Assembly (NCBI RefSeq): GCF_042453785.1
Contig: NC_091665.1
Span: 24,333,501 to 24,397,500, forward strand
Reading direction: 5' to 3'
DNA length: 64,000 bases
From: Malus domestica
Lineage: Eukaryota > Streptophyta > Magnoliopsida > Rosales > Rosaceae
Part shown: piece after piece, positions 1 through 64,000 of the stretch
Layout: each line of letters opens with the position of its first letter
Numbering within the stretch: position 1 is the stretch's first letter
Made by a program: the position numbers and the translations under genes
Notes under the pieces: model-generated
The model's input: only the letters and a program-made list of their open reading frames with translations
Told to the model about the DNA's origin: nothing
Databases searched by the model: none

Positions 1-315
1 AATTGGGTGGCCAATTCCCATATGTAATACATTGGAAAAATCTGTATTTAACATTTCATAAAGTAATGATTCATAGTCTTCTCAAAATAAAAAATAAAAA
101 TAAATAAAGTAATGATTCATATGTCTACTGCTCTCCTTAACTTTCCATTTGATGATTGAGTCAATTACACAGGGTGATCACATTAGATAGCTGCCTCCTT
201 TAGTAGTATGAATTTAGTAATTATTATAGTTGAAATTCTAACCGGATATATTTTTTACTCCTAATTATTAACTATATTGTAGTTAACTTTCAGTTCTATT
301 TTGACTTTTATCCAG

Positions 316-3300
316 AGGATAGCTATTGGATATATTGCAGCAGCTTTATGCGAGATCTGGCTTTCACGCCAGACATTGGGGGAGGTGGGATTTTTCAGGA
401 CTTATTACTGGCACTGGTAGGTTTCAACAAAAGGAATGAGTAACTGTGCATATAATATGTATTTTCTGTAAGATTTTTACCTAAGAAAACCCCAAGTGTT
501 TTCTCCAAGAAATTTGGGGAACATGAAGGTCGATGGTTGTGTGAATGTATGTCTGTGAGCATTATCTGATTTCCTTGGTTGTTCATCTGTAAACACTTCA
601 AGTAGATGATTTACATTCTTGCATGCTATAGGTTTACCATAGAGCTTTATTTGGAGTCATCAGCATCATCACCATGATCACTAGGACATCATCAACATGA
701 AATCACTAGGACATCCATTGTGATTTATGGTGTGGTTTATAATAACATAGATGGTCAGTGATGTTATACCTGTTCCCCAATTACATACTCCAAAAAGTTA
801 AATGTTCAACTTAGCTTTGCACTACTGTCTTATCTAAAATGAAAAGCAACTGCAGTAATGTCCAAGAAATATTTGGATCATGTAATCTTCTTCTCATACA
901 TTTCTTTTTCTTTGTAAACTTTATTCTCATCTAATGTAGTGTCAATTTATGTTTTCTACTTTTTAGGTGTGTCATCTTTTCATTATCAGCAATATATGCT
1001 GGGTTACTGTATGGTTTGTATGTTCCAGATTGGGAATTCAAAGCATCAACACCATCCTCTTTGCCTCCCTCTAATGCTACTACTACTTATGTGGTGAGAG
1101 ACCATGCTTAGAACTTCTTTCCTTCTTTTTAATGTGTTATTTCTTGCTATGACTGATAACTTTCTTTCTCTTCTATTAATCAATAACCTTTTTTTTAGAG
1201 AGGTTAATAAATAACTTTAAAGTGGTAAATTAATCAATGCTTAGAGTATGGAAATGAGCTAATGTTTACATCATGGAATCTTCATCACTTTGATTCTTCC
1301 TAAACTTTTTTCCCCTGTTGCCTTCTGCTGATTTCTCTATTTGATTATGAACTATGGAGCGGAGAAGGCGTTTAACTATAGAATCTTCAAAACTGCTTTC
1401 TTCCTATAACCCTTTATTGCCCTGCTGTCTTTCAAGGATTTTTCTGGCTGATCTCATGCTTAAAGCACAGAAATAACAGTATGGTTACATTTCCACACTT
1501 GCATGCACATGTATTTATGCATAGGGAGAACATATACAACATGTTATTTTTCTCAGAAGTTATTATCTCCATACCAAGATACCCATATTCCAGTTGAATG
1601 TTTTCATTGTCAAGTTGAGATTGGTATAGATTTTATGGTAAAAGTCATAGTAAGGGATCCATATCCACCTTGTTCCAGTAAACATTTCTTTAGTTGAAAA
1701 GCATGACTTACTTTAGTCCAATCATTCCATTCTAATTACGTTAATGTAGGTGAAATGTTCTGTAAGAGGAGATCTTGGACCTGCCTGTAACTCTGCTAGG
1801 ATGATTGATCGTTATATTCTGGGTTTTGATCATCTATATTTGAAACCTGTTTACAGGAACCTGAAGGTAGCTTAGCCTTGCGCACTTATTATTTACTCTT
1901 CATGTGAGTGACTAGTGCCTTATGAGAAATTATGATTTACAGGAATGCAATGTCTCTGCTGATGGTCGGGTTCCAGAGAGTTCACCTTCATGGTGTCATA
2001 CTCCTTTTGATCCTGAAGGTATTTTAAGGTGGCCTATCTAACTCTATTCTACCATATTCACAGTTTTATTTAGTGATTAGTGCTAACTTCAGAACAATTC
2101 AAAGCGAAGCTTTTGTAAAGCCAAGGAAAATTATCCAATTCATCGTGTACACATAAGTAGTGGGTCATGACTAAATGATCAGTATATATATCAGCCTTCA
2201 GGGACATCGTGAACATTTAGTCAATAGAATGACTTGGCTGTGTAACCAATATACTTAGATAAGGTAGCATCACCAATATGTTCAGCTGGGATGATGTTTT
2301 TGAATTTATGCAAGTAATAAAATTATACAGTTGTCATATAGTGTTTTAGACCACTTACATTAACTTTCATATTCTCTTCTAATCATTGCTTTCTATTTTG
2401 ATTGAACCTGCAGTTGGTGCTACCTCCAAATTCTTAAAAACCCTTTGATATATTGTAACCTATAGCTTCACTCGTCCATGTCAACATCTTGTTTCGTTTA
2501 CGGCCACTCCATATACTATTGGATAGAGTCCATGACAATAGTTCTCAATTCATATCAAAAGCATAACTGCAAATCTTCTTAAAAGATTGAAATAACAAAG
2601 ACAATGGTAGATGTGGGAAGTGTGTCCCAATTATTGGCTCAACCTATAAAAACATCATCTTCAGCCTACTTTGTGACTTGTAGGCAGTCACTGTCATCCA
2701 TTGCTCATTCGGCTCCTCTTCTTTGATATTGATATTTTTTCGTGCTGCAGTATTTCATCTCAGCTAAATAACAAATAGGTTCTGTTGACATTCTTACCAT
2801 GTTCTCACAGCTCCCTAACAGCTGCAGTGACATGCATAATTGGACTTCAATATGGTCACATACTTGCACACATACAGGTATACCCCTGTTCACATATTGA
2901 ATAAATTTCATTATTCACCTAAGAAAAATAGGAACTTTCTTATGTTGACACAATATGAATAAAAACCTTAGAACGGTCTTAAAATTGTGTTGAACTCCAT
3001 TCTGTGGTATTTGTAACATATGAGAAGTACTGATTCACGATTTCCACGCTATCTTGTCTACATCTCTAAACTCCATGCAAGCTTTTATTGTTTTGGCCAT
3101 TTACTTGGCAGTTCTGTTTGACATTGTCAGGACCACAAAGAGCGCCTGAACATTTGGTTCTTCTCTTCAGTTTTAATGTTTGTTCTTGGTTTGTTTCTTG
3201 CATTCATAGGTATGTAGTCTAACTATTATTCTTTCCTTGAACTCTACTGGTGCTACAATTAAATTGTTCTGCTAAGATGATTTCAGAAAAAACATACATT

Positions 3301-4383
3301 TCAGAGCTGAATTTCAGCCTTTTAGTATGTGGTTTTGATTTGAGGTAGCTCTGATGCGCTCTAGCACTAACTTTTCTGCACTTCTTTCATTTCTGATTTT
3401 CAGGCATTCCTGTAAATAAATCTCTGTATACTATCAGTTATATGCTAATTACTTCTGCATCTGCGGGAATCACATTTTGCACTCTGTATCTGCTGGTCAG
3501 TATTCAAAGAGTTTGTAATGCTTCTTGCTTTAAATTGCCGTCTTTGGTTAGTAAACTTGAATATAATGCTCACCTTCCCTAACTGAGATTTGGTATTTCC
3601 TTTTTAAATTTCCGGTTATAATACTAAATGTAGCAAATTTACATAAAAGTAAATAATTTAAGCTTGGACTCCTAGTTAAACAGTATAAATTTTGGGTGTT
3701 GTTATTGGCACTCCAAAAATCTAATTGTGCACTCATAAGTGTATTTTTCTTTCTAGATATAAAAAGTTTGCGGTGCACAATGAGATTTTTGGAGTGCCAA
3801 AAATAGCACCCTTAATTTTTATACAGATAATTCTTGGAGGATGGTAAGAGCTTAAAACAAATTTCATGGTGGGCAACCTTGTTTTGTTCTTGCATAGCTT
3901 AGAATGAATTTCAGATTTTAATTTCTCACACAATATTCAAATGCCCATGATTCTTATAAATGAATCTTGGCACCAAACTAGTTATTTTTTCTCATCTTTC
4001 TTCACTGTTCAATTAAGGTATAACAAGTTCCATCATTCCAAATTTTTAGCTAAGAGCGTTCATTAATAACAACCTGATTGATAAGCATACTACTACCTGC
4101 TTTCTCTTGCAGGTAGATGTTTACGGTTATAGATGCATGACATATGTGTTGGAATGGATGGGAATACATTCTTTGACTATTTTTGTTGTGGTAACTTCCA
4201 ACCTAGCTGTTATTGCGATTCAAGGATTCTACTTGGCCGATCCTCAAAATAACATTGTAAGTATCCATAGGTAGCTTATTTCGCTGAAATGCACATTATA
4301 CACAACCACACCATTAATTTATGCTTACACTTTTCTTGTTTGAACAGGTTCATTGGATCATAACACGGTTTGTGCACAATTGA
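316..4383 (+). CDS. Heparan-alpha-glucosaminide N-acetyltransferase-like membrane protein, 5' part outside window
   Basis: Nine coding exons are visible: 316-416, 967-1093, 1750-1866, 1943-2028, 2811-2877, 3131-3209, 3404-3495, 4113-4256 and 4348-4383 (stop TGA 4381-4383). All have GT-AG borders and they keep one frame, giving 282 residues. The product is a multi-pass membrane protein: hydrophobic helices around SLSAIYAGLLYGLYVP, TAAVTCIIGLQYGHILAHI, the stretch after DHKERLNIW, and the segment following LEWMGIHSLTIF. The loop with RGDLGPACNSARMIDRY and the SWCHTPFDPEG motif are typical of the plant HGSNAT-like (DUF1624/DUF5009) family. In animals the family moves acetyl groups from acetyl-CoA across the lysosomal membrane to heparan sulfate. 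Plants lack that substrate, so the plant reaction is unknown. The N-terminal part and start codon lie upstream of base 1. One intron carries a MITE (3694-3811). Confidence 0.85.
3694..3811. mobile_element. MITE in an intron of the HGSNAT-like gene
   Basis: The ends are inverted repeats of about 38 bp: GGGTGTTGTTATTGGCACTC at the left matches the reverse complement of the right end (GGGTGCTATTTTTGGCACTC), and the match continues inward. The flanks ataaatttt and ttaattttt agree at 7 of 9 positions, which fits an old 9-bp Mutator-type target duplication. The element is 118 bp with no coding capacity. It lies between the exons ending at 3495 and starting at 4113. Confidence 0.75.
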
Positions 4384-4911
4384 AACGGTTATTTGGCACC
4401 ATCCATGCATAAAAACCTTCCTGATCCTTGTCCTCGATTTGAAAACTTGATTGGGTATCTACATTGTAGTTGTTCTTCACATTATCTTCATGCATGGTTT
4501 GCTCAGGATGTGGACACCGGACTCTAACTTAATACTGTTTCGAGAATGGAGCAGATTCTGTTTCATGGTTAGAGAGTTACGTTTTTCGCAGCCACATTCA
4601 TTGCAGGCGTTGTTGCTGTATACTTCACAACCGAGATTGATGCTTGACATATCCCCTGCCCGGCTAAAGTTCACGCAGTCGCTTAACCGCACAAGAACTA
4701 TTGCTCCATATCGTGTGCTGCTTAACATATGCAGGAAATTTTGGAACAACTAAATCAAGTTAAGTAATGTCTTCTGTGTGTTATCTAAATCTTACACAAG
4801 AAATTTTGGAGTTGGTTGGGTTAAACCTTTTTTGGGCGGCCAAACTTTTTAGATATGATTCTAGGTTACTGTATCTGAAATTCTGAATGTTATCCAATCT
4901 TGTAGATTATA

Positions 4912-5057
4912 GGGGTGTGCTATCCACACCCCTTTTTACTTCTCACACATCTCTTGTTAATTTATGTCTGTTGATCTTCTTCAATTCATCCGATCTGACG
5001 GCCGAAAACCAAAAAGGTGTGGGAGAAGTAAAAAGGGGTGTGTGGATATCACACCCC
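4912..5057. mobile_element. Mutator-type MITE, family A (ggggtgtg ends), copy 1
   Basis: A 146-bp element with long terminal inverted repeats (about 40 bp): GGGGTGTGCTATCCACACCC at the left against GGGGTGTGATATCCACACAC as the reverse complement of the right end. A perfect 9-bp direct repeat, tagattata, flanks it (4903-4911 and 5058-5066). Nine-base duplications are typical of Mutator-like transposases. The ends themselves are nearly palindromic, so single-stranded copies could fold. A second copy lies at 48728-48854. Confidence 0.88.
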
Positions 5058-5115
5058 TAGATTATATGGTAATATACTTATGGATCATATTATATATTGA
5101 TTTGCTTTATGCGGA

Positions 5116-5259
5116 AGTTGTTTTCACACAACATTTTTAGCTTCTCACGCACCCTTTTTTATTTATGGCCATTGGATTGAAAAGTTTAAACGCAACCAAC
5201 AGTAAGAATTAAATGGAATGTGTTCGAAGCTTAAAATGGGTGTGAAAATCACGTCCCGT
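5116..5259. mobile_element. Degenerate MITE related to family A
   Basis: The left arm (gttttcacacaacattttta, then gcttctcacgcac) pairs with the reverse complement of the right arm (gattttcacacccattttaa, then gcttcgaacac) over about 35 bp. The internal sequence near ggccattggattgaaaag resembles the middle of family A. No convincing target duplication is left, so the borders are approximate. Confidence 0.55.
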
Positions 5260-7354
5260 TTTATATTGGGGTTTGTATCTAGAAGGATGTCTGCGATGAG
5301 TCTGCCGTGTGTTCTAAGCATCATGATTAAAGGGTCCACATATGTCTAATTATCCAACTTCTATTTATTAATCGACATCTGTATGTTAATCAAACAGAAG
5401 GGTGTGGATGGGAATATCCGATTCCTTCATAGATTATCCTACCCTAAATTAAAATCAAACTGTTAGCAATGATCATTATTCATGAAGCCTCTTGTATCAA
5501 ACCAAGAGACGTTAAAGTGCTAATATCTCAACTCAATTATTTGATATTCAATACGTAATTTAAATTTATGTCGACACATAATGTTCTGTTTCATATAAGT
5601 GTACCTGCACGATGAAGGAGAAAGAAGAGGTAAATGTAACTTTGTGCCTTAACCTTGAGTAACTAAAACCAAAATCCTCAACTTAGATTTGGGCAGTTTT
5701 GTGTTACCTGTTGGTTGGCACAATCTCCGATTTTTGTTTCCTCCCTCTTACAAGCTTCCACCAAGATCAGATCAAAACAATGGGGGGGGGGGGGCCTGAA
5801 CCTGTAATTTTCCTAATGCCAACAAAATGTCCCTATATAAATTCATGATTTGACAACATTTCAAGTTGGGTGTCCCTTTCTCAAAACTTCGCTACATATA
5901 TTCAAATCGTCTGTTCAGATTCCATCAAATTAAGGAATGTACGTACCTAGTCAAGAGCCACTGGAGTTTGGTGTGTTCAAATTTTAAGTGGCTTTTTATA
6001 AAAACTTAGTTACACTACATCAACAAGCTCAGTTTGAGAAGAGTGATTTAAGTGAAACGATTCATAATTATTGTAGCGTTCCGGTTTAATAAAACAATAA
6101 TATTTTTAAATCTCTAATACATGTCATTCTATTATCGAAATCAAACATTATTTGATGATGAATTTTTTGCATGTAGATTGTTCTCCGGCTTTTGACTTTT
6201 TTTCGCATGAAGCACTTGTACACGATGCAAGAAAACAACAGAGTGCTGCATGCTGTGATGTACTGTGTTGGTGTTTTTATTTATTTGCTAATTTCGTATA
6301 AGCAGCTGCACTTACAGAGTGATGCTAATTTCCTACAGCCACACGATGCCATCTTTTAACCTTTTTACTTTAATCGATTTATTCCTTTTCATCATCAGAA
6401 AAGCTGAAAAAACATGCTCTCCTATATGCATTACCTTTGGACTTTCCTTAGATATTTTATCGTGCTGATTGTAATTTTACACTTTGTTTAGCCAAATTAA
6501 ATTGTTTAATGAAGTTGCTTGGGTGCCGTGCAGTTGCATAAGTGAACCCATTCCTCCTCGTTTGAGTGTCTCTTTGCCGACGAAGTATCTGTAAATTGGT
6601 GTTTTTTCAAAGGCAGTATTATACTATAGTTCTGCACTTGTGCTTGTGTTGTTTGTCTGACATGCCATGTTTAACTTAATTATTTTATCATTATTTTACG
6701 AGTATAAACTGTGGAATGTACATGCTTGTGATTTTATCTGCTCATTATTAAATGTATGCACAGTGTCACCCTTAGTTGTACTGTCCGATGAAGGACCAGC
6801 TTTACATGTATGTTCACATACACCATTTACGCCCATTTCGGATCCAGAGTAAGTGCAAACATGTCCCTAGTTTTCATTAGGCTATTAGGACTCATATGTG
6901 AACGTGTAGCATGTCCTACTAGAACGTAAATTAGCGAGTTCTTGAATTAGGACCCCTCCCCACACCACGTCCTCTTACTATAGTTACTTTAGGTTTTAAT
7001 TTATTCATATTTTTTCCACATCATCTTACTTTATGGCTTTGTCACCTTTCAGGTGTCTGCCAAAATAGTTCGATTCAGGTATCCAAGTGTGCATTCCGGA
7101 TTGGGGTGTTTCATGAACGAGTTAAAAAAAATAAAGATAAAATCTGGCTACATGATCCACAACAACGACCAAGCTTTATGGAAATCGTTTAAAAACCGCA
7201 CAAACTCTAGTTGCATGGGATCTACAAATAAGAAAGTGTGACATCAATTATAAGAAGCTAAATCTGAGTTAAGTATGAATAATTGCACTTTTCCCTTTTT
7301 TTTCGTTTTTCTTTTTGGCTCTAAGGTAATATGATTATTTAACCATTTAAAACT

Positions 7355-7505
7355 ATAATCTAGTATTATTATTCTTTACTTGTAAGAAAGAAGTTTTAAG
7401 TTCATTTCTTGTTAAAGAAGAATTTAAACTACATTATTACTAACTCATTGTGAAACATAACTTACTTTTTATTTTAATGTAGATAATATCGTTTATTAAT
7501 AAATT
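7355..7505 (+). mobile_element. Degenerate tRNA-type SINE, family 1
   Basis: Starts ctagtattattattctttacttgtaag and ends tagataatatcgtttatta. It can be aligned end to end with the better preserved copies at 14956-15128 and 40679-40825, but the B-box region has decayed (aagttcatttc). It is probably the oldest copy in the window. Borders are approximate. Confidence 0.55.
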
Positions 7506-8065
7506 TATAATCAATGAAATAATCGAACATTTGGGAAATTAGCAAGGGAGTTGGACATTTTCGTAAAACGGAAGGAAGAATGATGATCAAAGCATCGAAA
7601 CGAGACACAGCTTCCTCTCTCTGTCAATCACTCAATCTCATCTCTTCGGAAAATAGCAGGAACCTTTGTAAAGGGCGTGGGTCCTAACCTCTACGGGGCC
7701 CACAGATTCACTGGCAGCCACCAACACTGAAAAATCTGACCGGTTTGCGTTCCGTTCCCCATGTAACGGTTGAGTAAAGAATGCTCTGGAGGTGTCTAGC
7801 CGTTATAGTTACAAACCACGTGGCATTTTGTCCACCGGTGTTTTTTTTGTAGTTTTAAATTATTTTCTCGTTAAAAACAAAATTAAATCATATTATTCTT
7901 AATTTGGTGAGATTTAACTTACTTTCCATCATTTTAGTGTTGAACTATTTTCTTGGTTAAATCTGATGTAAGCGAACGAAAACAATTCCACTAACTCTAT
8001 CATAACCACCCCCCCCCCCTATCTTACTAGTGACCATGGGAGCATGAAGAATAAGGATATAATTT

Positions 8066-8249
8066 CTTTTTGTTTTTTCTTTTCTTTTTGAGAACATTGA
8101 TATTTTACATTAAGGAGAGAAATAGTTCGGTTAAGCCACATAATAGGTAGTGTAATTTGATATCGAATTCGTCATCTGTGAGATTCGAACTTAAGACCTC
8201 TCACTTTCAAGTAAGAAGGAATACCACCAGATCATAGTATTGAGTGGCT
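8066..8249 (-). mobile_element. tRNA-type SINE, family 1, reverse orientation
   Basis: On the minus strand the element begins with a tRNA-like head (actatgatctggtggtattc, box A position) followed by box B (agttcgaatctc), a body, and an A-rich tail that appears as the T-rich run at 8066-8090 on the plus strand. Direct repeats gatataattt at 8056-8065 and 8250-8259 are a perfect 10-bp target duplication. This fits LINE-assisted retroposition of a pol III transcript. Confidence 0.82.
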
Positions 8250-8685
8250 GATATAATTTTTTTTTTTTAACAAAACTGTATTTTTACTCACCATTTTAAG
8301 GTGATAATAATGTTCGCCACTCTCAAACAATGAGAATGCTCACCTCTCTATTTTTGTTAGATGAGTGAAATTTTTAAAATTTATGTATATACATTACACA
8401 AATTTCAAAATATGAATTTATTTAATAATAAATAAAATAATGAGCGTCACCATTCTTTAAGAGGGTGAGCAAACGTATTCTCTTAGAACAAACTGTAGCA
8501 AAACAACAATCTAAGTGACACATGACCATGGCACGAACAACTGAAAATACCCACAATTGAACCACAGTTCCATTTAAAGAAATATTTCCTTGTTAAATAA
8601 TCATAGCAGATAAATTTATTGAACTATATGTTATTTCGAAAATTAGGCAAAGAATATCTTGAAACACTCGTATGGTTTTCATTTA

Positions 8686-8860
8686 GAAAATTTTAACGAA
8701 AAGTTATCGATACTGTTCATTTTAATGAAAAATCATATTTTTACACTAAAAAATAAATTTTGATACTATTCACTTTATCCTTTATTTTGTCCTTATCGTT
8801 AAAACTCAAAGTTTTCAAGCCTTTTTCATTAGCTACTAAGCTCTTTTCATTAGTTTTCCT
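8686..8860 (+). mobile_element. Mutator-type MITE, family B, copy 1
   Basis: The core runs through gttcattttaatgaaaaatc, acactaaaaaataaa and cttatcgttaaaactcaaag to an end in ttagttttcct. A perfect 9-bp target duplication, tttcattta, flanks it at 8677-8685 and 8861-8869. Two more copies (35322-35475, 44371-44525) have the same ends and their own 9-bp duplications. This copy carries a short internal repeat near its right end (ttcattag twice), making it about 20 bp longer. Confidence 0.88.
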
Positions 8861-8930
8861 TTTCATTTATACATGCATAAAGTCTCTGAAGGGAGGGATT
8901 CTAATTTTTTTTTATAAATAAAGATTGGTT

Positions 8931-9219
8931 GTGGGCTCACATTACGTTGAACTTCAACGATTCTTTTCGTTTGTTTTAAAGTTGCACGTCATAGATCGTT
9001 CTTGCAAAATATTTGTCAACTCAGAAATATTTGAGATATCTAATTGAATTTAAAAAAATTGACGAACACCATATTGTAAGAAACATTAAAATTTCATCAT
9101 AACAATTAAATAGACCAAGGTTTCAGATTGAATTGAATTTTTACAAGAATGACCTATGAATCATTACTTATAAAATAGAATATTCGAATCATTAAAGTTC
9201 GATGTAAAGTGGAACCTCC
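8931..9219. mobile_element. TIR element, family C, copy 1
   Basis: About 290 bp with imperfect inverted ends: gtgggctcacattacgttga at the left against the reverse complement of the right end (ggaggttccactttacatcg), followed by gaactt(c/t)aa(c/t)gattc in both. The interior (atatttgagatatctaattg ... ttgacgaacacc ... gtttcagattgaattga) recurs at 28096-28388. I could not define a target duplication. Confidence 0.65.
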
Positions 9220-10378
9220 AACTAATTCTCATTTTAGTCAAAAAATTAAGATCCCTTCTCTTAAAAAGCTTGTATATATGCAAATCAAACTATCTTCTCT
9301 TTCTTGTTACACTAAAATTTACAAGAGAAAAAATAATGATCACTGCAGTTTTGTGGGAACGACTTTTAAACAATTACAAGATGGCTGGGAAGATTGTTCA
9401 CATCTCAAAATAATGTTCATTTTATTATAACTCATAAAGGGTACTTTGGGTATAAAAAAAGAGGGCCATGCATGTTCCACGATGTAATGATCAAGTACCT
9501 TCCAAACAGACATCATCGACGATGCTCGTGAGTGCACCAAATCACTACCTGCAACTTAAATGGATGGGATGACATGACCGATGAAGGCCAGGCTACACGA
9601 CATCTCGATCCTTGCACATGAATTCTTATCAAATAAAAGAAAATTATACTTTCTTTTGTTTTTCTGCATAAGGTCCACAACATTTCAACTCAAGTCCTCG
9701 TCGGCCAAAAAATAATTAATTCAAAAGAGAATGCATGTCCAGCTCAAATCTTCTGTGTTGATTAAACACATGTTCCATGGGAGACACATGTTCCGTGGTG
9801 AACCCACATGAACTTAATCTCACTTGTGAATGTTCTTCTGATCCACTCAAATTAGGTCTTAAATATTCTTCCAACTAATTTAAGCAAACTCAATCCGATG
9901 TTTAATAAATGTTCAATGCGCAAGACAATAGCTAACTAGTTTTGCATGTCCTCGATTTGGATATATTTTCCTTGTACGTCCACCACGAAAAAAGATCAAG
10001 AAAGGAGTTATACACTCGTGAAATGAAAGTTCTTCTCGTCTTGTTTAGTCGACGGGCCTACGAAGCTTGATGCACTGCAAGCAAAAATAATCCTAAAATT
10101 TTCACGCATTTATCATATTTTTAGTCATCATTTGGATGTGTTCTTAATCTCAAGTAACCAAAATAAAGTATGTATTGGACCCATAAACATGGTTCAATAT
10201 TTAGTTAGCTAATTCAAGTTTTAGCCATTGAATTGAAGCATTGAAACCAATATAAGTAAAAACATAAACCACATTCTCTTGAGCTGAATGATTGGTTCAA
10301 GGAAGAATGCTGCATGCCTGCTCCCAACTCTTAAAGCAAACCCTAAACCCACCAGTATAAAAAAAAAAAAAAAAAAAA

Positions 10379-10544
10379 GTAATGTTAGGAAGATTAAATT
10401 TTCAGACAAAGTTTTGAAAACTAAAAAATATAAAAATTGATGATTGATTTCTTATTTATACGTTAATAAATGTACTTATTCTTACTGATGATATGTTGTT
10501 TAATTTATAAATCTAATTTTCAAATTTAATTTGCTTATCATTAC
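10379..10544. mobile_element. MITE, family D, copy 1, upstream of PIP2
   Basis: The left end taatgttaggaagattaaat pairs with the reverse complement of the right end (taatgataagcaaattaaat). The middle contains ttattta..cgttaataaatg and a second copy lies at 29084-29237. It follows an A run (10358-10378) and lies about 450 bp upstream of the PIP2 start codon, so it belongs to the distal promoter region. Confidence 0.7.
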
Positions 10545-10884
10545 CCATACAAAAATGGTCCCATCCCAAACCAAATGCTCTCTTCCTCCATCAGATAAAT
10601 TAAGAAAACCCCACAACCTTTTAGAGAGAGAAAGAGAAATGGGAGAGAGTGGGCAACATATGACCGTTGTAGGGCGTGACCTAGTTGGATGCCAGGCTGA
10701 CTTCTTTCTTTGGCCCTACCCAATACCCACCCATCAGCGTAACCTCCCCAAACCCCTTCCCTCCGTCACTCCCCCACACAGTCACATGGTCTTGCTGTAC
10801 CCCCTGGGTCCCACCTTCCCCTTCACACTTTCTCTCTCCAAAAACCCTAGACCTTATCCATTAATGTACCGTTTCCCTCCCCTG

Positions 10885-10992
10885 CTCTTTAAAAGACACC
10901 CCCAAGCACCTCGCTCTCCCAAAACCTCCAGAGCTTTCTTCTCTCCGTCAAAAACCCCAAGCGCTTTCTGAGTTCTCCACCTCTCTGTGAAA
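10885..10992 (+). promoter_or_regulatory. Putative core promoter and leader of PIP2
   Basis: A TATA-like tttaaaag lies at 10888-10895, about 100 bp before the PIP2 start codon at 10993. It sits in a pyrimidine-rich block (10730-10980) with many CTCC and CCAAAACC tracts, common in leaders of highly expressed plant genes. The transcription start cannot be fixed from sequence alone. Confidence 0.4.
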
Positions 10993-12151
10993 ATGTCCAA
11001 GGAAGTGAGCGAGGAGGGACGAGCCCACCACCATGGGAAGGACTACACCGACCCACCGCCAGCTCCCCTCATCGACTTCGACGAGCTCAGGCGGTGGTCC
11101 TTCTACAGGGCCCTCATCGCCGAGTTCGTCGCCACCCTACTCTTCCTCTACATCACCGTAGCCACCGTCATCGGCCACAAGAACTCACTCGGGGACTGCG
11201 GCGGCGTTGGCCTTCTTGGCATCGCCTGGGCCTTCGGCGGCATGATCTTCGTACTTGTCTACTGCACCGCCGGAATCTCTGGTAAACTTACCAACAACCC
11301 ACCTGCTTTTCAGCTTAATCTTCAAAACCCATGGCGATTTTTGTCCTTTTGGTGCTTGATTCCTGATGGGGTTTGCCGTTTTGGTGTTTTCCAGGTGGTC
11401 ATATTAACCCAGCTGTGACTTTTGGCCTTTTCTTGGCCCGCAAGGTCTCGCTCATCAGAGCCGTGGCTTACATGGTGGCCCAGTGCTTGGGAGCTATCGT
11501 CGGCGTTGGGCTGGTCAAGGCCTTCCAGAAGCACAAGTACAACTCCGTCGGCGGCGGCGCCAACTCTGTGGCTAGTGGCTACAGCAAGGGCACGGCTCTG
11601 GGAGCTGAGATCATCGGCACCTTCGTCCTCGTCTACACCGTCTTCTCGGCCACCGACCCCAAGAGGAGCGCACGCGACTCCCACGTGCCTGTAAGTCTCT
11701 CAGCAACCTCCATATATTTATGGTTTCTGGTTTTTGGGCCTTAGAGATTTAGCTGATGTATGGTCGGTTTGTGCTGGGTTTGCAGGTTTTGGCTCCACTG
11801 CCCATTGGGTTTGCTGTGTTTATTGTGCACCTCGCAACAATCCCCATTACTGGAACTGGAATCAACCCAGCAAGGAGTTTCGGCGCTGCTGTGATCTACA
11901 ACAACGATAAAATCTGGGATGACCACGTAAGAATAAAAACTTAACGCCGTTTTTGAGGTGTTTCTGATGATATTTTGAGTTTTCAACTGATTTGAGTTTT
12001 TATTTTTTTTACTTTTTATTTTTGCGTGTAGTGGATCTTCTGGGTCGGACCATTTGTGGGAGCACTGGCTGCGGCGGCGTACCACCAGTACATTCTGAGG
12101 GCGGCGGCGCTCAAGGCGTTGGGATCCTTCCGCAGCAACCCAACCAACTAA
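10993..12151 (+). CDS. PIP2: PIP2-type plasma membrane aquaporin (PIP2;7/2;8-like)
   Basis: Four exons: 10993-11281, 11395-11690, 11786-11926 and 12032-12151, giving 281 residues. The start is the ATG of MSKEVSEEG. The protein is a six-helix MIP channel that lets water, and in some family members H2O2, cross the plasma membrane. Both pore loops are intact: SGGHINPAV (NPA at 101-103) and [10 protein letters not shown] (NPA at 222-224). His210 and Arg225 match the PIP selectivity filter. The N-terminal [11 protein letters not shown] and the PIP2-type C-terminus KALGSFRSN, with its conserved phosphorylatable serines, are present, as is the gating loop D basic stretch [10 protein letters not shown]. 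The exon layout is the usual PIP one. It is the first member of a block that appears colinear with Arabidopsis At2g16850-At2g16920. Confidence 0.97.
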
Positions 12152-12503
12152 AACAAAGATTGAAGAAAAGAAAGCTACATTAATGTTCTGTTGATATTTT
12201 GTTCTCTGTTTGTTAGTGTGTGTATTGAGAGGATGGATGATGATCTTTCAATCTTTCTGGGTTCTCTATTTATAATCTAATTACTTAACTTTAATTATGT
12301 TCATTAATTTTTGTTCATGAGTAGTGGTGTTTTCTTTTTATGATTACAATGTCTTCTCTCCTCTCTCTACCTTAAATCTACCTTTTTACGCTATCTATTT
12401 AGTGTTCCTCGCAAGTAAATTATTACTCAAAACTCCATTTCATAGTTAAAAAACACTCGCAAACTACCGATTCAAAGGGAACATAAACCCTCGTTTTGTT
12501 AGT

Positions 12504-12683
12504 ATGAGAAATGCTAAAAAGATTATCTCAAGGTGAAATTCTCTATTAGTTCTATCACTTTACATATTAATATCAATTTTTGTTTCTCATCTCGTTTGAT
12601 TGATATAAAAATTATCGTTAAATTGTTGAGTGACGGTTTTCAAAGTCTCATTTTGAAAGAGAGACTTAGCATTTTTCTTGTTA
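12504..12683. mobile_element. MITE with agaaatgctaa ends
   Basis: The left end tgagaaatgctaaaaagat pairs with the reverse complement of the right end (aagaaaaatgctaagtctct) over about 40 bp. Flanks ttgttagta and ttgttaggg agree at 7 of 9 bases. A longer direct repeat (aaaccctcgttttgttagtat against aaaccctcattttgttttct) surrounds it, so the target was duplicated or was already repetitive. Confidence 0.6.
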
Positions 12684-12742
12684 GGGTATACAAACCCTCA
12701 TTTTGTTTTCTTAGTATAAAAACACTAAAGAGTAAATAAAAG

Positions 12743-13183
12743 AGTAAATTGTAGTTATGATTTTTTAATTTTACTTAATTAGAGCAATAGTTTTTCAATT
12801 AAAAATTTATTATTATTGATTTTTTAACTCATCAAAACGTGCAGATTACCATTGATCCTCAATTTTAATTCAATTGGATAAATTGTTTCTTAATTTTAAT
12901 TCAATTGTAGCAATGATCCTTCCAACATAACTCGTTTTGACAAAAATTTTGATATAGTTGACAAAAATGATAATAATTACACACTTTGATGAGTTGAGGA
13001 CTCTAATTATATAAATGGGTATTCTAACATAACTTATTTTGATAAAATTTTGACGAAATTAATGAAAAAAGATTATAGTTACACATTTTAATAAGTTGAG
13101 GGATCAATAATAATGGATTTTTAGCTGAAGGGTTATTGCTTTAATTTGATTAAGGTTGAGGAACTATTGCTACAATTTACTTA
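12743..13183. mobile_element. Foldback-like TIR element with arms of about 100 bp
   Basis: The left arm (gtaaattgtagttatgattt ... agagcaatagtttttcaatt ... tttttaactcatcaaaacgt) is the inverted counterpart of the right arm (taataagttgagggatcaat ... ggttattgctttaatttgat ... tattgctacaatttac). The arms are 12743-12845 and about 13078-13183. The middle repeats parts of the arms (aattttaattcaattg twice). No coding capacity. Confidence 0.7.
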
Positions 13184-14149
13184 AACGTTAACAACACTTG
13201 AAACCCTAACCAGGCTTCTTTCTCTAAACGCTTATTGTCGTTATAGGGGGACTAAGATACTTAATTAAGTAATCTAATTAGGTCTTGGAATCACTAAAAG
13301 TAGAAAAAGCAAGGACTTTGTTTACTTAATGACAAAACCAAATGGGTGCGCTGTTCCCACTAAGCCAAAAGTTTAGTCCAAATTGCTCTCATTAGGCAAG
13401 CCTAAAAAATTGAGAAGACTAGCTTAGTAGCCCTCTAATCTCTCTTTTATATCTCTACAAGGTTCCCCCTTTGTGAGCGTGGGATTCTTGTGTTGCTGGC
13501 CTTGGATTCCAGTGAGTTAGTGCCACGTGTCCCTTTCAGGAACAGTGCCCCGAAACCGAAGGGTATGCAGGGTTCCAGTTAGTGGGAAATTTTTTAATTG
13601 TGATGGGAACATGGATGGTACACCACGTATGTAAGTGGTGGAAATTTAAAAATTTTAAGTTATTAAACTTTTAACACACACAATTCACCATTTATATAGG
13701 GATACGTATTGTATCATTTCATGTGACGGGAACATTGAAAAATCTCGTTTGGTACTGAGGTGATTCTGAAAAAAGTGGGTATAAAAAAAGTTGGGAGTTT
13801 TTTTGTGTTTCGTAAATATTTAGCTTCGGCCTTTTTTTCACAGTTTTGGGTGAAAAAAGCCAAAACACAAAGCTGCAAAATCCAACTTTGAAAAATCGGC
13901 TTTTTCACATCTGTTTTACATAAAAATGTATCAAACACTATAATTTTTTTTCAAAGCACAGCAATACCAAATCAACTCTTATTGAGGGGGCCGCTGCTCT
14001 ACCCGGTGGTTTCTTTCATTTTAGCTTTGTGCCTCTCTGGAAAAGTCTGACACGCAAGTGTTGGTCCCAATTTTGGGAGCAGGGTCCAACCAGTAGGACT
14101 AATCCAACGCAAAGTTGGAAAGCGAAAGCAGCATGGGATAATTTTCCAG

Positions 14150-14348
14150 GGAAAGAGATATTCTTCGAATATTTTCCATCAAAGTCATTTGATCAAGTAA
14201 TCTAAATTTTTTAAATTTCATTCAACGGTAAAAAATTATTACAGTTTTTAAGAAGTTAAAATAGACGAGTCATTAGATGAAATTTAAAAAATTCGAATCA
14301 TTTAATCCAATGATCTTGACGAAAGAAATACAGAGAAGATCTCTTTTC
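14150..14348. mobile_element. Mutator-type MITE with arms of about 75 bp
   Basis: The left arm ggaaagagatattcttcgaa ... attttttaaatttcattcaa is inverted in the right arm (14272-14348). The flanks attttccag (14141-14149) and atttttcag (14349-14357) agree at 8 of 9 bases, a 9-bp target duplication. With arms of 75 bp and a loop of only about 45 bp, a transcript would form a long hairpin that could feed small-RNA pathways. Confidence 0.8.
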
Positions 14349-14955
14349 ATTTTTCAGAACCACAGACTCCGGACTGGACTGAATAGGACGAGACTATTAC
14401 GAGTGATGCCGTATGGGACTTGCATGAGAAGCCATGTCATAATCCGCTATGTCTCAAATCAATTTGAGGTATATCAACTAAACAATCTCTTAACAAAATT
14501 CTTTTCCTCAATCAAAAAGATATTGAATATATCAAATTAACCCTATCAACAAAATAAAATAAAATAAATAAACAAAATAAAAATTATGAACAGTATAATA
14601 AATTAAGCACAAAATAATTTTACTGTTTTTCTTCACCAAGTTTGACAATCAAGTACGCATATCAATTGCTCCTACTTTCCCTTTAACATTTCTCTTCCAA
14701 ATAAAATACATTTTTAGTGACAAAATAATTATTCAGAAACAATCACTAAAGATATGAATAACTTCTTTAGCACGAAAAATTGTTTAAAGGTCATCACCAA
14801 AAAGTTTTAGTGACCATTTTATGTTTTCTCTTAATACTTATTTTAAAATTTTAATAAGCACATGCATAGCATAGCATGTGTACAATTGCTAGTATTACTT
14901 ATGAGAATTAAGAGATATTTTTTCTTTTTTTCTAGTTAAGAATACAAATGAATGG

Positions 14956-15128
14956 GGCGCTTAGTATTATGGTGTAGTGGTATTCCTCTTTATTTGTAAG
15001 TAAGAAGTATTAGGTTCGAATTTCGCCAAAGGCGAATTTGAACCATATTATTCCTAGTCCATTATGATGTTAAGCCCACCCCTCTCTCCCTTAGTGAGAT
15101 AATATTGTTTGTTAAGAAAAAAAAAACG
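14956..15128 (+). mobile_element. tRNA-type SINE, family 1, best preserved copy
   Basis: The head cttagtattatggtgtagtg (box A region) is followed by box B ggttcgaatttc, a short body with cgaatttgaacc and cccacccctctctccctta, then gtttgtt and an A-rich tail. The 9-bp direct repeat aatgaatgg flanks it (14947-14955 and 15129-15137). The tRNA-derived head and A tail fit a pol III retroposon. Confidence 0.82.
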
Positions 15129-15689
15129 AATGAATGGTACAAATTTTAAGATATCTAATATGACACACCCCGACCCGGGATGTCCATTAGGACTCCGAAT
15201 CGAGTTGTGCTGGCCGACACCTGGAAGGTGACGAAGCCATAAAGTGTGATAATGTATAAAATGTGAATAAATTAAAACATAAAAGTCTCTAAGTACACGA
15301 GTGCGCGGTGAGCGGATCTGGACTCATTTCACGCGTGATACAGAGCATAGGTATAATGCAGTAAGGTGAGACAATGATCATACCATCACAAGAAAACATA
15401 TGTACCGAAAAGTGCCACGAATCCTCGTAGATACGGAACTCTGCTGCTAGAACCTAAAGGGGTACAAAAATAGAAAATGTGCATGAGTGAAACAAAACTT
15501 TTCAAACCAATTCCAACTACTAAAAGCAGTAGCCCTCACCATAATATCTGTATAATTTCCCGGAAAATAACAGGCGTGACTATAAATCAATACCATAACC
15601 AAAATAATAGTCTCACAATTATACCGTGTCAAATATCTCAATAAGAACAAGTACTCAGGTGAAACAAATCAATATGAAATGACATATTA

Positions 15690-16140
15690 GCCGGATCCAC
15701 CTATAGTGCCCTGTACAGTTGAATTAATAGCTCGTCAATATGCTAGCCAAAGTCACCTCACGTGACCTATACGACTTATCCATATCTCATCAATCAAGGC
15801 TAGCTTATAAGTCGGAGTCACCTCTAGTGACCTGTATGACTTATTCATATCTCATCCATCACATATGCTAGCTCATCACATATCTCATCATATATGCTAG
15901 CTCATCACATATCTTATCAAATATGCTAGCTTATAAGTCGGAGTCACCTTTAGTGACCTGTACGAATTATCCATAGCTCAATAAGTATACCTGCACACGA
16001 GTTGGAACCACCTAAAGTGGTTTGTACGACAAGATTGGGTGTAAATAAATACGCTCAAATGTTACGATCATGTGAAAACTGTGCGAATAATTACGGGTCA
16101 CCTATGAGTTGGAACCACCTAAAGTGGTATGTACGACAGG
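15690..16140. repeat. Internal subrepeats inside the LTR-like fossil
   Basis: Units with ggagtcacctctagtgacct, gacttatccatatctcatc and tatgctagctcatcacatat recur at irregular spacing, followed by two copies of a block with gttggaaccacctaaagtgg. Spacings and sequences vary, so this is a degenerate minisatellite and not a CRISPR array. Confidence 0.7.
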
Positions 16141-16514
16141 ACTGTGCACCTACCTTGGATCCAAGGTGAGCGTAAGGTGCGGGAGGTGAACATCACGTGA
16201 AGCACTGTGTCCTGGCCACGGACGGGAGCACTAACACCGGGGTGCAAGTTTATGAGCTCTAACTGTATCTATTGTCACATATACGATTCGTGGGCAACCT
16301 GTATGATAGTGTCGGAGTTGCCTAAACATACATGTAGTCATACCATAATCCCCATCATTTCAACTAATACTATAAACTCACCTGAACTTACCTGGGTGTC
16401 CTGTGTTCACCTTTGCACTTCAAAGCGTTCATAATAATTGTGTGCAGGTAATATACATATAGATAACCCACGATGAAATCTGATACTCAACCACGTTATA
16501 ACATTTCCAATTAT

Positions 16515-16516
<2 letters not shown>

Positions 16517-16555
<39 letters not shown>
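16517..16555. repeat. AT microsatellite
   Basis: An uninterrupted run of AT dinucleotides following catacatatatat, inside the right part of the LTR-like fossil. It is a likely polymorphic marker. Confidence 0.9.
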
Positions 16556-16557
<2 letters not shown>

Positions 16558-18138
16558 GTGGCATAAAAATACATAAACTATAACGCCCTACTCTCGAATT
16601 ATTTATTTTCGAGAATAATTATCGGTGACAAGCCCAACTAGACACTAGTTTGATTAATTATCATTACTTACGCTTCCTTACTTCAAATTCTGTTGCATGA
16701 ATGTATACATTCGTCTCTTTTACAACTTGATGCCCTCACAATTAAATCTTATGGCATGTTTACATATGGGGAAATGATATGGCGGAATGGGAATCATACC
16801 CCATTCCTGATTATTCCTCCGTTTACCAAAAATGAACAGTTTTGCAGGCCTTTGATTATTTACACATTGATTTATGACCAACATTTAACCGCCAAATTAT
16901 AAGATTAAATCTCATATTTTCTATCAATGTCTTTCACACTGCTTAATTCCCTATTCTGACCACGTCCAACATGAAATGAACTTACAATCATGAAATTTGA
17001 CTCGAGTCACTCGACCATCAGATTATAGATCATAATATCAATTGTTGTGTTACATGACAAAATGCTTATTTCATATAACAAATAATTTTATGTTTAGCAA
17101 TTCATTATTTCACCTTGGATTATTCAATTCAAAAACAAACAAAAAAAAGTGCACAAGAGCATCTCCAAAGGAATGGTCAAATTCATAACATCACATTTAA
17201 ATTTCATGGCTGACTTGACAATTTGACATATTATCAATATTTTCCTTCCACCCAATATGCCAAAATTTATTGCTTCATTTAATTTTTTTTTTAAACAAAA
17301 ATAATAAAAGTTGAGTTATTGGTTTAAAAATAATCAAATAATACTTAAATATACTAGCATTTAAGATAAGACAAATGAAATGCCTTTGGAAATAGCAAAA
17401 AATCAAATTTGACATCTCTTTGTCCATATCAAGTTAGCCTTCTTTTCCATGTGACATTTGACATCTCGATTGGAGTAAATAGTACGTTATTTGTTACCGT
17501 TATATGTCTTTGTGACATTTTTTACATCTCTTTTGGAGGAGAAAAGGAAATTGCGAATGCGAAACCATTACTAGACGTATAGTTCCACATGGATTTTACC
17601 CTTGAGGTGAACCCAAAAGAAGTCTTTCACATGTCGTAGCTACAATTCAACCACCCAAGATCAAATTTTGGTGGTTTCACAATGCGACCGGGTGGTACCA
17701 ATTTCAACTACCCTCTATATTGCTTTTGTTAATTTCTTTTTCCTTAAAAACAAGCAAAAGAGAAAAAGAAAAGTAAAGGTAAAAGCCTTATCCTTGTAAT
17801 CAATCAAAGGGAAAACACGTCTGAGAGAAAATAATGATAATTTCCTTTTCACTTTCTCGGTGAAGGAAAGAAAAGGGCCAATAATCTGAGACGCCCAACA
17901 AAATAAAAGCACTGCAGAATCATGAAAACATGTAGCTAGAACATGTGAGAGTTTAAGGGGTTCCATCACAGAAAATTCCTGGGTGTTCCAGAATATACGG
18001 TACTCCGGGTGTTTTAATTGTTGAATTTTGATTTTTTTTGTATTTTTGAACAAAAATCTAACGGTTAAAACACATAAAGTACCAAGTACTCCGGAGCACC
18101 CAAGAAAGTCCCGGTCCATTATATTCACCTTATGGAAA

Positions 18139-18278
18139 GGGTAGTGTTATTTACTCCCTTTACCTCCCACACACACTCATTAAGTTTTATCCATGGATCG
18201 TTTTCAATTCATTCGATCCAACAGCCAAAAATTAAAATAAATGTGTGAGGTAAAATAGATGTGTAGATAGTACCGTCC
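18139..18278. mobile_element. Degenerate MITE resembling family A, downstream of SYF2
   Basis: The left end gggtagtgttatttactccc and the right end (reverse complement ggacggtactatctacacat) are weak inverted repeats. Inner bases ttacctcccacacac and gtgtgaggtaa pair well. Internal ttcattcgatccaacagcc matches the middle of family A. Flanks tatggaaa and tttggaaa agree at 7 of 8 bases. Confidence 0.6.
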
Positions 18279-18774
18279 TTTGGAAAATGCTAATTATTCA
18301 TGAATTTTAAAGCCTTTTTAAACAGGACTCAATAAAGAAAGTTTTAGTTACCCATCACATGGAACCAATCTCCCTCAGGTCTCCAACTGATATGACTTGT
18401 TTAATTCAAGCGCTTAAGAGTTAAGATAATGCTGATAACAGCAATTCCGTATATTCTAAAACTTTCCATGGAACTGTCTAAATTCCAACCACAATCAGAC
18501 GGACACGAATTGACAGTCAACTCCAACTCCAATGCAGATGAGTAGATAAGAAAAATCTGTTTCCACATGAAAACTTGGTATGCCACTTCAACTAGAACAA
18601 AATCTGAATATCACAAACCATTTCACCTTTGTTCCAACATGTATTCTATTATTACAATTCATCGGCACTGAAGCTGCCGCAGCACTAAGCCGAGGGAATC
18701 ATAAGTTCCTGTCAGCCAGTTGACTTTCACAATTAGACAAACATCAAAAGGCAGTGCATTTTGCTACGTTTACC

Positions 18775-20475
18775 TTAGTCGGGCAATGCAGTTCCGCGCT
18801 CAAGATTGTTTTTGATTTCCAACGTGTATTTACCAAAGGCTCGCTCAATCTTCTTGTTGAAATGCTCATTGCGGTCATTGATCGAGTCAATATCTTTCTC
18901 ATCGTGGAACCTCCTCCTCCTGCTGAAGGAAGCCTTCTTCTCTTCCCGATCCTTGAGTTCCTTCACCATCTTGTCAAGTTTATCCTCTGATATCTTTGGA
19001 GCCTGCACCATAAAAAATAAATTTTAGGGGTTTGAGTCCAATTTCAGCCGGAGTACGAGGAACCATCAGATTTCCTCAAAAGAAAAATACCTTCCCATAT
19101 TGGAGGCTGGAAGCTTCACGATAGAACTCCGGATCAGCTTCTTTCATCCTATTGTATTCTTCCAAGTCAATATCAATGTTCTTTGTCCGCTTTTTGTATG
19201 CATTGTACAGAGTTTTCTGATTGAAAACTGTTCAAACAACATGTCAGCTCACATTTTGGATTTACATATCTATAAAACTACAAGAGCAAAATTGGATATC
19301 AAGTTCATCTTTCTATCTACAATGTTTAGTCTTAATGCACCACAACTGGGCAATAGAGAATTGTGATGTGCGTGCAAGCGTGCATAAAAGTGAACAGTTG
19401 ACAATACAATATGTACATACCCCAATTAGTATTCAGTCAAGTTGCATACCCGAAACTTTTGGAGGGGAAGTATACATACCCTAATTAACTAGAGCATATG
19501 TATAGCATAGAATCGAACAAATAGTTAATAAATTTAGGCTTCTCTAGCTCTTGCTCTTGCTTAACCCTTGGTTGCGCAGGTATTTCCTTTCCCCATACAC
19601 CCTAAATATTCTTATCTATTGCTCATTAATGTTAACCTAAGCCATTCCAGGTTCCATCAACAAACTTTCTCTAAAATCCTATGACATCAAAAGCAGATTG
19701 AACTTGATAAAATACACCTAGAAGTATGTTTTGTAACAAAGGAACATGAAGAGCACATGTATTAACAAGAAACTGAGGAGAAAAGCCAAAATTTTAACCA
19801 AAAAACAAAGAACAATAAATTACTGAGCAGAAATTGTAGAGCATACCATCCCAGCCAGCTGGGGCAGGATCCTTTTCCCATTTCTTATATTTTTCCTCTG
19901 CCATCTCTTGCGTATCTAGCATGTATGCACTTTTCATATCCAAACCATTGGCATCTAGAAGTTTGCCAATTCTTTTCTTCCTCTCTTCAACCCATTTTTG
20001 TTTCGAAATACCCCTGGATTCTTGTCGGGGTTCCAGTCTTTTCTTTTCGGCCGTAATCTCCGTTTGATTGTGCTTCTTTGCCTCACCCTATGTAAAGTTA
20101 GAGTTAAATAAATAGACGAAAGAATGGAACAGCTTTCTATTTAAATATCTGATCAACTTTGCGACAATGCCATCTACTTTATAAAGTTTCAGAAAACCTT
20201 ACCAATTTCTTCCTCAATTCCGCCAATTTTCTCTTCCTCCCTGTTAAGTTTTGGAAGTCTCCTTCCATATTCTCCTCGAGAGGATGGGCATCATCATCAT
20301 CAGCATGTTCTTGAGGATAGGCATCGCCATCATCAGCAAGTTCTTCAGGATCTGATTGGATTTGAGGCATTCGAGCCTTGGCTTCGGCGATAACTGTAAA
20401 GCAATACTCGCTGCATTCATGGTATGGATTGGATGCATTTCTGCAATCCGGGTGAACTCTTTGCTCATCAGACAT
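18775..20475 (-). CDS. SYF2: Pre-mRNA-splicing factor SYF2
   Basis: Four coding exons on the minus strand: 20475-20203, 20087-19847, 19227-19091 and 19002-18775, giving 292 residues. SYF2 is a Prp19/NineTeen-complex-associated component of the active spliceosome in the nucleus. The C-terminal SYF2 domain is clear, with RREEK-like KDREEKKASFSRRR, then DIDSINDRNEHFNKKIERAF and ending NLERGTALPD. The middle carries GISKQKWVEERKKRIGKLLD and KYKKWEKDPAPAGWDVFNQ. The N-terminal exon has the plant-specific HPDCRNASNPYHECSEYCF segment and an acidic stretch (about residues 40-65). A 5' UTR intron (about 20515-20951) precedes the start exon, and the first UTR exon lies near 20952-21080. The NPYHEC segment recurs in the next gene. 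Confidence 0.95.
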
Positions 20476-21080
20476 ATTTTCCGCCTTTCGAACCTTCTAT
20501 ATCTTTGCAGCTACCTGAAATCAATACTCCACCAATTAAACCTAGCTCCTGAAGTTCCTTTCTAGTACCCAACAAAATCCCAAAAATCCGGTGCTTTGTG
20601 CAAGACCGACAAACACAAAATCAGAAAATCGTAACCATCACTATGTTCGGCAGCCGAGAAAATTGAAAAGGATACAAGAACGAATAAATACTACAAGTTC
20701 TAGAAAACTAAGATACAATCAACAAAAAGTAAAAGGACTAGATGGAATTACAAAATTAAGCTTACTAATTTACTTAATTCGAAAAGAAAAAAAAAAACGA
20801 AAAAATTTGAACAATTTTAATGTCATTGTTTTATTTTGCTTAAACATTCATCGGATTATCGGCAACCAAACCAAATCTGACTCAACCCAACAACATACAG
20901 AACAATGGAAAATCGAATCTGAAAGAAATTGCGAAGATAAAGGGACGAACCTGCGCGACGAATTGATTCGATTGGCGAGCTCACTGCTTCTAGGTTTAGG
21001 TTTTGATTGGGGAAAGAGGATGAAGAACAAAGGGCTTAGGACTAACGCGCGAATTGGACGAATGCGATTCGAAGAAAAAG

Positions 21081-22641
21081 AAAACTCCTTTTTGCTTTTT
21101 TATATATTTGGACGGCGGTGCGGTTGTTTTTATGAGTGGCCCAACAAGAAGAAAATAGAAAGGCTTTGATTACTAGCCCAATCAGCCCATACTCCAGCAG
21201 CATGAGAAATTTTTAGGTACGGCTGCTCGTGCCACGCCGCACGTCTAAAATGAGAAATTCTGTCATCCGATAATTGGACCACGTGTTCGTGCGGACCCAG
21301 ACAAAAAATAACCTAACCGCCCCCTAATTTGTCCTACTCCCTCTAACAATCTCTAATCCGGCATTCGTGGAGAAGGTCTTCTGCTTTAAGTCACACAAGG
21401 AGGCTACGCATTTTGATCGACCAAAATGGGTCAATTCGGAATCTGAATGTAGGAATTTCTCTTTGTGTATGTCAGCAATTGACATAAAATGAGTGTCTGC
21501 ATGTAAGAATCTTTCCATCGGTGCACAAATTTTCTACCAAAAATTTATCAAAATTTCAATTCAACGTCCTAAAATCAAATCTCACCTATAATAAATTTGA
21601 CAATATTGCTACAAGTATGATCTGATCAGATTTCTCCCCCAAAATTTCATCAGACCCCCCTCCAACGGCCTAAAATCCCACGGGATGAAAATGCTACAAG
21701 TATGGTCTTCAGTTGACAAATATGGCACAAACAAGAACCCTACGAGTTTATAGGGCATTATGCTAACAACGGCTCCTTTCTATTTGTACAACTATTTAAA
21801 GCGGTTGAAGTGGTTGAGACCATTTAACTCTCATTGGAAATCCTGTATTCGTTTATCTCTCCTCCCAGTATTATCCACATAAAAAGACAGGTGAAGTTTA
21901 AGACTATCTCTAAATAATAAGTCAAATTTTAAAAATAAAAATTTATTTTAAAGGCTTATGTGGCACTTTGACTTTTAAAAAAAAATTATTTTCCACTCAA
22001 TATGTTAAACGTAAACTATTATTTATTACATTATTTATTTTTCATAATTGTAATAAGTATTTTTAAAATAAAAAATCACAATACAAATAATGAAAAGCAC
22101 ATTAATTACTAAAAATAGATTTGAAATTGCTGTCAAATTTTACACCAACAACCTTTGCTGTCAATCCACATCATGCCACATAGGATTGGCATTTCGGTTG
22201 AAAAACACTAATGATGTCTTCTTTTACTGTTATTGCTGATGTGGATTGTTTGACTCCTCCTTTGGAGATGTTCTAATCAAGACGATATAACCGGTAAACA
22301 TCATGCACAAGGACAAGAACTACGTAAACTTTAAATCATTTATTTTTCAACTACTTCCTTCTAGCTTTCTTGTGTTCATATATATGAAGCAGAAAAAAAT
22401 ATATAAAATATATAAAAGTGACATGATTCTCAAATCACCAAGTCAGTAGGGTTCTACAGTCCCAGAATCCTCAAATAATTTTTAGTATAAGTACCAGATA
22501 GCGAAACCGACACGATACATCCTACATTTACTTCATAGCTACAAATATAGAAAGGATGTACCAGACTATAGTTTCAACCTTCAGAACATTTTATATATGA
22601 CCTACATATTACAGGTCTTACAGTGTTTGCAGTTGCTTGCT
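21081..22641. other. Intergenic region between SYF2 and the PEARLI-4 gene
   Basis: About 1.5 kb including the upstream region of SYF2 and the 3' UTR of the PEARLI-4 gene. The block at about 21895-22275 has ends gactatctctaaa and cctttggagatgttc and resembles the block at 17155-17545, so it may be an old TIR element with catctccaa ends. No protein gene is seen. Confidence 0.5.
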
Positions 22642-25600
22642 TCACAAGACTTTGTCCAACAACGGTTTACTAGGAAGATTTTCGACCTTGGACTTCATGT
22701 TACTAACACTGTCGCTCAAGACGGAAGATTTAAGCTCGAGCTCCCGCAGGTGGGCTTTCATTTCAGCAACTTGCTTCTTGGCATTGGCAACCTCCTTTTC
22801 TTTCAGAACCAGAGCCTCAATTTGCGGTTCAAGTTCTTTCCTTGTGGATTCTAAATCACGGTCGCAGTTTTCCTTTGCTACTTCGAATGCTCGATGCTGA
22901 GTGACGAGTTCAATGGATTCTTCATATTTGTTGATCAGACAGCGGAGCCAACCAACATCCATTCCCGAAGATTCTACATCCTTAAGCATAGATAACATTT
23001 GTTTGACTCTAGGCTTTGTCAGCTCCTTAATCGAAGTTCGCTTCAACTCTTGGACTATATAACATACACACTCGAGATAATAAGAGCGCATGGCAACTGA
23101 TTCCAATTGACAGCTTGCGGCTATATCACCATATTTTTCCATGATTGACTGGAGAATGGAAGAGAAACTTCCTTTCACACGGTATTTTCCCACAGAGACA
23201 CTGGCATCAGAAATAACAGATCGTGTATCGTCATCATCACTATCTTCAAAAGCATGGACAGTACCTGAGAAACTAAATCTTGAGTCGAAAGCTGATCCAG
23301 TAGAGCCTTCTCCTACATTGCTGACGGTATGATTTGAATCAACTCCAGGTGAATGATTAATATTTTCCTTGTCTTCCCCATTACTGGGTGGTTCACTAGC
23401 GATGTAAGTAGCACCATTCTCTCGAGGGTGTTTGGGATTTTCAGGCTGTCAGAGGGAGAGATAGCATAAGAAAGGAGTCAAAGCGATACACAAAAAAGAG
23501 AAAAAAAAACACAGAATTAGTAAAGAAATTGTGTGAGAGAGGGGGTGGAGAAAGAGCACACCATTGTGATAATTCCAGATGGTGGCACTAACAGAGAAGA
23601 CGGAACTGGATCCTTGTTGAATGAAGCATCTTTTACTTCAGCAGACGGTGGAGAATAAGATTTATGCTCACCATTCCCTATTTTAACCTCTTCCTTAATT
23701 TCACCGGATGCATTGTCAAGCTCTTCAGGGCGCATTGGTCTGGAACCAGGCCTTTGTCTGCCAAATATAGGATCATCAAGCACGGAGCCTGCAATTAAAG
23801 CGGACCAGATGTTATGAAATAATAGCATGAATACGTCACCATCCATGTGTACGTGTACATGGGAGGTGGAAGAGGACTGAATAAATAAATCCATAATCTC
23901 AGGTAGAAGAAGATTTATGCTCACCATTTTCTACTTGCACTATTTCTTCAGATCGAGAATCAGAGGGATAAATTACACCTCGACCAGTTGCATTCTTAAA
24001 CTCTTCAGAGGGCTTTGGCTGAGTTCCCTGCTTCCTTCTGCCGAATATAGGATCATCAAGGACAGAGCCTGCAGTTAAAACGCACCATAAATTAGGAAAA
24101 AGAAGTGTGATTACATCTGCACCCATGGGCAGGGGAAAGAGGATATGAATAAACACATTCACTATCGGTCAGGTGAAGGGAGATTTACGCTTACCGTTCT
24201 CTAATTTCACATTTTCCTTAGATGGAGATGACTGAGCATCTAAATGAGAAATCACACTTCGGACAACCTCCTGAGGGGTCCTTGGTCGGGATCCCTCCCT
24301 TTGTTTGCCCAATATAGGAATATCAACTATTGAACCTGCCATTCAAACAGACCATTAAAAAGGTGAACCGGGATTACAGTCCATGAGTATCATGTGCATG
24401 GCCAGTGCAAGGGGAATGAATAAATTCACATTCCGGTTATCCGCTGCACAACCACAAAAGAGCTTCTCTTGCCCAGGATCTCATAGAAACTCAAATGAAA
24501 CATTTGTATTCCAGTGCAGAACCTCGGGCATTCTTAAGGCAAGCGTGAAAGCAAATTATGCTTATAGCATTGCGGATTGGCTATGAATTGATGGCATTCC
24601 TAGGACAGGGGAATGAAATGCTGTCGGTTTTCCGTACCATTAAGAATGGCAATGCCATGAAAGGATAAATAAAGCGATGGTGAAACAAAAATATGTTACT
24701 TGGGAAGAGCATCTAATTGTTGTCAAATGGAAAACATTGGTTTGACAGATGGAATCATTTGCAGCTTGCTACTCTATCTAGCTTTTCTATTGTTGCAGTT
24801 CAGAAAAGGGAAAATGTACATATAACTTAACACGGTCTATTGAGAAGTCACCACACGAAAGCAGGGAAAAACCTGATTCTTTTTTGCCCCCACGAGGTTC
24901 GGCACCAACGGCTCTTTGGCGGAAGAATTCAGGGTCGTGGTAAGGATTGGATGCTCTTTTCTCTTCAGCCCCCCTTTTTTTGTACTCACCACCTTTAAAA
25001 CTGCTGCCAATATCTTTGGAAAAGAAACAAAATGAGAAAAAAATCTAAAATTTCCAACTTGTACTCAGAAAATGCTCAAAAGAAAAGATCCTTGAAGAAG
25101 AAACTTCTCAGAACCATTAATCCAAGGCAAGAAAACAATCTCGAACCAATAATTCACTACACCTCGTAAGGCCATGCTATTTTCTAATCAATCAAGACAG
25201 TAAGACACATCTTCACGGATAGATTTTGAAAGAGAGCCGCAAGCAATTCAAATTTAATAGAATTATATGACTGAACAATTGCCAATCACTTAACACAAAA
25301 CACAGACCAGATAATCCAAGCGGTAAAGATATGAGCAATAAGCAATAACATGAAATGCGTGCGAAAACACGGGCGTTCACATTTGGCAACAAACCAGTCA
25401 GAATTCATATTGAAAACAAATGCTTTGATTTTTTAAAGTACGAAAGCATTTTTTAATTGCGGTTAAATAAAAGTAAAACTAAAGTGCTCAAATAATTCCT
25501 GAACCAGATTAGCAATCAGTTTGGTGATGTTTTTTGGGCAGGGGACTAAGAGAATACATGTTGTTTAAGAACAGAACAATAACACAAACCTGATTTCTTT

Positions 25601-25716
25601 TTCGTAACCTTTCGGCCTTTCCCTTCAGCAATCTTTCTCAGGCAAATTTCAGTGCATTCATGGTAGGGATTGACTACATTAACACATTCGGGGTGTATTT
25701 TTCCGATCAGAGACAT
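22642..25716 (-). CDS. PEARLI-4 domain protein (phospholipase-like family)
   Basis: Six coding exons on the minus strand: 25716-25590, 25013-24873, 24335-24195, 24068-23925, 23788-23562 and 23445-22642, giving 527 residues in one frame. The last exon encodes the PEARLI-4 domain (about residues 345-527), starting VGKYRVKGSFSSILQSIMEK and including MRSYYLECVCYIVQELKR. It ends in a coiled coil rich in K, E and L (KELEPQIEALVLKEKEV...). The family is annotated phospholipase-like, but no catalytic motif is visible and the function is unknown. Exon 1 has HPECVNVVNPYHECTEICL, the segment also found in SYF2. Exon 2 has ASNPYHDPEFFRQRA. Exons 3-5 are three copies of one module (GS-V-D-PI-G-). The ATG of MSLIGKIHPEC was chosen because it follows a 3' splice site at the end of a 5' UTR intron (about 25742-26419). 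Confidence 0.88.
23562..24335 (-). repeat. Tandem triplication of a phase 1-1 exon module in the PEARLI-4 gene
   Basis: The exons starting at 24335, 24068 and 23788 all begin with the second base of a Gly codon and encode GSIVDIPILGKQREGSRPR, GSVLDDPIFGRRKQGTQPK and GSVLDDPIFGRQRPGSRPM. Start-to-start distances are 267 and 280 bp. Flanking intron bases are also similar (for example tttatgctcaccatt at the 3' border of the second unit and inside the third). This is a segmental duplication of exon plus intron. The third unit reads on through the position that acts as donor in the second. Confidence 0.85.
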
Positions 25717-26837
25717 CTCTCTATTGAGATCACCTACAACCCTGCAAATCATAACTCCATTAAACAATTTTGAATTTTTAATAACCAGAGACATAGAAGG
25801 TTCTGAAATTTATTTTTTTTTCAAATTAACAAACTTTCCTCAAGAACTGGGAATAATCAGCTGAGCATAAAACTGATATCCAATAATTCAAACCAATAAA
25901 AAAAGTTTTTTTTTTTTTTTTAATAAAACCATGAAAATGAACTCTCAGAAACTCTTGCAACTTCAATAAATTTTCATTTCGTTGATGATAAAACATAGAA
26001 AAAGAAAACTAAAAAGCTGAACCTTTCACAATCCGGCAAATAGCAAATAAAGCAAACAAGAATATCAACGTGCACCATGCAATTCAGTTCAATTCAATTC
26101 AACCAGTTAGCTAAGCTGCAATGGTAATCTTTTCACATGATAAGAAAACCCAAAAAACTGAAATCACAGCAGAAACTCAATCCCACTGGACTTTCCCACC
26201 TTTTCTCAGCAACCAAACAGAGTATGAAAAGCAGTCTTCAAAAAACAAGAACATGCACGCATCATTTCCCAAACTTTCTCATCACCAACCATAACATCAT
26301 TCATAAGCATAAAAATTTCAACCTTTTTAACAGACTCCCATGAACACAAACATCAAAAAACCACCAAAACCAACAAAAACAACAAACAAAATTTTAAGGG
26401 CCAGATTGAGAGAAAGACCTTGAATTCAATTGGGTTTTCTGGGTTTTCTGCTTTTGACCCTCTGGCGATTCAACAAGATAAAAGGAGGCGATTTATGTGT
26501 GAAGCGCAGAAAAAAGGACTAAAGTTGGGGGAAGAGCTCTCTTGTTTTGACCATGGCGACGACTAATAAGCTTTTTTTTTTCTTGAAAGCAAAAAAATAA
26601 ATAAATAGTCGAAAAAAATTCACAGCTCTCCCAATGTCAAAACGTTTGGGATTTCCACGTTGATTAGTAGGCAGTCGTCACGAGACAAACGCATGTGCCA
26701 CCTTTTCTTTCACAAAGGCACTTTTGGTGACGATCTGGCTGACGATCTTGTGGATCCTATTACTATAATTAATTAATTATAGCCCACCATTTTTGTTGAG
26801 GAAAATGAGGATTTTAGATTTAGGTTTATGTAAAGGG

Positions 26838-26972
26838 TTGTGACATCTACATACTATTTTTTATTTGTCACATATTTTTTTAATTTTCAACCGTCAGATC
26901 AGATAAATTGAAAAATATTAAACGATAGAAATTAATAAGGAATGTATAAGAAGTAAGGGTATGCTTATGTAA
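26838..26972. mobile_element. Degenerate MITE resembling family A
   Basis: The left end gggttgtgacatctacatac and the right end (reverse complement gattttacataagcataccc) are imperfect inverted repeats. The middle has tcaaccgtcagatcagataaa, the reverse-orientation counterpart of the family A core (ttcatccgatctgacgg). No clear target duplication. Confidence 0.5.
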
Positions 26973-28095
26973 AATCAATGACCAAAATACGGGCCTTAAA
27001 AGGATTTTCCTTTTTAAGCCTTGGTAGGCAATGCTTTTTTTTTTATATTTACATTTTAGGTAATTTTCTAAATAACTAAAAATTAAATTTTAATCGCCAA
27101 ACGAATAAGACACTCACTCGTCATATCACATTAATAGACACATGTACATAGTTGTAAACCCGCATTTTTCTTAGGTCGAATAGTTCAGCACTTAGATGTT
27201 GTAAAATTATTAAAACAATCAATTATCCTTATTTCTTTGGAAATACTTTTGTAATGTATCAATATAATTTTATAAGTTATACATCCACATCGTATATACA
27301 AATTTTTGTATTACAATTTTTTAATTTTGTTTTGGAACTTTTTCAATTCACCAAAGTGTTTAAAATGTATATATGTGCAACACATAATGAGTTTGATAAA
27401 ATTTATAATGATCAGAGGCAATACGTACAAACTGAATTTGGGTCATAAAATTTTAATTTGAGTAAGGTATTTGTTTCCATCCCTAATAATTCAGGTAAAG
27501 TTTGTGTAGAGTCCCATTAGATTTATTTTATTTTATTTTATTAAGATACTATTAGATTTTGGTTCTCTAATTCAAATACCAAAATGACACTCCAAAAGAA
27601 AAATTCAAAGACAATTAAATATTTCAAGTACGGTATTTTTTATTTTTTTATTTTTTTTGTATTTGTATATTTTGGCATACTTGTCAGGTTCTCATGTTTC
27701 ACATCACATGTGCAACTTTGTTCTAGATATTTTGGTCAATATAGAAGTTTTGTTATTTACCAACTGTTTAAAACATGTATACGCTTGTATTATATTTTTT
27801 TTTCATTTTTTAATGTTCGATGACTTCGTTTCTTAAAAAAAGTCGTGCAGTGGAAATTTTAAAATTGAGTCTTTCTACAACAAAAAATTCTCCTAAACGC
27901 AGGTAGAAGTGGTTTCAAGTTATCTTAAGTTTTTCATTAATAAAAAACGAATACGCCTAGAAGCATCGGCTTAGATCATATCAATTCGATTTGACGGAGT
28001 CATCAACATCAACGCACATTAACATAAGCCCCTGTATTTTATTTTCAGACCTTTTACGTAAAGGGATCTTATTTTATGGTAAAGTTGGAGAACAG

Positions 28096-28388
28096 TTGTG
28101 AGCTCAATTTACATCGAATTTTAATAATTTGAACCGTTTAATTTTTAAGTTGTATTTTATAGATAATTCTTGTAAAATATTAGTCAAATAAAAAATATTT
28201 GAGACATCTAATTGAGTTTAAAGAGATTGACGAACACTATAATTTAAGAAACATTGGAATTTTACCGTGATAATCAAATGAGTAAATGGTTTCAGATTGA
28301 ATTGATTTTTTGTAAAGTTGATCCATGCATGAAGATTTAAAAAAAGAAAATTCAGATCGTTAAATTTTGATGTACAATGAACCCTGTA
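28096..28388. mobile_element. TIR element, family C, copy 2
   Basis: Left end gtgagctcaatttacatcga and the reverse complement of the right end (agggttcattgtacatcaaa) are inverted repeats. The interior matches the copy at 8931-9219 over its whole length (atatttgagacatctaattg, ttgacgaacacta, gtttcagattgaattgat). Two copies of one length with conserved ends support a real family. Confidence 0.65.
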
Positions 28389-29083
28389 ACTAGTCCCTTT
28401 TTTTTATCGAAAAAATGGAAATCCCTTTATAGCTCTGTCATTCTAAAATTGATACAAGGTCAAGTTGCGTATGTCGTCCTCTGGTCATTAGAATTCAATT
28501 TCGTTTAATTACGACATAAATTAGAGTACACAAACTAGTTCTAGAAGCTCAATTTAGTTGGTTGTATTTTGTACACAATACACCTCGCCTCTAGAAGCTC
28601 AATTTTGTCAACGTTGTTCTACATCATCTAATCTACCTCTCGCTCAATTAATTTGCAGTAAAGTCATCATTTTACCAACCCTTTTTTCTTAGCTCCACAG
28701 AAATGGTAGGAATACGTGGTTAATTATAAAAACTTCTAACTTATTTTTCTTGCATTTTAATGTCGAGAAGTAGAATATTGGACCGCTATACTTAGGTGAG
28801 GAAATAAATAATAAGGTCCCAATTGATTTTGCCAACACTGTTACATGATCGCGCCTCTGCCAATAAACAGAAGAACAGAAAATTAATGTCACGGTCAATA
28901 ATTCAGTTTCTCCCCGGAACATCTCCAATTTAAGGATTCAAATCTTATATTTGAGTTCAAATAGAAAATAAAACATCTCTAATGCACGTGAGACTTAAAA
29001 CTCAAAGACAAAGTAAGACCCATATTTGGGTTTCAGTATGAGATTTGAGTTCAAGGTGGGGTCTATGTCAACAAAAAAAAAAA

Positions 29084-29237
29084 ATTATGTTAGGGAGATT
29101 AAATTTGTAGACTAAATTTGCAAACTAAATGATGTGTTACCAATAAGAAATGAACATGTTTATTAACGTTTAAGTAATAATCTAATTATCAACTTTCATG
29201 TTATTTAGTTTATAAAATTTAATCTATCTAGCATTAC
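29084..29237. mobile_element. MITE, family D, copy 2
   Basis: Left attatgttagggagattaaa pairs with the reverse complement of the right end (gtaatgctagatagattaaa). The interior actaaatgatgtgttaccaa is what I remember as a very common repeat in Rosaceae. It appears to sit inside an older block whose arms begin near catctccaatttaagg (28920) and end near gactctaaatgagccc (29380), which would make it a nested insertion. Confidence 0.7.
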
Positions 29238-29649
29238 TAAAAAAAATGTTATTCAACCAAGAAAAATGATATTTGAGAGTTGTCCAATGTACATAACCAA
29301 AATATTAAACCTCAAAAATGAATTTTGAGTCTTTGTTTTCTTTTTCAAACTCGAATCTTAAGACTCTAAATGAGCCCTATTAAATCGTCTCAACAAACTA
29401 TGTGCCTTGAATTCCTTTATTACTTTCTTGTTTTGCTTTTCAGTGCCACGAAGAGGCTTGAGTGAAAGAGGATTGTGGTTTACCACTGTTGGATATGATG
29501 TCAACCGACAGAGTATGTGTTAGCGTGAGTTCAAAGTATCATTAAGAGATTGCTAATACTAACAACCGACACTCAGGCTATCATTAAGAGCTTGCTAATA
29601 CTAACAACCGACAGGGTATGTGTGCCACTGTTGGGTATGCTGTTCAATT

Positions 29650-29765
29650 TTTACTTCACGTACATAATGTAAGGTATACAAACTATTTTATCTCACACAC
29701 ATTCTAACATATTGTTAAACAATTAAAATAGTACGTAAGAGGTAAAATGGGTTGTGTAAAAATTA
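29650..29765. mobile_element. Degenerate MITE
   Basis: The left half (gtatacaaactattttatct, cacacac) pairs imperfectly with the reverse complement of the right half (tttacacaacccattttacc). The layout is like the family A relatives but sequence identity is low, and the borders are approximate. Confidence 0.4.
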
Positions 29766-30604
29766 TCATCCAGGTCGATAGAAGATACGAAAACAAATTT
29801 CTATTCACTTTGGGAAAAAAAATCCACTTAAAGAGTAAGTAGTTAAAGTATCAATAAGAGCTTGCTAATACTAACAAAACTGGTGACATCCTAGTGTGAT
29901 TTCAACATACATCTATATCCCATGAAATAAAGGGCATGTACCGTGCATAATTATATAGTTATCAAATTAATGATGCAGTATACCTTTTAAGTAACTTTCG
30001 TTTAATTTTTTTAATAATCTATATGTGATGGGCTGTTAGCCGGATATTTCATCTAAACGGGTGACAAGTCACGAGCCCTAATCTTACACCAGATGGCACT
30101 TCCTTGTGATATTGCTTGTTTCTGTTTTCAGTTGAAACTTCCAAGTAAAAGTAGTTGAAACACGAAACAATATGCTGAAACCAAACGAATAAAAGACTAG
30201 GTGAGGTAGTTAGGGTTCTAAACGCCAAATCAGGTCATGCGATTTGCCTTTCCCATCATTTCCAACTCAAATATAATATTTTTAGATATTTTCTTCTTTT
30301 CCTATCTAAAATATCTCACTACGTCATTTTATTATAAAAGAACTCGTTTGAGATTTCTTTTGAAAGATTAAAATGCTTATAAAAAGGGATAAAAAAAGTT
30401 CACAAAAAAAGTTTTAAAATATTTCTAAATTATAATTAAACAATTTTTAGTGCTTTGTGAATAAGCACCTTCAAGTAAATTTCTAGAAAACGCTTAAATT
30501 TTCTGTAAAATCACTTATATACATCTTTCCAAGCGACTCCAATATTAGGTAAATTAGAATTTTTAAAGAAATTAGTTATTTTACTACATTTTGAAACAAA
30601 TGAT

Positions 30605-30626
30605 ACTTGTGTGTGTGTGTGTGTGT
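30605..30626. repeat. GT microsatellite
   Basis: A run of about ten GT dinucleotides (ttgtgtgtgtgtgtgtgtgt), about 950 bp upstream of the AMS copy 1 start codon. Confidence 0.85.
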
Positions 30627-30789
30627 ATTAGTACCGATTGATCATGATCATTTATATAAAATGAACTCACTTGTATCATAATACGGTTTTATTTATGCAA
30701 TTGAGAAATGTGGTCTCTGTAGCATTGTTGAATTAAAATATATATTTTCTTGATTGGCAATAAGGAAATAAAAACAATTTTCTCTCCTT

Positions 30790-30856
30790 CATGCATGGGC
30801 TGCAGTTCACCAACCAAGGTAGCTAGCCAAGCCCTAAACACGTATATATAAAAAGA
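30790..30856 (+). promoter_or_regulatory. Core promoter of AMS copy 1: RY motif plus TATA box
   Basis: catgcatg (30790-30797, an RY element) is followed by ggctgcagttcaccaacca and then a TATA box, tatatataaaaag (about 30843-30854). The same order, with nearly the same bases, stands in front of the other two AMS copies (36973 and 41788). That conservation supports a shared promoter. The start codon is downstream of a 5' UTR intron. Confidence 0.65.
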
Positions 30857-31556
30857 AACATTTGTGAGATGGGGAGGGTTCAACTGTTTTTGAATTCTTG
30901 GTTCTCTCTCACTGGAACGCAAATAGAATATATATTGACAATTTTGTTTCTTCTCAGCTTGTTGATATGGATATCTTTCTGGGATACTGAGGTGGATGCT
31001 GTACTGTCTGAGCTTAATTTTTGTATGACGAGTGTGAGAAGTTGTTAACGATTGCTATCGAGTAGTAAATTTTGCATGGACCCTTCTAGCTACCTTTTTA
31101 CCTTTTCTGATTAATATATTTTCTTTCCTGTTTATTCTTCTTTTAGTAATTTTCTTCCTTTTCCCAGTGAAAACAGTCGGCCGCTGCAATAGTCTTGGAA
31201 GCAAGAAGCACTAATTGTCATCTGACAGGTAGGGTTTGCATGTTCTTCTGTTGGGTGCATGTTAGTGGACTAAACTTGTTGCATAATAATACACGAAAAA
31301 GTTTAGAGCATTGTGAAGAATTCCCAAATTATGACAAATTTTAGCTGGTTCTGCAAAATTAATTCCCTGTTTGAACAATTTGAAATTAATTCCATGTTTC
31401 GATTATTGGCTAACGGAAGACTTGATGCAAAACCAAGCGCAATGACATTACATGATTCATACAGTTGACCACACTTAGTAGCATAAATTTTTGTTGTTGT
31501 TGCTGTTGTTTCGATTATTGGCTTTCCACAGTTAATCATATTATTTTGCAGGTGGC

Positions 31557-34500
31557 ATGAAAATCATTATGCAAAATCTGATTGATAGGCTTAGACCCCT
31601 TGTGGGTTTGAAAGGCTGGGATTATTGTGTTCTATGGAAATTGAGTGAAGACCAAAGGTTAATTAAGAGAGGAACTACTTATTGTTCTGTTGCTAATTGA
31701 AATTAACTAAATATTACCCTCCTTATCTCTTCTTTGTGTGACAAATTTAAAGATTTTTTATATTTTTATTAGGTTTATTGAATGGATGGACTGTTGTTGT
31801 TCTGGGACTGATGGAAACACTCAGACAAATGGAGGACAAGAGCTTCTTTTTCCAGTTTATCCTGTCCTTCCATGCCGGGATATAATGCACCACTCACGAA
31901 CTAATTCTTGTGATCTTCTTGCCCAGCTTCCTTCTTCCCTGCCCTTAGAATCTGGGTACCTATAAATATTATTTAGCTTTCATTTTTTGTATTTTTTAAT
32001 CATTCAATTATAATTAGTACTAAAAGTAAAAACTAAATTGTGTTTGCACAGGATTTATGCACAGGCATTAATTTCAAACCAGATCATTTGGTTGAACTCT
32101 ACCAATAGAGATTTAAGTCATATGGTATAGTCGTTGTCCAATTCTTTTAGATATTTTTAAGAGAAAAAAAAATACCCTCTTTGTTGAGCATATAATTAAA
32201 TCTAACTCTATACTCATCATCACTTATTTTGCAGGAAAGAGATGAGACCAGGGTTTTGGTTCCAAGTGGTGGAGGGCTGATTGAGCTGTTTGTCTCTAGA
32301 GATGTATGATATATATGATGCTTCACTTTTAAACAGCTTCCTTTCAATTTGTTATTTTAGATCTTTCATGTGGAGAAATTCTTACAAACGCACATGCATA
32401 TGTGCCACCTCTCACACAAAAGTTGAGCCTAAGCTAGACCCAAATACAAAGGCTCACCTTTTGTATGAGAGTTGCCGCACGCAAACGTCTATATGCTAGT
32501 AGTTCTCGTGTACATGATATGAACCAACTATTTGAAACATTTGTGTCCTACATAAATTTTGTGAGAGATGGGGTATGTAAGGGTCACAATTTATAGTTTT
32601 GCCTGCAACTAACAAATTCACACATTACAATTTTTAAGTATTTGCATTTTTTTCCACTTTGACAGGTCTCTGAAGACCAACAAGTGATTGACTTTATCAC
32701 TGCCCAATGCAACATTTCACATGAGCAAGATATCCTGCTTAGTGCAAGCTGCAATGCAAGCTTCACCGTGGATATAAACAACATGAGCAATGACATACGA
32801 CCAAAGGCATTTCTTGTAGATGATAATGGGGGAAATGATCATCTAAACAACAATCATAGTTTCCAGCAGCAACCTGTTTTACCGGCAATGGCATTGGATC
32901 ACAATTCGAATTTGCCATGCGATATCTCAGTTGACCAAATCCGCCTATGCAGCACTTCCCCAATGAATTTCCTCCAAAATAGTAACAATAATAATGTCTA
33001 TAATTTTGATCAGGGTTCACATGAGTCTTTGGGAGAGATGGGGCTTCAAGCTGATACTAATGCACAAAACTTGCATAATAATATTCAAGTTAATGAGGGA
33101 ATAGAAAACATTGAGCAGCAGGTTGTGGATGATCAAGACTCAATTAAACACGAGGGTGGAAGAACTGCTGATCATTCAGCTTCAGATTGCAGTGATCAGT
33201 TTGATGATGATGGTGGCACGAATTATAGGAGAAGAACAGGAAAAAAGCCTCAGTCAAAAAACCTTGTGGCGGAGAGGAAGAGAAGGAAGAAACTTAATGA
33301 GAGGCTCTATCACCTCCGCTCATTGGTTCCCAACATTTCTAAGGTGATGACCATGGCATTATTATTATTTTTTCAATTGTACTAGATGGACTTTACACTT
33401 TCCTATGTGATAGTTGATAATTAATTAACAGTTGACAGTAGTAACTAGTGTGACAAGTATGTTGTCACATCATGTGGTCGGGCTAATGTTATATAAAATA
33501 CGTGACATCTTTAGCAGAATCTAATGCCTACTCATTTTGATTCACAGATGGACAAGGCTTCCATACTCGGGGACGCGATTGAGTTCGTGAAGGAGTTGCA
33601 GAGGCAAGAAAAAGAACTCCAAGAGGAGCTTGAACAGCATTCAGATGATGGAGGATCTAAGAAAAGGAAATCCAATAATATCTGTGGAAACCACACCAAT
33701 TTCCAGCCAGAAACTCTGAGTCAAAACGGAAATACCACTGCAAATAAACAAGAAAATGATGAGCTTCCAAATGGGTTTCGTGTGGGAACAGCAGGAGACA
33801 TTGGCAATATCTCTAAACAAAAAAACCAAGACTCAGATATTACTAAGGACAGGGGACAAGAGATGGAGGTATAACTTAATCTTATATATGTTTTTTAAAT
33901 TTGAAATTTCAGATAACAAAAGATTAATGGAATAATATGGTTGCAGCCACAAGTAGGGGTTACTCAGTTGGATGGAAATGAATTCTTTGTGACTGTATTC
34001 TGTGAGCACAAGCCAGGAGGGTTTGTGAGATTGATGGAGGCATTGGATTCTTTAGGCTTGGAAGTGACCAATGCAAATGTGACTAGCTTCAGAAGCCTTG
34101 TCTCTAACGTCTTCAAAGTAGAGGTAACCAATTATCTCCTAATTCTTACCTAATTATGTAGCTCATGACAACTGTTAATGTTAATGTTAGTGAGAAATAT
34201 TTCAAGAATCTTACTATAAAAGACAAAATTCCTCATTTATAAACTAAGTGTCAGATAAACTAATTGACAGGTCCAAGAACAGTTGGATCAATGAGTTTTT
34301 ATTTTCTTTCTTTTTCTTCAAACCGGTGCTTTGAGTGTTTTTGACATAACCAAGAGTTTTTATTTGTGAAAAGCACTTAATTTTTTATTATATGTTAATT
34401 ACGCAGAAAAAGGACACTGAAATAGTTCAAGCTGATCATGTGAGGGACTCATTGCTCGAGATAACAAGGAATCCATCATCAAAAGGGTGGCCTGAGATGA

Positions 34501-34619
34501 TTGCTAAAGCATCAGGGAATGTCAGTCCATTGGATCATTTTCAGCATGATCATCACCAACAACACCAGCTCCACGATTACCATGCTTCTTCATACCACCT
34601 ACAACACCTTTATAGTTAA
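31557..34619 (+). CDS. AMS-like bHLH transcription factor, tandem copy 1 (full length, diverged)
   Basis: Eight exons: 31557-31657, 31773-31955, 32052-32124, 32235-32303, 32666-33343, 33548-33868, 33947-34123 and 34407-34619, giving 604 residues. Arabidopsis AMS is about 571. AMS-type bHLH proteins act in the tapetum nucleus and switch on pollen-wall genes. The N-terminal MYC_N region is whole ([20 protein letters not shown], then [10 protein letters not shown]). The basic region [16 protein letters not shown] keeps the Glu-Arg E-box contacts (bHLH about residues 338-390). The second helix starts [18 protein letters not shown]. The C-terminal ACT-like domain (about 476-560) contains [20 protein letters not shown], and the tail is His-rich. 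A 5' UTR intron ends just before the ATG (31550). MKIIMQ has a second in-frame ATG at 31569. All splice sites are canonical, so it is probably active, but it is more diverged than copy 3. Confidence 0.9.
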
Positions 34620-35321
34620 TTTAGCATAATCTACTAATTAATTATGTATTAAGCATTCTGATGAGAACAACTAGCGAGACAGATTATGGACATGCTCGAC
34701 ATTCGTTATGCGGTGATTTATGGTCTTTTGGGCCAAATACATGTTTGCTAGATCAAAACTACGTTTGAAGAGTTGAGATAATTTTTGTAATTTCCTGTTT
34801 CTCTTTGTTTCGAAGCTACGATTTGGTAAGAGTTTTTAAACACCCAAACAAGTTGTATTCAGACTATCATGTCATATTATCAAATATAATTTGATAGAGT
34901 TTGTTAATGTTGAGAGGGAGAGATCGAGAGAGAAGATCAGAATTTCAAGAACTAGAGAGAGAAAGGTTTTAGAGAGAGAAACTGCAGAACTGTTATATTG
35001 GTTTTGTTAACCTTCAAGCTATTATTAACTAACTAAGGCTTACAATCTTGTGACAAGTGGCACAATCCTAGCCACTATCTATATCTTTACAAAGTTCTCA
35101 TATCAAAAATACTTAAAATATCGTTTTTAATATAGTTAAAACACTATTTTGAAGAAAAAAAACATTATTTCTAGAAATTTTAAGTATTTTCAAAACGGTG
35201 TTTTGAGGAGTTTTTTGTTTTTTTCTTTTCCCCTAGAAACATCGTTCCTAGAAAATTCTTGTTTCTAGGACTTAACCCTAGATTAACCCTGTGCTCTTTT
35301 CTTTTGTTATTATTTATTATA

Positions 35322-35475
35322 AGGAAAACTAATGAAAAGGACTTGAAAACCTTGAGTTTTAATGATAAGGACAAAATAAAGGGTAAAGTAAATAGTACCA
35401 GGATTGACTTTTTAGTGTAAAAATGTGGTTTTTCGTTAAAGTGAACAGTACCGGGTGCTTTTCGTTAAAGTTCCC
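35322..35475 (-). mobile_element. Mutator-type MITE, family B, copy 2
   Basis: Reverse orientation relative to the other two copies: starts aggaaaactaatgaaaagga and ends cgttaaagttccc. It is flanked by a perfect 9-bp direct repeat, tttattata (35313-35321 and 35476-35484). At 154 bp it is almost the same length as the copy in AMS copy 3. Confidence 0.9.
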
Positions 35476-35802
35476 TTTATTATATCCTCCTTTTTCACCC
35501 AATAACTAAGAGCCTGTAGACTATTCAATATGATGCAACTTCATTATGCTTGTATATGTACTTGGAAATTGGCTTATAATGATTGGGCCATGGGTTACTC
35601 TTGGAAATTCGCTACATATATGTGAGGGAGCATTTAAGAGTTTGAATTCCTTGTTTATGAAAGAAAAGACTTTGCATATACTTGTAAGGAATTTTGAATT
35701 ACTCTCCATATTGCTTATTGATGCTAAAAAACCTCAACTTCCTTCACACAAAACATGATTAATTTTAAGAGCTGAGAGGCTTCTTGGAAGATCTTACACA
35801 TG

Positions 35803-36327
35803 CCTAGCACCATCCACATTTAACTTAAAGGTCATAGATGGAGTGAAAGTGGAGGATTAATTAAAGATTGACATGGTAACTGGATCATTGGTTTTATTGC
35901 TAAAAAAGGAGTTGGGGAAGTTCTCCATGCTGAGCTTTGGGCTTTGTTTTATGAGTTGAAGATAGCTAAAGCTAGAAATTTCTCTCATCTTATTGTGGAG
36001 GTTGATTCTGCTCTGGTGGTCTCATTTGTTATTCGCCTAGCCTTAATCATCATCTCTATGGTCTTATCTCGGAATGGAGAAGTTTGATAATAGATAACTG
36101 GAGCTGTAATTTGCAGAATGTTCATAGAAAGCGTAGTTTTGCAGCTGAAGGGTTAGCCAAATTAGGTTTAAATAGCAAGATGGATTTTCAAGAGCTTCCT
36201 CAGTCTCCTCCTTGTTTAGTTCAAACTCTTTCCGATGACTGCTCTGGAGTTGCTAGTTAAAATAGTTGTTCTTTAGGTGTTTCATTTTTTTCTTCTTCCA
36301 TGTTACCCCAAAAAAGAAAAGAAAAAA
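35803..36327 (+). mobile_element. 5'-truncated LINE with RNase H-like fragment and A-rich tail
   Basis: A perfect 15-bp target duplication, aagatcttacacatg, flanks it at 35788-35802 and 36328-36342. The element ends in an A-rich tail (about 36309-36327). Its body encodes part of an RNase H-like (RVT_3) domain of plant L1-type LINEs: GNWIIGFIAKKGVGEVLHAE, ELWALFYELKIAKARNFSHL, IVEVDSAL. The frame is then disrupted by a change after SFVI and by stops near GEV, and the reverse transcriptase and everything upstream are missing. This is a classic 5'-truncated insertion, about 525 bp, and not functional. Confidence 0.88.
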
Positions 36328-36655
36328 AAGATCTTACACATGAGAATATATCACAATTAATAGAATACATAAGACAGGAGCCTAACTAATCACTAGCTAA
36401 TCTGAAGTAAACAATAATAGTTTTACAGGAAGATGACGTGTGATTAACAAACTTCAGTAACAATTTTACAAGTACATGGCATGTGATAACAAACTTTTGA
36501 CTAAGAGGTGACTTGATGAGATTATTGTGTTTTGGCAATGAGTTGGCATCTAATGTGTGGAAGATACCATACCTCTATCCTTTCTTATTGCCTGTGCGAT
36601 ATAGGTTTGAACACAACCAAATCCAAAAGTAGGCAATTTGTGTTCACGGGTTGCC

Positions 36656-36770
36656 ATTTCAGTTTTTTTAGCCAATTGCCCCTTCGGTTTAGGTTTCTTA
36701 GCCAATTGTCCATTCAATTTAGATTTTTTTAGTCAATTGCCGCTTCGGTTTAGTTTTTTTAGCTTTATGG
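36656..36770. repeat. Minisatellite, three degenerate units of about 35 bp
   Basis: The unit tttagccaattgccccttcg + gtttaggtttc is repeated three times with changes (gccaattgtccattcaattt, gtcaattgccgcttcggttt). It lies about 200-300 bp upstream of the promoter motif of AMS copy 2. Confidence 0.75.
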
Positions 36771-36972
36771 AGTAGTTGAAACATGAGCAAATGCATATAC
36801 CAAACCTAAGTGAATGAAAAACTTTAGAAAAGTTTCAGCTCATTCATGCAATATGCTCTCATATTTACCAAGCCATCCTCTTTAATTACCGACAGAGAAG
36901 GGAACAAAAAAACACAAAAAGAAATTAATTAGTTTGTGTAGTTTTTTATTAAGTTCTCTCTCACGCTACACT

Positions 36973-37022
36973 CATGCATGGACTTCAGTTCACCTACCAA
37001 ACTCTCTCCATAAAAAAGGAAA
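36973..37022 (+). promoter_or_regulatory. Core promoter of AMS copy 2: RY motif and TATA-like box
   Basis: catgcatg (36973-36980) then gacttcagttcacctaccaa, followed by ccataaaaaagg near 37008-37020 at the TATA position. It matches the promoter blocks of copies 1 and 3. The TATA box is weaker (cataaaaa). Confidence 0.55.
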
Positions 37023-37275
37023 CACTTTTGTCAAATGCAAGAGTCCCCAATTGTTTTACTTGATTTGATCAATTGACTGAAGTTATGGATCTCTACCTTT
37101 GCTTTATCTGCTTCCTCGTTTCTTCTTTCGCCCTCGTCGCGTTTTTCTTACCGACATGTGCAGGCAAAAGAGGTAGCTATATATTTTTCTTCTCTCAGTT
37201 CTTGTTATGTACTCAACTAATTCGGTGAGGTTTAGGAATCTGAAATTAATGTTTTATCAATCGTTTACAGGTGGC

Positions 37276-38473
37276 ATGAACATGATGATGACCCTGCCAA
37301 GCCTCAGACAGATGCGTGGATCTCTAGTGCGTTTGAAAAGTTGGAAACCGAGTGAAGACCAAAGGTTATAATTAGCTAGCTACTCTCCATTTCTTCCTTT
37401 TCCCAGTGACTTTTTCAGTTTTTTTTAACGTTTACTGATGAACTGATTGTTGCTGTAGGAATGAAAAAGTACCTCAATCAAACTTTGAAGCTGAAATGAA
37501 GAGAAGGAATAAGATTAACGACATATACCATATCCTTCGCACTTTGCTTCCCAACAATACTGGGGTGATGATCAATTGCATTAAGAGTTTATTTTTATTT
37601 TCAGATTAGTATTATCAGCGTTTTCAGTTAGACATATACAGAATAATGGGAAAGTGCGCTGACAGTTGATATGTTAATGAACAATTGATGTGATTAGTAC
37701 GCTGTCACGTCTTGTATTCAGCTAATGTGATTACAATCTTTAGGAGAAGCTCTAATATATATAATGCCTAATCATCTTGATTCTTAGATGGACAGAGCTT
37801 CCGTCATCGGGGACACAATTGCATACGTGTCGAAGTTGCAGAGGCAAGTAAAAGAACTTCAAAAAGAGCTTGAATGTAACTCAAATGGTGGAGGAAAGGA
37901 AACTAGTTATATTTGTGGAAACAATGGCAATTTACAATCAGAGTTTCTCCGTCAAATTGAAACTATCATTGCAAACACACCAGAAAATGAAAAGATGGAG
38001 GTATAGACTAAACTAAAATCTTATACTTTTTAAATTTGGATGTATATTTGGAGTTCTATCTCTTTAGGTGATCAAAAGAATGTGAAACTAATTGCAGCCA
38101 CAAGTGGAAGTAACTGAGTTGGATGTTAATGAATTCTCTGTGACTGTATTATGTGAGCACAAGCCAGGAGGGTTTGTAAGACTGATGGAGGCATTGGATA
38201 CTTTAGGCTTGGAAGTAACCTATGCAAATGCGACTAGCTTCAAAACCCTGATCTTTAATGTCTTTAAAGTACAGGTAATTAACGTTATCTAAATTATCTT
38301 TAATACCCCAAGGCATTTTATTATATTTTATTAATATTAACTGAGAACCATTATGTTTGGTTGTGCAGAAAAATGACAGTACCAGTAAAATAGTTCAAGC
38401 TGATCATGTTAAGGACTCTTTGCTGGAGATAACTCAGAAACTGTCAATGGAATCCATCATAAGGGTGGCCTGA
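37276..38473 (+). CDS. Shortened AMS-like bHLH gene, tandem copy 2 (lacks MYC_N region)
   Basis: Five exons keep one open frame: 37276-37364, 37459-37564, 37788-38000, 38098-38274 and 38369-38473, giving 229 residues. Against copies 1 and 3 it has lost exons 2-4 and most of exon 5, so the N-terminal MYC_N/activation region is gone. What remains is the first-exon tag (ending SWKPSEDQR), a bHLH with altered basic region (SNFEAEMKRRNKINDIYHIL: Glu and the Arg pair kept, the usual Glu-Arg Arg is Met), the second helix MDRASVIGDTIAYVSKLQ, and the ACT-like domain ([20 protein letters not shown]). The C-terminus stops early (IIRVA) and lacks the His-rich tail. It could be a dimerising modulator of the full-length copies, or a pseudogene that has not yet acquired stops. 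An alternative start at 37085 is discussed in the findings. Confidence 0.7.
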
Positions 38474-39259
38474 GAATCTGAGATGATGGCTAAAGCATTA
38501 TATATATGGAATGGCAGATCAGTGGATCATCACTTTTATCATGATCATTACCAATAACACCATCTCTACAGTTATTTCGTCATGCCACTTACAACATCTT
38601 TATCATTGGTTGATCATAATCTACTCAGTTCATGTATGAGTTAAGTAGGAGCATTCGGTTTCTTTCACTTCATGTCGCACGAACTTAGTTATAATGGTTA
38701 TTTTAAATATACTTCATGTTTTTTCTTTTATTGGTGGAGGTGGGTTTTGAACATACGAGCATCAATGAGTTCAGAACTTCTTTAAAATAATACGAAAATA
38801 TGTTTTGTGATTTTGAACTTCGCAAGACGCACGCATATAAAGAGCTCATAGTTTAGTATAAAATGAATATTTTTAATTTTTGTAATACTCCATTAAATTT
38901 AAAAAATGATGTTATTTATCTCTCTAAATATTTTTCCTTAAGTAGCCGTTACCACCTATCACTACAATTACTAATCTTACATCACCATCATCATCACCAC
39001 CACCATCGTTGCCACCGTTGCTGCCCCCACGATTGTCACTGTAAAAAGTGACTTTCCTCGTATAGCATAGAACAATTGTACACATATTTTGACAAGCTAT
39101 GGAGTTAGTGTGTTCTACAGTTACAACGGGAAAGAATACAACATAAATATAGAGTTAGAGCCTAATAACAACATAACGAAAATACATAGAGTTACAGCCT
39201 GATAACAACATCGGAAAGATCCCTTTATACGACCATAGTACTCCCTAAATAATGTTGAA

Positions 39260-39650
39260 TTAATGCTTATAACTCCCTTAAGACTCGGCCACAAACTTGA
39301 CTCGGAGTAGGAGACAAGTTTGGAAACGAGAAGCTCAAAACAGTCTGTATCTAAGCCTTTTGTAAAGACATCGGCAAGTTGATGTGTGGGGGGAATGGAC
39401 TAAACGCGGTGACTGCCTAATGCAACTCTCTCACAAAGTGATAATCAATGGCTATATGTTTGGTCCAGGCATGAAAAACTGCATTGGCAGCTAAATATGT
39501 TGCTGAGAGATTATCACAGTTGATAAGAACCGGACGAGTGAGTGGACAACGAAGCTCTTGCAAGAGACCTTGGATCCATATTGTATCCACAAAAGCATAA
39601 GCAAGAGCTTGATACTCTGCTTCCGCAAGAGAGCGGTAGCAACAAAGGTG
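39260..39650 (-). mobile_element. Ty1/copia retrotransposon fossil, RNase H end of pol, broken
   Basis: On the minus strand the translation matches the C-terminal end of copia-type pol (RNase H): short motifs such as SLAEAEYQALAYA and LADVFTKGLD are recognisable. Only this terminal part is present, and the rest of the element (gag, integrase, most of reverse transcriptase) is absent. DNA to its left (about 39050-39260) may be the untranslated 3' part. It looks old, broken and inactive. Confidence 0.8.
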
Positions 39651-39868
39651 TGGTAATAGTAATGGTGGTGTAAGGTTAGTGTTTGTCCTCTAAAACTCAA
39701 ATTTCTTCACTTTACATCCCGAAACTCTATTTTCGATTCACGATGATTTTTCGTCAACTCTGTCAATAAAATTGATAATACTCAACGTGGCATACTCCGT
39801 CAATAAAACTAAAAATACTCAACGTGGCATGAGTGAGACCCACTTACCTACTAATATAATTGTTTAAG

Positions 39869-40215
39869 AAAGTTGAGGTTTCACCATAAAACCAATTGGC
39901 AATATTGAGAGTAGTCAACTATTTATAAGCACATGCAAGGTCACTCCTCTCATCAATGTGGGATTCGTTCTCAACACTCCCCTCACGTGTGATGAATTTT
40001 CAAGCCTAACACGTGAACAACACAATATCAGTGACATGTGACGTGGAGCACGTGTGGTCGTTGGGCTTCACACGTGGGACGACAACCTACTATGATACCA
40101 AGAAGAAAGTTGAGGTTCCACCATAAAACTAATTGGCAATATGGGGAGTAGTCCAACTACTTATAAATACGTGCAACATTTCTCCTCTTATCAATATGAA
40201 ATTCATTCACAATAA
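39869..40215. repeat. Pair of direct repeats of about 105 bp, 236 bp apart
   Basis: agaaagttgaggtttcacca ... ttggcaatattgagagtagt ... ctcatcaatgtgggattcgt at 39869-39975 recurs as agaaagttgaggttccacca ... ttggcaatatggggagtagt ... cttatcaatatgaaattcat at about 40104-40213. A tatgataccaagaa lead-in precedes the second copy. From memory such blocks are widely dispersed in plant genomes and may be retroelement ends, but I cannot assign a family. Confidence 0.6.
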
Positions 40216-40678
40216 CTTCCACATCACAATTTTCTAACATAAAAAATTCGACCAAACCCAGACGGGAACCTACTAGTCCCTCTCTCTCCCCACGGTACAT
40301 GGATTTTTATCATGTAGTAAGATTGAGCAAATTTCCTACATGGATTCAAATTTTGGTCACCTTCTTATCTAATAGTCATGGATATTTTTCCAAACTTGAT
40401 AAACAAATATCAAATTTTGCATAAGATGAATGCATAGAAGTTGGAGTTATAAACAATTGTCAAATGAGAAATGATAAGCACACATTTTTTTAGCTTCTTA
40501 TACATTCTTATGTAATTCTGGTTGGTGGTTCTGTTTGACCTATTCAAGGATAGTTGGGAGTGCTGTGATTTTTTTTTTCAAAACTGCTTATGCTTTTTTT
40601 GTGAAAATAAACAGCTGTAAAAAAAAAAAAAAAGGTAAGTGTTTGGTAAACTGTAGTGCTAAAAGTGCTTTGAGCAAC

Positions 40679-40825
40679 CACTTAGATACTACGGTTTAGT
40701 GGTATTCCTCTTCACTTGTAAGTGAGAGGTCTTGGGTTTGATTTTTGCCAAAAGCGAATTTGAACCACGTTATTGCCACCACCTCCCCGTAGAAAATATC
40801 GTTTGTTATAAAAATAAAATAAAAA
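40679..40825 (+). mobile_element. tRNA-type SINE, family 1
   Basis: cacttagatactacggttta with gtggtattcctcttcacttg, then a diverged box B (gggtttgatttt), the cgaatttgaaccac body, cacctccccgtagaaaatat and an A-rich tail (aaaaataaaataaaaac). It aligns over its full length with the copy at 14956-15128. The target duplication is not clear. Confidence 0.72.
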
Positions 40826-40861
40826 CAACAACGCATTAGGTTTAGGGGAAAGAGTCAATGG

Positions 40862-40955
40862 TTGTCAATATGAAAGTTGCATTAAGTCGGGGGTAGGATT
40901 GTCAATATGAAAGTTGCATCAATGGTAGGATTGTCAATATGAAAGTTGCATTAAT
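40862..40955. repeat. Three-unit tandem repeat
   Basis: The unit tgtcaatatgaaagttgcat plus a short spacer (ggtaggat) occurs three times in a row with spacers of different length. There is no coding capacity. Confidence 0.8.
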
Positions 40956-41763
40956 TGGTATTGTTCACCCACCTAGGTTTAGGAGAAAGAATCGGACGTG
41001 GAATTGTCAATACACCCAAGTCCAAACCCAAGGTTCAAGCCCAATTTTGTTCTCCAATGTCCATCTCTTCAATCACTTTGAGAGAGAGAGAGAGACAAAT
41101 TCTTACAAAGTGTGAGAAACTTTTGGTGGTTATCAATGTGAGACAATGAGATTTCTAAAAAAAAACTACAACAAAATAAAGTAAAACCACTAGCAAGGCC
41201 CTTCAAGAGCTAGAACATTTCTGGAATGTCCCGGATGATTTTTTTTTTTTTATAAACTTATATTGCGGAAAAATAACATGAAATAAGTCTTATGATGATT
41301 TTGTATAAAAATTTATTGAACTTTGCAAATATGATTATAAACCGCGAGTTATAGCTCATAGTTTTTGTGAGGCCACTATAGGGGGTGCATGAAGGGCTTT
41401 TAATCCTTAATTAGGTTGAACTGCGTAGCTTTGCTGACTGTTGGGCATTTCATCTAAAAGGCGGACAATCATCCGAGCTAGCTTGCATTTCCTTCACCAA
41501 CTGTTTGAATGGAATGCTCACGTATATATGGTTTCCGTTTTTGGTTTAAAGCATTTGGAGAATTGTAGTAGTTGAAACATGAGCAAATACATATACCAAA
41601 CCAAAATGAATGAAAAACTTTAACAATGTCAGTTACCACTTTGCACGCTATATTAGCTCATGCATTATGCTCCTCCCATCATTACCCAGCCATCCTCCTT
41701 AGTTATCCAAAAAAAAAAAGGAGAAAAAAGAAACACAAAAAATAATTAAACTTATTAATTGAG

Positions 41764-41788
41764 CTCTCTCTCTCTCTCTCTCTCTCTC
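41764..41788. repeat. CT microsatellite abutting the RY motif of AMS copy 3
   Basis: A run of about twelve CT dinucleotides directly followed by catgcatg (41788). CT runs near the start of transcription (Y patches) are common in plant promoters. Confidence 0.85.
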
Positions 41789-41835
41789 ATGCATGGACTG
41801 CAGTTTACCTACCAAGTTCTTGCCATATAAAAAGT
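41788..41835 (+). promoter_or_regulatory. Core promoter of AMS copy 3: RY motif plus TATA box
   Basis: catgcatg (41788-41795), then gactgcagtttacctaccaa, then catataaaaag (about 41824-41834) as TATA box. The same arrangement precedes the two other copies. Confidence 0.65.
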
Positions 41836-42016
41836 GTTTTCTTCTTGATTTTATTGAAAGCTACAAAATTCTTCTGAGTTTGCTGAGGTTTTAAATATGA
41901 TGATGGTGCAGTTAACTATTGCTGCCAACTGAACTGATACTCTTAAGATTCTGTGTTGGAATTCGAAATCAGTTTACTCTGCGTTTTCCCCGTATTTTCA
42001 ATCGTTATAGGCGGCA

Positions 42017-45000
42017 ATGATGATCATGCCATACCTCATCCATAGGCTTAGATCTCTTGTGGGTTTGAAAGGCTGGGACTGTTGTGTTCTCTGGAAACTA
42101 AGTGAAGACCAAAGGTTATCAAACCATAACTACATTATCAATCTTTCAATTTCTTCATGTCCCAATATATATGTATATGTGCGCGTGCGTGTATGTGACT
42201 TTCTTGTGGTTTATTTTTAGGTTTATTGAGTTGATTGATTGTTGCTGTGCTGGGACTGAGATCACCCAAACTGATGCTGGACAAAATCTTCCTTTCCCTC
42301 CTCCAGTGCTTGCATGTAGGGATACAATCTTACAGCATCCAAGAACCACATCTTGTGATCTTCTAGCCCAAATACCTTCTTCCATGCCCCTACACTCCGG
42401 GTATAACCTATTTATTTGTTTATCAGTTTTCTCCTTCATCCCTCCATTTTTTTTTTCCCGTATAAACAAAGTGTTCTCCTTCAAGGCGGCCTGACACGTT
42501 ATGATGTGCGATCCAAATTGACGACATAGAAAAATGAAAGAGTGTATCACACTTTCTTTTGTGTACTTTGATTAATTTGTTAACCATTTGGCCTGGCCTC
42601 ATTTAAATGTGTGATTATTGACAGGATTTATGCAGAGACCTTGATTTCAAACCAAACCAGTTGGTTAAACTTCTCTAACAACACATTTTTAAGTACATTA
42701 GAGGTATGTACCACTAGCTCCCTTTCTCCTATTTCCAGAAGGCACAGCCCCTTTGATATCGAGCTCATACTTTTCTTGATTACACTTGCAGGAAACTATT
42801 GGGACCAGGGTTGTGATTCCAATACCAGGAGGAATAATCGAGCTTCTTGTTACCAAACAAGTAATGTTTCCAGTATCTTTAACTTTTATTTGTATATTTA
42901 ACGGCATTCATGCACATTTCGTATGAGCCATAAAGTAAACCGTTTTCCTTCACTATCCGGAAAAAAATGATCTTTAGCATGGCAGTTTTTTTATTCTTCT
43001 GTTTTCTGTGACTGCAGGTATTTGAAGATCAGCATGTTATTGATTTTGTCACAGCCCAATACAACCTCTCACTAGAGGAGGAGGCCCTGACTAGCATAAC
43101 TGGTACGCGCAAAATGAGTGAAGTCGGATCAAAGCGATTTTTAGACCATCTTTCATTCAGAACTTCTTTAGAGAATTTGAATCTGCATCCATATGATGTA
43201 TCCATGGAGAGAACAAGCAATTCTCCAATGAACTTCTCGCAGCAATTTACTAATTACAACTCGGGAAACCTAACCAAGAATAATATTGATATTTCTTCAG
43301 CAGAAAATGGGTTTCAAGAGATGGAGGCGATGCAGATGTCTATCACTAGTGAGAGACAACGGCACATGGATATGCAACAATATATGGAGGCATTAGTACC
43401 AAACATTGATCAGCAAGAGGGTAACGAGAAGCGGGACTCAAATACACATGAGGCAGAGGGACAAGCTGGGGATTTTATGTCGGATTGCAGCGATCAGATT
43501 GATGAGGAGGCGGATACAAAATATCAAAGGAGGACAGGGAAACGGCCTCAAGCCAAAAACCTTATAGCTGAGAGAAAGAGAAGGAAGAAGCTTAATGACA
43601 GACTTTATGCTCTTAGGTCTTTGGTTCCCATTATTTCTAAGGTACCCATCGCATTTCATCATCTTGCATCTTTTCTTTTGAAACCTCATTTGATTTGTGT
43701 CATGTCTTGCTTCGTTAATGTGTTGAATCAATTCAGGCTTTATAAACGATATGAAAAGAAAGAACTCACTAGTAACCTCACATAATAGGCTCATAAGAAG
43801 ACCTATTCATAGTCAAGTTAGCTAGGGCAATGTATCCACCTCTCTTCTACACCCAAGTTCGAATCTCCCTCCCTGCAGTTTAGATTAAATTCGAATATCG
43901 CTCGACTATAAAAGAAATTGGCTCATTGAAAATGCTATCTTTTATCTAATTCCAACTCCCTTTTAATTCACAGTTGGACAGGGCCTCCATTCTTGGGGAT
44001 GCAATTGAATATGTGAAGCAGCTGCAGAAGCAAGCTAAACAGCTTCAAGATGAGCTTGATGATCATGCAGAGGATGATGCTGCTAAGAACAATGTCAAAT
44101 CAGAAATTCAGAGCCGAAGTGGAGTTGATCACATTAGGCCTAAAACTGATGATCATCAAGATGATCATAAAGCTTCAAATGGAATTCATTTTGGAACACC
44201 GGGAGACTGCAGCGTCTTCAAACAAAGCCGAGATTATTCATATGATGTCCATGATCACAAGACAGAACAGATGGAGGTACATATCTTGTGTTCTTCTCTT
44301 CTTGAAGTTTTTCTTTTTTCGGGAACTTCACCTACATTCCTTCCTCTTTTTAGCCATTGGATTGAATAAAGGGAGTTTCAATGAAAAGTCCGCGGTACTA
44401 TTCACTTTAACGAAAAACCACATTTTTACACTAAAAAGTCAAACCTGGTACTATTCATTTTACTCTTTATCTTGTCCTTATCGTTAAAGCTCAAAAGTTT
44501 TCAAGTCATTTTCATTTGTTTTCCTTTGAATAAATCCATGTAAAAACAATGGGAGGAAAGCATAAGGAGAAAACGGGATTGTGAAAACGACTACCCTTCT
44601 CTATTTGGGATTAATTATTTCTTAGGTATTAATCAAAGAAATGGAAAATGTTGCAGCCCCAAGTGGAAGTGGCTCAATTGGACGGAAACCAGTTCTTTGT
44701 GAAAGTGTTCTGTGAGCAAAAGCCTGGTGGATTTGAGAGGTTGATGGAGGCTTTGAGTTCACTGTGCCTGGAAGTTACTAATGCAAATGTGACTACCTTC
44801 AGATGCCTTGTGTCCAATGTTTTCATTGTAGAGGTTAGTTGCTTTTCTAGCTCAAAACTCTAAATTTTTTCCAACTGTTGCACATAGTTAGGACATTTTT
44901 TCGGTATACAAGGAGTGTACACAATCCCTCGTCTCACAACTATTTGGCACATAATCAGTATGTGAGGGTGGTTTTTTGTGAGTGCAACATTGTGTGTACT

Positions 45001-45540
45001 TGTTGTATGGAAGGAATTTTCCTTAGTAAGATGAGGCAAGCTCGTGTACACCTTCGCCTTATCTGTGTGAGAGAGTTGAGAAAACATATTGGGAGAAAAG
45101 TTAGAGGGTTGTAACATCTACCGTACAATTTAAAGCAGCATTAATCTTACATTAAGTGATTTTGTTCATTTTTTTTTGTTCCCAGAAAAAGAATACTGAT
45201 ATGGTTGAAGCTGATGATGTGAGAGAAAACATATTGGGAGAAAAGTTAGAGGGTTGTAACATCTATTGTACAATTTAAAGTAGCATTAATCTTACATTAA
45301 GTGATTTTGTTCATTTTTTTTCGTTGCCAGAAAAAGGATACTGATATGGTTGAAGCTGATGATGTGAGAGACTCCTTGCTAGAGCTAATAAGGAACCCGT
45401 TAAGACCGCGCAACGAGACAGCTAAAACGGAGGAAAATGGCGTTGGCTTGGACAACCATCATGACCACCACCACCACCAACACCTCCACAATCACCATTT
45501 TAGTCCCCTCCACTTGCACCATCTTCCTAATGAAGCATAA
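42017..45540 (+). CDS. AMS: ABORTED MICROSPORES-type bHLH transcription factor, tandem copy 3 (best AMS match)
   Basis: Eight exons: 42017-42114, 42221-42400, 42625-42703, 42792-42860, 43018-43641, 43974-44276, 44657-44833 and 45331-45540, giving 579 residues. AMS is a nuclear bHLH activator in tapetum cells, needed for sporopollenin and pollen-wall genes. The MYC_N region ([30 protein letters not shown]), the acidic lead-in SDCSDQIDEEADTKYQRRTG, the basic region [20 protein letters not shown] and helix 2 [18 protein letters not shown] are all close to Arabidopsis AMS as I remember it. bHLH is at about 321-372. The C-terminal ACT-like domain has EQKPGGFERLMEALSSLCLE and the tail is His-rich. 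Intron 5 holds a SINE and intron 6 a MITE. A 145-bp tandem duplication makes two possible acceptors for exon 8. The second (45331) gives the full-length protein. Confidence 0.93.
43795..43915 (+). mobile_element. SINE-like element, family 2, in intron 5 of AMS copy 3
   Basis: gttagctagggcaatgtatc ... acacccaagttcgaatctcc ... cagtttagattaaat, with a box B-like gttcgaatctcc. Direct repeats aataggctcat (43784-43794) and aattggctcat (43916-43926) match at 10 of 11 bases. A related, more decayed copy lies at about 46150-46250. Confidence 0.72.
44371..44525 (+). mobile_element. Mutator-type MITE, family B, copy 3, in intron 6 of AMS copy 3
   Basis: gggagtttcaatgaaaagtc ... acactaaaaagtcaaacctg ... 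catttgttttcct, 155 bp. A perfect 9-bp target duplication, ttgaataaa, lies at 44362-44370 and 44526-44534. It sits 94 bp after the exon 6 donor. Confidence 0.9.
45081..45370 (+). repeat. AMS: 145-bp tandem duplication across the intron 7/exon 8 border of AMS copy 3
   Basis: Unit 1 (45081-45225) and unit 2 (45226-45370) start aaaacatattgggagaaaag and end gctgatgatgtgagag. They differ at only a few bases. Each holds the polypyrimidine tract, the AG acceptor and the first 40 bases of exon 8. The acceptors are ttcccag (unit 1) and ttgccag (unit 2). High identity points to a recent event. Confidence 0.95.
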
Positions 45541-46528
45541 AGCAGCAGTGTTCCAAATGGGAAAAGCACTTTTCAGTACTTTAATTTTTGGTTAATTTTC
45601 ACCTTGATACAAGTTTTTGCACAATCTCAAAGGACAGATTCTACATATCTTAAACTAACAGAAACATTGCTCTCTTTATATATGTCAACCCTAAATCACT
45701 ATGACTATCCAATTAATTGCTTAGTCTTTGATATATTATTATTCACCCATTTTCGCCAATTGTCGAAAATTTACATTATAATGATATATGTATGTCCGAC
45801 ATTGGGATTTCACACATAGAAAGCGTGAGTGTCGCCATGAACAATGAATCTCACACTCTTTCCATTGATGTGAAATCTATCAAGTTTTTTTAGAGTCGCT
45901 TGATAACTTTGTTTTCAGTTTTTTTATTTTTTATTTTAGCAAAAAGTTCTTTTTTTTAAAATAAAAATACAAATTGAAAACTGAAAACCAAAAGGTTAAA
46001 TCTTTTTTTTTTTTTTTTGAGGGAGCCATTAGAAAACCAATTTATTTGCAGTTTTTGTTTTCACGTTTTTTGAAAATTAAAAACTCATTTGATAAATACT
46101 TTTAGTTTTTAGTCTCCCTTGTTACACCTAACATTTGTAAACCAGAAGCTTAATTAAGTCGGCTAGAACGATGTACTTTTGTCTTTACACCCAAATTCAA
46201 TTTTTTTTATAATTTAGATTAGATCAACTATATCCCTCGAATAATAAAAACCAAATTTACTAAGGATGGGTTATTAAGTAAGTTACGGCCCAAAAAACAA
46301 AAGGACCAAGGGACATTACCAATTGGGCCAACGAAGGCAGAGTGAGGCCCATAACCAACACTTGGCAGCTCCAATATCGAGACTTTCCCCATCACCAAGT
46401 AATCCCACGAAACCCAGTAACACAGTCTACGTGCAAAAGTCCACAAGAACCCTAGACTCGACTCGACCCTCCCTCTCCAAAAACCTCACTGACATCCCAA
46501 AAAAAATCCCATCTTTTTTGGTCCATCA
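45541..46528. other. Intergenic region between AMS copy 3 and the DUF1279 gene
   Basis: 3' UTR of AMS copy 3, then AT-rich DNA. A SINE family 2 copy, strongly decayed, lies at about 46150-46250 (gtcggctagaacgatgtact, ttacacccaaattc, tagattagatc). The last 200 bp are the promoter and leader of the DUF1279 gene. A foldback of ttttagcaaaaagttctttt and gaaaactgaaaaccaaaagg type sequence lies near 45905-46080. Confidence 0.5.
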
Positions 46529-46984
46529 ATGGCCTCCGTCGCCACCGGCGGTCGATTCAAAGAGCTCCTGAAGAAGTACGGCAAGGTCGCACTGGGCGTC
46601 CATTTCTCAGTCTCAGCTGCCTCGATCACAGGCCTCTATGTCGCCATCAAGAACAACGTCGACGTCGAATCGCTGCTCGCCAAGCTTCACATGGGGAGTG
46701 TGTCCTCCAAAGACGAAACCCCCCAAAACCCACCTGTAATCTCCGATGGATCGGTGTTTCGGGACGGACCCACATCGGGAAACGGGCAATCGACGGCTGT
46801 GGTTGTGGAGAAGGAGAGGAATCGGACGGCTGAGCTCGCGGCTTCGACTGGTGGGGCTCTGGCATTGGCTTTGCTCTGCAACAAGGCTCTGTTTCCGATT
46901 CGGGTTCCGATCACTCTGGCGCTTACTCCTCCTGTGTCTAGGTTTTTGGCGCGAAGAAGGTTCATCAAGACCGGCGGTCTATGA
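46529..46984 (+). CDS. DUF1279/FAM210-like small protein
   Basis: A single-exon gene of 151 residues, with stop TGA at 46982-46984. The N-terminal part fits the DUF1279 (FAM210) family: FKELLKKYGKVALGVHFSVS, AASITGLYVAIKNNVDVES. The family has a hydrophobic helix here (about 18-40). A second hydrophobic region with a proline-rich start follows at about 110-140 (STGGALALALLCNKALFPIR, VPITLALTPPVSRFLARRR). Animal FAM210 proteins are mitochondrial, and a mitochondrial or plastid membrane site is likely here but not shown. The base composition is GC-richer than its surroundings, as is normal for an intronless exon. From memory the nearest Arabidopsis gene is about At2g20940, next to the TRAPPC2L gene. 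Confidence 0.88.
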   Translation: MASVATGGRFKELLKKYGKVALGVHFSVSAASITGLYVAIKNNVDVESLLAKLHMGSVSSKDETPQNPPVISDGSVFRDGPTSGNGQSTAVVVEKERNRTAELAASTGGALALALLCNKALFPIRVPITLALTPPVSRFLARRRFIKTGGL

Positions 46985-49505
46985 AACATCTTTGCCTGGT
47001 ACTTGTTTACCCTTGCTTTTTATATATCTTTTCTTTTTAAATTCTAATGTTGGGTTGGGTTTCTTGATGTTTATTGAGATGAAGGTGAACATAAAAATGG
47101 CAATTGAATGTTGAATTTTTTATTTAGCAATGGGATGTATGACTGGTAGTGTTTGGGTGAGAATTGAAGTTGAACAACTGATTTCTGGGTGCCCTAATTG
47201 GAATGGAAAAAAGGCGGTATTTTGAAAAGGCAAGAGCTTGATCGAATAGTGGTGTGATTCTGGAATGTTGAAGCCTTGAACTATAAATTTTGTTGCCGGA
47301 AAAATTCGGATATTAGATGAACAATTTGAAGTTTAAGACGGAGTATTAGATTTTAAGTAGCTGTGAATGATGATGATGATAGTGATGATACTTTCTGATT
47401 AATTGAAGTTTAACTTCTCGTAGATCGAAATGAGTTGAGTGACATGAAATTGTTAATATTGAACTGCGTAGTGTTCAAGAGCGATTATTCCATTAGAGGA
47501 TCAACTGGTGTAGCATCTTATTGTTAAGTAATTCGTATCTGTTGTAAACTTGTAATTGCCGGAGATCTTTAAATGCCTGAACTTCTAACTCAAATTTATA
47601 TAATCCGTAATTCTCAGTCACTTAATTCTAGGACACATTCCACATTATATGGCACGGTATAAATTGGGAAGAAGCTGCATTTCCCGCTGTGAATTTTCAT
47701 TTGTTTCAGTGATTTGACGTTCCGGCAAGCTATTGTCTTCGGATAAGCCTTCATGGTTTTAAAATGTGAAACCACAAAGCCTAACCTTGTAATTAGCTAG
47801 CATAGCAATGTAGATCATCTTTCCTGCCGGGGAACTCACGTATCTTTCTTGTGGCATATCAGGGGAAGGAGCAAAGGAGCTATAATAATCGTGGAAGTTA
47901 TAGTAATTACCAACAACAGTATCACTTGGAATCCTAAAGTTTGCACAAAGTAGTGAAAGTGGATTCGGTTTAAGCATTGCAGGAGAGCGGTGATCGCTCC
48001 CGTAGCAAATCGGTGAGAGGAGAATTTTAGTAGTGTTACTGTTATTTTTATCAATCAGATGGGTTCTCCAATCCCCCTCCTCTATTCAGATCTGGATCTG
48101 TGATCTTATACTTTTCTTTTTCTTACTAATAATGTAAGTGTTGCATTGATGGATTTTATGCAAATCTCATCATTTAAGTTATTTTGATTAGCTTGAACAG
48201 GATTGTTCGGTTCATTCGGATCTCAATTATTTATGTTACAGAAATTTATGATTTCGTTTGGACATAATCCTTGTGTTTTTAACAGATTGGTGAATGACCA
48301 GCTCGATGTTTACTCGAAAATGATAGGGTTTAGAGGAGTTCTGTAGAAATCAAATCAACATAACGTTCATTACATTATGTTTGGATGAAGAAATTTAAGA
48401 TTACTAAAGAATTTTAAAATGGCGGGACTTTATTTTCTAGAATTTGTGAATTTTCTTGTTTGGTTAACTTAAAAGAACATTGGAATTGAATACAGAATTT
48501 GTTATTTTTAAACTCTCAATCATAGAAATTGAAAAATGACATTTATTTACATTGAATTTAAACTTAGGAAATTGAGGTTTCAAATTCCAAGTTTTCTTTC
48601 ACTCAGAAATTCTAAATTTGTATGTTTATGAATCCAAACAAGAGAATTAATACATATCAATTTATAAATTCTAACTTTTACCCAAATTTCAAATTCCAGG
48701 TTTGGTTTTCCATTCTATTTTTGCAATGGGGTGTGCTATCCACACACCCCTTGTTGATTTATGTTCCTTGATCTTCCTCAATTTATTCAATCCGACAGTC
48801 GAAAATTATAAGGGTGTGCGAGAAGTAAGAAAGGGTGTGTAAATGTCACACCCCTTTCGCAATATGGAAGCAGTCCATGGTAAAAGATGCATCTCAATGG
48901 ATCAAATTGACCGAAAACAAAATAGCTAAATCGAACGGATACCCAGCCATCAGCATTCTAAAAACTGAAAAAAAATTGTTTAAAAATCTTGGATTTCGAA
49001 TTAAATCTTGATTACAATGCTGTAAGTGTATAGAACAAATGAGGCAAGAATTGAGTGAATTGTGAGAAGCCAATCCACACAGTAAATCCGAAGAGGGAGC
49101 AACCGAAAAGTGAATGCAAATCTATGGTTGCTTTTGCAGCTGCAGAAAGCACCTGCCAAAAGCTACCAGAAGATATGTCAACATAAGCTAGCAACCAGAT
49201 GCCGAAAGTCACTCCCAATCAGGGGAGTGCCAGCAACTTTGCTTCGACAAACCCCCAGTATGCCAAAAACGGGAGATAGTATGCCTAATGACAAGGTGTA
49301 TACGCCTGGGGATAGCCTGAAGTCTCAACTAAAATGGGTCAGGCTTTCAATTTTCTATTGAGTTTGAAAAAATGAATTCAAATCGAATGTGAAAACCCTT
49401 TGACAAGTATCCGAAATCTTCAGAAAATAACAACGAAACAAAACAGATTGACCTTTTTGGCTTGATGGATCCGAGATCTTGACAAATAGAATCTTCAAAC
49501 CTATG
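46985..49505. other. Region between the convergent DUF1279 and UBC23-like genes
   Basis: About 2.5 kb. The left part is the 3' UTR of the DUF1279 gene. The right part (about 49000-49505) is probably the 3' UTR of the UBC23-like gene read on the minus strand. Between them is AT-rich DNA with a family A MITE. Open frames at 47759-48054 (minus) and 49012-49218 (minus) have no recognisable domain. Confidence 0.55.
48728..48854. mobile_element. Mutator-type MITE, family A, copy 2
   Basis: ggggtgtgctatccacacac at the left, reverse complement ggggtgtgacatttacacac at the right, with the same core as 4912-5057 (cttgatcttcctcaatttat, tccgacagtcgaaaat). Target repeats ttttgcaat (48719-48727) and tttcgcaat (48855-48863) match at 8 of 9 bases, so this copy is probably older than copy 1. 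Confidence 0.85.
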
Positions 49506-52500
49506 CTACGATTGTTGCAGATGCTTAAATTCTTGACAATTAGCTCCAACCTCACTCAGGGCCGAGAAAAGCTTTGGCACAATCTTAGCTAACATCAACT
49601 TGAAACCAACCGAAGTTGAATTTACATCACTCTTATCACTAAGAGAGGCATCTTTAGTGAGAGAACCAATCGAATAGCCTTTCATGTATGCATCGCAGGC
49701 CTTCAAGATATAAAAACCACGCCTCCGGAAATGGTCATTGACGAGCTCTTCAAAGTCCTAGACATGCCAACAATACTATTACTAAACTTTATTGAGTCAA
49801 AGATAAAAACAACATATAGGACTTTCTTTGTAAAATTACCAGACAACATAAAACGTGAAGAGCATTCCCCAAGTATTTAGCAAATGTAAACAAAACATCA
49901 AGTAGATTCAATATTTTCATGGTGCCATGTAATGCATACAGTTCACTTTTTTATCCTACCATGTACGGATATTGCTCATATACTTCAAGGGGTACACCCA
50001 ACTCAAACGGAAAAGATTATATGAACAGATTGAGTAATATCCAACTAATATAGAACCCCTATCACCAAAATTTTTTTTTTTAATGAGTCATAGATATGAG
50101 GAAACGATCATTTATGATGCACACAATGAAATAGAATCTTATAACGGAACAAGATAAAAATTGAATATTCGATATCTGATACATCACCTTTGGTGGCCTC
50201 CGAATAAGATACATCATTGTCTTGCAGTTCAGTAAGAAAGTATTCTCATTGTAGGACAATGAATTTTTCTCTCCTTCAGCCGTCCCAACCTGCTTATCGT
50301 AGCCCGCTTCATTAAAATATGGCTTAGAATTTAGCACCAACCCTTGGAGCGAAACAAGAACTTGAAGGATGCTAGAAGACTTTGGATCCCATACTTCATT
50401 CCCTCTGCCAGTCCAAGTATTCAAAAGACTAAGACACACTTTGCCTTCTTCATATAGATTTGGATTTATCCGCCAGCCACCAGAATGATAGTATGCTGTC
50501 TGTAACACAGAAATCCATTCAGAAAACAACAGATAAAGGCTCTCTTTTTTTTCTCTTTTTTTTTTTGCATCAAATCCAAAAAACATATGTTGTGAAAAAA
50601 AAATGATAATATAGCCAAAGATTAATAAATAATAAAAAGTAGTTCTAACCAGAGGAACATCAGGGTACTCTGGAGGGAGGTGAAAATCAAAAAAGAAGAG
50701 GCCATCTTGGTAAGGTGTCCCATAAGCCCCAACTATAACTGCCCTCAAGAGATCCATTCGATCTTCATAAACTCGTACACAAATCCCATCTGTTTAAAGA
50801 TTTAGTGTTAAAATCAAGTGTTTCTAAAATGGGACAGATAGTGATCGTCAAAATAAGAAACTGAACCCTTACCAGGAAGGTTATTTTGAAGGATGTTCCA
50901 ATCTTGCTGAACCTTCTTAAACCACTTTCTTCCACTGGTATTCTGTAAGTATCATTTAATGTGAAAAACAGGTTAGAAGTATGAGGACAGTTGACCTATT
51001 AATAAGGCCAGAATAGAATGACAGGCTTTAGTCGTCGCGGCAAACCAATTTTAGAAAATTAATATAAAGCCCATTGCAAGAAAAATAATTATTCAAATAC
51101 TCTTAGACAACTTCTTTATCATTAAGGGCACCTCTTTTATTATTAAGGACATTTGTTTAATTCAAAACCCTCATGAAGTGTGACTCCTTTTTTGTTTTTT
51201 GTCCTTAAATAATAAGAAAAATGGTCTTAAGTGTTTTTTGATTAAAAAAAAAAAGTTTTGTGAGACTTTTTATTAGTTCTCCGTAACAATTTCCAGTTCA
51301 TTAGTCCTCATATGTCAAACAAAATATAAAGCAGGAACAGAAACTGGAAAATCAAATAGACAAATATATCTAACCACTTTATTTTCATTTCTTCTTTCTC
51401 GTCTTTAAAGGAAAAATATGTATCCTTGACTAGCCTATTATACCTAATCTATAAAAGGTCCATGCTACAGAACGAGGATCTTCAAGAATACAAAGCAATA
51501 TTGGGGTTGAAACTAATATAGAAACAATACCTGCCCGGCTGCACAAAGGAAATGATGGTCCAAAGGATCTTTGGCAATATCAAAGCGTTTGAAACTGCAA
51601 GCGTCATCCTTACTGCATTCTATAGAATCTGATTCTTCAGTCTTTAAGTTGCATAGAATTTCTGCTGCATCTAACATTTCTGTAGCCTGTGGGGTAACAT
51701 GTTTCTCTTCTTCCTTATTTATTTCTAGACCATAAGGATCCACCACATTAGATTTCTGAGAGCTGGAATCTTCACCATGATCTCTTCCCTGAGCAATTTC
51801 CACTTCCCGAGGCTCAACTTCACCTTCGCCCTCACCTTCAGTATCCAAAGAATTTGAATCCAAATTCCTTTGTCCTCTTGAGAATATACCATGTGCCAGT
51901 CTGGTAACGAACTTAAGTGCAGCCAAGGGAACAGCCAATGCCGGGTTCCTCCCAGAATTATTCTCTCCACTCTCTTCAGCTTCAAAATTCATCCCAATGG
52001 CATTTTGTAGCTGAACTTCCTGAACATCAACAACTTTCTCATCTTATTCAACAATAAGAATCAAACCAAATAAAGTATATTTAAGGTCTTCTCTATACAA
52101 ATATACTCTAAGAAAAGAATAAATTCATCTTAAAGAAGAATCAGTTTCCCAATATGATGAATTCAAGTAACCAGAATCGGTTTCCCAATACAAGTACCCA
52201 GTCTGTCACTTTAATATTACTTTAAAAGCCAATAAACTCAAAAACTCATGTCCTTAAAGAGGGAGGATTACAATTAGGCCTAGTGGCCCAAAGCTCCTCT
52301 TTTCCAGATGAAATAACCATGTAATTATTTTTTGGGTAGGTATATGATTGTACATATGGTTAAACATACAGCTATTTCAAACAGAAACAAACCTCTTCTG
52401 TACTCGCAGGGGCAAATAGTGCAGGCATCTCATCATCATTAACCGTTTCCCAACTAGCAGCATCACTAACATCACTTCCAGCACCGATGGAGTCATCATC

Positions 52501-55236
52501 ATCAGCTCGGCCAACAACATAAATTGCTTGAGGTCCAACCTAATAACAAATCAAAGAAACGAGAAATACATTGGAACACTTCCATAAAATTTGACGTACG
52601 ATTGTATTTTGAAAAACAAGCACAAATTTAGTTGTCTTTATGCCAGAGCAAGGTAAAACAACCAAGAACAAAAAATATCTTGTGATCAAACAATAATCCA
52701 AACTAATATCTTCGAAAAAGATCCCAATTTTGTTTTACACCCACCATTCTCCGAGCAGCTGCTTACCATAAGAAGCTTCCCATAAGTTTCTACTCTTTTC
52801 TCTCATACTCTATTGAATCGAAGATTTATATGACATGGTTTACATCCCTCCCTTTGACTAGATTCTTTCATCCTAATCAATATAACTAACAATTCCACTA
52901 CAAGATAAACCACTCTTAAAGTCTTTTTTGATTTCATTTCTGAGGCGCAGAATGGGCTGGATGCCCATCAGGAGTGGAGCCCTCGGGTAAAAGGACTTCC
53001 GAGAACTAGAATTTTTAAGTGGACTTCAAAAAGTAAACCGAACCATTTTATGGGGAGGAGAGGTTAGAACTAAGAAGTAATAGTGATGATGTTATCAATT
53101 TAATAATTCTAAGTTATTGATACAAAGTTTTATGTTGATTGACAGCCAAAGCGTGAACAAGAAAACAAGAGTGACAATATGAAATTAGGCAAATGAACAT
53201 ACCGTAGAAACCATCCCGTCAGCCCATGTAACTTCAATATCCCCATTCTTAAGACCAGTTATATTTCCAACCCAAGAAAGATCAGAGAAGTCCAAACAAG
53301 CTTCATCACTGGATAGATCTTCCTTTTTTGTAGAAGTGGAACTAAGATCACTTGGTCCGTTTTGTTGCTTTGGTTCCTCATCTAAGTCTGTCCCTGAAGC
53401 AGTTTGTGCAGAGACAAAAACTGGCAACAATCTGACAACAACATCCCCATAACAGTAATCATAATCCGGATGCCCCTCAAGCTCATAGACACTCACAACT
53501 TCCTCCTTCTCAAACTCTCTAGGATCTTCCGGTCTGGAAACTGGCTTTAACCACCTCACACAAGCTGTTCTCTCCTTGGCATTGACACTTTTCACAAGCC
53601 CAACACGCCTAGCTTCATAAGCATCATCACCATCATCAGACGCCTTCTCCACCACATACTGTTCAGCAACAAATTCGTGATCACCCGGACTATCAAGCGG
53701 AATTAAATCTTTTGAGTCCAGTTTCAGTTCTGTTGTACCATCCTGCCATGCCACATCAACTGTCGTCTTGGTATTGACAATCAAAAAGGATCTTTCAAAA
53801 TTTTCTTCCTTCCGTGCCTTCTTGTCTCTCCTAACCACAACTTTGCGGATCTTTTTGCGATGAAGAGGCCAGGTTTCATGAACAGGCTCCTTTGAAACAG
53901 ACAATAAACTATTACACAAACTAGATTCAACAGATGTATTCCTTCCAGTATTTCCATTGTTTCCATCTAATACAGATACTGGATCGATATCCATGGATTC
54001 GTGATTGCCATTTGGTTCATCTAGCGCACTCTCTTCTGAATCACACTTACTACCCATTTGAGTAGGTTCTAAGTCACTGCTTACAGAATCATGAAGTTCT
54101 AAATTTGATGATCCCTTGTCTAACGGAATGGAAGATGATGACACTGATGAGGGAAGAAGACACCAATCACCCAATTGCCAAGTTGCATGTGTAAAACAAG
54201 ACAATAATTTCAAGTTCTTGGGAATCTGCTCTTTAGCAGGTGCAGTAGAAGAATCTGGCCCACAGCCAGCAGAAGCTATCCAATAAATTAATACTGAAGC
54301 AACTGTAACCTTAGTAACAGTACCTTCCACACGATTAGGTTTCCACAAGCCAGATAGCCACCTAGCATTCTTGAAAACTGACGATCTTGCCTTCACACGC
54401 TGCCCTGGGTAGTAAGGGAAATGCACATCCTCAAGGATATTCTTGGCAACAGGTTTCAGATCCATTGGCTCTGCTTTCATGATTTTACACACAGAACCAT
54501 CATCAAACAAAACTGTCACATTATCATAAACATCATCAATCCTACCTAGCCAGGGACCAAGGACCACATAATCACCCACGGTGAACTCCCTCACACGTTT
54601 TAATTCGTTGGATGAAAGGTCTTTTATGACTGACCCGTCAGGAGCTAATAGATCAACAGAGATATTGACATCCACCACAACACCAACTTGCCCGGTTGGG
54701 TCAGAAGCAGCAGCAACAAAATCCCCATGTAAGAACCCTCGATCAACAACTGTTAAATCATTAATGTTTTGGGTTGACTCAGTCTCATCCGTCCAAAGTA
54801 CTCGAACCTGGTCAGCCGGAAGGGGACCAGTCTTATCATTACTACCATTTTTGTTCTTGTCACCATTCCCATGAGTGGTATTATTGTTATTACCACCTTC
54901 TTCCTCATTCTCATCATCGTCGTAGTCATCATCTTCATCGTCATCCTCGTCATCAGTGATGCTACTATCAGAATCTGAATCACCAGCTACCTCAGTCACA
55001 ATCCCAGTCATACCACTCTTGCTCCTGACGACATCTTGTCTATAAATATATGGGGTATTGTTAATGTTACTGACAGTCTCACTTAACTTTTTAACTTCAT
55101 TACTTTCAGTATTTACATTTGAATCGCAAAGAACTGTGCTTGTTGAAGAATCAACCCGGCTCAACGAAATATTATCGTGGTCAATAGCAGTAGGCTCGTC
55201 ATCTTTAAAAACAGTGTCATGCTCCTTGGTTCCCAT
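49506..55236 (-). CDS. UBC23: Large E2 ubiquitin-conjugating enzyme, UBC23/UBE2O type
   Basis: Seven coding exons on the minus strand: 55236-53203, 52539-52393, 52019-51531, 50942-50873, 50789-50650, 50499-50188 and 49757-49506, giving 1147 residues. The C-terminal UBC fold is whole: WFKKVQQDWNILQNNLPDGI, MDLLRAVIVGAYGTPYQDG, FHLPPEYPDVPL, the HPN-like NPN at 972-974 and catalytic Cys982 in GKVCLSLLNTW. The first exon (678 residues) is the large substrate-binding part, with repeated SH3/Tudor-like strands (QVRVLWTDETES, GDYVVLGPWLGRIDDV, VDVAWQDGTTELKL, GDIEVTWADGMVST) and an acidic run near residues 90-115. Such enzymes can act as E2 and E3 together (UBE2O). PHO2/UBC24 is a shorter relative whose N-terminus, as I remember it, is different, so UBC23 fits better. 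A 5' UTR intron (about 55270-56101) precedes the start exon. It follows AMS in Arabidopsis too. Confidence 0.92.
51101..51232. mobile_element. UBC23: Possible MITE in an intron of the UBC23-like gene
   Basis: cttagacaacttctttatca and the reverse complement of the right end (cttaagaccatttttcttat) are imperfect inverted repeats, each followed by attaagg.cac-like bases. No clear target duplication. It lies in the intron between the exons 52019-51531 and 50942-50873. Confidence 0.45.
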
Positions 55237-56125
55237 CCAAAATCTGACAACAGGCGATAAATGTGGTACCTAACGTCAAGCTGAAATCATATACAACCCA
55301 AACGAATAGCAAAATTTTGAGATTTATCATCTTCTTAAGAGAAAGGAAACACATTTTTATCATTGATAATTTATCAACTTAATCATAAAGCTAGACTCAT
55401 ATGTTTCAACCTTTAAAACAGCTTCTGGGCAACCATAGAGTTCTACGTATTACTACTTTTTTAACCAAAAAAGTGAGTTACTTAAAAAAGTTCCTGTTAT
55501 AAAAAGAGTCTAATAACATCAGATTAACACATAATCCATGTGACTACCTACTTCTCAGATGGAAAACCAATACTAAACTACAAGTCTACACCGAAAAGTT
55601 TCAACCCGGAAAAACTAGTTCAACAAGAAGACACATGTCCAAATACATGATATTCATCCAACATAAGAAACTTAATAATTAACATCAGAATCCAATCACA
55701 ACAAGCTAAGAAATATTCACAAGCACAAACCAAGGCGCGAATCCGATAATAACGTGGAACCCAATATTCCAATCGGATTCAACAACATAGAGGATGATTT
55801 GGGTGCACAAAAAAACCAATTTTATCAATGAAATTGCAGCTTAGAAAGCCGAGAGCAGCTCACATTTAGCAGACAAACCCAACAATCAAACAATACAAAT
55901 GGCAAAAGCATAATAGAAAAAACCAATATAAAATATCATCTCTATTAGATTGTGTGTTTAATCATGGATTTCAATCCAACCCATTTGAAATCGGAAGTAA
56001 ATGAGAAAAACGATGAAAATTAATCAAAATAATAATTTTAAAATGGAGCTTGGAGCTACATGTAATTAGATGATTGCAGGAGGGGTTATGTGAGAATATA
56101 CCTGAAGAAATCTGGGTGCTCGATG

Positions 56126-56150
56126 AGAGAGAGAGAGAGAGAGAGAGAGA
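56126..56150. repeat. GA microsatellite in the 5' UTR of the UBC23-like gene
   Basis: gagagagagagagagagaga lies in the presumed first UTR exon (about 56102-56230) of the UBC23-like gene. On the transcribed strand it is a CT run, a common feature of plant leaders. Confidence 0.8.
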
Positions 56151-56352
56151 CTCTGATGGAGGAGGAAGACGACGGAGAGAGAGAATGGGAAGAGCCTTTA
56201 GATTTTTTGAACGGAGGGTATAAAGCTGTGAGCTGGAAGGGAAGCAGCATAAGGGGTATTCTCGTAATTCGGATGATGTTGATTTGAGAGAGGCTTCTAT
56301 TTAAGAAAAAGATAATAATGACATTTTAAATTCTGTTTCACCTCCAGATTTT

Positions 56353-56568
56353 GGACAAGGATTGTCTGAACTTCCACTTCCTCTTCTGTACTCTCCTGTT
56401 TGTGTGGTTACAGTTAAACCACGTCAACATTTTCTATTACTTTTTATTTTTGTCTTATTATCTTTATAAAAATATATATATAAAATGTTAACGTGGCTTA
56501 ACCGTGACCACATAAAACAGGAGAGCACGGGAGGGCACCAGAAGTGGGAAGGCAGACAATCCTTGTCC
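56353..56568. mobile_element. Mutator-type MITE with inverted repeats of about 85 bp
   Basis: The left arm ggacaaggattgtctgaact ... ctctcctgtttgtgtggtta ... ccacgtcaacatttt is inverted in the right arm (reverse complement ggacaaggattgtctgcctt ... ccacgttaacatttt). A perfect 9-bp target duplication, ccagatttt, flanks it (56344-56352 and 56569-56577). It lies just upstream of the UBC23-like gene's transcribed region, in the divergent promoter interval shared with TRAPPC2L. Confidence 0.92.
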
Positions 56569-56579
56569 CCAGATTTTTT

Positions 56580-58071
56580 TTCCCCTCTTAATTAATTGGG
56601 GAGGTGAACCTGTTATTTTCTATTTTTATTAATTTGTAACCAGAAAAACTTCACAACTCACCCTAGAATAAACAAAAATATATATTTTTTTAAGAAACTA
56701 AGAGTATATGACGTTTTACTGCAGTGACGGAAAACTATAATATTTATGCACTTTGGTTTAGGTACGATTTCCATCGATCCATCTACCCTTAACATTTAAC
56801 AATTTAATCTACTAACCTTATCGTTTGTCAAAAAAAGAGTTAAGATGGAAATAAAAAATTCAATTACGATTGTTGTTCACCCATATATACGGTCAACGTA
56901 ATAAGAGAAGACAAGAAAGAGAAAGAAATACCATTTCTAGATTTTTAAAACCAAATACTTGGTCAAGCAATGGTAAGGGAAATAGAACATAAGACATCAA
57001 ATGCACGATAGATGTTTTAATCTACAAGTTAAGAAGTTATATACTTAAATTGGGTGTTAGGGTTTGTAAATTATAATATACAAATATACTTTCAAGGCTT
57101 CACCCCCTATCATCATATATCAACTGAGAAAACTCTCATTTACTAGTTTGATGTGAAAATGTCATCTTGTATTCAAATTACAATTTATGCCATTTATTAT
57201 GTATTTTTTATTGCATATTTTCTTTATAAAATTACAACAAAACTAAGATCCAAGAATGTGATGACCAAGGTTACCAAAAATTGTATTGAAAATGGGGGTA
57301 TAGATGGTATATGCCTTTTGAGAAAAGACCATTAAATTAATTTCAATTTTTTTTGTTGGAAAATTAATCAAATATTAATTATGATTTGAATACTTGAAGA
57401 CTTGAAGCAAAGAAAATTGATTATGCTTTGTTTGGACAATGGGAGAATAGTGAGGGATTGAAGGACAAGGCAAGGTAGCCTTTTCTTGCAAGGGAGGATT
57501 GATTCAAGGTCTACAAATCATCCTTTAGGACAAGCAAATTACCATTCTATTTTTTATAAATGTTTAAGCCTATTGAATTTTTTTTTTCTCTTCTAACAAT
57601 TATGGTTTATAAAACTTGAACTTAAAGTTTTTCTTAGAAAAGTGATAACGGATAACCCTGTAAATCAAATGATCATATTTTCGTAAGAAATTAATCATAG
57701 ATTAAAATCTTCATTTTTCACCACTATTAAACACAACATTTGCTAGAAAAAGAGGTTTATTGCCAATTATGTGATAACCTCAAGGCAATGGACAACCCTA
57801 ATACGGTCATAGTTTTATTTTTTTTCATTCCAGTATCGTACTTAAAATCTTCAGCTTTATTTTTCTTTCTAAACTTTCTGTATGGGCCTGAGGCCCAAAA
57901 CAATGCGCTGTAAATGTAGTTAAACCCGGGGAGATGTAGACGGTCTAGATCCACCAACCCGTATATAGCAAACGACGTCGTAGCTAACTCCCGGGACCGT
58001 GGAAACGCGGCATCATATCGCTCTCATCTCACCACTGAAGCAAAACAAACGGGGAAGCCGAGCCGGAGAAG
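56580..58071. other. Divergent promoter interval between the UBC23-like gene and TRAPPC2L
   Basis: About 1.5 kb of AT-rich DNA with no recognisable gene or repeat. The last 150 bp before the TRAPPC2L ATG are GC-richer and contain acgacgtcgt (around 57972), a palindrome with an ACGT core of the kind bound by bZIP factors. Confidence 0.5.
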
Positions 58072-59807
58072 ATGATCGTCTGCGTTGCCGTCGTCGGCCA
58101 CCAGAACAACCCACTTTACATTCAAAGCTTCACCGACGCCGATGACGCCCTCAAGCTCCACCACATCGTCCACTGCTCCCTCGACGTCGTCGACGAGCGA
58201 GGTAAACAAAATTCAAGATTCGGATATGGGTCTGGGTCTACGTTACTTTTGAAATTCTTACTTCTGGGTTCTGCTAAATAGTTTTGATTTTGCTGTTCGA
58301 TCGAATTAGAAATGCACTAAACACTGAAATCATTTTTGGGTCTGCTTTATTTAGCTGAAAAATTAGACCTTTGAATGTTGGGTTTGTGTATTTTAGTTAG
58401 AATTTATGTAAAGTTTGTGTATTTTTGTGTGATTTTGTAGTGAACAATCCGAAAAAGTCCGGGCCAACATTGAATGAGACATTCTTGGGTCTGCTGTATC
58501 CAACTGAGAATTACAAAGTGTGAGTACTTTTGTTGTGTATGTTTAGCATGAATGTATTGATCTTTGGTGTTCTTATATGGTGATATTGTTTGCAGGTACG
58601 GCTATTTGACTAATACAAAAGTGAAGTTTATCTTGGTAACTACTGATCTTGATGTCAAAGATGCCGACGTTAGAAATGTGAGTATTGCTCTGAGTGTTGC
58701 ATCTTTCTGAATTACTCATTTTCTGAAAAATTAAACATGATGCAGCATTCACTCAGAAATTTTCATCAATGCTACGATGTTTTCCAACGTAAATTAGTTG
58801 CTATGTTTATATGCATACTTCTGAAACAAGGTTTCCTTCTTTTTTTTTTGGGAAAGGACAAGTGTATAGGAAGAAATGGAACTCCCGATCATATTTAGGG
58901 CACTGGAACTTCGGAGGACTGTGTAGATTTAAGCGGAATTAGACTGATGAGAGTTGTGTTTTGTGTTTACTGTTTTTGTTTTGTCATGGAAGACAAATGC
59001 AAGATTTCTTTTGTCATCTGAGTGGCAAATGGATGTTAAAGATTCCACTTTGCAAAACTTGCTTCTTGTAGGTGTATAGCCACTTAGCCAGTGGAATGCA
59101 AATTGATTTCTCAGTTTTTGCTTCCTCCAGTGAGAGAATGTTCATAAAGCAGTCATGACTTCGTGCTTATGTACATAAAATTGATTAAAATTTGGTTCTC
59201 ACCAAAGATTGATTGAAGTCATATGGTTTTCAGAGATTGAAAACCCTCTTAATCCACCTTAGTTCATGTATAGTTTGGAAATGAGATGCGAGAATAAGTG
59301 ATATAAAATATTGCGACAGTAGTTCCCTTGACAAGAAATGCAGATGTGACAAATTTACCCGAACGTTTTAACATGTTTATTTCCCGCCATCATGTACTTC
59401 TTAAACAACTGTAGGCAGACGTTATGTTTCTTGAGAATATGAATTCTTGAATTATTTGGATGGGATTTTCTATGGTGCTCTGGAGTATGGGTTACGCCGA
59501 TTGTTTAATTGGTTATGATTCACTATTCTTCCATTTTGATAGTGTGGGTGGCCGCTAGTTTTCGTAAGTGCTAAATATGTTCCATGGTATGCTATCTTTA
59601 GTGAGTATTGTCTATATATGCAACAAGGTTTGGATAATCCCCCTAATTGGTTTATTTGTGTTATAGTTTTTCAGGAGATTCCATGCCGCTTATGTGGATG
59701 CAATTTCAAACCCGTTTCATGAGCCAGGTAAAAAGATAACCTCGAAAACCTTTGCAGAAAGGGTGAGCACAATCGTCAAGTCGTTTGGCATGAGTTCAAC
59801 CGGGTGA
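58072..59807 (+). CDS. TRAPPC2L: Trafficking protein particle complex subunit 2-like protein (TRAPPC2L)
   Basis: Four exons: 58072-58201, 58441-58519, 58596-58677 and 59667-59807, giving 143 residues, the usual family length. The product is a small longin-fold subunit of the TRAPP tethering complex, which activates Rab/Ypt GTPases in ER-Golgi and Golgi traffic. The sequence starts MIVCVAVVGHQNNPLYIQSF, followed by ALKLHHIVHCSLDVVDERV, TFLGLLYPTENYKVYGYLTN, TKVKFILVTTDLDVKDADVR and a final FFRRFHAAYVDAISNPFHEP helix region, all typical of Sedlin-like proteins. Intron 3 is long (about 990 bp). The gene is convergent with RPN3, about 790 bp apart. Confidence 0.95.
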
Positions 59808-60596
59808 ATGATCTCAACAGGATCGTAACCGAACATTCTGAGTCTTTCTTTATTGAACGGGTGGAGTTCATTCGCTTTTCTCACCTACGAACTGGAGTTA
59901 GATAAGATCACATGTTTTGTATCCCAAACTTCAGTTCTACTAGAGATGAAACAATTTGTGATTCTTCTTTTCCAATATAACGTTGTAAAATTTGTAGCAT
60001 TTGGCTTCACCGGATATGGCTTTCATCTTCCCTGTTCTTCGTTTGCAACGTCTTTTCGTTTTTTTCTTTGAACATTGGCACACAAATGAAAACAATTCCA
60101 TCTCCATATGCACGTATGAAAACGATAATAACGTAAAAGTGATATAAATAACCATCCAACCTAAACAAGTCAATACCGATTACCGAGTAGCCGGACAAGA
60201 AGAAAAAAGACTTCACAGGCATCATGTGTTGAACCAAAATTACATAGTTTACGACACAACTTTCTCAACCATAAGCGTAAAAAAGACCGCTGGCAATATG
60301 CCACTTGAACAATTGTCATATTACAGGGAACATAAGAAAGAAAGACAGCATGCAAGAGAGAACTACTTTGGTAACCTGATAAAACATGTTCAATGAATGG
60401 TGAAATGTAAAATATTCGATGTTCGTATCATATTCAACGGAAAGAGGAGGTCGCTCAGGTCAGGCTCAACACGATAAATCTGTAACATAAACGGAAACAG
60501 GCGCTATCCGAGTCAATCAGACAAGGAACTCAAAACATTCTTGATACATTTTCAGAAAAGAAAGTGGATGGCCGGCTTTCTCAGTATATAACCTCT
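59808..60596. other. Region between convergent TRAPPC2L and RPN3
   Basis: About 790 bp that should hold both 3' UTRs. I see no gene and no repeat. The open frames here in both strands are short and lack any domain. Confidence 0.55.
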
Positions 60597-63500
60597 TCAA
60601 AACTCATCATCATCTTCCTCGGCTATGTGCTTTGCAAGCTCTTGCTCCTGTTGTTGCCTCTCCCTCCTCTTCTCAGCACTTTCTTTCTCCTTGTGGGAAT
60701 TTGGTGGGAACCTAAGTGCTCGCACTGCATCGTTGTGCAAATTGAGGCAAAATGCAATTCTTGTGTCAAATGCAGCTTGGGGCTCGTTAGTAGAGTAGAT
60801 ATCCCCAGTTTCCTTTGACACCATCCATCCATTTGCATGATCCAGAGTGGCATCAATTGCATCGTCTCGGATTGCCTTCGCCACAATGCTTTCAGCATCA
60901 GCAACCGGGTTTGGAGAGTCCAATCGCAACTTTTTAGCAACATCAACCAGAGAAATACGGGAATAAGAGATGCTAATGTTACGCAACCCAGTTCTTATGA
61001 CATTATGTCGCAGCCTAACAATCAAATTGTGGGTTCGGTCTGCATTGAATACATTCGAGAACTTTTCTGCAATATTTTTGAAAAGCTCCAAGTCACCAAT
61101 TCTCACAGCCTGAAAAATAAATCGTCTCAATCAAAACCAGCAGTAGAAAAAGCTCATGGCCTATTCAGGGAGTTGATTCCAAGTAGACCCTCCCAGCCTC
61201 ATATACTGCATTACTACTATTCAACAACAATAACAACAAAGCCTTTTCCCACTAAGTGGGGTCGACATTACTACTATTCAACAGAAAAAACAAAATTCTT
61301 CTCAAACTTGACGAGAGTAAAGTTTGGAATTCAGAGTTCAAGGTTTTTGAGAAATGCAGACTTACATTTGTTAGTTCGAAGTATGGCCTCAAAGCCTTCT
61401 CCATGCCTTTTTGCATAAAAACGGTTCTCTCAGGGATTTCTCCAAGCAACAAGCGTACAATGATTGCCCACTTGTTGCACTGAATCCGAAAACCAAGGGC
61501 TGCTATAGGGGCTTTCCTAGCAGCTTGCAGGAGGGACTCCTTTGCATCAGTGTACTCCAACTGAATTGTTCTGATCTTTCCTAGGTAAAAGAGATACCGA
61601 CAGAACTGCAACAAAACATTGGCATATCAGAATACGCATCTTACAATTCATATAAAGAGAACCACTGAGGTAATACACGCTCTGGTTCTGATGTGTACAT
61701 TCACTACCACAATGTTTTGAACCAAGCTAGTACAAATTTGACTCTATGAAAACAGTCCCGTGGTAAATCCACATACTTCCCAAGGACCCTCCTTGTTTCC
61801 CTTAAAGTCGTAAGCAAACAAGAGAAGCAAAATAAAATGTATGTTGCAAGGAAGAGTAATATTTATTCACAAACTGCATGGTAACAGAGCGCGGGAGGAG
61901 GGATGTGATAGTAAGCAATGATTGACAGTGGAAGAAGGCAAAACCACAAGATAGACCAGCACGTTATAAAAATATGATTTTTGTTAATGAAAAAACCAAA
62001 GAGGTTGTAGCTATGTGATCCATTGATAATAAGCATGAGAATAACAGTTGAAGAATGAAAAACACAAGAAAGACCATATGTCATCACAAAACATCTTTTT
62101 TTTTTTTTTTTTTTTCTCTAATAAGAAATGGAAAATGTTAATATAAAACATAATAGAAGATCTAAATTACAAATGAGATGAAGAAGCAGTGCACCAAATA
62201 CAAATGATCCCAAATAGAAACTAAAGAAAGAAACCATTTTCAAGGAAACAACACCGTTCTCAATGAACACAATGTCACCCGAAAACATCTAATGGTACCT
62301 ATGTTACATCACATTTGTTTTACAACTGAATATGCATAAGGTTAGAAGTTGATTATAAAATTATAATAAGACTGAACCATACATTTACATTCACACACAA
62401 GGGTGATCCTAGACACATAGTTTAAAGATATAGATTCAAATAATTGAGCATTACCTGCTGGTTGGAGTGAGCCTCAAATCGAGGTGCCTTGGACCTCAGT
62501 TTCTCTGCCTGATCATACAGGTTATAGTGGAGATAATTGCGAAGCAGAAGGTTTAGAAGTGTTTCCTGCATCACATTGTTATCCACAAGTTAGAAACCAG
62601 TGGGACAGGCACAGTAGCTTACAATATAAAAAAATTACCTGACCCAGCTCATCATGGCGCAAAGTTGCAATCCGGTGAAGATTCAAGAGATTTCTGTGAA
62701 TGAATGAGTGAAAAGATTAGTCGTAATAGGAATAAGTTAAATACTGAAACTCAGAAACATTGCAGACCTTGTCCTTAATACAAAGACATTAGTAAATCAA
62801 AAAACAAGCAAAAGGAATCTTTAAATAGCAATAACATACAACTCACCCTCTAATTTCTGCAAGATCACCAGTGAGTTCATAGCTAAGGGAGTAATAGAAG
62901 TACAGCCTGGATGCCAGAACATCAATGGTTCTCCTATTCAAGTTCTTAATACGAGCAATGCTTGCCGAGGCACAAGCTTTAGCCTAAAAGACAGCAAGTT
63001 CAATGTTATCACAAATATAAGAGCCTAAACTTTTAAAAAGTAAACAATCCAGAGCCATATGTAATAACATGTTATAAGTATATTGCTTCACCTCATTGTA
63101 CTTCTTCTGATCAATCAGAAAAATGAGCACAAGCAAGTAGGAGTACATCTCTAGCTCTGGCAAGGCATGTTTTGCGGGAACTTGAGTAGCAGATGTTGCG
63201 GTATCAACGTCCATATCCTGTTCATCGTCCTGTACAACCAAAAATTCACTTTCACAGTGCTCGAAACAAAACAAGAACATCGTATACACCAGCTCAAATC
63301 CAAAATTCAACACGGTAAATCCAAAATCACCTTGGGAAGAAAGGACGATAAACGGCTATGAACCTCAGATCCCGGTGTAAGGGCAAAACTGAGGAATGCT
63401 GAAATCACAGAAACCTTCAGCTTCCGCCTCAACACCATCGTTAGCCTAACGGCACGCACAATCCGCCTAACCTCCCGGGTATAAGCAGCAGTCTCAAGGA

Positions 63501-63638
63501 GTGAAGCAATCTCCTTCAAATCTAACAAAACCAGTAAAAATTGAAAATCTCAAGTCAAATCCCACATACCCAGTTCGATAAATACCAATAACTTACTTCA
63601 ACCCACAAAAAAAATGCGGGAAAATTAGTGTTTTGCAG

Positions 63639-63671
<33 letters not shown>

Positions 63672-63782
63672 TATATATATATGGATGCGGATGGTGAACT
63701 TACTGTGTAAAATTGACGGAGAAGTCGAAGAAACTGAGTTGGAAGGCGCCAGGACCTCCTTCATCTCCACGTCTTGAGTCAT
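60597..63782 (-). CDS. RPN3: 26S proteasome non-ATPase regulatory subunit 3 (RPN3)
   Basis: Eight coding exons on the minus strand: 63782-63704, 63521-63331, 63229-63092, 62983-62847, 62693-62639, 62565-62455, 61605-61366 and 61109-60597, giving 487 residues, close to the Arabidopsis protein (about 488). RPN3 is a scaffold of the 19S lid in the 26S proteasome. The protein starts [16 protein letters not shown], followed by [20 protein letters not shown], the helical repeats [20 protein letters not shown] and [20 protein letters not shown], the PCI domain region ([40 protein letters not shown]) and the C-terminal lysine/glutamate-rich coil ending [10 protein letters not shown] 5' UTR intron (about 63794-63889) precedes the start exon. 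Two SSRs and a tiny LINE tail lie in its introns. Confidence 0.97.
61227..61265 (-). mobile_element. RPN3: Very short RTE-type LINE 3' tail in an intron of RPN3
   Basis: Read on the minus strand, tcgaccccacttagtgggaa then aaggctttgttgttattgtt is what I remember as the 3' end of plant RTE-type LINEs, which end in TTG repeats. A perfect 18-bp direct repeat (cattactactattcaaca) flanks it at 61209-61226 and 61266-61283. The inserted part is only about 39 bp, an extreme 5' truncation. Confidence 0.8.
62098..62116. repeat. Poly-T run in an intron of RPN3
   Basis: An uninterrupted run of about 19 T in the intron between 62455 and 61605. On the coding strand it is an A run and may be the remains of a retroposon tail, but nothing next to it is recognisable. 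Confidence 0.5.
63638..63682. repeat. ACATAT/AT microsatellite in the first coding intron of RPN3
   Basis: catatacatatacatatacat (hexamer units) running into a pure AT run up to about 63682, between the exons 63782-63704 and 63521-63331. Likely length-variable. Confidence 0.85.
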
Positions 63783-64000
63783 CTTGAAGAGACTGTATCC
63801 AGATTACACAGAACGTGGATTTAACGAACGACGAACGAAGATAAAACCGAAAAATTCGAAATTTGCATTGTAATTAAGGCAAAGTTACCTTGAATCTGGC
63901 GGCGGCTCGCGCTGATCGGAATCGATTTGGCGACTGATGAACCAGGGTTTTGCTACGGTTTCCTCCTCTGCAAGTTTATGCGAGACAGAAGAGAGAGAAC

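What the first reader, a model, noticed from the sequence alone, without database searches (positions are those of the whole stretch)
31557..45540. Tandem triplication of AMS, the tapetum bHLH regulator, with three different fates
Three genes in a row have the same exon junctions and protein landmarks (MYC_N, bHLH, ACT-like, His-rich tail). Copy 3 is AMS-like throughout, copy 1 is full length but diverged, and copy 2 has lost the N-terminal half while its frame stayed open. AMS is a single gene in Arabidopsis (established knowledge). A cluster like this could spread tapetum regulation over several proteins that may dimerise with each other.
Basis: partly seen in the sequence, partly recalled or inferred. 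Interest (0 to 1): 0.8.

Follow-up and report, generated by a model that had tools for sequence, protein, structure and literature searches.

The report
Tandem AMS genes, middle one chimeric
A plant chromosome carries two intact copies, side by side, of a gene that controls pollen-wall formation, and between them a shortened hybrid of the two that was probably made by misaligned chromosome exchange and now evolves with little constraint; this is mostly ordinary, because a neighbouring pair of this gene is already on record in peach.

Summary
Three AMS-type bHLH genes lie head to tail at 31557-45540. Copies 1 (604 aa) and 3 (579 aa) are intact eight-exon genes with MYC_N, bHLH and ACT-like domains, under purifying selection (pairwise omega 0.31, dS about 1.0). 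(a) Copy 2 has no His-rich tail in frame. (b) Copy 1, not copy 3, scores as the more consensus-like in two of three domains. (c) Copy 2 is better explained as a chimera than as a copy that lost its N-terminal half: its promoter, exon 1 and intron 1 side with copy 3, and its 3' part sides with copy 1 (informative sites 36:15 against 24:83, Fisher p 9e-9). The order 1 - (5' of 3 + 3' of 1) - 3 is what one unequal crossover in a two-gene array gives. Copy 2 has also lost exons 2-4 and most of exon 5. It evolves at omega about 0.7-1, yet keeps an open, spliceable HLH-ACT frame more often than neutrality predicts (joint P about 0.005). A two-gene AMS array is in print for peach (Prupe.8G166800, Prupe.8G166900). 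The hybrid third copy is the modest new element. Expression is untested.

The parts
31557..34619 (+). Copy 1: intact AMS-type bHLH gene, 8 exons (31557-31657, 31773-31955, 32052-32124, 32235-32303, 32666-33343, 33548-33868, 33947-34123, 34407-34619), 604 aa
   Evidence: model; Pfam MYC_N, HLH, ACT-like; omega 0.14 on its branch; shortest branch in both trees, recalled outgroups
36768..37275 (+). Copy 2 promoter/5' flank, copy-3-like (36768-37017 aligns with 41564-41832)
   Evidence: blastn E 5e-33, 70% identity with 41 gap positions to copy 3; only 29 nt to copy 1; K80 2-3 0.59, 1-3 0.85, 1-2 0.91
37276..38473 (+). Copy 2: chimeric 5-exon gene (37276-37364, 37459-37564, 37788-38000, 38098-38274, 38369-38473), 229 aa, HLH + ACT-like only; His-rich tail lost by frameshift
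37430..37550 (+). Deletion scar and probable crossover zone: remnant of the start of exon 2, then the 3' part of the bHLH exon with a new acceptor (TGTAG, exon begins 37459); best-fit switch from copy-3-like to copy-1-like at 37528, with near-equal fits at 37534-37554 and at 37826
38474..38645 (+). Copy 2 decayed tail and 3' flank, homologous to copy 1 (to 34653)
42017..45540 (+). Copy 3: intact AMS-type bHLH gene, 8 exons (42017-42114, 42221-42400, 42625-42703, 42792-42860, 43018-43641, 43974-44276, 44657-44833, 45331-45540), 579 aa
45078..45367 (+). Tandem 145-bp duplication (139 of 145 identical) that doubles the last acceptor and the start of the last exon of copy 3; the first acceptor (exon from 45186) would give a 540-aa form without the His-rich tail
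30789..30817 (+). Conserved promoter block of copy 1 (CATGCATG and ACCAACC)
36972..37000 (+). Same block in the copy 2 promoter (CATGCATG and ACCTACC)
41787..41815 (+). Same block in the copy 3 promoter (CATGCATG and ACCTACC)

Best explanation
An AMS (ABORTED MICROSPORES) tandem array. An old duplication gave two full-length AMS paralogues, copies 1 and 3, both still constrained and most likely both working tapetum transcription factors that pair through HLH and ACT-like domains. Later, copy 3 on one chromatid mispaired with copy 1 on the other. One unequal crossover in or near the conserved bHLH exon placed a hybrid gene between them, with the promoter and 5' end of copy 3 and the 3' half of copy 1. 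An internal deletion, at the same time or later, removed exons 2-4 and most of exon 5, and with them MYC_N. The frame survived through a new splice acceptor at the scar. The 229-aa product would be an HLH-ACT protein without MYC_N and with a less basic DNA-binding region, evolving under relaxed constraint. Shown here: gene models, mixed ancestry of copy 2, selection estimates. Inferred: the crossover mechanism, the order of crossover and deletion, tapetum expression, dimerisation. My reading is that copy 2 coded for protein during much of its history and is now decaying or of minor effect.
For: Chimera: the copy 2 promoter aligns to copy 3 over 250 nt (E 5e-33) and to copy 1 over 29 nt only, while downstream copy 2 aligns better to copy 1 (ACT exon 86% against 72%). 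Sites favouring copy 3: copy 1 are 36:15 before the bHLH exon and 24:83 from it on, Fisher p 8.6e-9; exon 1 alone 9:2, p 1.5e-4; best switch at 37528, reached by 0 of 5000 permutations. The 5' flank of copy 2 matches copy 3 and its 3' flank copy 1, as one crossover in a two-gene array predicts. Constraint on copies 1 and 3: omega 0.31 (bootstrap 0.24-0.41) over 557 codons; branch omegas 0.14 and 0.19. Relaxation on copy 2: omega 1.00 against 0.18 background, lnL -1467.05 against -1476.37 for one omega. Frame retention at 0.17 substitutions per site: P(no stop) 0.018 over 176 codons; 146 codons together with 12 splice bases, joint P 0.0045. AMS identity: and flanking PEARLI-4, FAM210 and UBE2O-type genes. 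A peach AMS pair is in print.
Against: The bHLH fragment itself gives no clear parent (7:9 sites), and a switch as far down as 37826 fits almost as well. Plain duplication of copy 1 with later turnover of the copy 1 promoter is not strictly excluded. No genome is held for the window, so no relative could be fetched to see the two-gene state. Omega for copy 2 depends on the block: 1.00 over 176 codons, 0.69 over 146 and 0.36 over 83 ACT-side codons; in the last fit the copy 1 branch collapses to 0.01, and the joint fit gives 0.54 there, not different from 1 (p 0.21). Joint P for frame and splice survival ranges from 0.038 to 0.0003 over the assumed rates. The C-terminal tree puts copy 3 with Arabidopsis AMS apart from copies 1 and 2 (86/89), so which copy is the direct orthologue, and how old the first duplication is, stay open. 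There are no expression data.
Confidence: 0.72

Rival explanations
1. One reading: copy 2 is a tandem duplicate of copy 1 that lost its N-terminal half, and the resemblance of its 5' end to copy 3 is shared ancestry that copy 1 lost.
For: The 3' half of copy 2 is clearly closest to copy 1. The copy 1 5' flank has diverged or been replaced (K80 to copy 3 0.85).
Against: In exon 1, sites shared by 2 and 3 against 1 outnumber those shared by 1 and 2 against 3 by 9:2, the reverse of the 3' half. Copy 1 has the shortest branch in the trees.
Confidence: 0.15
2. Copy 2 is a working natural inhibitor: an HLH-ACT protein without MYC_N, made under a copy-3-type promoter, that ties up copies 1/3 or their bHLH partners, like small HLH competitors elsewhere in plants (recalled).
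For: Frame and splice sites kept more often than neutrality predicts. HLH and ACT-like domains still above the Pfam cut-offs. ACT-side omega 0.36 (grid 0.2-0.7). Omega on copy 2 differs between blocks (lnL -1451.64 against -1460.21 for one value), which plain neutrality would not give. Fewer basic residues than copies 1 and 3 (5 against 7 in the 17 positions ending at the Arg pair). The promoter block is kept.
Against: HLH codons show no constraint (bHLH block omega 2.18, partly a possible chimera artefact; helix-2 block 1.88, grid 0.4-4). Glu and the Arg pair of the basic region are kept, so loss of DNA binding is not shown. The tail is lost. No expression data.
Confidence: 0.2
3. Copy 2 is a neutral pseudogene whose open frame is luck.
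For: Omega 1.00 over 176 codons. Frameshifted tail, with a stop in the old frame as well (read by hand from the alignment).
Against: If the whole branch was neutral, 4.8 stops are expected over 176 codons and none is seen, P 0.005. The coding length differences from copy 1 in exons 6-8 are 9, 99 and 6 nt, all multiples of three, before the 10-nt one that ends the frame, against 4 of 9 multiples of three in the three introns.
Confidence: 0.35
4. The genes belong to another bHLH group (for example DYT1 or MYC2/FIT types), not AMS.
Against: MYC_N + bHLH + ACT-like + His-rich tail. 49% and 48% identity of copies 1 and 3 to recalled AMS against 29% and 26% to recalled DYT1. The neighbours are those I recall for the Arabidopsis AMS locus.
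Confidence: 0.03

Closest known systems
Peach AMS pair, Prupe.8G166800 and Prupe.8G166900
   Same: Both called AMS (PMC11986580, passages); named as adjacent genes that cluster together in bHLH subfamily IIIa (PMC5901983, passage). The first is reported in anther cells by in situ hybridisation; the second is high in ecodormancy in four Prunus species (PMC9573011, passages).
   Different: Two genes named against three here. Whether they match copies 1 and 3, and whether a hybrid third copy exists in peach, could not be tested.
Arabidopsis AMS (At2g16910) and rice TDR
   Same: Domain order, His-rich tail and sequence (sequences recalled). AMS interacts with bHLH89/91 and acts downstream of TDF1 (PMC5215365, passages).
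Apple MdbHLH009
   Same: Reported as a single-apple-gene correspondence with AtbHLH021, which is AMS by recall (PMC5428380, passages).
   Different: The passages name one correspondence and no AMS cluster; the supplementary cluster table could not be read.
Chimeric genes from unequal crossing-over in tandem arrays (for example opsins, Lepore-type globins; recalled)
   Same: Hybrid between two neighbouring parents; here the 5' part of the downstream gene on the 3' part of the upstream one.
   Different: Here with an internal deletion and relaxed evolution.

Membership tests
AMS/TDR bHLH | N-terminal MYC_N domain | tested here: met
   Copy 1 E 3.6e-19, copy 3 E 5.8e-17; not found in copy 2. Met for 2 of 3, so copy 2 is filed as a hybrid derivative, not as a full member.
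AMS/TDR bHLH | bHLH domain with Glu and Arg-Arg in the basic region | tested here: met
   HLH 41.8, 33.9 and 43.8 bits for copies 1, 2, 3. Copy 2 keeps E..RR but has 5 basic residues against 7.
AMS/TDR bHLH | C-terminal ACT-like domain | tested here: met
   50.7, 45.0 and 42.8 bits for copies 1, 2, 3.
AMS/TDR bHLH | His-rich C-terminal tail | tested here: met
   Present in copies 1 and 3, out of frame in copy 2. Met for 2 of 3.
AMS/TDR bHLH | Groups with AMS/TDR, not with other subfamily IIIa bHLHs, in a tree | tested here: inconclusive
Identities favour AMS/TDR over DYT1.
AMS/TDR bHLH | Conserved gene neighbourhood of the AMS locus | tested here: inconclusive
   PEARLI-4, FAM210 and UBE2O-type/E2 domains flank the array. 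The Arabidopsis order is recalled; a paper search for At2g16910 with At2g16920 found 0 papers.
AMS/TDR bHLH | Tapetum expression and need for pollen wall | not testable with these tools
   No expression data; no genome held.
Unequal-crossover chimera | 5' and 3' parts with different nearest paralogues | tested here: met
   36:15 against 24:83 informative sites, p 8.6e-9.
Unequal-crossover chimera | Both flanks of the hybrid match the flanks of the two parents | tested here: met
   5' flank matches copy 3, 3' flank matches copy 1; the middle of the spacers does not align.
Unequal-crossover chimera | Two-gene state without the hybrid in a relative | not testable with these tools
   Only the printed names of two adjacent peach genes were seen.

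The most novel reading that the evidence does not exclude
Unequal crossing-over has created a native antagonist of the tapetum master regulator: an HLH-ACT-only AMS protein under its sibling's promoter, kept open by selection while its HLH changes, which tunes AMS dimer pools and hence pollen-wall timing.
Probability: 0.15. Interest if true: 0.5.

Novelty: new member of a known kind. Interest (0 to 1): 0.3.

Why it matters
It shows how a regulator that is single in Arabidopsis can be a two-gene system elsewhere, so a knock-out of one 'AMS' in such a tree may not give sterility. It also offers a hybrid gene whose expression would say whether small HLH-ACT proteins can arise by crossover. A 29-nt promoter block common to all three copies is a candidate for a shared tapetum switch.

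Tried and rejected
Searching the window's own genome failed because none is held. PDB gives MYC2 and non-plant proteins (25 matches, 15 matches), so no AMS structure. A paper search with six guessed gene names matched unrelated acronyms in the part of the list shown (25 of 356 listed). A search for At2g16910 with At2g16920 gave 0 papers. AMS with pear and tandem terms gave 1 paper, on spinach. AMS, DYT1 and 'tandem duplicated' gave 4 papers (two bHLH surveys, one on MS1/MS188, one on maize), seen as a listing only. Passages of a peach pollen-fertility study (PMC7911534) and of a peach sporopollenin study (PMC3556096) mention AMS only in general terms; a Prunus dormancy meta-analysis reports AMS homologues in ecodormancy without gene numbers in the passages seen (PMC8222350). 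I considered and rejected that copy 3 is the plain AMS and copy 1 the diverged one, though the C-terminal tree pairs copy 3 with recalled AMS. Pairwise dN/dS involving copy 2 is set aside except for the ACT block, because that alignment put copy 2's exon 1 against the middle region of copy 1; replace it. One comparison (copy 2 equal to background on the ACT side) uses models that are not strictly nested, so its p 0.013 is rough. Loss of DNA binding by copy 2 was considered and not claimed. No structure prediction was run, because a spliced protein is not read from the window letter for letter.
Full report
What is there. Exon models built from the sequence give three + strand genes. Copy 1 spans 31557-34619 (8 exons, 604 aa), copy 2 37276-38473 (5 exons, 229 aa) and copy 3 42017-45540 (8 exons, 579 aa). 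All 18 introns begin GT and end AG. Exon phases of copies 1 and 3 are identical. Pfam finds MYC_N, HLH and the plant bHLH ACT-like domain in copies 1 and 3 and only HLH and ACT-like above the cut-offs in copy 2. Repeat search shows the three-copy families directly, and tblastn at E 0.01 finds no fourth copy in the window. This is far beyond chance.

Are they AMS? The tree cannot test this by itself: it has one very long DYT1 row, and none of its inner branches reached the mark for firm support. Flanking genes are PEARLI-4 (22.6-23.4 kb, -), a FAM210 domain gene (46.5 kb, +), E2 and UBE2O-type domains (50.1-55.3 kb, -, taken as one gene) and a proteasome Rpn3 gene (60.6-61.6 kb, -). I recall At2g16900, At2g16910 (AMS) and At2g16920 as PEARLI-4, AMS and UBC23, which would make this the syntenic locus; a paper search for At2g16910 with At2g16920 found nothing. 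An apple survey reports MdbHLH009 as syntenic with AtbHLH021 (PMC5428380, passages seen).

Which copy is the conserved one? Copy 1 outscores copy 3 on MYC_N and ACT-like and is slightly behind on HLH. With recalled TDR as outgroup, copy 3 has 56 unique changes against 26 in copy 1 (p 0.0009); with recalled AMS the difference is not significant (60 against 51, p 0.39). Copy 1 has the shortest branch in both trees. On the other side, the C-terminal tree pairs copy 3 with Arabidopsis AMS (86/89), leaving copies 1 and 2 outside that pair, and the full-length fork is open.

Copy 2 is a chimera. Its upstream 250 nt align with the copy 3 promoter (36768-37017 with 41564-41832, E 5e-33, 70% identity with gaps); to the copy 1 promoter only 29 nt align. 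Exon 1, intron 1 and the remnant of exon 2 also side with copy 3. Further down it sides with copy 1, as far as 38645 beyond the stop. Counting sites where copy 2 agrees with just one of the others gives 36 (copy 3) to 15 (copy 1) on the left and 24 to 83 on the right (Fisher p 8.6e-9); exon 1 alone gives 9 to 2 (p 1.5e-4). The best single switch point is 37528, inside the bHLH exon. Fits within about one log unit run from 37534 to 37554, and one lies at 37826. 0 of 5000 permutations do as well as the best. The bHLH fragment itself is undecided (7 to 9). The order copy 1 - hybrid - copy 3, with the downstream gene's front on the upstream gene's back, is what one unequal crossover between members of a two-gene array gives. 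The deletion that joins the start of exon 2 to the 3' part of exon 5 may have come with it or later. At the scar the old acceptor is gone and a new one (TGTAG) keeps the frame; read by hand from the sequence, splicing at the old position would run into a stop.

Selection. Copies 1 and 3: dS 0.995, dN 0.310, omega 0.312 (bootstrap 0.24-0.41) over 557 codons. A three-branch codon model over 176 codons shared with copy 2 gives omega 0.14 (copy 1), 1.08 (copy 2) and 0.19 (copy 3). One omega for all fits worse (lnL -1476.37) than a separate value for copy 2 (-1467.05, omega 1.00), and fixing copy 2 at 1 costs nothing. Letting copy 2 differ by block helps (-1451.64 against -1460.21): bHLH 2.18, exon 6 1.20, exon 7 0.48, exon 8 0.69. 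Without the 30-codon bHLH block, whose parent is unclear, copy 2 has 0.69 (grid 0.4-1.5); the 83 ACT-side codons alone give 0.36 (0.2-0.7; p 0.024 against 1, p 0.017 against background), in a fit where the copy 1 branch shrinks to 0.01. The joint fit gives 0.54 there, not different from 1 (p 0.21) and roughly above background (p 0.013, models not strictly nested). So constraint on copy 2 is much weaker than on its siblings, and perhaps gone in the HLH.

Yet the frame is open. If the whole copy 2 branch were neutral, 4.8 stops would be expected in 176 codons, and none would be seen with P 0.005. With a reconstructed start and 0.17 substitutions per site (92 of 528 by parsimony), P is 0.018; for 146 codons together with the 12 splice bases of the three shared introns the joint P is 0.0045, ranging from 0.038 to 0.0003 for rates 0.10-0.25. 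Coding length differences between copies 1 and 2 are 6 and 18 nt in exon 1, and 9, 99 and 6 nt and then 10 nt in exons 6-8; the last ends the protein early. In the three introns 4 of 9 are multiples of three. My reading is that copy 2 coded for protein for much of its life and is now under weak selection or none.

How it probably works. In Arabidopsis AMS acts below TDF1, binds E-boxes and interacts with bHLH89/91 (PMC5215365, passages seen). Copies 1 and 3 have every domain of AMS. Copy 2 lacks MYC_N and has 5 basic residues against 7 in the basic region, but keeps Glu and Arg-Arg, so it may still touch DNA; if expressed it would mainly pair or compete (inference). A 29-nt block holding CATGCATG and ACC[A/T]ACC is identical in 25 of 29 columns in all three promoters, and 200 Markov-resampled sets reach at most 14; this null does not allow for common descent. 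ACCWACCAA occurs three times in the window, once in each promoter; the number alone is unremarkable (13 of 100 shuffles have as many), the placement is not. By recall this looks like an R2R3-MYB AC element, so a TDF1-type MYB is the first candidate.

What is already known. Peach Prupe.8G166800 and 8G166900 are both called AMS (PMC11986580, passages) and are named as adjacent genes that cluster together in subfamily IIIa (PMC5901983, passage). The second is among genes high in ecodormancy in four Prunus species (PMC9573011, passages). So a tandem AMS pair is in print. I found no account of a third, hybrid copy in the listings (20 of 31 listed; 25 of 356 listed), 22, 23, 24, 25 and 38, nor in the passages of the papers opened; these cover open-licence papers only, and supplements could not be read.

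Verdict. The hybrid copy 2 is a clear, testable case of gene birth by unequal crossing-over with relaxed evolution. dS near 1 between copies 1 and 3 says their duplication is old, and the ACT-block dS of 0.36 between copies 1 and 2, against 1.05 for 1-3 and 1.27 for 2-3, says the hybrid is younger. No calendar age is claimed.

Noticed in passing
window 45078-45367: A young 145-bp tandem duplication (139 of 145 identical) doubles the last acceptor and exon start of copy 3; use of the first acceptor would give a 540-aa protein without the His-rich tail.
   Followed up: partly
window 30789-30817, 36972-37000, 41787-41815: A 29-nt promoter block with CATGCATG and ACC[A/T]ACC, 25 of 29 columns identical in all three copies, against at most 14 in 200 resampled sets that ignore common descent. 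Possible MYB target (recalled).
   Followed up: partly
window 44375-44520, 35327-35469 (-), 8691-8830: Three copies (the second and third 88% and 82% identical to the first) of a short interspersed element, the first inside intron 6 of copy 3. It resembles a repeat that I recall as common in apple and pear DNA, which would point to the apple tribe; not tested.
   Followed up: partly
window 39121-39689 (-): Open stretches between copies 2 and 3 with a motif that I recall from Copia RNase H; the two stretches scanned matched no Pfam family.
   Followed up: partly
window 10972-11741: Aquaporin (MIP) gene on the + strand.
   Followed up: no
window 19797-25809 (-): A PEARLI-4 domain at 22645-23448, surrounded by fragments that repeat each other (VLDDPIFGR and NPYHEC[ST]E, each in two ORFs), as if this neighbour were itself duplicated; the five side fragments scanned match no Pfam family.
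   Followed up: partly
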